Source of the DNA: a virus | IMG/VR virus record: IMGVR_UViG_3300025849_003104 | Location: 1-42,278 of that record | DNA length: 42,278 nucleotides | Direction: 5' to 3' (one strand) | Part shown: positions 1-42,278 of the stretch, piece by piece | Numbering within the stretch: position 1 is the first letter of the stretch | Layout: each line of letters opens with the position of its first letter | Notes under the pieces: generated by a model | What the model was told of the DNA's origin: nothing | Databases searched by the model: none | Seen by the model: only the letters and a program-made list of their open reading frames with translations | Position numbers and translations under genes: made by a program

Positions 1-1029
1 TCCACCTTTATGTGAAGCATCTTTTCCATCACCATTACCATAAGTACCTTTTTGTCTATTATACTTATTTAGTTCTGCTCTATACTTCTTTGATTTCTTC
101 GATGATTGAAATTTCTTATACTCATCTTTATAATCTCTTTCAGCTTTCTCATCGATTGCTTTTATATCTTCGGGTGTTCCATCTAACTTGGAATCTTTAT
201 CTGCTATATAAGATAAGGTAAGTTTAGATGCGTATTCTTTTAAATCAAATGAAAATGCAAGTGCTGCTCTGAATTGTTCTAACTCATCATCATTGAATTT
301 TTTGAATGTAGTAGAACGAAGTTTAGCAATTAACTTAGATGCTTCCTTATATCCTTTAGAATTGAAATCAGTTTTAGTTCTTTCCTTGAGTGGTCTCATT
401 CCACCTGCTTTTCTAACTTTGTTGAGTTGTCTAATTATCTCTTTTTGTTTTGGAGAACCAGGCATTGCTCTCATTGCCTTATTAAGAAGTTTTAAGTGTT
501 CTATTTTATCGAACCCTTCATTAGTATTCTTCCAATCCTTATAGTTCTTTTCTGATTTATCTTTACCACTCTCTTCTATCTCATCTTCTATATCAGGTTG
601 ACCTGTATTATTTTTTACAAAGTTAGTATCATCATAATTTCTTTTTTTACCACGAAGTTTTGTGTGATAATCAGATGTTCTTCCTTGCAACCAATTTGCT
701 GGAAAGTTTTCATGTACACCTTCATAGATAGATTTAAGATATTTAATGAATTCTTTATCATTACTCATCTTCTTAAACTCTTTATCCTTGAATACGTTCT
801 TTACGAAATCTCTAACATTTTTTGAATCTTGTCTAATTTGGTCTATTACTGAGAACATACCCTCATCCATGGGCATATCCTTATTATAATCTACATTATC
901 ATATCCATCAAAATCTCTTAATCCACCTTTTCTCTTAGAAGTATAATCATCACCACCCATAGTGTTAGTACCCATCTTTGATGCGTACTCTTTAAGTTTG
1001 TTTAGGATTTGTTTTTTGATTCTTGACAT
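1..1029 (-). CDS. Hypothetical phage protein, C-terminus cut by window edge
   Basis: An open frame starts at ATG 1029 (first residues MSRIKKQILNKLKEYASKMG) and runs 343 codons to base 1 without a stop, so the C-terminus lies outside the window. The product is hydrophilic, rich in Lys, Asp and Asn and predicted mostly helical, with no signal peptide or membrane segment. I do not recognise a family. Its place beside genes with capsid-targeting-like leaders makes a structural or capsid-internal role possible, but that is inference. The AT-rich string TTTATATTTATATAC lies about 18 bases upstream of the start. Confidence 0.75.
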   Translation of the reverse strand, partial: MSRIKKQILNKLKEYASKMGTNTMGGDDYTSKRKGGLRDFDGYDNVDYNKDMPMDEGMFSVIDQIRQDSKNVRDFVKNVFKDKEFKKMSNDKEFIKYLKSIYEGVHENFPANWLQGRTSDYHTKLRGKKRNYDDTNFVKNNTGQPDIEDEIEESGKDKSEKNYKDWKNTNEGFDKIEHLKLLNKAMRAMPGSPKQKEIIRQLNKVRKAGGMRPLKERTKTDFNSKGYKEASKLIAKLRSTTFKKFNDDELEQFRAALAFSFDLKEYASKLTLSYIADKDSKLDGTPEDIKAIDEKAERDYKDEYKKFQSSKKSKKYRAELNKYNRQKGTYGNGDGKDASHKGG

Positions 1030-1070
1030 AGATGGGTTTCCTTTAGTATATAAATATAAAGATTTTTAGA

Positions 1071-2042
1071 TTAATTAATCTTTCCACCTCTCGAACCTTT
1101 ACTAACAGATACACCTCCTCCACTTCTACCAGTATTGTTACTTCTTGTAGGTGGTGGTGAATACGTTCTTGTTGGTGCAGTTCTTGTTGGAGTTTGTCTT
1201 ACACTATTAGAATTTCTTCTGATAATGATGTTATTATTACTTCTATTATTGTTCTCTACTCTATTGTAGTTTCTAATTCTAGGAGTAGGAGTGTTGTTTG
1301 GATTCTGATATGTTCTTACTTTAATACCATTGCCTTCCATCTTATCAATAAATCTACCAAGAACGTTTCTTTTAGGTCTTTCGATTACCACATCTATATC
1401 ATCTGGTGTTGGTATTCTTCTACCTTGATTAACTCTAACTCTTGGAGTTATTTTGTTAACATCGTTTCTTAGATTTAGCACTACATTATTAGTAGAACCT
1501 CTTCTACCTTTAACATATACTCTGTTGTTAGCAATTTGATTTCTTCTATTTCTTTCAATCCAATAGTTGTTATCGATTCTATTATTCCATCTCCAATCAT
1601 TCCATCCATATCCATAATTTCCTCTACCCCAATATGGATAGTTCCAACTTCCCCAATTGTTTAAACCAAAGATACCACGATTGAACCCATATCCATAAGT
1701 AAATCCATAGTTAAATGACCAATTAGACCAGAATAAGTTTCTGTTCCAATAGATATCAAATGGTGTGTAAGGACTTCTCCATCCTCCTAATTGATTGAAG
1801 TTTCTGTAATACCAACTAAGTGGTTGGTTTTGTGCAAAGGTTGAAAAGTTCCATCTGAACTCATCATCCAATTGTAGTTTTTTTTGAAATTGGAACTCGT
1901 TTTCAATCACATCCACTCTAATGCTATCACCACTTTGGGTTACCCCATATATTGGGTCATTAGAATAATAACTTGATAATTGATAGGTTGTACCACATGA
2001 AGTAAGTAGTAAAACCCATAAAATGAATAGTAGGTGTCTCAT
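1071..2042 (-). CDS. Lipoprotein rich in Tyr/Trp/Asn/Gly
   Basis: A 323-residue lipoprotein. The N-terminus is a short hydrophobic signal ending in a clear lipobox (LLLTSC, Cys at about residue 16), so signal peptidase II processing is expected. Residues about 85-165 are packed with Trp, Tyr, Asn and Gly (for example YGFTYGYGFNRG). The C-terminal third is basic and rich in Asn, Arg, Ser and Thr, and ends in a Gly/Ser/Lys tail. Residues after the Cys (GTTYQ) do not match the Bacteroidota surface-export signal, so it may face the periplasm. Such composition is common in flavobacterial lipoproteins of unknown role; the gene may be of host origin. Function unknown. Confidence 0.75.
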   Translation of the reverse strand: MRHLLFILWVLLLTSCGTTYQLSSYYSNDPIYGVTQSGDSIRVDVIENEFQFQKKLQLDDEFRWNFSTFAQNQPLSWYYRNFNQLGGWRSPYTPFDIYWNRNLFWSNWSFNYGFTYGYGFNRGIFGLNNWGSWNYPYWGRGNYGYGWNDWRWNNRIDNNYWIERNRRNQIANNRVYVKGRRGSTNNVVLNLRNDVNKITPRVRVNQGRRIPTPDDIDVVIERPKRNVLGRFIDKMEGNGIKVRTYQNPNNTPTPRIRNYNRVENNNRSNNNIIIRRNSNSVRQTPTRTAPTRTYSPPPTRSNNTGRSGGGVSVSKGSRGGKIN

Positions 2043-2067
2043 AAATATAAATATAGGAAGTCAATAA

Positions 2068-2883
2068 TTATTCCAAAATTGGAGATAAATGATATTTTAA
2101 ACTATCTGCAATAATTTGATGACCGTGTTCTGAATAATGGTAATCTTTTATCTCTGGCCATTGGTTTGATATCAAAATATTTTGTTTGCCTGGCATCTTA
2201 TATGGGTCTGAACTGATAGGTAGTTTATCATTATATATTTTAAAATCAGATAATGATTTGAATGTATTAGAATCAAAATCTATTGTAAGTAATTTCTCTG
2301 GATACTTTTGTTCTATATAACTTGCATATTCAAGTTCTTCACATAAAAATCTGACTGGTATTTCTTTATTATATGAAGATGATGGAATAGTCATTTCATT
2401 TTCAGTTGAATCATATTTGTTATATCCCTTCGGTCTTGTACACAAATCTACAATCTTTTCAATTTGAAATTCTCTAATCATAAACATTGCACCCATTTCA
2501 TCTACATTATATTTGTTCTGATAATATTTTACTAAACTAGGATTATCAATGTCTCTACTCCAATAAGTAAATTGTACTACTACAAGTTCAATACTTTCAA
2601 ATAACATTTGATGATTAATATTTTCAAGAATATTAATTATATTACGATTTGAACCACCATTACCATATCTTATACAATATGGTTTATTAAAGTGTTTAGA
2701 AATTATAGCAGGAAAATGATGTTTTCTCCTATGAACATCATCATTATATGAAATTATATTTTCGTGAAAAGTAAATGGAGGAAGTTTTTTATTAATATCA
2801 TCAAATGACATACCTTTTTCTAACCATCTTGAGTAATATAATCCTTGTCCCCAAGTAAAGGAATCTCCTAAAAATAATATCAT
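2068..2883 (-). CDS. SGNH/GDSL hydrolase-like protein
   Basis: A 271-residue protein with SGNH-family hallmarks: a block I nucleophile motif at the N-terminus (FLGDSFTWGQG, Ser at about residue 8), a GGSN motif near residue 96, and a C-terminal His block (DYHYSEHGHQIIADS). Members of this fold hydrolyse or transfer acyl groups, often O-acetyl on glycans. There is no signal peptide, so it would act in the cytoplasm on sugars or glycoproteins. It is separate from the SGNH array at 30858-34346 and not closely similar to it. Its stop is one base from the next start. The substrate cannot be read from sequence. Confidence 0.75.
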   Translation of the reverse strand: MILFLGDSFTWGQGLYYSRWLEKGMSFDDINKKLPPFTFHENIISYNDDVHRRKHHFPAIISKHFNKPYCIRYGNGGSNRNIINILENINHQMLFESIELVVVQFTYWSRDIDNPSLVKYYQNKYNVDEMGAMFMIREFQIEKIVDLCTRPKGYNKYDSTENEMTIPSSSYNKEIPVRFLCEELEYASYIEQKYPEKLLTIDFDSNTFKSLSDFKIYNDKLPISSDPYKMPGKQNILISNQWPEIKDYHYSEHGHQIIADSLKYHLSPILE

Positions 2884-2884
2884 A

Positions 2885-3430
2885 TTAGTGTTTTATATGT
2901 TGGACCCTCCAACGAACATCTTTACCCCTTAACATTTTCTTAGTGGCATCTACGTTCTTTTTGGAATCATCGGCGAAGTAAACATCTTCATAACCTTCAT
3001 TATCAATCTTATCTTCAATCCAATCTGCTTTATCTTTTGGATTGTTAGATGCCAATGCGGTTACATATATTTTACTCATATTGATACCGATATCTTTTAG
3101 ATATTGTCTAATTGGTTTGTATGCTGCTCTGGCAGTTAGGATATGAACTCCATCACCACCACTACTACTAACGATTCTTCTTAGAACCTTAGTTATCTTT
3201 TTAATTTCGTTTGGGTCTTGTACCTTAGAGAAATCTGAGAAATCAAATTCATCTCCTGGTTTCTCATTATAAACTGCATACTGACCTGGTGTAAGTTTTC
3301 TTTTTTTACCATTATTGGTAATATAAATAAAAGAAGTTGTTTTTACAAGCGTGTCATCAAAGTCAAATACTCTGAGTTTTTTTGATTCTGTGAATAAACT
3401 TCTTGCTATCATATCTTTTAATTTAATCAT
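2885..3430 (-). CDS. HAD-superfamily phosphatase with capsid-targeting-like leader
   Basis: HAD-superfamily hydrolase. After an N-terminal leader (MIKLKDMIARSLFTESKK) comes motif I FDFDDTLVKT (nucleophile Asp near residue 24), motif II with ILTAR near residue 118, a Lys region (NPKDKADWIED) and motif IV YFADDSKKN. This resembles the small phage HAD/polynucleotide 3'-phosphatase-like group, but no kinase domain is present. The first residues match those of the 4104-4430 protein (MIKLKD) and end in FTE, like the T4 prohead-protease site (hydrophobic-X-Glu), so it may be packaged in the capsid. A strong candidate promoter lies directly upstream (3440-3471). Confidence 0.8.
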   Translation of the reverse strand: MIKLKDMIARSLFTESKKLRVFDFDDTLVKTTSFIYITNNGKKRKLTPGQYAVYNEKPGDEFDFSDFSKVQDPNEIKKITKVLRRIVSSSGGDGVHILTARAAYKPIRQYLKDIGINMSKIYVTALASNNPKDKADWIEDKIDNEGYEDVYFADDSKKNVDATKKMLRGKDVRWRVQHIKH

Positions 3431-3439
3431 CCTAACATA

Positions 3440-3471
3440 CTAATATACGAAAAATAAATGAGAAATCCAAA
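3440..3471 (-). promoter_or_regulatory. Candidate Bacteroidota-type sigma-A promoter P1
   Basis: On the minus strand TTTG (3471-3468) is followed after exactly 20 bases by TATATTAG (3447-3440), which fits the Bacteroidota -33 TTTG and -7 TAnnTTTG pattern at 7 of 8 positions. The block is nearly identical to the promoter at 27326-27357, and its right half (ATTTTTCGTATATTAGTA) is identical to that at 29129-29146. Expected transcription start is only a few bases before the ATG at 3430, so the transcript may be almost leaderless. Confidence 0.65.
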
Positions 3472-3487
3472 TAAAAAGTGAATTATT

Positions 3488-4129
3488 TTACTGTTCTAAA
3501 TGTGAAGATAAGTAACCTGCAATTCTACCAGCTTTAATCTGAAGATTTTCCCACTCTGATTTGGTTATTTTCTTTTTTCTATTTACATAATCAATACCAA
3601 GTGAACCGATAAATTTTTCATCAAGTGTGAATAAGGGAATTACATAAGATGCTTTTGTTCCTACTGATTCTGCTGCTCCTTTTAATCCATAGGTAGCAAT
3701 TTTTGGGTCATTATAATCTGATATGAAGATACCTTTTTTTTCACCATGTAACATATGGTCAAATGCTTTTGGGTATAATGAACAAGGGATATTATTAAAT
3801 ACATGAGATACTGATGAAACTCCTTTTTTTGCAACTTCATAAAAGATTGAGAACTTTTGTATTGATTTGCCTGTGGGGTAAAAGTTACCACCATTATGGA
3901 ATTGTGAAATCCATGCTCTATCTGAATTGAACTCTTCTCTTATATCTTCGAGTTCATCTTCGATAACCATTGTATTAGAAATAGTATCCTTTACAACATC
4001 TTTTTTCTTTAATTTTTCTTTCTGCAAATGTCTACTGATAAGTAGATACATTATCGGTCCCACTACACCAGTGAGGAATGCTCCAAGTAATTCCATGATA
4101 TGATTATGATTTGTTAGTATCTGTTCCAT
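3488..4129 (-). CDS. Membrane-anchored GAF-like protein
   Basis: About 213 residues. An N-terminal membrane segment (LLGAFLTGVVGPIMYLLI) is followed by a charged helical linker (residues about 35-70) and a domain of about 150 residues whose layout resembles GAF sensory domains, including DRAWISQFHNGGNFYPTGK and a later SYVIPLFTLDEKFIGSLGID strand pair. I recall similar proteins in uncultured marine phages, not checked here. The frame has Met codons at 4144, 4129 and 4096; 4129 is chosen because it gives a short amphipathic lead before the membrane segment, and it overlaps the gene before it by 26 bases. Role unknown; a virion or host-membrane protein is possible. Confidence 0.65.
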   Translation of the reverse strand: MEQILTNHNHIMELLGAFLTGVVGPIMYLLISRHLQKEKLKKKDVVKDTISNTMVIEDELEDIREEFNSDRAWISQFHNGGNFYPTGKSIQKFSIFYEVAKKGVSSVSHVFNNIPCSLYPKAFDHMLHGEKKGIFISDYNDPKIATYGLKGAAESVGTKASYVIPLFTLDEKFIGSLGIDYVNRKKKITKSEWENLQIKAGRIAGYLSSHLEQ

Positions 4130-4430
4130 CTTTATCGTATTCATCTAAATCTTCCATGTAATCAGCAACATTTTTAAGATAATCAGCAGCTAAGGTCATT
4201 TTTTCTTGAACCCAACCATCTAAATCTTCAATATTACGTTTTTTGATATTATCATATATAATTTTAGCGGAACGAACTGATGATTTTAGGGATGATAATC
4301 CCATACCAACTTCATGGTCATCTTCTTTAATTTGTTGTGGTGTTTTAAAAGGAGGCATATCCTTAAAGGTTACCACTTGACCAGGTTGAATATTGAATTT
4401 TTCAGATAATATGTCTTTTAGTTTAATCAC
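4104..4430 (-). CDS. Small helical protein with capsid-targeting-like leader
   Basis: A 108-residue protein starting MIKLKDILSEKFNI. The leader looks like T4 internal-protein capsid-targeting sequences: a basic/amphipathic stretch of about 10 residues ending in LSE, a match to the gp21 prohead-protease rule (Leu/Ile-X-Glu). The remainder has an acidic loop and a C-terminal helical hairpin (about residues 50-98) with WVQEKMTLAADYLKNVADYM, a pattern I associate with small T4-like marine phage proteins. Its start overlaps the stop of the upstream gene by one base. Likely a capsid-internal or structural component; exact role unknown. Confidence 0.7.
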   Translation of the reverse strand: MIKLKDILSEKFNIQPGQVVTFKDMPPFKTPQQIKEDDHEVGMGLSSLKSSVRSAKIIYDNIKKRNIEDLDGWVQEKMTLAADYLKNVADYMEDLDEYDKDGTDTNKS

Positions 4431-4861
4431 TACTTTAACTTACCTCTTTTAGCATCTCTCTTTAATTCTTCAAGAGCATTGATTTGGTCTTGTATTGCCT
4501 GTTCCAAACTTACACTTCTGTATTTAGCTTGTTTTCTAACAGCCAACATTGCAATTCTTTTTTCTTCAGTAGATGGTCCTTCGTTTATAGATTCCTCAAT
4601 AGATTCACCTTTATACTCTGCGTTTTTGTACATACCACTTACTTTCATATCAAGTTCTTTTGCAAGAGCTTCTTTTTCTTTACCAAGTTTCTTAAGTAAT
4701 TTGATAAACGGTTCTTTTTTATCTGTATGTTTATTCTTTTTGTAAAACTCTAATGCTTTGGAAATTGCATCAAGATTCTTTTGTTGTAGTTTTGAGATAG
4801 CATTTATACTTCTCTCTCTAAGAACTTGTGTTACTGTTTCTTTTAAATCTCGTAATGTCAT
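4430..4861 (-). CDS. Helical Lys/Glu-rich protein, possible prohead core or capsid-internal protein
   Basis: A 143-residue protein, almost wholly helical and charged. The N-terminus (MTLRDLKETVTQVLRERSIN) again shows an amphipathic stretch ending in LRE, like the leaders of the two neighbouring proteins. A second possible prohead-protease site (INE before Gly, in ESINEGPST) is near residue 93, separating the Lys-rich N-terminal part from a C-terminal helical module (AVRKQAKYRSVSLEQAIQDQ). This composition suits prohead core or internal proteins, but no family is recognised with certainty. The AT-rich motif TTTATATTTATATAG lies about 25-40 bases before the ATG. Confidence 0.65.
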   Translation of the reverse strand: MTLRDLKETVTQVLRERSINAISKLQQKNLDAISKALEFYKKNKHTDKKEPFIKLLKKLGKEKEALAKELDMKVSGMYKNAEYKGESIEESINEGPSTEEKRIAMLAVRKQAKYRSVSLEQAIQDQINALEELKRDAKRGKLK

Positions 4862-4914
4862 ATGTTATTCCTTATTCTATACTATATAAATATAAAAGTA
4901 TTTGTGTATAAGTA

Positions 4915-5562
4915 TTAAATCTTGTGTTTTATGTGTTGGTATATAGCAGTACCAATATCTTCACCCAATCTTGAATCAGATGGGAAATGTGCTCTTCCTA
5001 TATTTCTACTATATGATATTCTTTTACCTGCTTCTAAAAAAGCATCTGTATTGATTGGTAATTTTGTTTGTAATACTTTTCCTACCAAGATACCTTGTGT
5101 AGAATGACCAGAAGGGTAAGAAGGGGTTTTCATACTTTCAAGTACGTGCTCACCCAATTTCATATTATAGTGTGATGCTAATTGAAATGGTCTTGGTCTA
5201 TTATGGTGATATTTTAAATCTAAAATTATACCTGCTGCTGAATTGATTAGATTTTCTACTAACTCTTTTGGGTATTCTACGTTGTTTTCTTTACAAACTT
5301 GTTCGAATACTTTTTCGATATCATCGTTTTCTTCAACATATTTATCATCTTCTGGTAAATCTTTCAGAAATTGTAGTTCATTATAAACTATCATTGAAGT
5401 ATTTTTTGGAGGAGATTTTACTTTGTATTTAGAGTAATTAAAATCTTTGAATAAACCATCTTTAATGGATTCAATCTTTTTCGCATGTTTTTTCTTAACA
5501 CCATCTTTGGTGTAAACAGAATCTTTAATACTTCCGAGATTTTCTTCTGTGAATATAAACAT
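4915..5562 (-). CDS. PAP2-superfamily acid phosphatase
   Basis: A soluble PAP2/vanadium-haloperoxidase-type phosphatase of 215 residues. All three signature motifs are visible: KYHHNRPRP (KX6RP-like, about residues 117-125), PSYPSGHS (about 147-154) and SRNIGRAHFPSD (SRX5HX3D, about 184-195). The conserved Lys, Arg, two His and Asp are all kept, so it should be active on phosphomonoesters. There are no membrane helices and no clear signal peptide, unlike lipid-phosphatase members. Related genes occur in marine T4-like phages; its role could be phosphate scavenging or altering a phosphorylated host metabolite, which is inference. Confidence 0.85.
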   Translation of the reverse strand: MFIFTEENLGSIKDSVYTKDGVKKKHAKKIESIKDGLFKDFNYSKYKVKSPPKNTSMIVYNELQFLKDLPEDDKYVEENDDIEKVFEQVCKENNVEYPKELVENLINSAAGIILDLKYHHNRPRPFQLASHYNMKLGEHVLESMKTPSYPSGHSTQGILVGKVLQTKLPINTDAFLEAGKRISYSRNIGRAHFPSDSRLGEDIGTAIYQHIKHKI

Positions 5563-5593
5563 ACAACTATAAATATATTCTTTTGATATATTA

Positions 5594-5788
5594 CTAAATT
5601 TTTCCTCGTTTTACTAACTCTTTACGAATCATTTCTTTCTTTTTTTTGTAAGAAGATGATTCATACATTTTTAGTAATTCTTCAGTAGAGGTTGATGAAG
5701 GAGTATAGTGCTTCATCATGAATTTATTAGTCATCTTATTATTGACTTTAATATATTCTTTTGTACTAGGTTTTAATTTTTGAGACAT
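5594..5788 (-). CDS. Small basic hypothetical protein
   Basis: A 64-residue Lys/Ser-rich protein (MSQKLKPSTKEYIKV at the N-terminus, KKEMIRKELVKRGKI at the C-terminus). It is predicted helical at the end, with no signal peptide or membrane segment. I do not recognise it. It sits between the PAP2 phosphatase and the last gene of the secretion cassette, with about 40 bases of AT-rich DNA upstream. Confidence 0.55.
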   Translation of the reverse strand: MSQKLKPSTKEYIKVNNKMTNKFMMKHYTPSSTSTEELLKMYESSSYKKKKEMIRKELVKRGKI

Positions 5789-5828
5789 ATAACTGTATAG
5801 ATTTATTTAAACGATATACACATATATA

Positions 5829-6197
5829 TTACTCTACGATTATAAACGTTGATTTTATAACCGTATCACTTAATATTAATTGAAGTTCTAACTTTTTCTT
5901 GGGTAATACTTTGATGTAAAGAGTTTTATCATTCATTCCAATACCATTTTTTGGTAGAAAGGTTTCTTTAGATAATATAGAATTAGTTTCTAAATCTTTT
6001 ATAGCAAGAGTATGTTCTCCATCTGATTCTATATTGAAGAATATCGTTTGATTATCAACTACTGAACTTTGAGTTACAGCAAAGATTCTATCTTCCCTTG
6101 GGATAGAAACACCACCCTCATCTATGAAATCTTTTTCACAAGCTAAGAACAAAAAGAATAGCCAAAAATAATATCGTTTTTGAAATTTATAACTCAT
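5829..6197 (-). CDS. Surface lipoprotein, paralogue of the 12361-12732 protein
   Basis: A 122-residue lipoprotein. A hydrophobic signal ends in FLFLAC, giving a lipidated Cys near residue 20 followed by EKDF, which partly matches the X-K-(D/E)2 surface-export signal described for Capnocytophaga. The rest is a small beta domain (SDGEHTLAIKDLETNSILS onward) that aligns by eye with the lipoprotein at 12361-12732. It overlaps the PA14/cohesin gene before it by 4 bases (ATGA), mirroring the order of the other pair. This suggests that each lipoprotein anchors or matures its secreted partner. That role is inference. Confidence 0.75.
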   Translation of the reverse strand: MSYKFQKRYYFWLFFLFLACEKDFIDEGGVSIPREDRIFAVTQSSVVDNQTIFFNIESDGEHTLAIKDLETNSILSKETFLPKNGIGMNDKTLYIKVLPKKKLELQLILSDTVIKSTFIIVE

Positions 6198-8287
6198 TTT
6201 ACAATTACCCCTATTTGTGTTCCATCCTTTTTAACTAACTCTACCTTTAATACAGAAACTAAACCTAAGAATGAAGTCAAGTTATTTTCTTCCTTAAAGT
6301 ATATTTTATATTCAGTACCACCATTTAGGTTCTGAGAACCATCAGTAGATATTGAACCCAATTTTACATAAGAAGTTCTTTTTGCTGAGAAGGATTGTAA
6401 ATCAGAATCACTTTCTAATCTATCAAAGATTACTCTACTATTATCATATCCTACTCTAAATTCAGAACCAGTTATGTTTTTTGTATTTTCTGGTACTTTT
6501 ATAGTTACAACAATTTCTTCACCAATCTTTTCAATATCTAAATCTACTTCAAACTGATTTTGTATGGATTTTGAAGAATTACTTATTGTCATATTATTCC
6601 TTGCCATACTTGTAACTTGTACACTTGATGGTAAATGAGAATGAGACATATTAACATCACCCTTCCAATGTACTGCAATACTTTTATCATATTGTTTTGT
6701 ACCAGTTGCTAATCCAAGTGGGAACATTGTACGAGTTCCACCATAGTTTGTCCAATTTGTTGATGTCATAGATTCATAATCAGTTACCTCTGTTAATGAC
6801 ATTACTGCTGCAAGATAAGATGCATCGAACAAAGTTCCACCATTTAAGAAATCAATCATTATCTGTGTATCCTTAAAATCAAATACTCCATCTCTACTTA
6901 CATCTGCATTTGCATATTGAACATTGTAATCAAACTCTCCCTTAAATCCACCATTGATTCCACCACCTGCTAATTCGTTAAATGCTAACACAACATCTGC
7001 TACTGTGAATACATCATCTACCATCGTTTCTAATTCAGTTGTTGATGGTGAATCAAAAACTACATATTGAGTTTTATATGAGGTTACTTCAGTAAAGTTT
7101 AATTCTACTTTTAGTGCATGGTAACCACTAGCACTTCTAATATTTGAAGAATAATTTGATGATGAAAATGGAATTGTACTCCAAGTATAATAATTAAAGT
7201 TATTCCAATACTGGTCTGATGTTGTAGTTGCCCAATAATTTGCATAACCTGGTGTTCCAAAATAACTTGATGTTCCATCTGTATCTACTAAATCTAATAG
7301 TTCTATATTATTAACATCATCTAAATCTACACCACTTGGAAACTCTCTAACATCTAAACCAATTCGGTATCTGTATTTATTAGTTACCATTGGTGAATAT
7401 ATTACAACCCATTCTACATTTCCTGGTGTTGCTGTAATATTATATTTTCCATTACCGACTAATGTTTCATCTATTTGAGAGTTGATTGTTGCTTCACCAT
7501 TTGCATCTAATGAGATTGTATTTGAGTTTGAGTTTTTAGCAATTTCAGATGAAGATACTTCGTAATAAGTATTAACAGAAAAACCAGTTTCATCAATGTT
7601 TCTAAACTTATAGTTTACATCATATGAAAGGGGTTCAACATAATCATCTGCATCGATACTCCATATAGTATTACCATTAAAAGCATATGCTGCTCCTGCT
7701 GCTGTATCTTCTGGTGATTTCCATTTAAGGTATAAGTTAGCTCCTCCTGCTCCTTGTTCATATCTAACTCTAAACTTATATGATACATCTGCTGTTAAAT
7801 TAGCTATATCAACTGTTCTGGTTCCATTACCCATACCAATACCGGTATTAGTAATTGTTCCATCATCATTTGCATCAAACCAAAAATCACTTCTATCATC
7901 TGAGTTTAACTGGAATGAATAAGTACCTGATGTTGGTGGTACAAAATAACCTTCTATTATCCAACCAAAGTTACTATTATCATGTCTTGGTAGAATATTA
8001 GACCAAGGCCAAGTAAATGCTTTAGTTGCTGTATCTCTACCTTGATGTGTCCAAGTAGTGGTATTTTTGTTAGCATAATCAAACATAGCATCAAAACCAG
8101 CTGAATTGGTTGGATGTGCATCATACTCACTTTGATTATTATTACTAGCATAATCATTAATCTTAAATGATTTATACGTTATTGCATTTTGTCCATCATT
8201 TGCAACTGTGTTTACAAATGTAGGGTCTGATTGTTGGCCTAATAATAAGGTTGGTAATAATAGCAATATTGATAATAACTTCTTCAT
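6194..8287 (-). CDS. Secreted PA14 protein with dockerin-like and cohesin-like segments
   Basis: A 697-residue secreted protein. The signal peptide ends LLLGQ. Residues about 95-215 form a PA14-type domain (EGYFVPPTSGTYSFQLNSDD, then DFWFDANDDGT), a fold that usually binds carbohydrate with calcium. Residues about 456-482 (NADVSRDGVFDFKDTQIMID) look like one half of a type I dockerin calcium loop, and residues about 578-697 resemble a cohesin domain (GSEFRVGYDNSRVIFDRL). No Por-type (T9SS) C-terminal domain is visible. The C-terminal half is paralogous to the 12737-14425 protein. Probable cell-surface or extracellular protein exported by the CsgG-like channel of this cassette; the export route is inference. 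Confidence 0.8.
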   Translation of the reverse strand: MKKLLSILLLLPTLLLGQQSDPTFVNTVANDGQNAITYKSFKINDYASNNNQSEYDAHPTNSAGFDAMFDYANKNTTTWTHQGRDTATKAFTWPWSNILPRHDNSNFGWIIEGYFVPPTSGTYSFQLNSDDRSDFWFDANDDGTITNTGIGMGNGTRTVDIANLTADVSYKFRVRYEQGAGGANLYLKWKSPEDTAAGAAYAFNGNTIWSIDADDYVEPLSYDVNYKFRNIDETGFSVNTYYEVSSSEIAKNSNSNTISLDANGEATINSQIDETLVGNGKYNITATPGNVEWVVIYSPMVTNKYRYRIGLDVREFPSGVDLDDVNNIELLDLVDTDGTSSYFGTPGYANYWATTTSDQYWNNFNYYTWSTIPFSSSNYSSNIRSASGYHALKVELNFTEVTSYKTQYVVFDSPSTTELETMVDDVFTVADVVLAFNELAGGGINGGFKGEFDYNVQYANADVSRDGVFDFKDTQIMIDFLNGGTLFDASYLAAVMSLTEVTDYESMTSTNWTNYGGTRTMFPLGLATGTKQYDKSIAVHWKGDVNMSHSHLPSSVQVTSMARNNMTISNSSKSIQNQFEVDLDIEKIGEEIVVTIKVPENTKNITGSEFRVGYDNSRVIFDRLESDSDLQSFSAKRTSYVKLGSISTDGSQNLNGGTEYKIYFKEENNLTSFLGLVSVLKVELVKKDGTQIGVIVK

Positions 8288-8295
8288 ACTAATAA

Positions 8296-10167
8296 TTATA
8301 ATGGAATTTTAGAACCTATCATAAATGAGTTTATTAAAGGTATGTTTATATCTGTTGATTTGATTGCAGTCCATCCTACATTGAATGAAAATCTATTTGT
8401 TACTTGTACTGTAAATGAGTTTGCTATAATTCCCATCCCATGAATTCGAGAACCTCTTAATGCATTCTCTAATTTAACACCAAAAGGATGTTCTTTATAA
8501 TAAGTTTTTTCTAAACCTACTCCACCTTCGTTACTCATAAATGGAGTCTGTGTCCAAATGATTGCTGGTGAATAAGTTATACGAGTACCTATTTGAAATG
8601 ATTTAGTTGCAAGTACATTATATGATACCATAAAGTTTTCTTTGATTGGATATGATACAAATGTACTTCCAATTGATAATCCAGCTCCAACTGTTAACCC
8701 ATTCTCAAAAGGCTTCATTAGAGATTGTGATAACATTAAAGTTGAGTATCCATAGTTATTAGAATATCCAATAGAAGTTGCTTTTATATTTTTTACTTTA
8801 TAATCTTCAGTCATGTTAACTTTAGAACGAGCACCCATAAAAGTTATTTGTTGTAAGTTATCATAAACCATTACGTTTGCTGAATATGCAACATCACCAT
8901 AGATTGAACTACGAGATGCTCCTATATTAAGAACTGCGTTGTAGAATCCAAGAGGTGATTGTTGTGATAATACATCTGCCTTTAATTGAATTGGCATAAA
9001 TTTCTTTTCTTCCTCTTCTTCCTCTTCTTCAGATTCCTCTTCACTTTCTTCTTCAGATTCTTCTTCAGACTCCTCTTCTTCCTCTTCACTTTCTTCTTCG
9101 GATTCTTCTTCAGATTCTTCAGATTCCTCTTCGGATTCTTCTTCACTTTCTTCTGATTCTTCTGATTCTTCTGATTCTTCTTCTGAACTTTCTTCTTCAC
9201 TTGATTCTTCTTCTGAGCTTTCTTCTGATGATTCTTCTTCACTTGATTCATCACTACCTTCATCAGAATCGCTATCGGAATCAGAATCGCTATCGGAATC
9301 AGAATCAGAATCAGAATCGCTATCGGAATCTCCACTAGAATCATCATCACCCCCACCATCGGAATCACCATCTCCACCAGAATCATCACTTCCACTATCG
9401 GAATCACCACTTGAATCAGAGTCTCCACTTGAATCAGAGTCTCCACTTGAATCAGAGTCTCCACTTCCACTATTATCTACATCTCCACTTCCCGAATCAT
9501 CCGAACTACCGCCCGATGTTCCTTCTGACGAGTTATCTGACGAGTTGTTCGAGCTTGAATCCGAGCCAGAGTTCGAGTCCGTTCCACCTGACGTATCTCC
9601 TCCGCTACTTCCCGAAGAGCCGGAATCCCCTCCACTACTACCACCGGAAGAATTGTTATTATTACTTGAGTTACCATTGCTTGTTCCTCCACTTGAATTA
9701 TTAGTTGAACTACTACCACTTGTTCCACTTGTACCACTTGTTCCACTTGTTCCACTTGTACCAGTTGTTGTTGTTTGTGTTGTACCAGTTGTTGCTCCTT
9801 GAGTTGCATTTGTTGCATTATTTGCTGCATTAGATGCTGCATTAGATGCTTGAGTTGCTTGATTCTGAGCTTGAGTAGCTTGATTTTGTGCGTTTTGAGT
9901 TTGTTGAGTTGTTGAAGAACATGGAGATAAGTTTGTCCACCATGCATAGGTTTCTCCTAACCACGAGTGTAATTCACCATTAAGGAATTCTTGGTATGTA
10001 AACACTCTAACTCTATTGTAGAAAGATACTACTGCACTACCTGTTGTAAAGTTTGCCGTAACAACTTTTACTTCGTTAGTACATCTATCTACAAATGTTT
10101 GTGTAAATACCTGTCCATAAGTGAAACTACTTACGAATAAGAATAAAGATATAAGGAGCTTTTTCAA
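8296..10167 (-). CDS. Secreted Ser/Asp/Glu-rich protein with barrel-like C-terminal domain, CsgG-associated
   Basis: A 623-residue protein in three parts. First, a signal peptide (ending FTYGQ) and a short conserved N-domain with two Cys (residues about 19-80, FTQTFVDRCTNEVKVVTANF). Second, a very long low-complexity linker (about 83-388) that grades from Gln/Asn/Ala to Thr/Gly/Ser, then Ser-Asp, then Ser-Glu repeats. Third, a C-terminal domain (391-623) of alternating beta strands, ending IGSKIPL, which looks like an outer-membrane barrel. The start is TTG at 10167, chosen because AGGAG stands six bases upstream; no ATG is available in frame. I recall the same architecture next to CsgG-like genes in uncultured marine phages (unchecked). 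Likely partner or cargo of the CsgG-like channel. Confidence 0.8.
   Translation of the reverse strand: MKKLLISLFLFVSSFTYGQVFTQTFVDRCTNEVKVVTANFTTGSAVVSFYNRVRVFTYQEFLNGELHSWLGETYAWWTNLSPCSSTTQQTQNAQNQATQAQNQATQASNAASNAANNATNATQGATTGTTQTTTTGTSGTSGTSGTSGTSGSSSTNNSSGGTSNGNSSNNNNSSGGSSGGDSGSSGSSGGDTSGGTDSNSGSDSSSNNSSDNSSEGTSGGSSDDSGSGDVDNSGSGDSDSSGDSDSSGDSDSSGDSDSGSDDSGGDGDSDGGGDDDSSGDSDSDSDSDSDSDSDSDSDSDSDEGSDESSEEESSEESSEEESSEEESSEEESEESEESEESEEESEEESEESEEESEEESEEEEEESEEESEEESEEESEEEEEEEEKKFMPIQLKADVLSQQSPLGFYNAVLNIGASRSSIYGDVAYSANVMVYDNLQQITFMGARSKVNMTEDYKVKNIKATSIGYSNNYGYSTLMLSQSLMKPFENGLTVGAGLSIGSTFVSYPIKENFMVSYNVLATKSFQIGTRITYSPAIIWTQTPFMSNEGGVGLEKTYYKEHPFGVKLENALRGSRIHGMGIIANSFTVQVTNRFSFNVGWTAIKSTDINIPLINSFMIGSKIPL
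9003..9920 (-). repeat. Low-complexity repeat tract coding the Ser/Asp/Glu linker
   Basis: Tandem degenerate hexamer- and nonamer-like repeats (GATTCT/TCTTCN types on the plus strand, with GAATCAGAATCGCTATCG-type runs near 9270-9330 and four ACTTGAATCAGAGTCTCC-like units near 9410-9460). They encode the linker of the 8296-10167 protein. Such repeats are prone to length change by slippage, so the linker length is likely to vary between relatives and to be fragile in short-read assembly. Confidence 0.8.
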
Positions 10168-10182
10168 TCATTTCTCCTCTCT

Positions 10183-10899
10183 TTAGTTTTCAAATATTCT
10201 TTTTCGTATCATTCTAGCTACAATTCGAGCTGAAGCGGTTTCCAACGCTTTTCTGGTAGATACTCCAATTGCTGACTGTCTGAACTTTATTTCATCCAAA
10301 TCTAGCCCCAGCAAACCCTCTTGAGTCTTTACTGTATTTGCAGTACCAAGACCAGAGCCTACAAAGTATGTGCCATTCTCTGCGTTAGTAAACCTAACTT
10401 GCAACCCTAAACGAGTTGTTTGTGTTTGTTTAGAACCATCTTTAAGTGATAAAACTTCATCTTCTGAAACAGAGAAATCATATATCTCTATTGTAACGAA
10501 ATATTCTGCTAACTTAATTTTACCTAATCCATATACTTGATTCTCTGAAACACCTTTTCTTGAAGCAACCCATTGTGATTTCATTCTATCTTTGATTGCA
10601 GATTTTTCTTCTACGAATTCAAATCTGTTTGTCCAATCTAAATACTCTATTACGATGTTAGTAAGACCTAAACCTACTCTACCATCTCTTAACTCAGGAT
10701 ACATCTCATATAAATCATCAGATATACCAACGTTGAGTAGAGCTACTGGTATCATATCTCCCCAATAATCCGAAACATCATCTATTGATTTTTTCTTTTC
10801 GAATTCAGCAACATATTCTTCAGCCTTAACCTTACCAATCGTTTGTGAAAATGATGTTAGTGTGAATAACATCAAAACTATTGTTGTGATTAATCTCAT
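10183..10899 (-). CDS. csgG: CsgG-like curli secretion channel protein
   Basis: A 238-residue CsgG-family protein. CsgG forms a nonameric outer-membrane channel that exports curli subunits. Seen here: an N-terminal signal (ending LTSFSQ), the family-typical segment GLTNIVIEYLDWTNRFEFVE near residue 80, alternating strands through the middle that could supply the transmembrane hairpins, and a C-terminal helix (STRKALETASARIVARMIR). Unlike E. coli CsgG there is no lipobox Cys. An AAGGAT Shine-Dalgarno-like sequence lies before the ATG, inside a small upstream gene with which it shares an ATGA overlap. CsgG-like genes are known in marine T4-like phages; their role there is unsettled. Confidence 0.8.
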   Translation of the reverse strand: MRLITTIVLMLFTLTSFSQTIGKVKAEEYVAEFEKKKSIDDVSDYWGDMIPVALLNVGISDDLYEMYPELRDGRVGLGLTNIVIEYLDWTNRFEFVEEKSAIKDRMKSQWVASRKGVSENQVYGLGKIKLAEYFVTIEIYDFSVSEDEVLSLKDGSKQTQTTRLGLQVRFTNAENGTYFVGSGLGTANTVKTQEGLLGLDLDEIKFRQSAIGVSTRKALETASARIVARMIRKRIFEN

Positions 10900-11000
10900 T
10901 TCTTATCCTTCATGTGTTTGGTTAACATAGGGTACATATTATACACTCCATCACTTAACCACTTATCAAATTTAATAAATAATTGTATAATTTTTTTCAT
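10896..11000 (-). CDS. 34-residue basic peptide gene coupled to csgG
   Basis: A short reading frame, ATG 11000 to TGA 10896, coding MKKIIQLFIKFDKWLSDGVY followed by NMYPMLTKHMKDKK. It begins 8 bases after the stop of the membrane protein gene before it and its TGA overlaps the csgG ATG (ATGA), so it fills an otherwise unexplained gap exactly and would couple translation into csgG. The peptide is amphipathic and basic. No family is recognised. Support is positional and compositional only. Confidence 0.5.
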   Translation of the reverse strand: MKKIIQLFIKFDKWLSDGVYNMYPMLTKHMKDKK

Positions 11001-11008
11001 ATTTGTTT

Positions 11009-11200
11009 TTAGCCCAAAGTATCAAAAATGCCAAATGTAGCATTTTGGATATCAGCTTCTCCAGATACAATACCCCAAACGAGTCCTGCAATACCTAATA
11101 CAACCATTATCAATAATGTTGCAATCCATACTTTTAGTATGATATCCATCCATTTGTAATCTGATACTGGTTCCATAAAAATAGCCTTTAAAGTTTCCAT
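11009..11200 (-). CDS. Small single-pass membrane protein of the secretion cassette
   Basis: A 63-residue protein with one strong membrane helix (VWIATLLIMVVLGIAGLVWG, about residues 25-47) between an N-terminal amphipathic stretch (METLKAIFMEPVSDYKWMD) and a short acidic C-terminus. A good Shine-Dalgarno (GGAGAG) lies just upstream of the ATG. With the next two genes it forms a run of small membrane proteins beside csgG. A holin-like or channel-accessory role is possible but unproven. Confidence 0.7.
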   Translation of the reverse strand: METLKAIFMEPVSDYKWMDIILKVWIATLLIMVVLGIAGLVWGIVSGEADIQNATFGIFDTLG

Positions 11201-11221
11201 AATCTCTCCTTTTTATATAAA

Positions 11222-11542
11222 TTATTGTTTTTTACTATAAGCTTGTGTTCCAAAGAACGCCGCTACTATTGCTGCAACTGAAACAAAATAGGTTGCTGCC
11301 ATATCACCTAATATTTTAGATGCCTGGTCCAATCCTATTACATCTGCAAGTACTACTGCGAATGGATAAAGTAACATACCAAATAAAGCGAACCATGCCA
11401 TCTTTCTTTGAGCATCTCTCATTGCATCTTGGTCATCGAGTTCTTTTCTCTTAAACTCAAGATACATTGCTTCTTCTGCTTTTGAAACTTTTCCATCCCC
11501 ATTTGTATCAGCAGGATGTATTTGTTTTTTTACTTCTTCCAT
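11222..11542 (-). CDS. EF-hand protein with two membrane helices
   Basis: A 106-residue protein. Residues about 8-28 form a canonical EF-hand loop (HPADTNGDGKVSKAEEAMYL) with Asp, Asn, Asp, Lys, Ser, Glu at the expected calcium positions. A charged helix follows, then two hydrophobic segments (about 48-68 and 84-102). The architecture, a calcium sensor joined to a small two-helix membrane anchor, suggests calcium control of a membrane process. I recall similar proteins in CsgG-bearing marine phages (unchecked). Possible holin-like function; not determinable from sequence. Confidence 0.75.
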   Translation of the reverse strand: MEEVKKQIHPADTNGDGKVSKAEEAMYLEFKRKELDDQDAMRDAQRKMAWFALFGMLLYPFAVVLADVIGLDQASKILGDMAATYFVSVAAIVAAFFGTQAYSKKQ

Positions 11543-11543
11543 A

Positions 11544-11834
11544 TTACCAATCTATTTCCTCTTCTTTTTCTTTTTTCTTTACTTTAGGTTTAATATATAC
11601 TTTTTTTACAACTGTATCTTTCTTTTGTTCTGGTATGATAACATTAATAGTAGGTCCTTCAACATTTACATTTTGTTCTTGAACTACTTCTACTGCTGAT
11701 TCACTATCTTCAATACCAATGAACGATTTTACCTCATCCATAAACAAACCCCCAAGGCCGGTGAGGATTACTCCTACACCAGCTATGATTTGGTTTTTTA
11801 GTTGTCCGAAAAATCCTTGTTTTTCTTTACTCAT
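11544..11834 (-). CDS. Small membrane protein with charged C-terminal tail
   Basis: A 96-residue protein with an N-terminal membrane segment (IIAGVGVILTGLGGLFM, about residues 13-30), an acidic middle, a beta-like stretch (NVEGPTINVIIPEQ) and a very basic then acidic tail (YIKPKVKKKEKEEEIDW). A GGAGA Shine-Dalgarno eight bases before the ATG supports the start. It lies two bases upstream of the EF-hand gene in the transcript. It might serve as a periplasm-spanning link or a holin-like protein; neither is shown by a motif. Confidence 0.7.
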   Translation of the reverse strand: MSKEKQGFFGQLKNQIIAGVGVILTGLGGLFMDEVKSFIGIEDSESAVEVVQEQNVNVEGPTINVIIPEQKKDTVVKKVYIKPKVKKKEKEEEIDW

Positions 11835-11837
11835 AAG

Positions 11838-12338
11838 TTAGTCTCCATCTGTTGTTATTGGTGTCTGGTCAGGTGCACATCCTACCCCATCTACATTATT
11901 AATATCTGCAATTGGTGTATCTGGACATTGGTCTAATCCATTCATAACTCCATCATAGTCATAGTCAGCAACAAATACTAACATTGCTATACCTTCAGAA
12001 ACTTGTGCTACTCTATCTCTTAGAGTTGCAACTTGTTCTGCAGATGCCCAATTTTGTGCATCTTCCAAGATACCTTCTAACCTTAATTTAATTTCCGCCA
12101 TTTTTGCTACGGCTTCCTCCATGGCAGCATTCTGTTCTTCAACAGTTACTTCCATTTGTTCTACTTGCAATTGCATTGTTGCCACATCGCTTATCATTCC
12201 ATCAACATCTACTAATAGTAGTGAAGCTTCTAACTCTGCTAATGATGCTGTTAGAGATTCCAACCCATCTTCCATAGAAGGATTAGTACAACTTGTAATA
12301 AATGTTAGAATTAATAATAGTGATAACATCTTTTTCAT
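11838..12338 (-). CDS. Coiled-coil lipoprotein with TSP3-type calcium repeat
   Basis: A 166-residue lipoprotein: signal with lipobox (LTFITSC, Cys near residue 17), a long heptad-rich coiled coil (about residues 25-125, LTASLAELEASLLLVDVDG onward), then a thrombospondin type 3-like calcium repeat (DYDYDGVMNGLDQCPDTP ... NNVDGVGC, about 126-158) with two Cys placed as in TSP3 units. TSP3 repeats are common in Bacteroidota OmpA-like proteins, where they link membrane and periplasmic parts. Residues after the lipidated Cys lack the surface-export signal. An AAGGA precedes the ATG. A periplasmic or trimer-forming scaffold of the secretion cassette is plausible. Confidence 0.8.
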   Translation of the reverse strand: MKKMLSLLLILTFITSCTNPSMEDGLESLTASLAELEASLLLVDVDGMISDVATMQLQVEQMEVTVEEQNAAMEEAVAKMAEIKLRLEGILEDAQNWASAEQVATLRDRVAQVSEGIAMLVFVADYDYDGVMNGLDQCPDTPIADINNVDGVGCAPDQTPITTDGD

Positions 12339-12360
12339 AATCTTTTGTCCTTTTTAATTT

Positions 12361-12732
12361 TTACTGATTAACGAAAACCGTTCTTCCTATTACATTGTGA
12401 TTAACATCTGTTAATTCAAGTGTAAAAGAAGATTTATCTAAACTACTGGTATAAACAGAAAGAATATTATCTCCCTCTTGTGCAGTAAGTTTTTCTTGTG
12501 AAATCAAAGAGTTATCAATATCTCTTATCTTCACTCTATATGTTCCATCGTTAGGTAACTTTACATTCATTCGTACCTCACTTGAAACAATTGTATTTTC
12601 TAATTTAATTCCTACCAATTCATCCATTAGAAGTGTATCTGGTACTTCACTAACGAATACAGGTTCCATTATATCATCTTTCATACAAGATGTTAATGTT
12701 AATAATACTAAAAGTGTTAATAGTTTTTTCAT
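12361..12732 (-). CDS. Surface-export-signal lipoprotein paired with cohesin-like protein
   Basis: A 123-residue lipoprotein. The lipobox LTLTSC is followed by MKDDI, an exact match to the X-K-(D/E)2-X lipoprotein export signal that sends lipoproteins to the cell surface in Capnocytophaga and relatives. A small beta domain follows (GTYRVKIRDIDNSLIS near residue 63) that aligns by eye with the 5829-6197 lipoprotein. It begins 4 bases after the stop of the cohesin-like gene. The pair looks like a secreted protein plus its surface anchor or partner (inference). Confidence 0.8.
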   Translation of the reverse strand: MKKLLTLLVLLTLTSCMKDDIMEPVFVSEVPDTLLMDELVGIKLENTIVSSEVRMNVKLPNDGTYRVKIRDIDNSLISQEKLTAQEGDNILSVYTSSLDKSSFTLELTDVNHNVIGRTVFVNQ

Positions 12733-12736
12733 ATCT

Positions 12737-14425
12737 TTATTCCATGTTTAATTTTATTTGTGTTCCATCTGCCTTAACACCTTCGTTAACCTTGAATGAG
12801 ATTAAACCTGATGTATTACTCAACTCAACCAATGGTGTGAATATTAGCTGATATGGAGTACCTGTTTTTACAGTTTTTTCAAACTGTTGGTCAAATGAAC
12901 CTATGTTTATTTTTCCTTCTTCTTCTTTGTGGTTAGCGAAATTAGTCATTTCGTTACCAGTATCAAATACTACGTTCTTTAATTCTAATCTTGTATCATC
13001 ATATACAATGTTAAATTGTGTTCCAATCATACCAGTTACTTCTGAATTTATTGAAAAGATTACCTCACCATCTACTATTTGAGATACCAAATCAACATTT
13101 TGTTGGATTGGATTGTATCTTGCACTTGATGCAAGAGGTGCAGAATTACTAATATTCATTGAACTAATTTGGAAATCACTTGATGCAGCTGGTTGATATG
13201 AGTGTGAGAAGTTAACATCACCTATAAGAACATGAGCAAACTCAAATGATTTGTTAGAGTCAGTTGGTTTGAAAGTTGCATCTAAGTTAGCTAAATAACT
13301 TCCATTTGAATCTACTGTACCAAATATTGATTTAGTACCACCACTCTGTACTGCCCCATTTTTCTTAGAAATGTAGTTAGAGTTTCCACTTGTTACACCC
13401 TGTAAGTGAGCAAGTATTTCATATGAATCTGAAAAATTTATCACCCCATCAAATGGTGAATCATGTATTACGTTTGCCAAGAATGTTTGAATATGGTAAT
13501 CAAACGTTGTTGATGAACCATTTGGTGAAGAACCTGCTCCGATTGCTTCAGCAAATACCAATGCTAAATCAGATACAGTTACTACGTTATCCATATAATC
13601 TTTAGAACCATCTACAAAGTTCCAAACAAAGTATTCCGTATCATTTTCTAAACCGCTTATAGTTGCTTCACCTGATGCATCATAGTTACCTGTTGCAACA
13701 ACTGATGCTCCTTGATTTACTTGATTACCCTCACCGATATCTGATTTAAGGTAAACGTTGTAAAGATAATCTGTACCATCTATTAGTGAATTATCTATTG
13801 CTTTACTGAATATTTTAAGTGTTACACTTCCTGCATCACCACCTGTGATACCAGTTAAACTTAAACCAGTTCCATTATCTACCTTACCTTCTACTGCTAT
13901 TTCAGTTCCATCATCCTTTTTAAGATAACCCCAGTTCATATTTAATAGGTTAGAATAATCTGAATAACCTGTACTTGCTTTATCTTTAATAATAAAGTTA
14001 TACTCCATCCAACCATCATTATTACCAAATGCAGTTACATCTTGAATAGTGATTCTTTCTACTGAAAAATCTGAGTTTGAACCATAGACAGTACTACCTG
14101 CTACATAATCTGCATACTCACCATCTATATCTTGAGTTGCAGTGTTATTACCCCACTTATACCCATTCCATGAGTTGTAAGCTTTTTGAGCCGTATTTGA
14201 GGATATAACCCAATTTCTCGAATCTAACGATAATAGTTTGTTGTTGTACTGAAAATCAAACTGAGTAAGTTTTGCAGTTCCAGCCGTACCTGAATACACT
14301 ATTTCAAGTTTAAGTGTATCACCAACTTTGGAAACTGTGTTTCCTTTGTTGATTTTAATTGTTTCTTGACCATACGAGAAGAATGCACCAAGAACAAATA
14401 ATAATGTTAATAATTGTTTTTTCAT
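12737..14425 (-). CDS. Secreted protein with two cohesin-like segments and a dockerin-like segment
   Basis: A 562-residue secreted protein (signal ends FFSYGQ). Residues about 22-190 resemble a cohesin-type beta sandwich (VGDTLKLEIVYSG ... FDFQYNNKLLSLDS). Residues about 312-345 contain a dockerin-like stretch (DSPFDGVINFSDSYEILAHL). Residues about 438-562 are a second cohesin-like domain (GTQFNIVYDDTRLELKNVVF) closely paralogous to the C-terminus of the 6194-8287 protein. It starts with a 4-base ATGA overlap on the preceding gene. Cohesin-dockerin pairs bind each other in a calcium-dependent way in cellulosomes; here both are on one chain, so self-assembly is conceivable. Domain calls are by eye. 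Confidence 0.75.
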   Translation of the reverse strand: MKKQLLTLLFVLGAFFSYGQETIKINKGNTVSKVGDTLKLEIVYSGTAGTAKLTQFDFQYNNKLLSLDSRNWVISSNTAQKAYNSWNGYKWGNNTATQDIDGEYADYVAGSTVYGSNSDFSVERITIQDVTAFGNNDGWMEYNFIIKDKASTGYSDYSNLLNMNWGYLKKDDGTEIAVEGKVDNGTGLSLTGITGGDAGSVTLKIFSKAIDNSLIDGTDYLYNVYLKSDIGEGNQVNQGASVVATGNYDASGEATISGLENDTEYFVWNFVDGSKDYMDNVVTVSDLALVFAEAIGAGSSPNGSSTTFDYHIQTFLANVIHDSPFDGVINFSDSYEILAHLQGVTSGNSNYISKKNGAVQSGGTKSIFGTVDSNGSYLANLDATFKPTDSNKSFEFAHVLIGDVNFSHSYQPAASSDFQISSMNISNSAPLASSARYNPIQQNVDLVSQIVDGEVIFSINSEVTGMIGTQFNIVYDDTRLELKNVVFDTGNEMTNFANHKEEEGKINIGSFDQQFEKTVKTGTPYQLIFTPLVELSNTSGLISFKVNEGVKADGTQIKLNME

Positions 14426-14922
14426 TTTAGTAAGTCCTTAATAATTGCTTCTAATACTTTCTTTAACGAGTTAGAAGCCGTTTGTTGATTAAATGTTCCA
14501 TCTGATGCAACCACTAAAGTAGAAGTAGAGATTTCTTTACTACTTCCTTTTTGAGTAGTTCTTTTCTTTACTTTCCCTTTAATTTCTAACTCACCTATTG
14601 CTATAATCTGAGTTAGTGATACTTTATTATGGTAAATACCAATTGATTTACCTATATTTTTGACATCAAAAAATACCAACCTTATGTTGATTTTTGTGTC
14701 TGAGTTTTCCGATAAGTCGTAATCTAAATCTAAAAGAAGTTCTTCTAAGATATTTCGAACTCCATAGGCCATAGAGGGATTGCCCGCGAAAGGTCCAACT
14801 CTAATTTCGTTGGTTATCTTGCCGATTGAAATATAGTCATCTTGTTCTAGGTTTGAAGAGGATGAGGATTGTAACAACATCAACGCTAAACCTAATAAGA
14901 TAATCTTTGCAAAAGTTTTCAA
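14422..14922 (-). CDS. Exported CsgG-cassette protein, first gene of the secretion operon
   Basis: About 166 residues from a TTG start at 14922. An upstream ATG at 14949 exists, but the TTG has a perfect AGGAG six bases before it and gives a proper signal peptide (LKTFAKIILLGLALMLLQ), whereas the ATG adds nine polar residues. The mature part has NEIRVGPFAGNPSMAYGVRN and NILEELLLDLDYDLS, then strands and a C-terminal helix, like small periplasmic lipoproteins of outer-membrane complexes but with no lipobox. I recall homologues in marine phages with CsgG (unchecked). It leads the operon that ends at 5829. Function unknown; a channel assembly factor is possible. Confidence 0.7.
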   Translation of the reverse strand: MKTFAKIILLGLALMLLQSSSSSNLEQDDYISIGKITNEIRVGPFAGNPSMAYGVRNILEELLLDLDYDLSENSDTKINIRLVFFDVKNIGKSIGIYHNKVSLTQIIAIGELEIKGKVKKRTTQKGSSKEISTSTLVVASDGTFNQQTASNSLKKVLEAIIKDLLK

Positions 14923-14928
14923 AGTAAT

Positions 14929-14933
14929 CTCCT
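14929..14933 (-). promoter_or_regulatory. Strong Shine-Dalgarno deciding a TTG start
   Basis: AGGAG on the minus strand, six bases before TTG 14922. The same layout, AGGAG plus six bases plus TTG, is found for the gene at 8296-10167. Flavobacterial genes rarely rely on Shine-Dalgarno sites, so these are notable. Confidence 0.7.
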
Positions 14934-14956
14934 TTTTTTGGATTACCATAACTTAT

Positions 14957-14995
14957 TTGCGAAACCAATAAATAAAACTAATTTCTGAAACTAAT
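14957..14995 (-). repeat. Three 13-bp direct repeats upstream of the secretion operon
   Basis: Three contiguous 13-base units on the minus strand with core ATTRGTTTY: ATTAGTTTCAGAA, ATTAGTTTTATTT and ATTGGTTTCGCAA. They lie between the terminator at 15048-15072 and the first gene's Shine-Dalgarno, where a promoter or operator would be. Contiguous iterons of this size usually bind a regulator or initiator. No such protein can be assigned. Confidence 0.55.
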
Positions 14996-15047
14996 AAAGT
15001 AACAAGTTTCTATAACATATTCCATTATAAATATAATGTGACTATAC

Positions 15048-15072
15048 AAAAAAACCCACTTTCGTGGGTTTT
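15048..15072 (-). terminator. Rho-independent terminator of the glycan operon
   Basis: Minus strand: AAAACCCAC, GAAA tetraloop, GTGGGTTTT, then a run of T. It is a perfect 9-bp stem starting four bases after the stop of the gene at 15077, closing the 15077-26382 operon and insulating the secretion cassette. Confidence 0.9.
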
Positions 15073-15076
15073 CTGT

Positions 15077-15967
15077 TTAAGTTATTTTTTCTAACTCTTT
15101 CATAAAGTTAGATTCTGCCTGTTTTTTGAATTCTTCTCGTCTATCATACGCAGATATGTTGTTTAGATAATGAGAGTTGTTTCTATATTTGTAATTCTCA
15201 CATACAACAACATTTTTTAATTTAAATTGTTGAATATCTTCCTTACCTTCTCTCATTAGTTTTTCAGATGCAACCATTACGAAAGTATCTTCACATCCAT
15301 AATGTCCAAATGATTCTGGTATACCTATTCTTCTAAGTAACCTACCACTTATACAAGTGAACCAACCCCCTGCAAATTTAAATCGAGATTGTGGTGCCGG
15401 GTTTTCAACTCTTTCCATACCAACCTCACCCTTAATACCACTACATTCATATGGGTCTGCTATCTTCTGATATCCAACTTTTTGATTTATGTAATTTTCA
15501 TTTACCAAAACATCCCAAGTATTATCCCAAATTCTAACAAGCTCGGGTGTAATAATATTCATAGGAGTTGCATCAAAAGCAGGTTGTAATGCGTTTTCTA
15601 AATAAGAAAGAGTTCTTTCTTCAAATATAATATCAGTATCCAACCAAATAAAATATTGAGTTTGTTTATGATGTTCCAAACAAAATCTTCTATGAGATAC
15701 ACATCCCTTTATTTCATTAGAACTTCTAAATGTTTTAATACACCAATCAGTCATATTACTGAGTTTCATAAACTTTTCTTCAAAATATTTTTTTGGTAAG
15801 GAAGATTTAGACCAGTTAACCATATCATCTGAAGTACACATACATACATCTAATATCCATTCTTTAGATTTATCTATATAATATGATGCTCTTCTAAGTT
15901 GATTGAGTGTGTTTTCTAACTCATCTATTTCATAAGGTAAACAAAAAATTTGGATTACTATTTTCAT
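15077..15967 (-). CDS. GT-A-fold glycosyltransferase
   Basis: A 296-residue glycosyltransferase-like protein. A DXD motif sits in FIWLDTDIIFEE (about residue 110), typical of metal-dependent GT-A enzymes using nucleotide sugars. A later segment, FAGGWFTCISGRLLRRIGI then GHYGCEDTFV, resembles the acceptor-side ED motif region of galactosyltransferase-type enzymes. There is no signal or membrane segment, so it works in the cytoplasm. It is the last gene of the glycan operon; its start overlaps the preceding stop by 4 bases (ATGA). Sugar specificity unknown. Confidence 0.75.
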   Translation of the reverse strand: MKIVIQIFCLPYEIDELENTLNQLRRASYYIDKSKEWILDVCMCTSDDMVNWSKSSLPKKYFEEKFMKLSNMTDWCIKTFRSSNEIKGCVSHRRFCLEHHKQTQYFIWLDTDIIFEERTLSYLENALQPAFDATPMNIITPELVRIWDNTWDVLVNENYINQKVGYQKIADPYECSGIKGEVGMERVENPAPQSRFKFAGGWFTCISGRLLRRIGIPESFGHYGCEDTFVMVASEKLMREGKEDIQQFKLKNVVVCENYKYRNNSHYLNNISAYDRREEFKKQAESNFMKELEKIT

Positions 15968-16722
15968 TGGTATCTATTTTCTATTGTTTCATTTATCTTT
16001 TGGTCTCTATCATATTGATGTACGATTACATAATCATTTAAACTATGTATTTGTTTTCCAATTAGGTTTGGATTGTTCATAGTTCCTAATTGCAATGCCC
16101 AATTAGTTTCTAATCCTTCAATCTGTACAGAATCTTTTAGGTTGTTATTATGAATAATAAAATTAAATGAACTTTGGTCTGTATAATGTTCTGTATTACC
16201 AGATTGTGAAACTAAATAGTTTAGTAAAAGTAAATCCATTAGATAGGAGTACTTACCTGCAAGTACACCAACATTACAACTAAGCTTATCTTTAAAAATA
16301 TCTAAATAAGATTGACCATATCCTTCCAATATATTTTTAGTTCCCCATGCTTCATTTCCATAAGTAACATTTTCAGTTGATACTAATATATTTTTTGTTA
16401 AATTAGTTTCTAAATATTCAGATGGGTTTTTTTGAAATACAACATCTCTTACATCAGTTGTTATCATATATCTATATTCTCGACCAAGTTGTCTTAGAAT
16501 AGAGTATATTGTTATCAATCTGTGCATATGGATATGACCTTGTAATTGTGATTGGTAAACTTCCCATCCATTTTCTTTTAGCCAATCGATAGTTTCTTTG
16601 GTAATATCAAATACAGCCATTATTTTATCACCTTCGAATCCACTTTGATTTATGGATTCAACGTAATTGTGTAATTCTTTTTTAGTATAACGAGTTGATG
16701 CTGATATTATTAAATCTTTCAT
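15964..16722 (-). CDS. Glycosyltransferase-like protein, paralogue of 34343-35065
   Basis: A 252-residue GT-A-like protein. The N-terminus MKDLIISASTRYTKKELHNY and a DXR motif region (YMITTDVRDVVFQKNP, about residue 90) match those of the 34343-35065 protein (VLVTDSRDVYFHRNP), as does the C-terminal HQYDR. The DVRD motif probably substitutes for the classical DXD. The two genes are about 18 kb apart in separate glycan blocks, so they are dispersed paralogues. Probably adds a sugar in the same pathway; acceptor and donor unknown. Confidence 0.7.
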   Translation of the reverse strand: MKDLIISASTRYTKKELHNYVESINQSGFEGDKIMAVFDITKETIDWLKENGWEVYQSQLQGHIHMHRLITIYSILRQLGREYRYMITTDVRDVVFQKNPSEYLETNLTKNILVSTENVTYGNEAWGTKNILEGYGQSYLDIFKDKLSCNVGVLAGKYSYLMDLLLLNYLVSQSGNTEHYTDQSSFNFIIHNNNLKDSVQIEGLETNWALQLGTMNNPNLIGKQIHSLNDYVIVHQYDRDQKINETIENRYQ

Positions 16723-16725
16723 AAG

Positions 16726-17322
16726 TTAAAATTTGTAATTAAATATTTTAAAATCATCTTCAAATCTTTTATAAATGATTTCTTGAGTAGTATCATCATA
16801 ATATTCTCTGTAATGTTTATGATTTGATTTTCTTCTATGAGGTAATTTTATATGAGGAGAAATTCCTATTTCTTGTTGAAGTTCTTTCCAATCCGAGGTT
16901 AACTGTTCAAAGAATCCTATAAAATCAACTCCAAATTTTACCTCTTTAGGTCTTTTGGTATATTCTTGTTTGTTAACATCCCATTCCCAATCTTGTAATG
17001 ATAACCACGCAACTTGATTACCCGTTCCTTTTATATCGTAACCAAGTTCATCTAAATTTTTAACCCAGTCCTTAAAGGATATTTTAGAAATAATTGGGTC
17101 TTTCATATTTTGCACTCTATGATGGTATTGAGATACGATTTTATCATATGGATTTCTTATAAAAGAAAATTTATAAAACTGAGGTAATTGGATTATTTCA
17201 GAAAAATCTTTTAAAGTCATATGAGTAGATTGTTCATGAACCAACCCTAGTGCAGTTTCAATACTACTACCGGCAGTTTTGTTAATGTGAATAAATGCTA
17301 TTCTATAATATAAGTTTATCAT
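16726..17322 (-). CDS. Sulfotransferase-family protein (first of three adjacent)
   Basis: A 198-residue sulfotransferase-like protein. The 5'-phosphosulfate (PAPS) loop is FIHINKTAGSSIETAL (about residues 9-24) and the 3'-phosphate site is FSFIRNPYDKIVSQYHHRV (about 53-71), the layout of the Sulfotransfer_2 family that sulfates glycans. It is the most distinct of the three. There is no membrane anchor, so it must be cytoplasmic and depends on host PAPS. It overlaps the upstream sulfotransferase by 20 bases. Confidence 0.8.
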   Translation of the reverse strand: MINLYYRIAFIHINKTAGSSIETALGLVHEQSTHMTLKDFSEIIQLPQFYKFSFIRNPYDKIVSQYHHRVQNMKDPIISKISFKDWVKNLDELGYDIKGTGNQVAWLSLQDWEWDVNKQEYTKRPKEVKFGVDFIGFFEQLTSDWKELQQEIGISPHIKLPHRRKSNHKHYREYYDDTTQEIIYKRFEDDFKIFNYKF

Positions 17323-17974
17323 TAAATTCTTTTAAAACTTGTTTATATAACAAAATATCTTTTTTATTTCTTTCTTCAAATAAAGATAAAACTTCAGAAT
17401 CAAATTTATAATTATTATTTGTGTTTGGGTTTTTATTTTCAATTGATTTTGGTTTAAAATCAAATTTCAGTAATTTACCAAACGCTTTTAAAGAATCTGA
17501 AAAGTGTTCTTTTATAAATATAAAATCATATTTTTCTTTGATATCATCTAATGTTTCAATTCCCATATAATTAGACATATAGTTATCTGTCATATCACCC
17601 CAATGTGGTGTCTCCCATCCATCTGATATTGTTCCCTTGCATTGACCAAGATACCATTCATTAAAATCTAAACCTTGTCTAAAAAACTTATGACCATAAC
17701 AGTAGTGAGAATATAATCTATCTAATGGATTTCGAACTGAAGATATTCTTATTACTGGTAAGTTTTTATCAATTTCTTTATAAAAGTGTTTTTGATACTC
17801 ATCATTATTTAGAATATGATTTGTATTAATATTAAAAGGACCATATAGAAAGAAATTATCATAATTAGCATCATTTACTTTTAATCCTCTTGAGATAGCA
17901 TATTCAAATAAATGTTGTCTTATACTTTGAGTGGCACATTTTGCTGTTTTTATGAATAAAATATTAGTTTTCAT
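17303..17974 (-). CDS. Sulfotransferase-family protein (second of three)
   Basis: A 223-residue protein with a PAPS-type P-loop ILFIKTAKCATQSIRQHL at the N-terminus and a 3'-phosphate motif ISSVRNPLDRLYSHYCYGH (about residues 77-95). Similarity to the 17964-18638 protein (KCATTTL and SVRHPLKRFLSHY) suggests tandem duplication and divergence. It overlaps the neighbours by 11 and 20 bases, which implies co-translation. It likely sulfates a glycan made by the surrounding glycosyltransferases; the acceptor is unknown. Confidence 0.8.
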   Translation of the reverse strand: MKTNILFIKTAKCATQSIRQHLFEYAISRGLKVNDANYDNFFLYGPFNINTNHILNNDEYQKHFYKEIDKNLPVIRISSVRNPLDRLYSHYCYGHKFFRQGLDFNEWYLGQCKGTISDGWETPHWGDMTDNYMSNYMGIETLDDIKEKYDFIFIKEHFSDSLKAFGKLLKFDFKPKSIENKNPNTNNNYKFDSEVLSLFEERNKKDILLYKQVLKEFNDKLIL

Positions 17975-18638
17975 AACCGTAATTCTTAATTATAAAATCA
18001 AATAATTCATAATCAGATATATTACGAGATTCAAATAATTTCAAAAATTTATCAGTTATTTTTAAATTGTATTTAGTACTATTTTCTTTTAGGTCTACAT
18101 CTTCAATAGTATAACCACTAATTTTTTTAAACTTTTTATAAGTTTCTTGAATATTTTCTGTTAATGTAAAAAAATCATATTTTTCTAATACAAGATTACC
18201 ATCCCATTTAGTGTCATCACCAACACCAAGATATTTTGTTAGGTAATTATCCATAGTTCTAATAAAACTTTCAAAATGAGTATTGTCATAATTTTCTAAG
18301 TAAAAAGAAGAAACATCTTCACCATATTGTTTATATCTACCTTCTCTTAAATGATGTTTATAGTGTGATAAAAATCGTTTGAGAGGATGTCTTACAGAAC
18401 CTATTACTAATCTATCTTGAGATTTAACAACATCCCAATTTATATCACCTGAATAAAGATGTCCAAGATTCATATATTTTACTGGTGCCATAATGTTGTG
18501 TTCACCTTCAAGTGTTGTTTTTATATTACTGTATTTACAAAACTTTTCAAACTGAATTGCAAGAGTTGTGGTTGCACACTTAGGTGTACGAACCCATACA
18601 ATACCATTTGGAATTTTATTTACCATGTTTACCTTCAT
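17964..18638 (-). CDS. Sulfotransferase-family protein (third of three)
   Basis: A 224-residue protein with the PAPS loop GIVWVRTPKCATTTLAIQF (about residues 12-30) and the 3'-phosphate site LVIGSVRHPLKRFLSHYKHH (about 76-95). The frame has Met at 18638 and 18626; both overlap the previous gene's stop (by 23 or 11 bases), so the second is also possible. Closest relative in the window is the 17303-17974 protein. A cytoplasmic sulfotransferase acting on a phage- or host-encoded glycan is the natural reading. Confidence 0.8.
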   Translation of the reverse strand: MKVNMVNKIPNGIVWVRTPKCATTTLAIQFEKFCKYSNIKTTLEGEHNIMAPVKYMNLGHLYSGDINWDVVKSQDRLVIGSVRHPLKRFLSHYKHHLREGRYKQYGEDVSSFYLENYDNTHFESFIRTMDNYLTKYLGVGDDTKWDGNLVLEKYDFFTLTENIQETYKKFKKISGYTIEDVDLKENSTKYNLKITDKFLKLFESRNISDYELFDFIIKNYGYEN

Positions 18639-19356
18639 CTATATGTTTAAACAACCCTTCACCGTGAGCAACTTTATAGGTTTGTTTAGCCCACCATTTT
18701 GAAATATTACCTTCTAATGCAATACCCTCACCTGCGAACTTCTCTACTGTATTTAAATAGAACTCTTTTTTATATAAGGTTGGATTATTTGTCCAATTAC
18801 CATATCTTGAAGTTGTAGTAAAGTACTCACCTTCTTTTTGAATTAAATCAGAAAATGATTCATTTGGATTACACCAATGAACCGAATCTAATAAATGAGG
18901 AGATGTACACTCAATTTCTTCATCATAATAATCTAACTCTCTACCTTGATATTTGAATGAAAAGTGTGGATGACCTGGGTCTTTTCTGTGTCTATATCTA
19001 ACAGCACTAAATTCACCATCTAACAATTCTATTCCACTTTTTAGTCTATCGATAGTAGTTTGTTTATCTTCTATAAGTTTCCAATCATGTTCTAATACTA
19101 AAACATTATCAGTTTGTGCTTGTTCTGTTAATCTGATAAATCCTTGTCCTATCCCAATATTATTTTCTAAACCAATATAAGGAATACCAAAGTGATTTGC
19201 TATTTGTTTATCTTGTTCTGATACTTCTTGGAACAAGATACAAACATCATTTACTTGGTGTAGAAAGTTTCTTTCAAAATAAGTAGTCAAACTATTAACT
19301 AAAGTTTGTCCACTTTTCCACGAAAGAATACCTATACTGATTGGTAGTTTTTCCAT
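18616..19356 (-). CDS. GT2-like glycosyltransferase
   Basis: A 246-residue protein with GT-A nucleotide-sugar features: N-terminal strand LPISIGILSWKSGQTLVNSL, an ENNIGIGQGFIRL segment near residue 65, and an acidic metal-site equivalent VLVLEHDWKLIED (about residue 90) instead of a plain DXD. I associate this type with T4-like marine phages. It overlaps the upstream glycosyltransferase by 25 bases. Specificity unknown. Confidence 0.7.
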   Translation of the reverse strand: MEKLPISIGILSWKSGQTLVNSLTTYFERNFLHQVNDVCILFQEVSEQDKQIANHFGIPYIGLENNIGIGQGFIRLTEQAQTDNVLVLEHDWKLIEDKQTTIDRLKSGIELLDGEFSAVRYRHRKDPGHPHFSFKYQGRELDYYDEEIECTSPHLLDSVHWCNPNESFSDLIQKEGEYFTTTSRYGNWTNNPTLYKKEFYLNTVEKFAGEGIALEGNISKWWAKQTYKVAHGEGLFKHIDEGKHGK

Positions 19357-20216
19357 TTATCTATTATAAATTCTACTCTTTGTTTTTGTGTATGATTTTC
19401 TAAAACTTTTTTATAACCATTTTTAGCAATACGATTTCTTTCTGTATCATCTTCATTATATTTGTTCATCTTAGTAATACAATCAACCATATCATCATAG
19501 AAAATAATTTCATCACCTTCTTTAAATAGTTCGTGTAATTTTTTTGATTCATTTAATCTATCACATAAAACCATTTTACCACAAGCCATTCCTTCAAATA
19601 TTCTACGAGTAACCTCGCCAAATCTTGATTTCTGAATAACCATTAATCCTTTATTTAAAAACTCAGTATGTTCTTTTGAATTAAACCCATTCTGATTTCC
19701 AATAGTACCACCACCATGTTGAGTTAACATATCTAAAAATTCAGAACCACCAATACCTCTCGAAGTTACTGCAACATATTCTGATTCTCTGTCCATAGGA
19801 TACTGAACTCGTGTATCTGCAAAATGTGTCCACCAATACGCATCTCTACCTCTTTTCTTATATTCTTCAGTTGAATCTGAATCGGGTGAAAGAGTTATAT
19901 GAAACCTTTCTGATTTAGGAAAGTTTCTATCAAAATTTTGTGGGTCATCTCCACTTTCTTGTACCCAAAATGCATCAAGTAAATTCTTATCTAATAATGG
20001 TGAATCAAATCTACCCCAATCCATAAACAAAACAATATCTGTTTGTGGTTTGGAATCTAACCAAGTTTTGATATCCCTATCATGATATTGACCTGTTTTA
20101 TTTGAACCAATAGATACAAACTCTATATCCCATCCTTGAGATTGAAATTCTTTAGCAACAGATAATGGTGTTGACCACTCTTCTTGTTCATATGCGTATA
20201 TAAATGTTATTTTCAT
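19332..20216 (-). CDS. CgeB/GT4-like glycosyltransferase
   Basis: About 294 residues from ATG 20216, chosen over a more upstream ATG at 20246 because it makes the usual ATGA overlap with the preceding stop. The protein has a GT-B layout: an N-terminal Rossmann strand (MKITFIYAYEQEEWSTPLSV), and a C-terminal donor-site segment SRFGEVTRRIFEGMACGKMV with the E-x7-like Glu pattern of CgeB/GT4 enzymes. No signal peptide. It belongs to the glycan operon and follows the UDP-sugar dehydrogenase; donor and acceptor cannot be named. Confidence 0.75.
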   Translation of the reverse strand: MKITFIYAYEQEEWSTPLSVAKEFQSQGWDIEFVSIGSNKTGQYHDRDIKTWLDSKPQTDIVLFMDWGRFDSPLLDKNLLDAFWVQESGDDPQNFDRNFPKSERFHITLSPDSDSTEEYKKRGRDAYWWTHFADTRVQYPMDRESEYVAVTSRGIGGSEFLDMLTQHGGGTIGNQNGFNSKEHTEFLNKGLMVIQKSRFGEVTRRIFEGMACGKMVLCDRLNESKKLHELFKEGDEIIFYDDMVDCITKMNKYNEDDTERNRIAKNGYKKVLENHTQKQRVEFIIDKWKNYQSV

Positions 20217-21055
20217 GATACAGCTCTTCCTTTCATTTGTTCCCAATCTCTAAATTTTCTAACTTCATCATTAGTATTTGAAGTTGCCATTAATACATTG
20301 TTTATAGTACCCAATTCAACTGTTAAATGAAGTAATGCTGCTAAATCTTTGGGGAAACAATGTCCACCAAATCCGAAATCTCCATCATGACCAGGTACAC
20401 CCCAATGAGATTTTCCTAATCTATCATCAAGAGTTGCATATTCTACAACTTTATCATAATCAATATTTAATTTATCACACAACTGATAAATCTCGTTTGC
20501 AAATGATACTTTAGTTGAAAGAAAAGTATTTGTTAAATACTTTACCATTTCTGCATGAGTAGAATCAGTTTTAATAATATGTGCATTTGGAAATACCTTC
20601 GAGAATAACTGTTTTAAGTCAGTAGTTGCAGGTCTTGGTCCTCCTAAGATAATACGATTTTGATTTTCATAATCTTCTACTGCATTTCTTTCTGTAAGAA
20701 ATTCTGGATTAAAAACTATTTGTAAATTTTTATATTTTCCATTCCATTTCTCTGTTGTACCTGGTGAAATTGTTGATTTGATTACAATAGTTCTTTTACT
20801 TACACCAAATTCATAATCATCTGTAATCAATTGGATTGCATCTAACACACTTTCTAATATAGAAGTATCACATCTACCATCTGATTTCATTGGAGTTGGT
20901 AAACACAAAAATATGGTATCACATAAATGAACCATATTATCTAGTGTTGATGTTGATTTAGTATCATCTTTATCATGAGTAAGAACATCATAATAGTTCT
21001 TAAATTTCTGATAAACTGCATTACCAACAAATCCCTGTCCTACTATTCCTATCAT
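20213..21055 (-). CDS. UDP-glucose/GDP-mannose dehydrogenase family, short form
   Basis: A 280-residue NAD-dependent sugar-nucleotide 6-dehydrogenase. Seen: Rossmann motif GIVGQGFVG at the N-terminus, CLPTPMKSDGRCD (about 55), KSTISPGTTEKW (about 97), NPEFLTERNAVEDY (about 118), and the catalytic-Cys motif GFGGHCFPKDLAAL (about 225). Full enzymes are near 400-450 residues; this one stops after the central helix region and lacks the C-terminal UDP-binding domain. Truncated forms of this kind occur in T4-like marine phages. The expected product is a UDP-hexuronate used with the adjacent epimerase. Confidence 0.8.
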   Translation of the reverse strand: MIGIVGQGFVGNAVYQKFKNYYDVLTHDKDDTKSTSTLDNMVHLCDTIFLCLPTPMKSDGRCDTSILESVLDAIQLITDDYEFGVSKRTIVIKSTISPGTTEKWNGKYKNLQIVFNPEFLTERNAVEDYENQNRIILGGPRPATTDLKQLFSKVFPNAHIIKTDSTHAEMVKYLTNTFLSTKVSFANEIYQLCDKLNIDYDKVVEYATLDDRLGKSHWGVPGHDGDFGFGGHCFPKDLAALLHLTVELGTINNVLMATSNTNDEVRKFRDWEQMKGRAVS

Positions 21056-21903
21056 AGTGATTGAATATATTCTCTTAATCTATCTTCTGGTTTCCAATCT
21101 AATCTATCTAACGTATCATTATTTTCTCTTAGAGTTTTACGATAGTTACCTTTTTGGTCTGGTAAATAAAGTGATTCAATTTGTGAAAACTTTTCTTTGA
21201 ACATTCCAAACATTTCATTGATTGAGTAGTTTACACCACAACCAAGTTCCCATGCATCTTCATGTTTTTCATTGGAAGTACCAATTTTATAAAGACCATC
21301 TACAATATCTATAACATGAGTAAAATCTCTTCTCTGTTCTCCATCTCCGATGATTGTAATTTTTTCACCATCTCTAACTTGTCTCCTCCATATACCAATT
21401 ACTGCTGCCCAATCACCTTCGATGATTTCATCGGGTCCATATACATTATAGAATCTACAAATCTCAGCATCGATACCATAAGTTTGTCTGTATAGTTTGA
21501 AAATCTCTTCACCCATGTGTTTGAATGCTGCGTATGGTGATTGGAATGGGTCATGCCATCTTGAAGATGAACCAGCGTAAACTACTTTTACATCGTTTAA
21601 TCTTGCCCATTCTGCTACAACTTGTGAACCTTGTGCATTTACTCTAAAACATTCTGTTGGGTCCTCGAATGAAGGTTGTATTCTACTTAGTGCTGCTAAG
21701 TGATATACCAAATTAAAATCTTCACCTTTCCAATACATAAGTGAATCAATATCACCCATTATATATGTTGCACCATCTACATGGTTATCTTCGGTACCTG
21801 TTTCGTAATCATCTAATGATACTACTTCATGACCTTCTTGTAATAATCTTTTAATGAGGTTAGTTCCTATAAAACCAGCTCCTCCAGTTACTAATATTTT
21901 CAT
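21052..21903 (-). CDS. NAD-dependent sugar epimerase/dehydratase (extended SDR)
   Basis: A 283-residue extended short-chain dehydrogenase. The NAD motif is VTGGAGFIGTNLI (residues about 5-17), the active-site region has YAGSSSRW (about 105) and the catalytic pair is Y-x3-K in SPYAAFKHMGEEIF (about 118). A substrate segment FYNVYGPDEI follows. This is the UDP-galactose/UDP-glucuronate 4-epimerase type. It overlaps the dehydrogenase gene by 4 bases, so the two probably act in sequence on one nucleotide sugar; a decarboxylase or dehydratase variant is not excluded. Confidence 0.85.
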   Translation of the reverse strand: MKILVTGGAGFIGTNLIKRLLQEGHEVVSLDDYETGTEDNHVDGATYIMGDIDSLMYWKGEDFNLVYHLAALSRIQPSFEDPTECFRVNAQGSQVVAEWARLNDVKVVYAGSSSRWHDPFQSPYAAFKHMGEEIFKLYRQTYGIDAEICRFYNVYGPDEIIEGDWAAVIGIWRRQVRDGEKITIIGDGEQRRDFTHVIDIVDGLYKIGTSNEKHEDAWELGCGVNYSINEMFGMFKEKFSQIESLYLPDQKGNYRKTLRENNDTLDRLDWKPEDRLREYIQSL

Positions 21904-22106
21904 AGTTGTTGCTTTCCATATTTTATTTTATTCCATATTCTTTCAAAAAAATAATACACAATGAAACCTGTGATGTTCATATAAAGTGCATTTAAAAAGT
22001 TGTTATCTGTTACGTTAACAGTTAATACTAAGAAGGAGTTTAGTATTGCTACTATCCTCCAACTGAAAGTTTTTAATATTGTTCTTTTTTTAGTTTCAAC
22101 AAACAT
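21900..22106 (-). CDS. DUF2061-like small membrane protein
   Basis: A 68-residue protein with the DUF2061 pattern: RTILKTFSWRIVAILNSF at the N-terminus, then a first membrane helix, a polar turn and a second helix ending FFERIWNKIKYG. DUF2061 proteins often sit near sulfur-assimilation or polysaccharide genes in bacteria, which fits the three sulfotransferases downstream, though that is association only. It is bounded by a 4-base overlap with the epimerase and a 1-base overlap with groES. Confidence 0.8.
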   Translation of the reverse strand: MFVETKKRTILKTFSWRIVAILNSFLVLTVNVTDNNFLNALYMNITGFIVYYFFERIWNKIKYGKQQL

Positions 22107-22408
22107 TACTCAGTTAATATTCCTATAAGTTGATGTTCGTTAAATAGAAGATATTTTTCATCACCTATTTTAATTTCATTTGTACCTTGTCCTTTTTCAT
22201 ACATTACAATATCTCCTCTATTTACAGTCATTGGTATTCTATCACCATTTTGTGAAAAGATACCTGTACCAACTTCTATAACTTCACCATTTACTTTTTG
22301 GTTCTGTGTCATTGATTCCGATATAATGATTCCACTCTTTGTTTTTGATTCCTCTTTTTTAATTGGTTTTACTAGGACTCTATCTCCCAATGGTTTAAAT
22401 TGTGTCAT
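22106..22408 (-). CDS. groES: GroES-like co-chaperonin
   Basis: A 100-residue GroES homologue: PLGDRVLVKPIKKEESKTKS at the N-terminus, a mobile-loop region with GIIISESMTQ, GEVIEVGTG, and the terminal strand KYLLFNEHQLIGILTE. In T4 the analogous gp31 replaces host GroES so that GroEL can fold the capsid protein; other phages carry a true GroES, as here. Its place within a glycan operon is unusual. It overlaps the GT2 gene upstream by 14 bases and has no visible Shine-Dalgarno. Confidence 0.92.
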   Translation of the reverse strand: MTQFKPLGDRVLVKPIKKEESKTKSGIIISESMTQNQKVNGEVIEVGTGIFSQNGDRIPMTVNRGDIVMYEKGQGTNEIKIGDEKYLLFNEHQLIGILTE

Positions 22409-23015
22409 AAAATTGATTTTGTTGTTCTTGTCTATCTATTTGTTTTGGATGATACAATGCCCAATGTTCTTCTGCTGGGAAGTTTGAGAATGTATCATAT
22501 CCTGTAATCTTTTCGTGTACTTTATTCATCCAAGATACATCTTCTGTATTCTTGTAAATTCTTGTTTGATAATCAGGCCAGTTTACCCATCCTTTTTCAT
22601 TTACATTCCATCTCCATTTCTGAATGTGTTCTTGAGTTAATCCATTTACAGTATTTACTCTTGGTACAAAAATGATATCGACTGGATTTGATTCTAATAC
22701 TTCTGGTAGATATGCAATCATAACTTCATGTGGAATCTCATCTGCATCTATCTGAAAGATGTAATCACCTTTACAATTTGCTTTAAGATTATTCTTATAT
22801 GATGCAAAATCTTTGTTGAGAGGGAATCCTACAACAGTATATCCATGGATTTTTTGTTTTATTTTAAGGAATTCTAAAACCTCATCAGTAACCCCATCTT
22901 CATCATATTGAATTACGATTTCATCTTCTTCTCTAATTTTGTTGTTTAGAAAATCTAATAACTTCATTAGTTCTTCTAACTCATTATGTACTGTTATTGC
23001 GTAACTAATCTTCAT
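22395..23015 (-). CDS. GT2-family glycosyltransferase
   Basis: A 206-residue GT2 enzyme: start MKISYAITVHNELEELMKLL, donor-site Asp in IVIQYDEDG, the DXD motif in YIFQIDADEIP (about residue 85-95), and the acceptor-side segment WRWNVNEKGWVNWPDYQTRI followed by KVHEKITG, as in LPS-core-type GT2 proteins. Cytoplasmic, no membrane anchor. It overlaps the neighbouring genes by 11 and 14 bases. The sugar is not identifiable. Confidence 0.8.
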   Translation of the reverse strand: MKISYAITVHNELEELMKLLDFLNNKIREEDEIVIQYDEDGVTDEVLEFLKIKQKIHGYTVVGFPLNKDFASYKNNLKANCKGDYIFQIDADEIPHEVMIAYLPEVLESNPVDIIFVPRVNTVNGLTQEHIQKWRWNVNEKGWVNWPDYQTRIYKNTEDVSWMNKVHEKITGYDTFSNFPAEEHWALYHPKQIDRQEQQNQFYDTI

Positions 23016-23529
23016 TCGTATCTTCGTTTATTTCATCTTGAATTATTTCTCTACGAGTTGATGTAGTACCAGATTCATTAAATAATCGTTTAAGTACATC
23101 TTCTTCGAATCGAATCTCATATACATTTACAATACTATCAAGAATATAAGTTCTGTAATTTGAAAGAGAACGAGAATATAATTTAGAATTATTCTTAACA
23201 TATGATTCAAATAAAGAACTACCATCTTTAGAGAACCTTTTTAATAAAAGTTCTAATGCTTGGTCTGAACCTATTGGAATTCTTTTATCTCTAAGTTTAC
23301 CAATAAAATTAGTAAAATCAATAGGTCTAATTGGGTTAAGTTTAATTGCATGAACTTTATTAGCAACAATACCAATTACAAAGATATATCGTGCATCTTC
23401 TCCACTTCTAGTTGCAGGTTGTCCACCACGATAAGTTGTTATACGATAAATATTTCTTGGTCTTATCTGAGAACGAGGTACTCTCTTTTCTGGTCTTAAA
23501 AATGCTTTATATTGTCTTGTGAAAGCCAT
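23005..23529 (-). CDS. Hypothetical basic protein between glycosyltransferases
   Basis: A 174-residue protein I cannot assign. The N-terminal half is basic with a strand-rich segment (YRITTYRGGQPATRSGEDAR then YIFVIGIVANKVHAIKLNPI), and the C-terminal half is helical with an acidic tail. There is no signal peptide or membrane segment. The segment from a compact beta pair to NPIRP suggests a small SH3-like or OB-like fold, but that is a guess. Translation is closely linked to the flanking glycosyltransferase genes. Confidence 0.6.
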   Translation of the reverse strand: MAFTRQYKAFLRPEKRVPRSQIRPRNIYRITTYRGGQPATRSGEDARYIFVIGIVANKVHAIKLNPIRPIDFTNFIGKLRDKRIPIGSDQALELLLKRFSKDGSSLFESYVKNNSKLYSRSLSNYRTYILDSIVNVYEIRFEEDVLKRLFNESGTTSTRREIIQDEINEDTNED

Positions 23530-23532
23530 TCA

Positions 23533-24792
23533 TTATAGTTTTTTAATTTCTGGCAGTTTAAGTTCTACTTTCTGTTGTACCTTTACATATTTGTTAAGTA
23601 TTACATCTAATTTATTTGTCATATTTTCTAAACTAAAATTAATATTAATATTAGATTTTAATCCTTCTGATTTTTTTAGATATTTTTTGTAATTTTTATA
23701 AACATCAAATATTTGACCTGCTGCCTTAGAGTAATCTACATTAAACCATTTTGATTGTTCTAATAAGAACTTGTTTGCAGCTGATTTATGTACTTCTTTT
23801 AACTCACCTTCTAAATAAACAGTATTCTCTTCTGGTAAGAAATCAGTATATCCACTCCATTTGGAAACTATGATTGGTTTACCAGTTGTAGCAAACTCTG
23901 CAAGTGGTCTACCATAACCTTCACCCTTAGTAAACATTATCTTTGCCTTTACTTTTTTATCACTATACAAATCGTTTAGTTCTGACTCGGATAAATCTCC
24001 AAATACTAAATGTATAGGAGGACAGTTTTCACCAAATTGTTTTGTTACTTCTTTAATTCTGTTTGAGACACCTTCTCTTTCCATTATTGAAAATCCTGCC
24101 TGTGATGTTTTAAGGATTAAACCAGGTTGTTGTTTTTTTGGTAAATCTTTGAAAACTGTACAGAATGTTTTTATCATCATTCCTACATCTTTTCTATCGT
24201 GTCCTAAATCACCAGCTAACCAATGTCCTACAAATAAGAAATTGAAATCGGTATCAATATTATCTAAAATAGATTTTGAACATTTACCATTAAACACTTC
24301 TGTGTTTACTCCTTCAAATAAAACCTCAACAGGTTTTTCTAATTTTAATTCACCAACTTTTTGTTTAGTATTCTTATCTACTTGGTCATATGAAGTTTTA
24401 ACTAAAGTATTTTTTGTAAATTCAGATGGTGTTATAATCAAATCCATTTGATTACCACCTTGAATAAATTCTTGTGGTGCAATCGTAGTTTCAACTCCTG
24501 CAGTAATTCCAATGTTATATTTACCAACTTTTCTAAATTCATTAGCAACTGATACTTGAATAAAAACATCAGGTTGTCTATCTATATTTGTTGCTATATT
24601 TTCAAGTATCTTTTTTCCAAATTCTGTCTGTGGATTGATTTGGTCTTGTGGAGTGTTTCCCCATCTTGTTGGTACTACTTTTATATCATATCTATCCAAA
24701 TCAAATAATGATTTGAGAATGTCTCTTGAATGGTCACCATAACCACTTCTTGTTGCTATTGGTGCCTGAAATACTAATAAAGGTTTACTCAT
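23533..24792 (-). CDS. GT4/GT1-like glycosyltransferase
   Basis: A 419-residue GT-B enzyme. The N-domain begins LLVFQAPIATRSGYGDHSRD; the C-domain has NFLFVGHWLAGDLGHDRKDV and the donor-site E-x7-E motif in KGEGYGRPLAEFATTGKPII (about residues 280-300). It is homologous in plan to the adjacent 24792-26177 protein (which has EGFGLVTAESVMAGTPII), so the two may be an old duplication. Their stop/start share one base (TAATG). The acceptor is unknown. Confidence 0.8.
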   Translation of the reverse strand: MSKPLLVFQAPIATRSGYGDHSRDILKSLFDLDRYDIKVVPTRWGNTPQDQINPQTEFGKKILENIATNIDRQPDVFIQVSVANEFRKVGKYNIGITAGVETTIAPQEFIQGGNQMDLIITPSEFTKNTLVKTSYDQVDKNTKQKVGELKLEKPVEVLFEGVNTEVFNGKCSKSILDNIDTDFNFLFVGHWLAGDLGHDRKDVGMMIKTFCTVFKDLPKKQQPGLILKTSQAGFSIMEREGVSNRIKEVTKQFGENCPPIHLVFGDLSESELNDLYSDKKVKAKIMFTKGEGYGRPLAEFATTGKPIIVSKWSGYTDFLPEENTVYLEGELKEVHKSAANKFLLEQSKWFNVDYSKAAGQIFDVYKNYKKYLKKSEGLKSNININFSLENMTNKLDVILNKYVKVQQKVELKLPEIKKL

Positions 24793-26177
24793 TATCTTAT
24801 TTTATATACGTTAAACTTTTGTTTTGGTTTCCAATTCTCAATTGCTTTAAGAATTCCATCTGCCATTTGTTTATTTTGGTTTTTAGCATTTAATCCCATT
24901 TCTCCTTGGAATTCTTTTCTACCAATTAATGCTTTATTTTTTCTTTCTTCCCTTGGAATATCATACCAATATTTTATTGCTTCAGTAACTTCATAAACAT
25001 CTACTTTATCATCAATGATATAAGGAGTTGGAACTGAACCTACCATAGTTTGTGCTCTTGACCAAACTGGTTTTACCCACTCACCATGTGTTACTTTATC
25101 TTCCCATTCTCTCCAATTATGAAGTGAACCGATTTCTTTATAATCTTCGGCAGTAAAGTATTTTTTAGTTGATTTCTTTTTGAATCCACACTGGTCTTGT
25201 AATCCACCTGTAACATTTACAATGATAGGAGTACCTGCCATAACTGATTCTGCAGTTACCAATCCAAATCCTTCGTTACCTGCAATGTTAATTGTACAAT
25301 CTGATAAATTATATAAATAATTTAGTTGTGATTGGGATACTCTATCTGTTGAGAATTTTATATCACAATCAGGTGCAATCTTTTTAGAAACTTTTATCAA
25401 ATCAGTACCATTCTGGTCTATTGGATTTGTATGCATTATCAAACATACCTTCTCTTTATCTTCTTCTGGCAATCCATCTCTGAATTGTTTAAATGCCCAA
25501 ATTACATCTGATGGTTGTTTTCTTTTGATGTTTCTATTCATCCAAAATAAAACAAACTTATAATCCTTATCACCAAGAATTTTTTGTTTAAATTCTTTAG
25601 GTACTTCTACTGGTTTAAAGGTTTCATCATTAATACCATGTGGTACATAATCCACTTGCCAATCTTCTAAGGGTTTGATTGTTTCTGATTCTAATTTACC
25701 AACTCTACTTACGATACCGTAGGTTTGTCTTGAAATACATCCTAACCAATCACAACTTTCATAGTAATCTCTGTTGTAATCAGGGTCCGGTAAATCATCC
25801 CATATATGATAAAATAAAATTGGAATGTTTTGTCTTACTTCTGCTTCAATCTCGTATAACCATCTCCAATATCTTGGGTCTGTAAAGTGTAGGATTGCAT
25901 CTGGTTGATGTCTCATGATTAATTCTCTTAATACATTTGCATCTCCATAACCAGTCCAAGGAATGATTTTAAGTGAAGCATCTTTGATACCACTAATTCT
26001 ACGAGCATCTTCTCCTAAATCAATTTCCTTACCCTTATCTGGGTGGTTTATTGCAGCACCTAATTGTACCCAATCAAACTTATCCATATTTCCAAATACA
26101 AATTCTTTGGATACTGTTGCAATACCTGATGACATTCTTAAATCATCTGAAAGTAATAGTATTTTTTTCTTAGCCAT
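24792..26177 (-). CDS. GT4-family glycosyltransferase
   Basis: A 461-residue GT-B glycosyltransferase. N-terminal Rossmann segment KILLLSDDLRMSSGIATVSK, a central FVLFWMNRNIKRKQPSDVIW, and the classic GT4 donor-site motif NEGFGLVTAESVMAGTPIIV (about residues 298-318) with both Glu residues present. It is the first large gene of the glycan operon, following a small ribbon-helix-helix-like gene by 10 bases. Likely uses a nucleotide sugar in the cytoplasm to begin or extend the glycan. Confidence 0.85.
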   Translation of the reverse strand: MAKKKILLLSDDLRMSSGIATVSKEFVFGNMDKFDWVQLGAAINHPDKGKEIDLGEDARRISGIKDASLKIIPWTGYGDANVLRELIMRHQPDAILHFTDPRYWRWLYEIEAEVRQNIPILFYHIWDDLPDPDYNRDYYESCDWLGCISRQTYGIVSRVGKLESETIKPLEDWQVDYVPHGINDETFKPVEVPKEFKQKILGDKDYKFVLFWMNRNIKRKQPSDVIWAFKQFRDGLPEEDKEKVCLIMHTNPIDQNGTDLIKVSKKIAPDCDIKFSTDRVSQSQLNYLYNLSDCTINIAGNEGFGLVTAESVMAGTPIIVNVTGGLQDQCGFKKKSTKKYFTAEDYKEIGSLHNWREWEDKVTHGEWVKPVWSRAQTMVGSVPTPYIIDDKVDVYEVTEAIKYWYDIPREERKNKALIGRKEFQGEMGLNAKNQNKQMADGILKAIENWKPKQKFNVYKIR

Positions 26178-26187
26178 TTATTGTTAT

Positions 26188-26382
26188 TTAAAATTGAGAA
26201 CCACTAATATGTAGTTCTTCATAAGTGTTTATTTCGTTTTTAAAATCGTCATCGTTAATGTACTTGTGTACAGAACGATTTACTAATTTTTGTAATGTGA
26301 TGTTGGAATCAAACGAAATTCTTTTGAATGATGAGTAAATATCTTTTACAATTTTTACTGTTGTCAGTTTTGTTTCTGCCAT
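26188..26382 (-). CDS. Small ribbon-helix-helix-like protein, possible regulator
   Basis: A 64-residue protein whose first half reads as a strand (TKLTTVKIVKDIYSSFKRIS) followed by two helices, the layout of CopG/Arc ribbon-helix-helix DNA-binding proteins. It is the promoter-proximal gene of the glycan operon, where an autoregulator would be expected. A GGAGAG Shine-Dalgarno lies 4 bases before the ATG, and an AT-rich TATATTTATA string about 30-40 bases upstream. The assignment is by pattern only. Confidence 0.55.
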   Translation of the reverse strand: MAETKLTTVKIVKDIYSSFKRISFDSNITLQKLVNRSVHKYINDDDFKNEINTYEELHISGSQF

Positions 26383-26443
26383 AACTCTCCGTTTTTATTA
26401 ATATATTTTAATATAAATATATACAAATATAAAAAACAGATGA

Positions 26444-27304
26444 TTAATTCCACAAAGAACAAAGTTTTCTTGTTTTGAATTCACACCAATCACACTGCTT
26501 ACCTTTGTTTGGTGGAAATACTTCTTGTATTATATCACCACCCTCTCCAAATACAGAATCTACAAAGTTAGTAAATCCTTTCCACGCTAAGTTCATTGAA
26601 GGTTTTCCATTAGCAGGAACAAACTTAGATATTCTTGGTATAGGAAAATCTACACCTTCCCATAACTTTCTTTTTAGTATCTGATATTCTACTTTGATTT
26701 TATCTAAAGGTATATCGTATTTATCTGAATAAAACTTTTTATACAATAACATCTGAGAGGTTTTTATCTTATCGTTCTTTTGATATTTGTTCCAACCTCT
26801 TGTTGAAGTTTTCAAGTCAATGATAATATAATCTTGTGTAGTTTTATCTTTTAGAAGTACATCAATAAAACCAATGAAATGAACACCTGGTTTAATCTCA
26901 GCATTTAATCTCTGTTCTATTGCTACAAGTTCGTATCCAGTCTTAGTATATAATTTATCTAATTTACTTGTGAAATATGAAAGTATTGCTTTACCATCTT
27001 CAAAGAATTCACCTAACTCTTCTTTTTTACATGGATACATACCATCTTCCATCTTCTCAGATTCTTTGGTAAAATGTTCTACCATTTGTTTGTATAACAT
27101 TTTCTCCAAATCCAATTGAAGTGCTTGTTTCTTTGTAACATTATACATCACATCTAAGAAGTGTTGTATTGTTTCGTGCATTGCACTACCGAAAATTGTG
27201 TGGATGTTTGCTGAGGATGTTCCTAACTTATCAATATAGTTTAACTTATACTGTTCTTGACAGGTTGAATACATACCATATTGAGAATAACTTACTCTTG
27301 CCAT
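26444..27304 (-). CDS. PD-(D/E)XK (Cas4/RecB-like) nuclease with Fe-S cysteines
   Basis: A 286-residue nuclease of the PD-(D/E)XK superfamily. Seen: N-terminal Cys in YSTCQEQYKLNY (about residue 16), HETIQHFLD (His of motif I), FIGFIDVLLKD (catalytic Asp, about 142), YIIIDLKTSTRGW (D-x-K, about 156-165), QMLLYKKFY (Q-x3-Y), and C-terminal CDWCEFKTRKLC. One N-terminal plus three C-terminal Cys is the Fe-S staple arrangement of Cas4/AddB/DNA2. Likely acts on phage or host DNA ends in replication or recombination. A consensus promoter lies immediately upstream. Confidence 0.85.
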   Translation of the reverse strand: MARVSYSQYGMYSTCQEQYKLNYIDKLGTSSANIHTIFGSAMHETIQHFLDVMYNVTKKQALQLDLEKMLYKQMVEHFTKESEKMEDGMYPCKKEELGEFFEDGKAILSYFTSKLDKLYTKTGYELVAIEQRLNAEIKPGVHFIGFIDVLLKDKTTQDYIIIDLKTSTRGWNKYQKNDKIKTSQMLLYKKFYSDKYDIPLDKIKVEYQILKRKLWEGVDFPIPRISKFVPANGKPSMNLAWKGFTNFVDSVFGEGGDIIQEVFPPNKGKQCDWCEFKTRKLCSLWN

Positions 27305-27325
27305 AATACTTTATCTTTTACTATG

Positions 27326-27357
27326 TAAAGATACGAAAAATAAATGATAAATCCAAA
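27326..27357 (-). promoter_or_regulatory. Candidate Bacteroidota-type sigma-A promoter P2
   Basis: TTTG (27357-27354), 20 bases, then TATCTTTA (27333-27326). Except for two changes it repeats a stretch of 31 bases of promoter P1 at 3440-3471, including the shared GGATTT.TCATTTATTTTT spacer. The predicted start lies about 15 bases before the nuclease ATG at 27304. Confidence 0.7.
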
Positions 27358-27360
27358 TAT

Positions 27361-28179
27361 TTATGAACTTATTTTTGAGTTACATTCAGGATATATAACA
27401 TTCTCAAATAGCTTATATGCTAATGATTTAGTTATATGTATTTCATCTTGTTGGAGAACTTTTTCTTTATCTTCTTTTGTTAATAAATCATCAGTCCATT
27501 CGGTTACTGTATTGTATCCATATGGTTTAACAAATTCGATTCTCGTTAGAATATCATTTATTTGTTCTTTAATATTAGATAAATCTCTATGATTTGTTTC
27601 ATCAGTATCAAATACTTGCCATTCATTATCATTTCCACTAAAAGACCAAAACATATGTACAAATGGAATATTTTTACTTTTTAAATAAGTTTGTAACATA
27701 TCAATTTTTTGTAATAAATCTAATAAATTAAGATAATGATTCCAAAAATATTTTATATATGTTTCATAAAACTTATTAAGTTCTTTTTTAGCGAATTCAT
27801 TGTTTCTATATAGTAAAGCACCATTTAGATTCATTGAATGAAATGAACTAGTGTGTGAATCTAATGTAGTTGGTAACCATAATCTATTTGTGTAAGTAGT
27901 TTGTATATAAAAAACAGTATTATCTAAATTGATTCTATCACTTGAAAGTGGTTGAGGATGCGATGCATTTCCTCCAAAGGTAGTACCATGAAATTTGGAA
28001 TCTAATTGATATTTATTTGAAAATCGATAGACATCTTCAATAATTTTTTCATTTGAATTTCCACCAATGATACCTTGCATTTCTGAATTAAATACTTTCT
28101 TGCATAAATTTGGATTTAGTTCACCTACTGCATGGGAAATTGTTGCCATGTGAGAACATCCAAAAGGAACTATTTTCAT
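27361..28179 (-). CDS. SGNH-like protein
   Basis: A 272-residue protein with an SGNH-type plan: block I IVPFGCSHMATIS with the Ser near residue 9, a GGNSNEKI block near residue 39, a mid region typical of these phage proteins (LKSKNIPFVHMFW), and a C-terminal D-x-x-H in QQDEIHITKSLAYKLF. It is distant from the tandem array at 30858-33759, closer in style to the 33759-34346 protein (both have GCSH). The start overlaps the gp62-like gene by 4 bases. Predicted acyl-ester hydrolase or transferase on a glycan. Confidence 0.65.
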   Translation of the reverse strand: MKIVPFGCSHMATISHAVGELNPNLCKKVFNSEMQGIIGGNSNEKIIEDVYRFSNKYQLDSKFHGTTFGGNASHPQPLSSDRINLDNTVFYIQTTYTNRLWLPTTLDSHTSSFHSMNLNGALLYRNNEFAKKELNKFYETYIKYFWNHYLNLLDLLQKIDMLQTYLKSKNIPFVHMFWSFSGNDNEWQVFDTDETNHRDLSNIKEQINDILTRIEFVKPYGYNTVTEWTDDLLTKEDKEKVLQQDEIHITKSLAYKLFENVIYPECNSKISS

Positions 28180-28625
28180 ACCTTTAGTTTCAATTTAGTT
28201 ATTTCTTTTTTATCGATACCATATTTTTCACAGATATACTTTACATTTTCTCTACCAGGTCTAGTTGCATAAAATATATCAAGATATTCTAATGCCTCTT
28301 TTTTGGAACAAGTAAATTCTTTAATGATTAGTTCTACTAACCACCCTTCGTATTTAGTATCATTCTTACCCTTAGTATATTTTAGATAGTATTTTCCTTT
28401 TGGCAATAATCCAATAAGTGCCAAGTAAAGTTGTTGAGGTTCTAATACTTGTGTATATGGTTGTATTTCAGAAAGAACTTGAATCCAATCTTTGTTCATA
28501 GAAAGAAATCTATGAATCATATAATTACTCCAAGTTTTCTTATCCCCATCATCTAAGGTTTCCCAATAGTTTGGGTTTTGTTCTGATGTAATTGCTTTTA
28601 TGTGGTCAAATAATGATTTTGCCAT
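28176..28625 (-). CDS. Probable clamp-loader small subunit (gp62-like)
   Basis: A 149-residue protein resembling T4-like gp62: N-terminal helical segment SLFDHIKAITSEQNPNYWET, WSNYMIHRFLSMNKDWIQVL (as in the cyanophage form with an Asn/Arg-rich helix), then LLPKGKYYLKYTKGK, and a C-terminal helix set CSKKEALEYLDIF. T4 gp62 with gp44 forms the 4:1 clamp loader that places gp45 on DNA. It is separated from gp44 by about 10 kb, unlike the 45-44-62 order in T4. Call by pattern; could instead be an unrelated helical protein. Confidence 0.55.
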   Translation of the reverse strand: MAKSLFDHIKAITSEQNPNYWETLDDGDKKTWSNYMIHRFLSMNKDWIQVLSEIQPYTQVLEPQQLYLALIGLLPKGKYYLKYTKGKNDTKYEGWLVELIIKEFTCSKKEALEYLDIFYATRPGRENVKYICEKYGIDKKEITKLKLKV

Positions 28626-28626
28626 A

Positions 28627-28878
28627 TTATGTTATAACTGGTTTTAATTCATCTGGTAGTAAATCAGCATTGATTTCTCCACAATCCCCACATAAATATA
28701 ATTCTACCGGAATTATTGCATCCTTGGGTTGACCTGTTGCTATCCTTGATAATTTCAAGAATTTAGTTCCTTGTATGAATATAGTTCCATTACAATCATC
28801 ACTTGTACAAACCATTTCTTTGGCTTGTTTTAAATCTACTTTTGGTTGTTGTGGTTGTTTTCCTAATATATCTGCCAT
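28627..28878 (-). CDS. Small zinc-ribbon protein
   Basis: An 83-residue protein with one zinc ribbon: CTSDDC (C-x4-C, about residues 23-28) and CGDC (C-x2-C, about 65-68), separated by a beta hairpin. Such small ribbons occur next to clamp-loader genes in T4-like marine phages (recollection). The stop is one base before the next start (TAxATG spacing). Nucleic-acid or protein binding is likely; function unknown. Confidence 0.7.
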   Translation of the reverse strand: MADILGKQPQQPKVDLKQAKEMVCTSDDCNGTIFIQGTKFLKLSRIATGQPKDAIIPVELYLCGDCGEINADLLPDELKPVIT

Positions 28879-28889
28879 AATTTATTTAT

Positions 28890-29108
28890 TTAATCGAACC
28901 ATTGGTCACGATTTGTTTTTATTTTTGTAATACCCGTATTTCTTAAAGTATCTCGTTTTTTCTCTTTATATTCCTGTACTTTGTTTTTAAAGTTTTTATC
29001 CTTATATTCTTGCATTGTATCAATATACTCAAGAAACCCATCAAAGTTATCTTTACCGAGTTTCTCCATTTCTGCATCTGTTAAGGGTTTGTTTGGATTG
29101 TACTTCAT
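28890..29108 (-). CDS. Small charged hypothetical protein
   Basis: A 72-residue hydrophilic, helical, Lys/Asp-rich protein (MKYNPNKPLTDAEMEKLGKD at the N-terminus, ending TNRDQWFD). No motif recognised. It follows promoter P3 at 29129-29160 and leads the 26444-29108 direction of transcription, so it may be an early or middle phage gene. Confidence 0.6.
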   Translation of the reverse strand: MKYNPNKPLTDAEMEKLGKDNFDGFLEYIDTMQEYKDKNFKNKVQEYKEKKRDTLRNTGITKIKTNRDQWFD

Positions 29109-29128
29109 CTGTTTTAAAATTTATATTA

Positions 29129-29160
29129 CTAATATACGAAAAATATTTGAATTATCCTAA
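29129..29160 (-). promoter_or_regulatory. Candidate Bacteroidota-type sigma-A promoter P3
   Basis: TATATTAG (29136-29129) preceded by the shared ATTTTTCG block; the 18 bases ATTTTTCGTATATTAGTA equal those of P1. At the -33 position (29160-29157) the sequence is TTAG rather than TTTG, so this is a weaker match. The ATG at 29108 is about 20 bases downstream. Confidence 0.55.
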
Positions 29161-29691
29161 TAATTTCATAATTTTTTTAACAGTTTTCGGTCCTACTTTT
29201 ATCGTATGGTATGGATTACCAACTTCATCTAATACTTGTTTACATAATGAATCGATAGCAACTGATTCTTCTAAATCTTGATATCTTTCTTTTTCATTAT
29301 GAGAACCCTCTGTGGTTCTCTCTAAAAGAATATCAATACTATCATATTTTTTATGTAAATCAATTACAAAATCATGGAAGGGTTGTCCATAAAATTCAGC
29401 GGGATATCCGTCTGTATAATATCTGTGATAGATTGTAGAAAATAAAATTGGTGAATCAATTACTATATAATCTACTTTACCATAACATTCAGCTATTCCT
29501 CTGTGTTGATTTGCAAAAACATAGAGTTGGTCTGATATCGCTGGTATGTTTTTATCCCATGCCAATCTCTTTGGAAACTCATATGGGTTATTACAACTTA
29601 TATGTTTCTTTTTTAGTTTGTAGGTGATTCCTGCAGCAATTGATGATTTACCAATACCAGGTCCACCATAGAGGTTTATCAGTTTACTCAT
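29152..29691 (-). CDS. P-loop NTPase / kinase-like protein
   Basis: A 179-residue P-loop protein. Walker A is YGGPGIGKSSIAAGI (about residues 8-22), Walker B is VDYIVIDSPILF (about 74-85), and a later RTTEGSHNEKERYQDLEES segment carries Arg/Asn positions typical of nucleotide or nucleoside kinases. It has neither a helicase nor a terminase layout. I associate similar proteins with T4-like cyanophages. Function might be a nucleotide or small-molecule kinase; substrate unknown. Confidence 0.7.
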   Translation of the reverse strand: MSKLINLYGGPGIGKSSIAAGITYKLKKKHISCNNPYEFPKRLAWDKNIPAISDQLYVFANQHRGIAECYGKVDYIVIDSPILFSTIYHRYYTDGYPAEFYGQPFHDFVIDLHKKYDSIDILLERTTEGSHNEKERYQDLEESVAIDSLCKQVLDEVGNPYHTIKVGPKTVKKIMKLLG

Positions 29692-29927
29692 GTTAGTGAT
29701 GTTATTAATGCGTATATGTAACCTGTTATCCCTACTAAGTTTAATAAAGTTAGGTTATATTGTTTTGTTACTTGTGTTTGAACTGTTATAAGAATTAATC
29801 CAAGAATCATTCCTATCTTTCCATAAATAGAATCAATAATTGGAGGAGAAACCATCATTAATGCAGTTCCGAAATATATTACACCATATTGATATAATAA
29901 CGCTTTTAAATCTTTTTTCTTTTTCAT
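29688..29927 (-). CDS. Small membrane protein (two to three helices)
   Basis: A 79-residue hydrophobic protein with a basic N-terminus (MKKKKDLKALLYQYG) and segments about 14-34, 36-52 and 58-76. It overlaps its neighbours by 4 bases each. A small, translation-coupled membrane protein could be a holin, antiholin or envelope factor, but no family is recognised. Confidence 0.65.
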   Translation of the reverse strand: MKKKKDLKALLYQYGVIYFGTALMMVSPPIIDSIYGKIGMILGLILITVQTQVTKQYNLTLLNLVGITGYIYALITSLT

Positions 29928-30874
29928 AATATCTCTTTTTTATATATAGTATTGTGATTAAAAATATCTGATACAATTGATAAGTTATTGTATATTTTAT
30001 CTAAATTATTTTTGTAATATTCTATTACCCATTCCATACTCTTTTCGTTTACTTCGTTTACACACTTTGAAAATTTATCAACTCTATGAATTGACTCATT
30101 ATCATATTCATCAGCATCATCAAATCCAAACTCTATATTTGGAATCCAAAATCCTAATTTTTCTAAATCCTTTATTAAATGTTTTTGACCAAATATTAGA
30201 GGTATATTACCAGTCAAAAATGCTAGAATAGATTTTTCAGTAAATGAATTAAATGTTCTATCTCCATGATTTGTTTCACATATAAATGAAAAATAAGTAG
30301 ATTTATATTCGTTAATCAATTCAGACCATTCAACTGATTTATCTCCAATTTCAGTAAATACATTATTGTATCTAAAAATATCAATTTTACTTGTATCTAT
30401 TTTTGATACTAACAAATCTCTAACTAAACTTTTTCTATTTACTGAGAATATTGATTTTTTTGATTTATACTCTAAAAAATTAGGTTTATTTGTATAAAGA
30501 GATTTATCAAAAATGTTAGTCCTATTTTTCATTTGAGTTGGATTATTATTTACTGAAATCGTACTGTATTTCCAATGTAACATATGTGTAAAAGGATGTG
30601 CACCAAATATAACTTCTTTAGATGCGGTACTTTGTACTATTCTTATATCTCTGTTTAATTTCTTTATAAACTCTACTAAATTAGTATAAAGATTCTTTTC
30701 ATCTATTACTTCATGTTGAAAAATAAGTAAAAAAATCTTTTCATTTCTTGATTTTAATTCAATATTATTAAATAACTTTTCAATATTTAAATCTTCATAT
30801 TGATTTATAAAGATATATTTTTTTCTGTAATAACAATTTTGTTCTTCATTTACAATATCAGTTATTAATTTCAT
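29924..30874 (-). CDS. GT10-like (fucosyltransferase-type) glycosyltransferase
   Basis: A 316-residue GT-B-like protein. The C-terminal donor-site segment STYFSFICETNHGDRTF then SFTEKSILAFLTGNIPLIFG (about residues 193-230) corresponds to the GT10 fucosyltransferase/exostosin pattern (Glu, TEK, P.I..G). The N-terminal half (FLLIFQHEVIDEKNLYTNLV) is less conserved. No signal or membrane segment. It is the promoter-distal end of the SGNH block, overlapping the first SGNH gene by 17 bases. Fucose or a related sugar is plausible but not proven. Confidence 0.7.
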   Translation of the reverse strand: MKLITDIVNEEQNCYYRKKYIFINQYEDLNIEKLFNNIELKSRNEKIFLLIFQHEVIDEKNLYTNLVEFIKKLNRDIRIVQSTASKEVIFGAHPFTHMLHWKYSTISVNNNPTQMKNRTNIFDKSLYTNKPNFLEYKSKKSIFSVNRKSLVRDLLVSKIDTSKIDIFRYNNVFTEIGDKSVEWSELINEYKSTYFSFICETNHGDRTFNSFTEKSILAFLTGNIPLIFGQKHLIKDLEKLGFWIPNIEFGFDDADEYDNESIHRVDKFSKCVNEVNEKSMEWVIEYYKNNLDKIYNNLSIVSDIFNHNTIYKKEIL

Positions 30875-31829
30875 TCGAATTATTTATAAATCTTATTATT
30901 GAATCTGCTATAATTTTGTGTCCATATTTAGATGGGTGTAAATTATCACACCAAGGATATAGAGTATTTAAATAAAAATCAGTATCCCATTCGTTTGAAA
31001 GAGATGTTTCCTTCTCGTTTTTATAAATAGGTATAGTTCTATTTTTTATCTTTTTAATTATATCAGAATCATCCATTTTATCAAGTAATTCTGCATCCAT
31101 TTCATTCCAATGAGATATAAAATAATAAGGTATATTTAAATTATCTAATTGCTCAGTATATTTTTTATAGTATAGTTTTGTAATACCTTCAATCCAACCA
31201 TCCCAATTTTTGAAAAAATCTTGTAGTTTTTGTGCATCTTTTAAAGATATAAATTTTATACCTCCATTTATTTGAGAGGTCATATGACCAAACAAATATT
31301 TTTCTTCTGTAAATGTTTTTTTACCATCAGTAGAATGTTCCCATTTTAAGAATAATTCATTTAAAAAAGATATTATAGTTTTACCGTCATATCTATAATC
31401 TAAAATATCTATATCGAATGTGTTTTTAAAAAAATCAAATAAATATGTTGATTCATCTCGTGTGGGTGAGGTTAGGTTTATGATTGCTACTGAAAATTCA
31501 TCCTTACCAAATTTTTCTATACATTTATTTATAAATCCTATTGCGGTACTTTGACTACCACCATTCCAAAATTTTCTAAATCCAAGAGTATCATAATAAT
31601 TTGATACCAACGCTGGATAAGATAATTCATATCTTAATTTTCCTGCAGGGAGGATGTTTTCTGAAAAATCACTCCACTTATGCCATCTATATCCTAAATC
31701 ATCACCTGTTTTATTTAGGTTTTTCATTTGCATACATTTCTTGTAAACAATTTCACGATATCTATCATCATGAAGTTCAAGTCCCTCTCCAAAAGTAAAT
31801 GAATCACCTGTAAATATTATTGGTTTCAT
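30858..31829 (-). CDS. SGNH-like protein, tandem copy A
   Basis: A 323-residue SGNH-type protein. Block I MKPIIFTGDSFTFGEGLELH has the nucleophile Ser; a GGSQS block is near residue 92; and the C-terminal block CDNLHPSKYGHKIIADS keeps the catalytic Asp (three residues before His) and His. It therefore has a complete triad. It shares its N-terminus with copies B and C and a 49-base identical DNA stretch with copy B (31782-31830). Predicted to hydrolyse or transfer an acyl group on a surface glycan. Confidence 0.8.
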   Translation of the reverse strand: MKPIIFTGDSFTFGEGLELHDDRYREIVYKKCMQMKNLNKTGDDLGYRWHKWSDFSENILPAGKLRYELSYPALVSNYYDTLGFRKFWNGGSQSTAIGFINKCIEKFGKDEFSVAIINLTSPTRDESTYLFDFFKNTFDIDILDYRYDGKTIISFLNELFLKWEHSTDGKKTFTEEKYLFGHMTSQINGGIKFISLKDAQKLQDFFKNWDGWIEGITKLYYKKYTEQLDNLNIPYYFISHWNEMDAELLDKMDDSDIIKKIKNRTIPIYKNEKETSLSNEWDTDFYLNTLYPWCDNLHPSKYGHKIIADSIIRFINNSNEINN

Positions 31830-32776
31830 GAAAATTCTTGTTTTAAAAAATTAGTTACTGAATCTGATATAATCTCATGTAATAATTTTGAAGGATGGTT
31901 GTTTTGTGTCCATTTGAATTCATCAGATATCCACAAGTTATCTTTTTTAGGTAATTCACATAAACTATTATATGATGTATTTACTAACTTAATAGGTATA
32001 ATTTTATTTTTTATATAATCTACAACATCTTGTTCTGATATTGTTTTAAAAATTTCATTATCTAAATCATTCCAATGACCTATTATATAAACAGGTATAT
32101 TTATTTTCTTAATTATATTAATCATTTTACGATATGTTCTTAAATGCATATCGTACTCAAATTTACTATGTAAACCGTATATTTGCTGTAATTTTATTGC
32201 ATTATCTATTGATATTGTATTTTTAAAAAATTCATTAAATTCGTTAGGATGTTGTTCGAATGGTGCATTTTTAAATTTATAATCCCAATTAAACCAATAA
32301 TACATAAAATTAGATAATGATGAATGATAATTACAATTAATTCCATGTTCGTTTCGTAAATATTTTTTACCCGATTGAAAGTCATCTCTATTCATACCAG
32401 TTAAATTTAATACTATACAAGAAAAGGTTTCACTAGAATTTGATTCTAATATTTCATTTATAAAATCAAATGCTTCAATATTATCACCTCCATTTACTCC
32501 TTTAGAAAAAAATAAAGTATTTAGATTTTCTGAAACTAGTGTTGGAAATTTGTATTTATGTCTGATTATAGATGATGTACCTCCATATGACATATGTTCA
32601 AACCTTGGCCAATTGTAGTAATAATGGTTTGGAACGTTTGAATGTATCTCATTTCCATCAGAATCTACCTCTGGTATCTTGGTTAATGATTTTATATAAC
32701 TTCTATATCTTTCATCATACAACTCCAATCCCTCTCCAAAAGTAAATGAATCACCTGTAAATATTATTGGTTTCAT
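31826..32776 (-). CDS. SGNH-like protein, tandem copy B, catalytic Asp replaced
   Basis: A 316-residue paralogue of copy A. It begins with 18 identical residues (MKPIIFTGDSFTFGEGLE), has NGGDNIEAFDF as the second block and IIKKINIPVYIIGHW in the core. In the C-terminal block the sequence is WTQNNHPSKLLHEIISDS: the His is kept but the position three residues before it is Gln, not Asp. Either the triad is completed by another residue or the copy is catalytically altered. ATGA overlaps on both sides. Confidence 0.75.
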   Translation of the reverse strand: MKPIIFTGDSFTFGEGLELYDERYRSYIKSLTKIPEVDSDGNEIHSNVPNHYYYNWPRFEHMSYGGTSSIIRHKYKFPTLVSENLNTLFFSKGVNGGDNIEAFDFINEILESNSSETFSCIVLNLTGMNRDDFQSGKKYLRNEHGINCNYHSSLSNFMYYWFNWDYKFKNAPFEQHPNEFNEFFKNTISIDNAIKLQQIYGLHSKFEYDMHLRTYRKMINIIKKINIPVYIIGHWNDLDNEIFKTISEQDVVDYIKNKIIPIKLVNTSYNSLCELPKKDNLWISDEFKWTQNNHPSKLLHEIISDSVTNFLKQEFS

Positions 32777-33759
32777 GTGTATATTTGTTTTAAGTAAGAT
32801 GAAACTGATTTTCCTATATATTCGTGCATTTTTTTAGTTGGATGCATATTTGATGTCCATGGAAATTCTTTATGTATCCATATATTAGAATATGGTAAAA
32901 AATTTTCATATACAATATTATCGTAAAATTTATTTTCTACTTTAATTGGTATTATATTATCTATGATATTTTCTTTTATCTTAGAATCGTTCGATAGTTT
33001 TTTTAATATTATGTTATCATACTTTTCCCAATGTCCTATAAAGTAAAATGGTAGATTTGTTTTTTGAATTATTTCAATGATATTATAGTAATTTAAACGT
33101 TGCATTTCTAGTTCAAAGTTATCATGAGTTTTATATTCATCTTGAAGTATCTGTGCACTATTAATATCTATTGAATTAGAACCATTGAATATTCTACTAT
33201 ACTCAGACTCATTTTCTTTAAAAGTTTTATTACCATGTTCATGATTCCAAGTAAACCAATTTATCACAAACTTATTTAAACTAGAATTTTCATTTATGTG
33301 ATTATTATTTATTGTAAAATTTACATTTAAATTTTTATGTAACCATTTCTTAGAGTATTCCATATCATCCCTCCACATGCAAGTCATGTTCATAACGACA
33401 CATGAGAAATCTGAGGGTGAGTTTGTTTTTAATGTTCTATTTACAAAATTTAATGCACTATAAGTATTATATCCATTTTCTCCTGGTGAGAAATATGGAA
33501 CATCTAATGTTTCAGATACTATGGTTGAAAACCTTAATTTATTTCTAGTATTTGCTGCAGTACCTCCCCATGCCATTGGTTCAAATCTTGCCCAATTGTA
33601 ATAATAGTAATCTGCATATTTTGAATATACTTTATTTCCATCGGAATCTACCTCTGGTATCTTAGTTAATGATTTTACATGATTTTTATATGCATCATCA
33701 TATAACTCTAAACCTTCACCAAATGTAAATGAATCTCCTGTAAATATTATTGGTTTCAT
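32773..33759 (-). CDS. SGNH-like protein, tandem copy C, catalytic Asp replaced
   Basis: A 328-residue paralogue, closest to copy B (both have KIPEVDSDGN near residue 32). Block I is the same as in A and B; second block ENGYNTYSALNF; core TNLPFYFIGHW. The C-terminal block is WTSNMHPTKKMHEYIGKS with Ser at the position of the catalytic Asp. It joins neighbours by ATGA or 1-base overlaps. Like copy B it may have changed its catalytic chemistry or become a binding protein. Confidence 0.75.
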   Translation of the reverse strand: MKPIIFTGDSFTFGEGLELYDDAYKNHVKSLTKIPEVDSDGNKVYSKYADYYYYNWARFEPMAWGGTAANTRNKLRFSTIVSETLDVPYFSPGENGYNTYSALNFVNRTLKTNSPSDFSCVVMNMTCMWRDDMEYSKKWLHKNLNVNFTINNNHINENSSLNKFVINWFTWNHEHGNKTFKENESEYSRIFNGSNSIDINSAQILQDEYKTHDNFELEMQRLNYYNIIEIIQKTNLPFYFIGHWEKYDNIILKKLSNDSKIKENIIDNIIPIKVENKFYDNIVYENFLPYSNIWIHKEFPWTSNMHPTKKMHEYIGKSVSSYLKQIYT

Positions 33760-34346
33760 TATAGTAACTCTTTTGTGATTATGTTATTATAAATATCCAT
33801 AGCAAAATTATAGTTTCCTTCAACTCCCATATGCCAACCATCTATTCCTCGTGGGTATTTTTTTAAATATTTTTTAGTAAAATCAATATCAACTATAACT
33901 GAATCTGTTATATCAAAATAGTAATCAAATTCAGATGAAACTAGTAAATTGTATAATTTTATATTTTTGTTTTTGAGAAATAAATTAACTTGGTTTACGA
34001 TAGTTTGATTATCAAACTTTTCATTGTAAGTAGTGTGAAACTCTTTGAACCAAGTTTCACTTCGACCAGTTCCCCATGAGTTTATTAAACCAGTGTGAGT
34101 ATTTTTATTTTTAAAAAAATGATATCTATCGGAGTATGTCCATAGAATTATTACAGTATCATCTTTTTGAAATTCAAATGTATAGATGTTGTGTTGAATA
34201 GTTCTATTACTTCCACCTGCCTCTGCTAAATTAATAAGTTCTTTATCAAGTTTTTTTGATAATATAGATGGCCATGAATCTTTAGATGGAGTTTCTAATC
34301 CCTCACAAATAGTATGACTACATCCTAGTGTAATCAATCTACTCAT
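33759..34346 (-). CDS. SGNH-like protein, fourth in the array
   Basis: A 195-residue, more compact SGNH protein: block I RLITLGCSHTICEGLETP, block III AGGSNRTIQHN (about residue 43) and the C-terminal D-x-x-H in RGIDGWHMGVEGN. A full triad is present, unlike copies B and C. It is not closely related to A-C and more like the 27361-28179 and 2068-2883 proteins. It overlaps both neighbours by 1 and 4 bases. Confidence 0.75.
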   Translation of the reverse strand: MSRLITLGCSHTICEGLETPSKDSWPSILSKKLDKELINLAEAGGSNRTIQHNIYTFEFQKDDTVIILWTYSDRYHFFKNKNTHTGLINSWGTGRSETWFKEFHTTYNEKFDNQTIVNQVNLFLKNKNIKLYNLLVSSEFDYYFDITDSVIVDIDFTKKYLKKYPRGIDGWHMGVEGNYNFAMDIYNNIITKELL

Positions 34347-35065
34347 AACATATGTTTTGTAATTTTAGATTTTATTTTTGACCAAAAATTATCTACTCTA
34401 TCATACTGATGATATATTCCATATTCTTTATTCATATCCCACTCAGTACATGATAAATTAATTACAGTATCATCTTTTATTATATTGTAATTGTATTTTG
34501 TATATGCAAGAATATTCAATGCCATTTGGTCTACTGTACTTTTCTTTACTTTTAATTCTGATTTGAAGGTGTAATTAAACACATCTTCAAACAGATTTAT
34601 AATATTTTTATTCTTCCCTAACACTACACCTGCACATAAATGATGTTTGTTTTTAATTGTATCGTATTTAGTAGGATACATTTTCATCATTTCTTTTGTA
34701 GCCCATTCATTATTTTCTAGGGAGTAATCTCCGTCAATTCCTATGAATAAGTCATAAGCTGGTAATAATATTGGATTTCTGTGAAAGTAAACATCACGAG
34801 AATCTGTAACTAATACTTGTTCGTATTGATTATAATTTTTTAGTATATTGGATATATCTTCAAATCTTTTAGTTACAACTTGTATATTATTAAGGTCTCT
34901 TTCATAAATCTTCCAACCATTTTGAATTAAAAAATTTTTAGTAGAAGAGTCACAATCATAAACAACCATAACTTTTTCATCAGTATAACCTGATTGATTT
35001 AATGATTCTACGAAAGTATATAGTTGAGTTTTTGTGTAATTGTATGATGAAGAAATTATAACCAT
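34343..35065 (-). CDS. Glycosyltransferase-like protein, paralogue of 15964-16722
   Basis: A 240-residue GT-A-like protein: N-terminal VIISSSYNYTKTQLYTFVES, DXD-like VLVTDSRDVYFHRNP (about residue 84), C-terminal HQYDRVD. It matches the 15964-16722 protein across its length. It starts right behind the terminator at 35069-35095: the T-run occupies the place of a ribosome binding site and no Shine-Dalgarno is present, so expression may depend on read-through or on another start. Confidence 0.7.
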   Translation of the reverse strand: MVIISSSYNYTKTQLYTFVESLNQSGYTDEKVMVVYDCDSSTKNFLIQNGWKIYERDLNNIQVVTKRFEDISNILKNYNQYEQVLVTDSRDVYFHRNPILLPAYDLFIGIDGDYSLENNEWATKEMMKMYPTKYDTIKNKHHLCAGVVLGKNKNIINLFEDVFNYTFKSELKVKKSTVDQMALNILAYTKYNYNIIKDDTVINLSCTEWDMNKEYGIYHQYDRVDNFWSKIKSKITKHML

Positions 35066-35068
35066 AAT

Positions 35069-35095
35069 AAAAAAAGGGGGAAATTAATCCCCCCT
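35069..35095 (-). terminator. Rho-independent terminator after the TonB-dependent receptor
   Basis: Minus strand: GGGGG stem, ATTAATTT-type loop, CCCCC, then seven T, 14 bases after the receptor stop at 35109. The T-run ends three bases before the ATG of the next gene (35065). It should separate receptor transcription from the SGNH block, unless read-through occurs. Confidence 0.85.
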
Positions 35096-35108
35096 TATTT
35101 ATATTTTT

Positions 35109-37817
35109 TTAGAATCTGTATTTTAGAGAAGCGTTCCATGTACGTCCGAATCCGAACCATACTGAGTTTCTCGTATCAACACCATTCCAAGTTGTTGAAG
35201 TTGAAGTTGCGTGAATGTTAGAATTTGATTCTGCAATATAAACAGTATCAAATAAGTTATTAACATTAGCTCTAAAGGAAATTCCTTTGCCAATATTAAC
35301 AGTAACACCACCATCTACTAAACCATACGAAGGAAGTTTTAATGCTCCATCGTTATCAGGTGAAGTAAACGCCGAATCAGTAATAGAGTAATCAGCATAT
35401 AATCCATCTATGAATCTATATCCTAAATCTACATTGAATCTACCTAATCTGTAATCAGCTTCAAAGTAAGAAGTAAATTGTGCTGCATCACCAACTTTAG
35501 CATCTTTTGTGTAAAGAGTACCTGTACCAATTGATTGTTGTTGGTCATCGAATAATTCAGCTGAGAAATCTTTTGTATATCTCCAATCACCGATTGATAA
35601 CATACCTTTAAGAGTTAATTGGTTTGTTGGTCTATATGTACCTTCAAACTCAATACCATTGTGTACTACATCAATGTTTCTAAATTGTGCTGAACCATCA
35701 ACACCTTGTTGGTTAGATAAACTTCTTGTAACGAATCTGTTACCCCATGTTGTAGAGTAAAGGTTTACGTTAGCATTAAATTTAGCTGATGTGAATCCAT
35801 ATCCTAATTCTACTGAACGAATTTCTTCATTTTGTAAATCATCATTAACTACGTTTGCGTAGTTAGGGAATACAGTTCCAAACTGAGGTTGTCTTGAAAT
35901 GAAACCTGCGTTGAAGAATACATTTGAGTTATCATTAAAGTTGTAGTTTGCACCACCTTTAAGATATCCACCACCTACATTAACTTTTTCAGATAATGGT
36001 AGTGCTGGTTGGTCAAATAAATCTTCTCTTTGGAATGATTGATTAGATAAACCTGCTTGTAATACTGCAGTTAGTTTATAATCATCATTGTATTCAATTA
36101 AACCATTAACACCTTGCCATCCAACATATCCAATGTTGTAATAATCAATCTTAGGACCTCTAATTCCAGTATCTTGGAATGGGTTTGCTTCGATTGTAGT
36201 GTTAATAATTTGTCCTGCTGAGTTCTTGTTACCAGTTGAGTAGTAACCATCAAATCCCATTAGGTTATTTACAGTTCTATAATGATATCCTTTATAGTTT
36301 CTTAAATCGAATCCGATTGAGTACTTAAAGTTACCACTATCGATTTCTAAGTTAGAGATTGCTCCAACCCAGTCATGAGAGTTCATAGATGCTCTTCTAA
36401 TAAGACCAGCTCTATTTACACCATCATCTCTGAATCCATTAGATGCGATAAGTTGTCCTTCATATCCACTAATACCACCACTATAAGCATCGGTATTAGA
36501 AGTTTGGAATGCAACTACTGCATCGTAATCGATAAATCCATCTGCAGTTCTTGAACCTCTACCATTTTCTAAGTAGTGTTCAGTTAAATCTTTTCTGAAA
36601 GGTAAGATATCAGTTTCCGAGTTGTAGTAATTTCTACCTCTTGGACCTGTTCCACCACCTCTACCTGCCGAACCATATAAGGAGGTAGCAAGTTTAACGT
36701 TATCAGAAATATCCCAATCCCAGTTAAATGTTGCTAATGGTTTGTTGTAGAAGTTTCTTCTCATTGAGAATTCTTCACCTTGGTAAGTACCACCATTTGA
36801 GTTCCATCTTCTATCGATACCTTCAGTACCGAAGTTTTGGTAATCTCTAATAGATACCCATACATCTCTTTGGTGATGCCATTGTCCAGCACCTAAGAAA
36901 GAAAAGTTTACATCGTGTTTAGAACCTTCAGGTGAATATCCTAATGCAAAGAAGTAAGTGTAACCCTCACCACTTGTATTATAGATATATCCATCACCTT
37001 CCCATCTTGTTAATAGGAAAGATGAAGCCCATCCATTCTCACTTTTACCTGTGTTGTAAGTAACAGTAGATTTTAAGTAACCATCGTTACCTGCCATCTG
37101 AGTTACAGAACCACCTTCTTCTTTTTCAGCAGCTCTTGTAAAGATTGATACAGTTCCACCTACTGATGGTACTGCTAATCTTGAAGCTCCTAAACCTCTC
37201 TGAATTTGGATTCCACTTGCAACATCTGTTAAACCTTGCCAGTTAGACCAATAAACCCATCCATTTTCCATATCGTTAACTGGTTGCCCATTGATAAGGA
37301 ATGATGTATTTCTTTGGTCGAATCCTCTTAAAGAGATTCTTGAATCACCATATCCACCACCTTGTTTGGTAGCGTAGACACCAGGTGTCTTGTTCATGAT
37401 TTCTGGGAACTCTAAGTTACCCACCTTTAGTGCAATTTCACTTGCCCTAATCGTTGATACTGCTACTGGTGTTTCTCTCACCTTCGCAACATCAATTACT
37501 CCTGATGTAACAACTACTTCTTGAAGTGTATTCAAGCTTTGTAGAAGTTCAACAGAGATTCCATTGATTGCCTCAACTTCTGCTGTTTCATATCCAAGAT
37601 ACGAAATAACAAGAGTACTTCCTGCAACCGCAGATTCTAAACTAAATTTACCATCAAAATCAGTTACAACTCCGGTCAAGGTTTTGAAGTCTTTGACCCA
37701 AACAGTTGCTCCTGGTAATGGTGATTTAGTATCAGAATCTAGTACTACCCCACTAACTTGTGCGAAAGTAATAAATGATGATAACATCATCAATCCAACT
37801 AATAATAGTTTTTTCAT
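35109..37817 (-). CDS. TonB-dependent receptor with carboxypeptidase-D-like N-domain
   Basis: A full-length outer-membrane TonB-dependent receptor, about 902 residues from ATG 37817 (MKKLLLVGLMMLSSFITFAQ, a good signal peptide); an in-frame ATG at 37850 would add eleven residues (MFNLNKNGNLI) that spoil it. In order: signal peptide, carboxypeptidase-D-like regulatory domain (VSGVVLDSDTKSPLPGATVW), a TonB-box-like LQEVVVT, plug domain (NKTPGVYATKQGGGYGDSRI to VPSVGGTVSIFT), and a 22-strand-type barrel ending in aromatic KYRF. This is the usual Bacteroidota layout. The open frame is intact. Substrate unknown. Being on the same strand between phage replication genes and the SGNH block, it appears to be phage cargo of host origin. 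Confidence 0.9.
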   Translation of the reverse strand: MKKLLLVGLMMLSSFITFAQVSGVVLDSDTKSPLPGATVWVKDFKTLTGVVTDFDGKFSLESAVAGSTLVISYLGYETAEVEAINGISVELLQSLNTLQEVVVTSGVIDVAKVRETPVAVSTIRASEIALKVGNLEFPEIMNKTPGVYATKQGGGYGDSRISLRGFDQRNTSFLINGQPVNDMENGWVYWSNWQGLTDVASGIQIQRGLGASRLAVPSVGGTVSIFTRAAEKEEGGSVTQMAGNDGYLKSTVTYNTGKSENGWASSFLLTRWEGDGYIYNTSGEGYTYFFALGYSPEGSKHDVNFSFLGAGQWHHQRDVWVSIRDYQNFGTEGIDRRWNSNGGTYQGEEFSMRRNFYNKPLATFNWDWDISDNVKLATSLYGSAGRGGGTGPRGRNYYNSETDILPFRKDLTEHYLENGRGSRTADGFIDYDAVVAFQTSNTDAYSGGISGYEGQLIASNGFRDDGVNRAGLIRRASMNSHDWVGAISNLEIDSGNFKYSIGFDLRNYKGYHYRTVNNLMGFDGYYSTGNKNSAGQIINTTIEANPFQDTGIRGPKIDYYNIGYVGWQGVNGLIEYNDDYKLTAVLQAGLSNQSFQREDLFDQPALPLSEKVNVGGGYLKGGANYNFNDNSNVFFNAGFISRQPQFGTVFPNYANVVNDDLQNEEIRSVELGYGFTSAKFNANVNLYSTTWGNRFVTRSLSNQQGVDGSAQFRNIDVVHNGIEFEGTYRPTNQLTLKGMLSIGDWRYTKDFSAELFDDQQQSIGTGTLYTKDAKVGDAAQFTSYFEADYRLGRFNVDLGYRFIDGLYADYSITDSAFTSPDNDGALKLPSYGLVDGGVTVNIGKGISFRANVNNLFDTVYIAESNSNIHATSTSTTWNGVDTRNSVWFGFGRTWNASLKYRF

Positions 37818-38128
37818 AATTAAATTTCCATTTTTATTTAAATTAAACATAACATATTCATACTACAAATCCTCCTTAATGAAATTATAGTAAATTTTAA
37901 TATTTTCGTGTATTGTATTTGTGCTTGTAAAGTTCCCCAGATTAGGGGTGTAAGTGCTATCACAACTTTCGTTGTTTGTAATGTCTTGTAGATTGTTCAT
38001 ATAAACCTGATTCATCTGTTAATAACTATTGTATATATCTAAAAAAGTGATTAAACTTCTTTAACTTTATGTTAACTTTTTCTTTATAATTGCCTAGTTT
38101 AGTAATGACTTTATTTCTGAGTATATCA
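37818..38128. promoter_or_regulatory. Leader region between gp44 and the TonB-dependent receptor
   Basis: This 311-base gap holds: a weakly supported 37-codon frame with TTG start (38139-38026); a 50-codon frame (38015-37863, listed separately); an AAGGAGGA Shine-Dalgarno (37870-37877) that points to an ATG at 37861 followed by only seven codons and a stop, not to the receptor start; and an inverted repeat CCCCTAATCTGGGG (37935-37948). No -33/-7 promoter of the P1 type was found. The layout suggests a translated leader before the receptor gene. Confidence 0.4.
37863..38015 (-). CDS. Possible 50-residue peptide gene upstream of the receptor
   Basis: ATG 38015 to TAG 37863 reads MNQVYMNNLQDITNNESCDS, then TYTPNLGNFTSTNTIHENIK and IYYNFIKEDL. 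It is hydrophilic, Asn/Thr-rich, without signal peptide, and unlike anything I recognise. Its final codons contain AAGGAGGA, the Shine-Dalgarno that then faces the mini-frame at 37861. No good ribosome site precedes its own ATG. Could be a real small gene or chance. Confidence 0.4.
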   Translation of the reverse strand: MNQVYMNNLQDITNNESCDSTYTPNLGNFTSTNTIHENIKIYYNFIKEDL

Positions 38129-39073
38129 TTATAAAGCAACTATCTGTATGATACAACTCATAAAGGTAATTTCCTTATCTACAACCAAAGCATCTTTGTG
38201 TTGTGATTCTGATAAAATTAGTATAATATTGGAAGTATTAGAACCTCCATAGTCATCTACCTTTTCATATAAGAAGGTATATAGTTCTGTAAAATCTTGG
38301 ATTCTAGCATCAGCAACAGCCTGTCTGATATTCTTCCATTTGTTTGGTTTTGAATCATTTGATTTAAGAATTTCAACTATTTTTGATTTGATATCTGAAT
38401 CAATTACAGAGGTTGTATCGAGTTTTAATTTTCCCTTGGATGAATTTAGTTGACAGGTATTAATAATCTTTCTAATATCAGGATATGAACTATCAATGAT
38501 AGGTACAAGGTCTTTTGGTTCGAATGCAATTTCTTCTTTACCTAAAATCTGTGAGATTTGTACTGCAACATCTTTTTTAGTTGGAGGAACAATCTGAAAT
38601 GTTTGACATCTACTTTGAATTGGATTAATAACTTTCTCAACATAATTACAAGTTAGAATAAATCTACAATGTTTTGAGAATGTTTCCATTAAGTTTCTAA
38701 GTATTGCCTGTGCATTTGGTGTCATGTAATCAAACTCATCAAGTATGATTATTTTCATATCTTTGAAACCAACTGTTGAAGCAAACCCTTTTACTTTGTT
38801 TCTAACTGTATCTACATTATTCTCATCGGATGCGTTTATGATTATATGGTCACAACTAATTGAATTTACAATTAACTTTGCTAGAGTTGTTTTACCTGTA
38901 CCTGCTTTACCAAAGAATAATAGGTGAGGTACATCCCCACTCTGAAGGTAATCACTTACCTTTTGTTTTAAATGTTCGTTACCAACATACTCTGTTAGTT
39001 TACGAGGTCTATATTTCTCTACCCATAGAGAATTATTTACTTCTTGATTTGTTGTATCTTCAAAGAATGCCAT
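38129..39073 (-). CDS. gp44: Clamp-loader large subunit (T4 gp44-like AAA+ ATPase)
   Basis: A 314-residue AAA+ protein of the replication factor C/gp44 class. N-terminal LWVEKYRPRKLTEYVGNEHL, Walker A FFGKAGTGKTTLAKL (about residues 53-67), Walker B IIILDEFDYM (about 107-116), sensor 1 FILTCNYVEKV (about 136-146) and the arginine-finger motif QSRCQTF (about 152). Length matches T4 gp44 (319). With gp62 and gp45 it loads the clamp for DNA replication and late transcription. Shares a TAATG junction with the glycosyltransferase-like gene upstream. Confidence 0.92.
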   Translation of the reverse strand: MAFFEDTTNQEVNNSLWVEKYRPRKLTEYVGNEHLKQKVSDYLQSGDVPHLLFFGKAGTGKTTLAKLIVNSISCDHIIINASDENNVDTVRNKVKGFASTVGFKDMKIIILDEFDYMTPNAQAILRNLMETFSKHCRFILTCNYVEKVINPIQSRCQTFQIVPPTKKDVAVQISQILGKEEIAFEPKDLVPIIDSSYPDIRKIINTCQLNSSKGKLKLDTTSVIDSDIKSKIVEILKSNDSKPNKWKNIRQAVADARIQDFTELYTFLYEKVDDYGGSNTSNIILILSESQHKDALVVDKEITFMSCIIQIVAL

Positions 39074-39750
39074 TATATTAATTGTTTTTTTATATTAGTT
39101 GATTGGTAAAAATGTACTAGTGAATTATCTGAATCTAAAATTGAATATCCCATTGCTAATCCTTCACCATTACCAATTCCTTTATAAACATTATGTTTAG
39201 TTAATGAAGTGTGTTCAAATAACGGTCTTAGTTTTTCAAATATAGTTATAAAATTTTTCATTTTTCTATTATAAGGAAGTATGAATACTCTTTCTAATAT
39301 TGTTGGGATTAAATTTAAATCATAATTTGATTTAAAAATACTTAATATATTATCCCAATAAGTATCTTCAAAGTATTCACTTTGGTGATTAACTAAATCA
39401 TTTGCTGATTTTATATCTCCCCAATGTCCCATATAATGAATATCAGTTATTGTATTTAAATCGATTTTCCATATTAAAGCTGGTACTTCTTTTAATCTAC
39501 CAACATCAATATAAAGAATTGATTTCTTTTTTTCTTTAGTTAATTTATATGTTAATGAAATCTTATCAAAATATCTAAAAAGATTTCTTTTATATTCTCT
39601 AACATCAGCAGATGGTAATGCTATTTTTACAGCCTCAATATCATCTGTATATATTACTAAGTTATAGTTTTTAGGTATTAATTTATAATCTTCTAAAAGA
39701 ATATCTATATATTTTTTACCAAACGCTATTAATAATATACTTTCATCCAT
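39073..39750 (-). CDS. Nucleotide-sugar transferase-like protein inserted among replication genes
   Basis: A 225-residue protein whose N-terminal half reads as a GT-A-like fold: LLIAFGKKYIDILLEDYKL, NYNLVIYTDDIEAVKI, a DXG in place of DXD in SILYIDVGRLKEVPALIW (about residue 78), then HYMGHWGDI, and a C-terminal GEGLAMGYSILDSD and HFYQS segment as in GT6/GT8-type enzymes. If active it needs a different metal site. It splits gp45-methyltransferase from gp44, an unusual place, so it is likely a later insertion. Confidence 0.55.
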   Translation of the reverse strand: MDESILLIAFGKKYIDILLEDYKLIPKNYNLVIYTDDIEAVKIALPSADVREYKRNLFRYFDKISLTYKLTKEKKKSILYIDVGRLKEVPALIWKIDLNTITDIHYMGHWGDIKSANDLVNHQSEYFEDTYWDNILSIFKSNYDLNLIPTILERVFILPYNRKMKNFITIFEKLRPLFEHTSLTKHNVYKGIGNGEGLAMGYSILDSDNSLVHFYQSTNIKKQLI

Positions 39751-39751
39751 G

Positions 39752-39976
39752 TTAGAATGTTGAGTTTTTAACCTCTTTGCAAAATTCTGATAATCTTTCT
39801 AATTTTTCAAGTAAAGATTGTTTTGAATTTTCATCAATACCTCTTTTATTAAGAGAGTTTAATTGTAATATCAAATCTTGTAAAGATTTTGAAACAACGA
39901 TTAATGCATCTTCTTTTGAATTTAGAAAATTATCTGATATTCTAAATTTGTTTGCTATTTGTTGTAAGTTTGCCAT
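39752..39976 (-). CDS. Small helical hypothetical protein
   Basis: A 74-residue protein, nearly all helix (MANLQQIANKFRISDN; later KQSLLEKLERLSEFCKEVK) with a heptad-like pattern that could form a coiled coil. No signal, membrane segment or recognised family. One base separates it from the glycosyltransferase-like gene. Could be a replication accessory factor; unknown. Confidence 0.6.
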   Translation of the reverse strand: MANLQQIANKFRISDNFLNSKEDALIVVSKSLQDLILQLNSLNKRGIDENSKQSLLEKLERLSEFCKEVKNSTF

Positions 39977-39985
39977 AATTTTAAT

Positions 39986-41617
39986 TTATTTTTTGTGGAA
40001 CACGAAAATCGGTTCGAATTTATATTGTTTTCCTTCAAACTCTACTGCGTTTTTGATACCACTTTTGGAAGGGTCTAAACCAACCATTCTGGTCATCAAC
40101 ATTTTGAGTTTACCTTTATACTCACACCCTAACTCATTTAAAATATCAATCGAATCTTGTTCAAGTGGGTAGTAAGTTGATTTACCGATTTTAATATCAG
40201 CAATATTCCATAGAATATATCTATCATTTTTAAGATACTCATAAATTGTTGTTAGAGTAGGTCTTAAAAAGTTATCTCTCCAATCTTCATACTCACCATA
40301 CGCTTTGAACGATTGGGTCTCATCTTGTGAATATTGTTCTCTATTAAAGTAAGGAGGTGAAGTAAATGAAATATCTAATTTACCTTTATACTTTTGAAAC
40401 TTTGGATTGTTTGAGATTAGTTCTGAACCATCTTGAAATAGTTCGTATGTATTTCCTTGTTTTTCTACATCAAAGAATGATGTAAGTTTATCTGAAAAAT
40501 CATCTACACAATTATCATTATAAAACTTAGCCATGTACTCATAACGAGAAATACCTTCTTCATCTAAGAAGTTATCAGGATTAGGGTCTGTACCAACATA
40601 GTGAATTTTCTTACGAGAACTCATTGCTCCTAATATTCTACCACCCCATCCACTTGATGAATCATAAATATGTAATGGGTCATCTGTATCAATGTGTTTG
40701 GTATAGTTTTCGTAAATCCACTTTGCAGTTAATGCTGGAAAGTTTACAGCTGGTTGTCCACAAGATAATCTAAATACTTGTAATATCTTTGGGAAGATAC
40801 CATCTGTTTTATCATACCAACGAATTAAATATTTGTATTCAGTAACAGTTCCTGCTTCTGAAGTGGATGATTCAACAATATCTCCTAGATTAGAAATTTG
40901 TGTACTATTTAAATAACCATCGTTATTTAATTGATTAACTTCATCTGCTGTCATGTATAGATTACCGAAACCTACATATTCTTCATTAAAAGTTCCATAG
41001 TTACTTAAGGTAGATGCTTTTACTTTTGCAAGAACAATACCTAAATCAGAATACTTACCAGTAAATACTTTTCCATCATACACATCTTTTACAAACTGTA
41101 CACCATCTTGACCATTCCAAAAAGGATTCTCATCAATTTTATCAACAATTGAACGAGACCAAGAGTACATTGAATCTCTCTTAACAGAACGTTTCATAAT
41201 CCTAACAAACTTATCTTCCATTGTTGGGTCTGAGAAGTGGTCATAAATAGATAAACCATTATCTGCAGATTTACCAATAGAAATCTTAGTTTTTAACATC
41301 GTAGGAAAAAACTGATTTACAACTGATGCATCTTTGTTAAAGTTTTTGATAATACCTAGTGATTCACCATCACCACTTGTATCTTTTACCCAATATTCTG
41401 CTGGGTTTGATTTAAGTTTCTTAAACTTTTTGATGATACCATCTTTATCTGCACCAATAACAGGTGGAGTTCCTCTTTCATCCCATTGTTCAGTAACTTC
41501 TTTACGAAGAAGTTTAGCCCAAGATACAAACTCATCATCGGTCATTTGTAACAACTGATGATAAGTAGTATTGGATTTAAACTCGGAAAATTTACTTCGT
41601 TCGTAAAAGTGATTCAT
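39986..41617 (-). CDS. DNA amino-methyltransferase
   Basis: A 543-residue protein. The last 230 residues form a SAM-dependent amino-methyltransferase: an AdoMet-binding motif I-like segment IYDSSSGWGGRILGAM (about residues 317-332), and catalytic motif IV FTSPPYFNREQY (about 418-429), the N4-cytosine/N6-adenine signature. The order I then IV fits the gamma/alpha type layout. The first 300 residues are a large N-domain of unknown role (FERGxx-free; SDLGIVLAKVKAS region), perhaps target recognition. Immediately follows gp45 by a TAATG junction. Probably protects phage DNA from host restriction. Confidence 0.8.
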   Translation of the reverse strand: MNHFYERSKFSEFKSNTTYHQLLQMTDDEFVSWAKLLRKEVTEQWDERGTPPVIGADKDGIIKKFKKLKSNPAEYWVKDTSGDGESLGIIKNFNKDASVVNQFFPTMLKTKISIGKSADNGLSIYDHFSDPTMEDKFVRIMKRSVKRDSMYSWSRSIVDKIDENPFWNGQDGVQFVKDVYDGKVFTGKYSDLGIVLAKVKASTLSNYGTFNEEYVGFGNLYMTADEVNQLNNDGYLNSTQISNLGDIVESSTSEAGTVTEYKYLIRWYDKTDGIFPKILQVFRLSCGQPAVNFPALTAKWIYENYTKHIDTDDPLHIYDSSSGWGGRILGAMSSRKKIHYVGTDPNPDNFLDEEGISRYEYMAKFYNDNCVDDFSDKLTSFFDVEKQGNTYELFQDGSELISNNPKFQKYKGKLDISFTSPPYFNREQYSQDETQSFKAYGEYEDWRDNFLRPTLTTIYEYLKNDRYILWNIADIKIGKSTYYPLEQDSIDILNELGCEYKGKLKMLMTRMVGLDPSKSGIKNAVEFEGKQYKFEPIFVFHKK

Positions 41618-42278
41618 TAAGATTGAATTTCTACAAGGTAATAATTTGATTCGTAATTATCTACTTCAAATGAAATGTGTGCTAAACCTGAAGATGAAAT
41701 CTTTAAGGTAGCATCTGTTGCTTCTTTGTTTGCAACTAATATCTCTTTTAAATATGTTGCTGAGAAAGAAATTGGTTCTACTTTATCTTTTGAACAAGTA
41801 CAATCAACATCAATGTTAATTCTATTTGTATTGATATTAGAATATCCTAAGATAATTTGACCAGGTCCTTTTCCATCTTTACAAGTAAATGTAAAGTTGT
41901 TTTCATCTGCCAGTGCATTCTTTGCTTTAATAAATTTGTTTATAAAGTTTGAATCTAATTTGATTTCAGTATCAAACTCTGGTAATTGTTTTAAATCAGG
42001 TACATTAGGGATAACAGATAAATCTGCTAACATATAATTTACATTTGTTGAACCATCTTTGAATTTTAAAGATACCGGTTTCCCATCAATATCATTGATT
42101 GAGAAGTCAACATCATTTCCTAATACTGATAACATTTTTGTAAGTTTTGAAGTATCATATACACCAAACGATGCATCGGATGAATCAAACTCTTTCATAG
42201 TAACATTACCCAATACTGATTTATCATCTGAAATGAATGATGTTGTAAGAGAACCTTCCTTAGATTCCCATTTTACAG
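41617..42278 (-). CDS. gp45: Sliding clamp (T4 gp45-like), 5' end cut by window edge
   Basis: The frame stays open to base 42278, so the protein is truncated at the N-terminus and the TTG at 42213 is not the true start: codons upstream of it read VKWESKEGSLTTSFISDD in frame and without a stop. About 220 residues are visible. Features of the gp45 clamp: ASFGVYDTSKLTKMLSVLGN (as in T4 FxVYDLxxFLxxLSL), YMLADLSVIPNVPD, a central linker EFDTEIKLDSNFINKFIKAK, and the C-terminal NYESNYYLVEIQS. It tethers polymerase to DNA and in T4 also activates late transcription. Confidence 0.85.
   Translation of the reverse strand, partial: VKWESKEGSLTTSFISDDKSVLGNVTMKEFDSSDASFGVYDTSKLTKMLSVLGNDVDFSINDIDGKPVSLKFKDGSTNVNYMLADLSVIPNVPDLKQLPEFDTEIKLDSNFINKFIKAKNALADENNFTFTCKDGKGPGQIILGYSNINTNRINIDVDCTCSKDKVEPISFSATYLKEILVANKEATDATLKISSSGLAHISFEVDNYESNYYLVEIQS

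Follow-up and report, generated by a model that had tools for sequence, protein, structure and literature searches.

A cassette of twelve genes on a T4-like phage, built around a protein with a predicted CsgG fold and including exported cohesin and lectin proteins, was found to be conserved in hundreds of Bacteroidota viruses and has apparently not been described before; no published description was found in open papers, most subscription journals lying outside that coverage. We consider the chances about even that the cassette encodes a late-expressed machine that would remodel the exterior of the infected Bacteroidota cell by mounting on it a cohesin-dockerin scaffold that bears lectins. The window, meaning the whole 42,278-base IMG/VR record that was analysed, was assigned to a T4-like phage by Pfam and PHROG matches among its non-cassette genes, which encode T4-type clamp-loader proteins, GroES, exonucleases, glycosyltransferases, and sulfotransferases.

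All twelve genes at 5829-14922 were confirmed to lie on the minus strand with intergenic gaps of -4 to +22 bases (Table 1). An intrinsic terminator, which escaped a simple pattern scan and was found by direct reading of the letters, divides them from a glycosyltransferase-like gene upstream, where the glycosyl- and sulfotransferase genes are located. The initial annotation had described twelve co-directional genes behind a terminator, and its coordinates, strand, and tight spacing all stand. Its TTG start for the first gene, at 14922, was likewise retained because the ribosome site is conserved in nine sequences, with the start region (AAGGAG...TTTGAA) being identical or nearly so in nine relatives. 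Export or membrane features had been credited to nine of the other genes; these features are real but were undercounted, as a signal peptide or membrane segment is clear in about ten cassette proteins and weak in tm96, and the 34-aa gene encodes the only product with neither. A PHROGs search of the window cassette proteins returned no strong named match.

Table 1. Features of the cassette and its upstream boundary, in order of transcription (positions in the window).
Feature	Position	Strand	Basis or remark
Intrinsic terminator, AAACCCAC-GAAA-GTGGGTTT plus T-run	15048..15072	-	Direct reading
Promoter-like motif TATATTTATA, putative phage late promoter	15026..15035	-	Strand bias and conservation
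u175, exported small CsgG-fold-related protein, 166 aa, TTG start	14422..14922	-	Profile-profile match
Secreted protein, 562 aa; cohesins 32-89 and 453-532, dockerin-like segment 324-352	12737..14425	-	Family HMMs, PDB profile
Lipoprotein, T9SS-sorting-domain-like fold (predicted), surface-export signal CMKDD	12361..12732	-	HMM, motif
Coiled-coil lipoprotein, CTNPSMED, without surface-export signal	11838..12338	-	Sequence
tm96, N-terminal hydrophobic segment, conserved C-terminal Trp; core member	11544..11834	-	17/18 clusters
Protein with EF-hand-like motif and two transmembrane segments, holin-like size and topology	11222..11542	-	Sequence
Single-pass membrane protein, 63 aa	11009..11200	-	Sequence
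ORF of 34 aa, end overlapping the CsgG-like start	10896..11000	-	Seen directly; relatives 52-76% identical
CsgG-fold protein (predicted), signal peptide, no lipobox	10183..10899	-	AF2 model, Foldseek, VIA
Barrel protein (predicted), 623 aa	8296..10167	-	AF2 model and structure comparison
Secreted PA14/GLEYA lectin-like protein, 697 aa; dockerin-like 450-513, C-terminal cohesin 589-667	6194..8287	-	Pfam, family HMMs
Second lipoprotein of the same ~120-aa family, signal CEKDF	5829..6197	-	Homology, motif

Relatives of the CsgG-like protein were detected at no fewer than 584 loci on viral contigs by profile scan (29 loci by single-sequence scan). In bacteria the family was found in 2 of 84,980 species genomes, both times on Bacteroidota MAG contigs carrying the same cassette, and, of 397 genomes from the family to which the Flavobacterium MAG belongs, in a single one, on that same cassette-bearing contig; on these counts a host origin of the cassette is disfavoured. 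A cultured isolate, Flavobacterium phage vB_FspM_immuto, has a CsgG-like homologue of 54% identity, and among its genes gp013-gp019 are those for a C-type lectin, cohesin proteins, the CsgG-like protein, the barrel, and homologues of tm96 and u175. When 18 CsgG clusters were compared (<80% identity, at least 6 kb on either side), the cohesin/lectin protein and the barrel were present in all 18, tm96 in 17, and u175 in 15; the cohesin/lectin protein was also kept in 96 of 100 distinct loci. Mapping of gene order thus found the set recurring in many divergent phages rather than occurring only here, which bears out the earlier view that the set is inherited together, with exported proteins grouped round a CsgG-fold protein. 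Purifying selection is indicated by dN/dS values of 0.03-0.50 for every cassette gene compared with the relative L001, the CsgG-like gene having the lowest.

The CsgG fold, on which the initial annotation depended, was recovered by modelling, while the curli-type channel role given to the protein was not sustained. An AF2 model from a shallow alignment (24 rows, mean pLDDT 74) had E. coli CsgG as its best Foldseek matches (E about 1e-6) and compared with 4uv3 at a VIA Z of 12.0 (rmsd 3.9 over 169 residues); Cj1090c, PelC, LptE, and TraT were lower-ranked structural matches. On this model the protein has a CsgG fold. At the level of sequence, the family profile matched aligned CsgG sequences from Flavobacteriaceae and E. 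coli only weakly by hhalign (E 0.003, 80 C-terminal columns), and a PDB sequence search with the same profile gave nothing meaningful. Pfam CsgG (PF03783) had no match in the window and was not listed for 13 members of the CsgG-like family, with the HTVC008M CsgG serving as positive control (E 4.8e-53). The lipobox Cys was absent from all 25 aligned members, whose signal peptides end in ...SFSQ, ...FAQ, or similar. The model includes a long hairpin at 133-172, but the sequence there is strongly charged (SEDEV...KDGSK), and the first hairpin is hydrophilic and charged. With no lipobox, a charged first hairpin, and neither CsgE/F nor curlin as a partner, placement of the protein in the curli family is unsupported; it is probably not a curli-type channel because that hairpin is hydrophilic and the lipid anchor is missing. 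As a candidate membrane pore it was downgraded in view of the charged first hairpin and the separate 12-stranded barrel in 18/18 clusters. The CsgG fold would also be accounted for if the cassette were a genuine curli (type VIII) system whose curlin subunits had escaped recognition; we regard this as very improbable, as (i) the families listed for the cassette proteins include no Pfam CsgG, CsgE, CsgF, or curlin repeat; (ii) the other cassette families tested gave no hhalign profile match to E. coli CsgE or CsgF; and (iii) the CsgG-like protein is without a lipobox. True curli membership was therefore rejected on Pfam, lipobox, and the missing CsgE/CsgF/curlin partners. The set does include a second protein of this kind, u175, which matched the CsgG-like family with a profile-profile probability of 97.6.

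The Ser/Asp/Glu-rich protein first noted as barrel-like was modelled with a 12-stranded barrel, consistent with that description. Its predicted layout comprises an N-terminal domain (20-80), a helix (85-125), a disordered linker (126-385) of about 260 residues that is 87% Ser/Asp/Glu/Gly, and a 12-stranded outer-membrane barrel (394-622). Although the AF2 model was built from a shallow alignment (45 rows, mean pLDDT 66), most barrel strands had a pLDDT above 90. The best structural match of the barrel was the NalP autotransporter translocator (Z 24.1, rmsd 2.6, 231 residues), with FapF further down the list (Z 18.4). FapF is an export barrel for functional amyloid. The protein thus has an autotransporter (type V) feature, the predicted 12-stranded translocator barrel at its C-terminus, and as in NalP and FapF an N-terminal helix lies in or near the barrel in the model; unlike NalP and FapF, a 260-residue acidic disordered linker is placed between helix and barrel, and the likeness is structural, since a PDB sequence search with the barrel profile gave low-complexity matches only. 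On the model, the 12-stranded barrel makes a more plausible pore than the CsgG-like protein. A CsgF-like role for the N-domain was rejected (profile probability 4, no match).

Among the most constant partners of these envelope proteins are the cohesin/lectin proteins. The two window proteins had been called cohesin-like, and this was corroborated by a match of the 562-aa protein profile to the PDB cohesin 4UMS (E 5.7e-4, residues 455-510) and by a family cohesin HMM that matched both. Dockerin-like segments in the window were weak by Pfam (E 0.74) and stronger by a family HMM (E 6.7e-11 and 5.6e-6) that speaks to likeness within the family only, while the best Pfam dockerin match in relatives had an E of 2.5e-6. 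Pfam domains among 68 members of the cohesin/lectin family were Cohesin in 29, the T9SS sorting domain in 22, C-type lectin in 14, dockerin in 7, PA14 in 6, and laminin-G in 5. A tblastn search with both window proteins against phage isolates gave no match. As in cellulosome scaffolds, a cohesin domain is combined with dockerin-like modules; in contrast to cellulosomes, the proteins are viral and lectin-bearing, cohesin and dockerin-like module often share one chain, and no enzymes were seen in the window cassette.

Three lipoproteins had been annotated and all three are present; what changed is that two of them appear from their sequences to be relatives of the T9SS sorting domain with surface-export signals. 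An HMM built from T9SS sorting domains alone found other members of the ~120-aa lipoprotein family (E 4e-4 to 8e-3), with the window 12361-12732 protein reached only after HMM iteration, and the family matched the sorting domain with a profile-profile probability of 94.9, a modest similarity that is to be read knowing that Ig-like folds resemble each other. The C-X-K-(D/E)2 sequence is a published surface-export signal of Bacteroidota lipoproteins (PMC5080379); signals of this type were found in the 12361-12732 protein (CMKDD) and in relatives (CQKDE, CVKDE, and others), with CEKDF in the 5829-6197 protein being a partial signal with one acidic residue after K. Genes for these lipoproteins sit directly after cohesin genes without a T9SS domain. 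The type A T9SS sorting domain is absent from both window cohesin proteins, and the sorting domain (TIGR04183/PF18962) scored above curated cut-offs in immuto gp015, L017, and L026. Among the 100 distinct loci, the sorting domain was fused to the cohesin protein in 44 and a separate lipoprotein was found in 39; no locus had both and neither was detected in 17, some of which are cut short or have unlabelled lipoproteins. At least two switches between the fused and separate states were found on the tree. It is natural to infer that the lipoprotein takes over the role of the sorting domain and anchors the cohesin protein to the surface. Compared with T9SS substrates of Bacteroidota, the cohesin proteins of immuto and other phages are alike in bearing a sorting domain, whereas the window type has it as a separate surface-signal lipoprotein.

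Based on these features, we propose that Sec would carry the cassette proteins to the periplasm and that the CsgG-fold protein, u175, and the 12-stranded barrel together may form an outer-membrane export port, in which the CsgG-fold protein would probably sit as a ring against the outer membrane from the periplasmic side, as PelC or CsgG does. Because both window cohesin proteins lack a T9SS sorting domain, their exit route is a matter of inference: the cohesin/dockerin proteins, with their PA14, C-type, or laminin-G lectin domains, would reach the surface through this port, or alternatively by the host T9SS in relatives whose cohesin protein bears the sorting domain. Phages with the fused domain keep the CsgG-like protein and the barrel even though T9SS could export their cohesin protein, so both may act otherwise. 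Once outside, the proteins would interlink by cohesin-dockerin pairing, and the lipoproteins, flipped outward by their export signal, may hold the scaffold and substitute for the sorting domain. The resulting adhesive, glycan-binding coat would most likely tie the dying cell and the progeny to neighbours or polysaccharide, or hide surface glycans so that further adsorption is prevented. Such an arrangement resembles the PelBC/CsgG rings in having a CsgG/PelC fold at the outer membrane, with PelC pairing with a separate barrel as proposed here; it differs in that the CsgG-like protein is unlipidated, the companion barrel is a 12-stranded autotransporter/FapF-like one, and the cargo is cohesin/lectin.

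Expression of the cassette is likely to occur late in infection, because the motif ahead of it also precedes a capsid scaffold-like gene. In the window, TATATTTATA has 7 copies on the gene strand and 0 on the opposite strand, most in gaps before genes. The ATATTTAT sequence is conserved ahead of the cassette in L001-L005 and L010, and the motif was not found ahead of the L006 cassette. TATATTTATA also lies ahead of the capsid scaffold-like gene in L136 and in the L137 record, in the latter case by contig coordinates; the distance to this gene, which is located upstream of the major capsid gene, is about 95 to 150 bases. Late expression would also suit an arrangement in which part of the set is a lectin decoration of particles freed on lysis, whose lectin/PA14 domains could tether virions to polysaccharide; this is improbable, as the signal peptides and lipoboxes direct the proteins out of the cytoplasm, the site of virion assembly. 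The earlier suggestion of a late or lysis link gains support from the motif common with capsid genes and from lysis genes near the cassette in relatives. An endolysin was found within 6 kb in 11 of the 18 clusters and spanin-like genes in 6, and in L066, L082, and L102 the gene order is holin-like, spanin-like, GH19-type endolysin, and then the cassette, with the holin-like and spanin-like labels based on size, membrane segments, and position. These neighbours, together with the lysis role proposed for pelagiphage CsgGF (PMC9004378), are consistent with an outer-membrane lysis module, in which a CsgG-fold ring and barrel breach the outer membrane with holin-like/spanin-like partners and the cohesin/lectin proteins are accessory. 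We consider this unlikely, though the least so of the alternatives weighed: the endolysin does not adjoin the cassette in the window, where the families listed outside the cassette include none, or in immuto, where it is 8 kb away, and the lectins, cohesins, and T9SS sorting domains that are the most constant partners are unneeded for lysis.

Somewhat less likely again is receptor masking or superinfection exclusion, by which lipoproteins and lectins cover glycans or receptors and block adsorption of progeny and competitors to infected cells or debris. The surface-export signals on two lipoproteins fit this explanation, the glycosyl-/sulfotransferase genes upstream likewise suggest surface change, and the CsgG-like model resembles the TraT exclusion lipoprotein (Z 6.9), although similarity at a Z below 8 may reflect no more than a common arrangement. 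However, masking has no need for a scaffold or port, probable late expression fits only protection against adsorption to debris, and masking is a possible outcome of the scaffold explanation rather than a separate machine.

The proposal of a surface scaffold was further compared with the type VIII (curli) clusters of pelagiphages, e.g., HTVC008M gp014-gp019 (PMC7029224, PMC9599517, PMC9004378). In the sea, curli-like genes are common in phages, and what they are for is an open question (PMC7029224, PMC9004378, PMC9599517). The initial annotation had referred to CsgG-like genes of marine T4-like phages; that background applies to the true curli clusters of pelagiphages, one of which, in HTVC008M, has no detectable relative of any cassette family tested. 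Both sets are phage-borne and pair a CsgG-fold protein with exported polymerising proteins, whereas HTVC008M has a true CsgG (PF03783), CsgF (PF10614), and curlin, and in the CsgG neighbour gp018 a PA14 domain is combined with curlin repeats. That two phage sets with no detectable sequence relation pair the CsgG fold with an exported, self-linking PA14 protein favours, by analogy, a sticky surface coat over pure lysis or an uptake pore. The cassette would add a second group of phages in which a CsgG fold is paired with exported proteins that bear lectins and link to one another, here without curlin, and this curlin-free pairing suggests that displaying a sticky coat at the surface is a common aim.

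We hold at somewhat below even the stronger proposal that this is a hitherto undescribed envelope machine specific to Bacteroidota phages, namely a self-polymerising cohesin-dockerin lectin scaffold with two interchangeable anchors, either a T9SS domain borrowed from the host or a split-off surface lipoprotein. If true, it would be a virus counterpart of the cellulosome and, to our knowledge, the first case of phages dressing the doomed cell via the host T9SS. The fused and separate sorting domains would also provide a natural experiment on the surface anchoring of proteins in Bacteroidota, and a bench test is possible, since the module is present in a cultured virus, Flavobacterium phage immuto. 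The remaining lipoprotein of the window, the coiled-coil protein, was found among L001-L030 in the window, L001, and L002 only, all of which lack s176, and it probably faces the periplasm.

A PAP2-type phosphatase gene follows the cassette, a position that is kept in close relatives; the KxxxxxxRP, PSGH, and SRxxxxxHxxxD motifs were read directly from the sequence of its product, and PF01569 was matched by one member of the protein set scanned. An ORF of 1600-1850 aa was found directly 3′ of the barrel gene in four other cassette loci (L070, L072, L080, and L087), with no counterpart in the window. Most close relatives also carry s176, which is spanin-like by layout; the window, L001, and L002 are without s176 and have the coiled-coil lipoprotein in its place.

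The phage also encodes a full-length TonB-dependent receptor, relatives of which adjoin the cassette in L008, L009, L011, L012, L013, L016, and L045. The tabulated relatives showed 57-75% identity, and no close homologue was found among phage isolates. Elsewhere in the window lie three tandem paralogues starting with MKPIIFTGDSFTFGEGLEL, which appear SGNH-hydrolase-like when judged by eye, and a further paralogue. A PA14 domain is also present in gp018 of the pelagiphage HTVC008M; PMC9599517 makes no mention of PA14 in its main text.

A second promoter type, similar to the Bacteroidota host promoter and different from the late promoter-like motif TATATTTATA preceding the cassette, was detected in three window gaps and may mark early genes.

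Locations of the additional features (window positions unless a locus is named)
Feature	Location	Description
Further paralogue	2068-2883	in addition to the tandem set
PAP2-type phosphatase	4915-5562	
MKPIIFTGDSFTFGEGLEL paralogues	30858-33759	three in tandem
TonB-dependent receptor	35109-37850	plug, barrel, and carboxypeptidase-regulatory domain
Second promoter type	3431-3487, 27305-27360, 29109-29151	TTTG ... TAnnTTTG-like
s176	L003:12515-13051 and similar	membrane anchor, long periplasmic stretch, C-terminal beta segment
HTVC008M gp018	L133:10638-11963	pelagiphage curli-cluster protein; N-terminal PA14 domain, then curlin repeats

Follow-up and report, generated by a model that had tools for sequence, protein, structure and literature searches.

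The block V motif of a phage SGNH subfamily reads, in aligned sequences, [Asp/Asn]-x-His. Members of this subfamily are encoded in an IMG/VR virus record (IMGVR_UViG_3300025849_003104), analysed here over its positions 1 to 42,278 (42,278 bases, hereafter the window). According to this alignment, the constrained position of block V is the residue two places before the histidine (His-2), not the residue three places before it (His-3), and the catalytic Asp that appeared to be missing from two of the SGNH proteins, B and C, reflects a misread position. The Asn present at His-2 in these proteins is, as judged from the sequences, an old property of their whole clade, rather than something that B and C lost recently.

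The predicted glycan cassette and its SGNH genes

The window has a G+C content of 30% and carries T4-like replication genes, including a clamp loader (PHROG 168, E 4e-82) and a clamp, for which the match is weaker. Its sugar-modification region encodes a glycosyltransferase (GT), a UDP-glucose dehydrogenase, an epimerase, two proteins matching Sulfotransfer_2, and a GT2 enzyme. The virus is probably a marine-type virus of Bacteroidetes. A PD-(D/E)XK nuclease - GT - GT block is syntenic with Flavobacterium phage immuto (GT 42.6% identical), which points to a Bacteroidetes myovirus. The glycan cassette of immuto (NC_055915) has the same nuclease - GT - GT - GT2 order beside a sugar-modification cassette, but no SGNH genes are annotated in the stretch of it that was read, unlike in the window.

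Six minus-strand ORFs, running from 35065 to 29924, each overlap the next by 1-17 bases in the order GT-like, D, C, B, A, GT-like (Table 1). The four-gene SGNH array of the original prediction (30858-34346) is borne out as a run of consecutive overlapping ORFs on this strand, flanked on both sides by glycosyltransferase-like genes. Both D, which matches profile A8 (E 2.6e-7), and the first gene of the operon have orthologues in a syntenic relative, L001; that of D is 73% identical, and that of the first gene lies at the same place and is 80% identical. The window had been credited with six SGNH proteins, five of which (2068, A, B, C and D) are supported by profiles. The sixth, at 27361, yields a blastp match to D with an E-value of 0.013, and its match to profile A9 is not significant despite its SGNH-like motifs.

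Table 1. Features of the SGNH genes and their neighbours in the window
Feature	Position	Strand	Remarks
Glycosyltransferase-like gene, first of the operon	34343..35065	-	4-base overlap with D; PHROG 1579 'glycosyltransferase', E 7e-7
D, short SGNH protein, 195 aa	33759..34346	-	GCSH block I; DGWH (D-x-x-H) block V; Glu at Ser+5
C, SGNH protein, 328 aa	32773..33759	-	Block V S-N-M-H
B, SGNH protein, 316 aa	31826..32776	-	Block V Q-N-N-H; family invariants common to A-C
A, SGNH protein, 323 aa	30858..31829	-	Block V D-N-L-H
Putative glycosyltransferase-like gene	29924..30874	-	E-T...[S/T]EK...G-F motif; 17-base overlap with A
C block V codons, Asn304-Met305-His306 ([D/N]-x-H)	32842..32850	-	Preceding Ser303 is the position of the 'lost Asp' in the original prediction
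B block V codons, Asn292-Asn293-His294	31895..31903	-	
A block V codons, Asp295-Asn296-Leu297-His298	30936..30947	-	
Glu15 codon (Ser+5, block I; candidate relocated acid)	C 33715..33717; B 32732-32734; A 31785-31787	-	Covariation
48-base start of A	31782..31829	-	Identical to start of B (32729-32776)
Separate D-type SGNH gene	2068..2883	-	D-Y-H block V; Gln at Ser+5
Possible further SGNH-like protein	27361..28179	-	FGCSH, D-E-I-H; motif resemblance only

The protein encoded at 29924 has no Pfam or PHROG match, and its family is labelled a putative glycosyltransferase by motif and neighbourhood. At 28 of 38 SGNH loci a member of this family is encoded within the sequence fetched, in many cases by a gene that overlaps the SGNH gene, and in one record (L006) a GT-like domain of this type is fused behind an SGNH-like domain. 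The 122 genes found near SGNH genes include 20-21 sugar-nucleotide epimerases and 12 genes with a transketolase pyrimidine domain; in other records, the neighbours of SGNH genes include epimerases, GTs or methyltransferases. For the comparable hypervariable glycosyltransferase islands of pelagimyophages, a role in changing the host surface has been suggested (PMC7029224). The window is dense in SGNH genes but of a common kind. Its density is the highest among the records over 20 kb, but several SGNH genes in one phage, described as exceptional in the original prediction, are not unique: directly adjacent SGNH pairs occur in 11 of the 38 records searched, a sample chosen for having at least one SGNH gene. 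The other records carry one to five such genes.

Conserved blocks of the family

Relatives were detected by profile (alignment) queries where single-protein scans gave none; scans of viral contigs and reference phages with A, C and the 2068 protein returned nothing. Alignment of 66 proteins across block V confirmed the residues read at His-3 in the original prediction, Asp in A (D-x-x-H), Gln in B and Ser in C. This position is unconstrained, with 15 kinds of residue among family members that have Asp at His-2, and in the A orthologues it is occupied by Gly (L001) and Glu (L005, whose sequence ends within the gene), both of which keep Asn at His-2. The canonical block V Asp at His-3 (DxxH), which is not obligatory in the superfamily, is absent from B and C, and it is present in A but not in A's orthologues. 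By contrast with this free position, His-2 is Asp in 42, Asn in 21, Gly in two and Cys in one of the 66 relatives. It is Asn in A, B and C alike, so the view that B and C specifically had lost the catalytic residue is not sustained. D combines D-x-x-H with Gly at His-2, as does its L001 orthologue. Nearly all of the 21 Asn-type sequences, including those from single-copy loci, fall in one clade. The Asp/Asn state at His-2 changes twice on the first tree, and the presence of an acid there changes four times on a wider tree with 21 further members from the same records. These few changes mark the Asn state as old.

The invariants kept in A-C (C numbering) are G8, S10, T12, G14, L17, N95, G96, R130, W244 and H306. 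The nucleophilic Ser of block I, in a G-D-S-x-T motif (G8-D9-S10 in A, B and C), is found in 65 of 65 aligned relatives, the block II Gly (G96) in 66 of 66, and the block V His in 65 of 66. The His is lost only in L033, a truly degenerate sister that has Phe in its place and has also lost the Arg and the second Gly of block II. The three blocks other than block V had been described as kept, and this is correct for Ser10 and the invariants but not throughout: the second Gly of block II is Tyr in C (NGY, not NGG), and the block III motif, [Q/N]-x-[T/S]-x3-R, starts with Asn in A-C (N124 in C) and with Gln in 57 of the 66 relatives. Because block III lacks the canonical GxND, the oxyanion hole would be unusual; in the DSSP assignment of the C model, N124 lies at a strand end and T126 in a loop.

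The phage SGNH family of A-C is uncatalogued and is missed by curated libraries, although its fold is known. Scanning of 48 members against Pfam, NCBIfam and PHROG gave no family match above the cut-off: at most three match PF00657 (best E 2.8e-5), and no relevant NCBIfam or PHROG family matched more than one member. A search of the window for the PF13472 family gave no match, PDB sequence searches gave no useful match, and no published description of this phage family was found in literature searches. AlphaFold (AF2) models of A (pLDDT 89.3, pTM 0.89) and C (pLDDT 89.9, pTM 0.89) adopt the three-layer alpha/beta/alpha SGNH fold. In VIA-align, the C model matches 4rw0 with Z 12.1 and the CE2 esterase 2waa with Z 11.7, and the values for the A model are 12.0 and 11.8, respectively; superposition on 4rw0 gives 3.1 Å over 168 residues for C and 165 for A. 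Z values of about 11-12 were obtained for both models against the CE2 esterases 2waa and 2wao and the thioesterase TesA. Foldseek against the PDB gave no E-value below 0.001, and its best rows were nevertheless SGNH enzymes. In the viral library (BFVD), the best structural neighbours of C (E to 1.9e-5) are SGNH-like, uncharacterised proteins from uncultured Caudovirales (for example A0A6J5LBT9 and A0A6J5TA02), some of which are labelled SGNH_hydrolase.

Kinship of copies A, B and C

The three proteins have 19 leading residues in common, and the B-C pair has 21; the original prediction had noted this sharing with slightly different figures (18 residues, and 49 bases between A and B where 48 are identical). 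Full-length identity is 31% for A-B, 30% for A-C and 46% for B-C, and past the start it is about 30% for A-B and A-C and about 45% for B-C. L001, the syntenic relative, carries a single orthologue of A (52%) and a single orthologue of the B/C pair. The tree joins A to its counterpart in L001 (SH-aLRT 99) and places B and C beside a second L001 gene (98). Because each lineage pairs with its own L001 gene, the split between A and B/C predates the divergence of the window phage and L001. The identities and the tree reject a recent duplication, and the term recent paralogues, used at first for the three genes, does not apply. The window has three copies at the locus, L001 has two, and L033 has one, the degenerate sister.

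The codons used for identical residues within the first 19 codons are the same in 15 of 18 cases for A-B, and the other pairs lie nearer the baseline of the remaining sequence. Since codon identity is close to baseline except in A-B, the common leading residues probably reflect mostly selection on block I. For the 16 identical leading codons of A and B, P is about 4e-5 (3.5e-5) per pair for independent draws under the codon usage of the window and the shared amino acids, and about 0.0025 when the 67% codon identity elsewhere between A and B is taken as the baseline. The A/B start is perhaps a short conversion tract. The idea of a 5' 'constant region' that recombines among all the copies was rejected, as a clear excess of codon identity is seen only in A/B.

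Possible function and the catalytic acid

In view of the invariants that they keep, the SGNH-fold models of A and C and the known SGNH enzymes without Asp, A-C have most likely remained serine enzymes capable of catalysis. We consider it rather probable that they are old, diverged paralogues serving as cytoplasmic SGNH acyl-esterases or acyltransferases of the phage glycan cassette, with catalysis by Ser-His-Asn or by a dyad. The acid at His-2 would have been replaced by Asn in the clade of A-C long before their duplication. Ser10 would attack an O-acyl ester, probably an O-acetyl, with the His acting as base and held in place by the His-2 Asn, a main-chain carbonyl or the block I Glu15. With Ser10 only ten residues into the protein, there is no room for a signal peptide, and this suggests that the proteins act in the cytoplasm. 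Both the substrate and the direction of the reaction, be it hydrolysis or transfer, are proposed here from gene context: because they would be co-translated with the glycosyltransferase-like genes, A-C probably deacylate sugars during their assembly or transfer acyl groups onto them, and the glycan may be destined for a phage-modified surface or for the virion. The variable copy number at the locus (3, 2, 1) would fit a specificity-determining, fast-evolving cassette.

Members of the SGNH superfamily without the Asp are recognised (PMC9487903). Many CE2 enzymes, like other Ser-His dyad enzymes, dispense with the block V Asp and have their His oriented by a main-chain carbonyl (PMC9487903). CE2 enzymes (CtCE2 2WAO, BpEst2A 4DEV/3U37, CjCE2A 2WAA) have the same SGNH fold as A and C (Z about 11-12), but they are cellular polysaccharide-breakdown enzymes, are only 12-17% identical to A/C in structural alignments and carry an N-terminal carbohydrate-binding domain that A-C, with Ser10 so near the N-terminus, lack. 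CE20 enzymes use a Ser-His-(water-Asp/Asn) arrangement with an acid or Asn at His-2 (PMC12313940), and in CE20 esterases with a water-mediated triad, such as Fl8CE20_II, this position is Asp or Asn as in the phage family, A-C having the Asn. However, an ancillary domain inserted in the CE20 SGNH domain helps to hold the water, and no sequence match between CE20 and the phage family was found. The O-acetyltransferases AlgX and AlgJ have block V DXH (not DXXH) together with an altered block III, as in the phage family (PMC9487903), but these DHHW proteins are circularly permuted, with H before S, whereas the order in A-C is S, G, N/Q, H.

A different acid may support the His. In the first set, the 21 Asn-type members all carry Glu at Ser+5, and in Asp-type members, where aligned, this position is Gln in 31, Ser in four and Glu in five. 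In a set of 85 members, 48 have an acid at His-2 only, 26 at Ser+5 only, ten at both and one at neither. An acid at His-2 is thus lacking in 27 of the 85, and 26 of these 27 have one at Ser+5; the sole exception, L099, has Glu at His-3. About 16 of 85 without either acid would be expected under independence, a contrast with the observed one that relatedness inflates. The phylogenetic sign test gave p 0.25, with only 3-4 independent pairs, all as expected or neutral. That the block V Asp at His-2 became Asn in the A/B/C clade while the block I Glu at Ser+5 came to be the carboxylate supporting the His is a tentative and somewhat doubtful proposal from these sequences, a lead and not a finding. 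The original prediction had named a different Asp in the triad position of B and C as what would count against it; this is borne out in modified form, by Asn at His-2 and the candidate Glu at Ser+5, and by no Asp.

O-Acyl transfer, favoured by a weak or absent acid and an altered oxyanion hole, is a non-exclusive sub-case of the esterase/acyltransferase explanation, and we regard it as a serious possibility that falls short of being probable. The predicted cytoplasmic location beside glycosyltransferase-like genes would suit it; known SGNH transferases have altered blocks (AlgX with DXH, and PatB1; PMC9487903), and the fold matches of the A and C models include the salicylyl-acyltransferase SsfX3 (3skv) as well as a perhydrolytic acyltransferase. 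However, hydrolases are matched at equal or higher Z, no sequence feature distinguishes transfer from hydrolysis, and no MBOAT or AT3 domain that could serve as acyl donor was seen in the window. Altered transferases had been proposed for B and C, and this would be possible for A-C alike; inhibitors or binders, also proposed, are not favoured, as B and C bear no mark of such a role beyond A.

A related and unlikely explanation is that catalysis is absent from B and C, or from A-C as a whole, which would then be pseudoenzymes, SGNH folds that bind an acylated glycan or another protein. A-C have no acid at His-2, B and C have none at His-3 either, block III is non-canonical, and in a related phage this locus carries the degenerate L033 relative, with Phe in place of the His. 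Nevertheless, Ser, His and the other family invariants are all kept across 30-46% identity, activity is known for other SGNH enzymes that lack the Asp (PMC9487903, PMC12313940), and a disposable duplicate would not explain 21 Asn-type sequences, mostly of one clade and some single-copy. It is very improbable that A-C deacetylate the host capsule from a place in the virion or its tail: tail proteins and receptor-binding proteins with SGNH domains are known from other phages (PMC13123978, PMC9569702) and A has a weak PHROG tail-protein match (E 0.0021), but the SGNH deacetylases of tail fibres lie inside a fibre or baseplate protein, whereas A-C are stand-alone ORFs without fibre or trimerisation parts or a convincing tail-family E-value, in a glycosyltransferase operon and not in a tail module.

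The esterase/acyltransferase explanation, together with the register of block V, corrects a tempting misreading of the locus as two dead copies beside a live one. The company of sugar epimerases and glycosyltransferase-like genes provides an entry to the acyl chemistry of phage-encoded glycans, on which little literature was found. A testable rule is offered for the phage SGNH family, namely a constrained acid at His-2 that is often Asn, with a complementary block I Glu. A genuine swap would illustrate how the acid of a catalytic triad can move within one fold.

Receptor and sulfotransferase-like genes of the window

A full TonB-dependent receptor is encoded on this phage contig (table). Because the C-terminal end of such a receptor is identically placed in two related virus records with SGNH loci, L001 and L033, this is the phage's own gene; it partially matches PHROG 5687, a family of unknown function. 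Significant Sulfotransfer_2 matches were obtained for two of the three sulfotransferase-like genes.

Features of the window and of related virus records (L handles)
Feature	Position	Strand	Remark
TonB-dependent receptor, complete	35109-37850	-	carboxypeptidase-like domain, plug and barrel
Three successive sulfotransferase-like genes	16726-18638	-	phage glycan region
Long series of signal-peptide and lipoprotein-like ORFs	1071-14949	-	
PA14 domain	6194-8287	-	within this series
Ser/Asp/Glu-rich repeat protein	8296-10167	-	within this series
Degenerate SGNH copy	L033:3998-4903		ORF still intact
Fusion ORF, 685 residues	L006:8831-10885		open where the fetched stretch ends
Small protein with transketolase pyrimidine-binding domain	L006:4478-4993		adjoins SGNH genes
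Small protein with transketolase pyrimidine-binding domain	L067:3846-4391		adjoins SGNH genes

Signal-peptide and lipoprotein-like ORFs

The long ORF series, in which further members gave no match at all, is uncommon content for a phage. It brings to mind the secreted/curli-like clusters that pelagimyophages carry, but 10183-10899 (-) has no CsgG match in Pfam.

SGNH genes and their neighbours in related records

In the degenerate L033 copy, the catalytic His is replaced by Phe, the second Gly of block II by Ile, and a conserved Arg by His. The L006 fusion joins an SGNH-like domain (D-x-H) to a putative glycosyltransferase-like domain of the 29924 family. Among 122 neighbours of SGNH genes, 12 carry a transketolase pyrimidine-binding domain, and this recurrence hints at thiamine-dependent branched-sugar chemistry.
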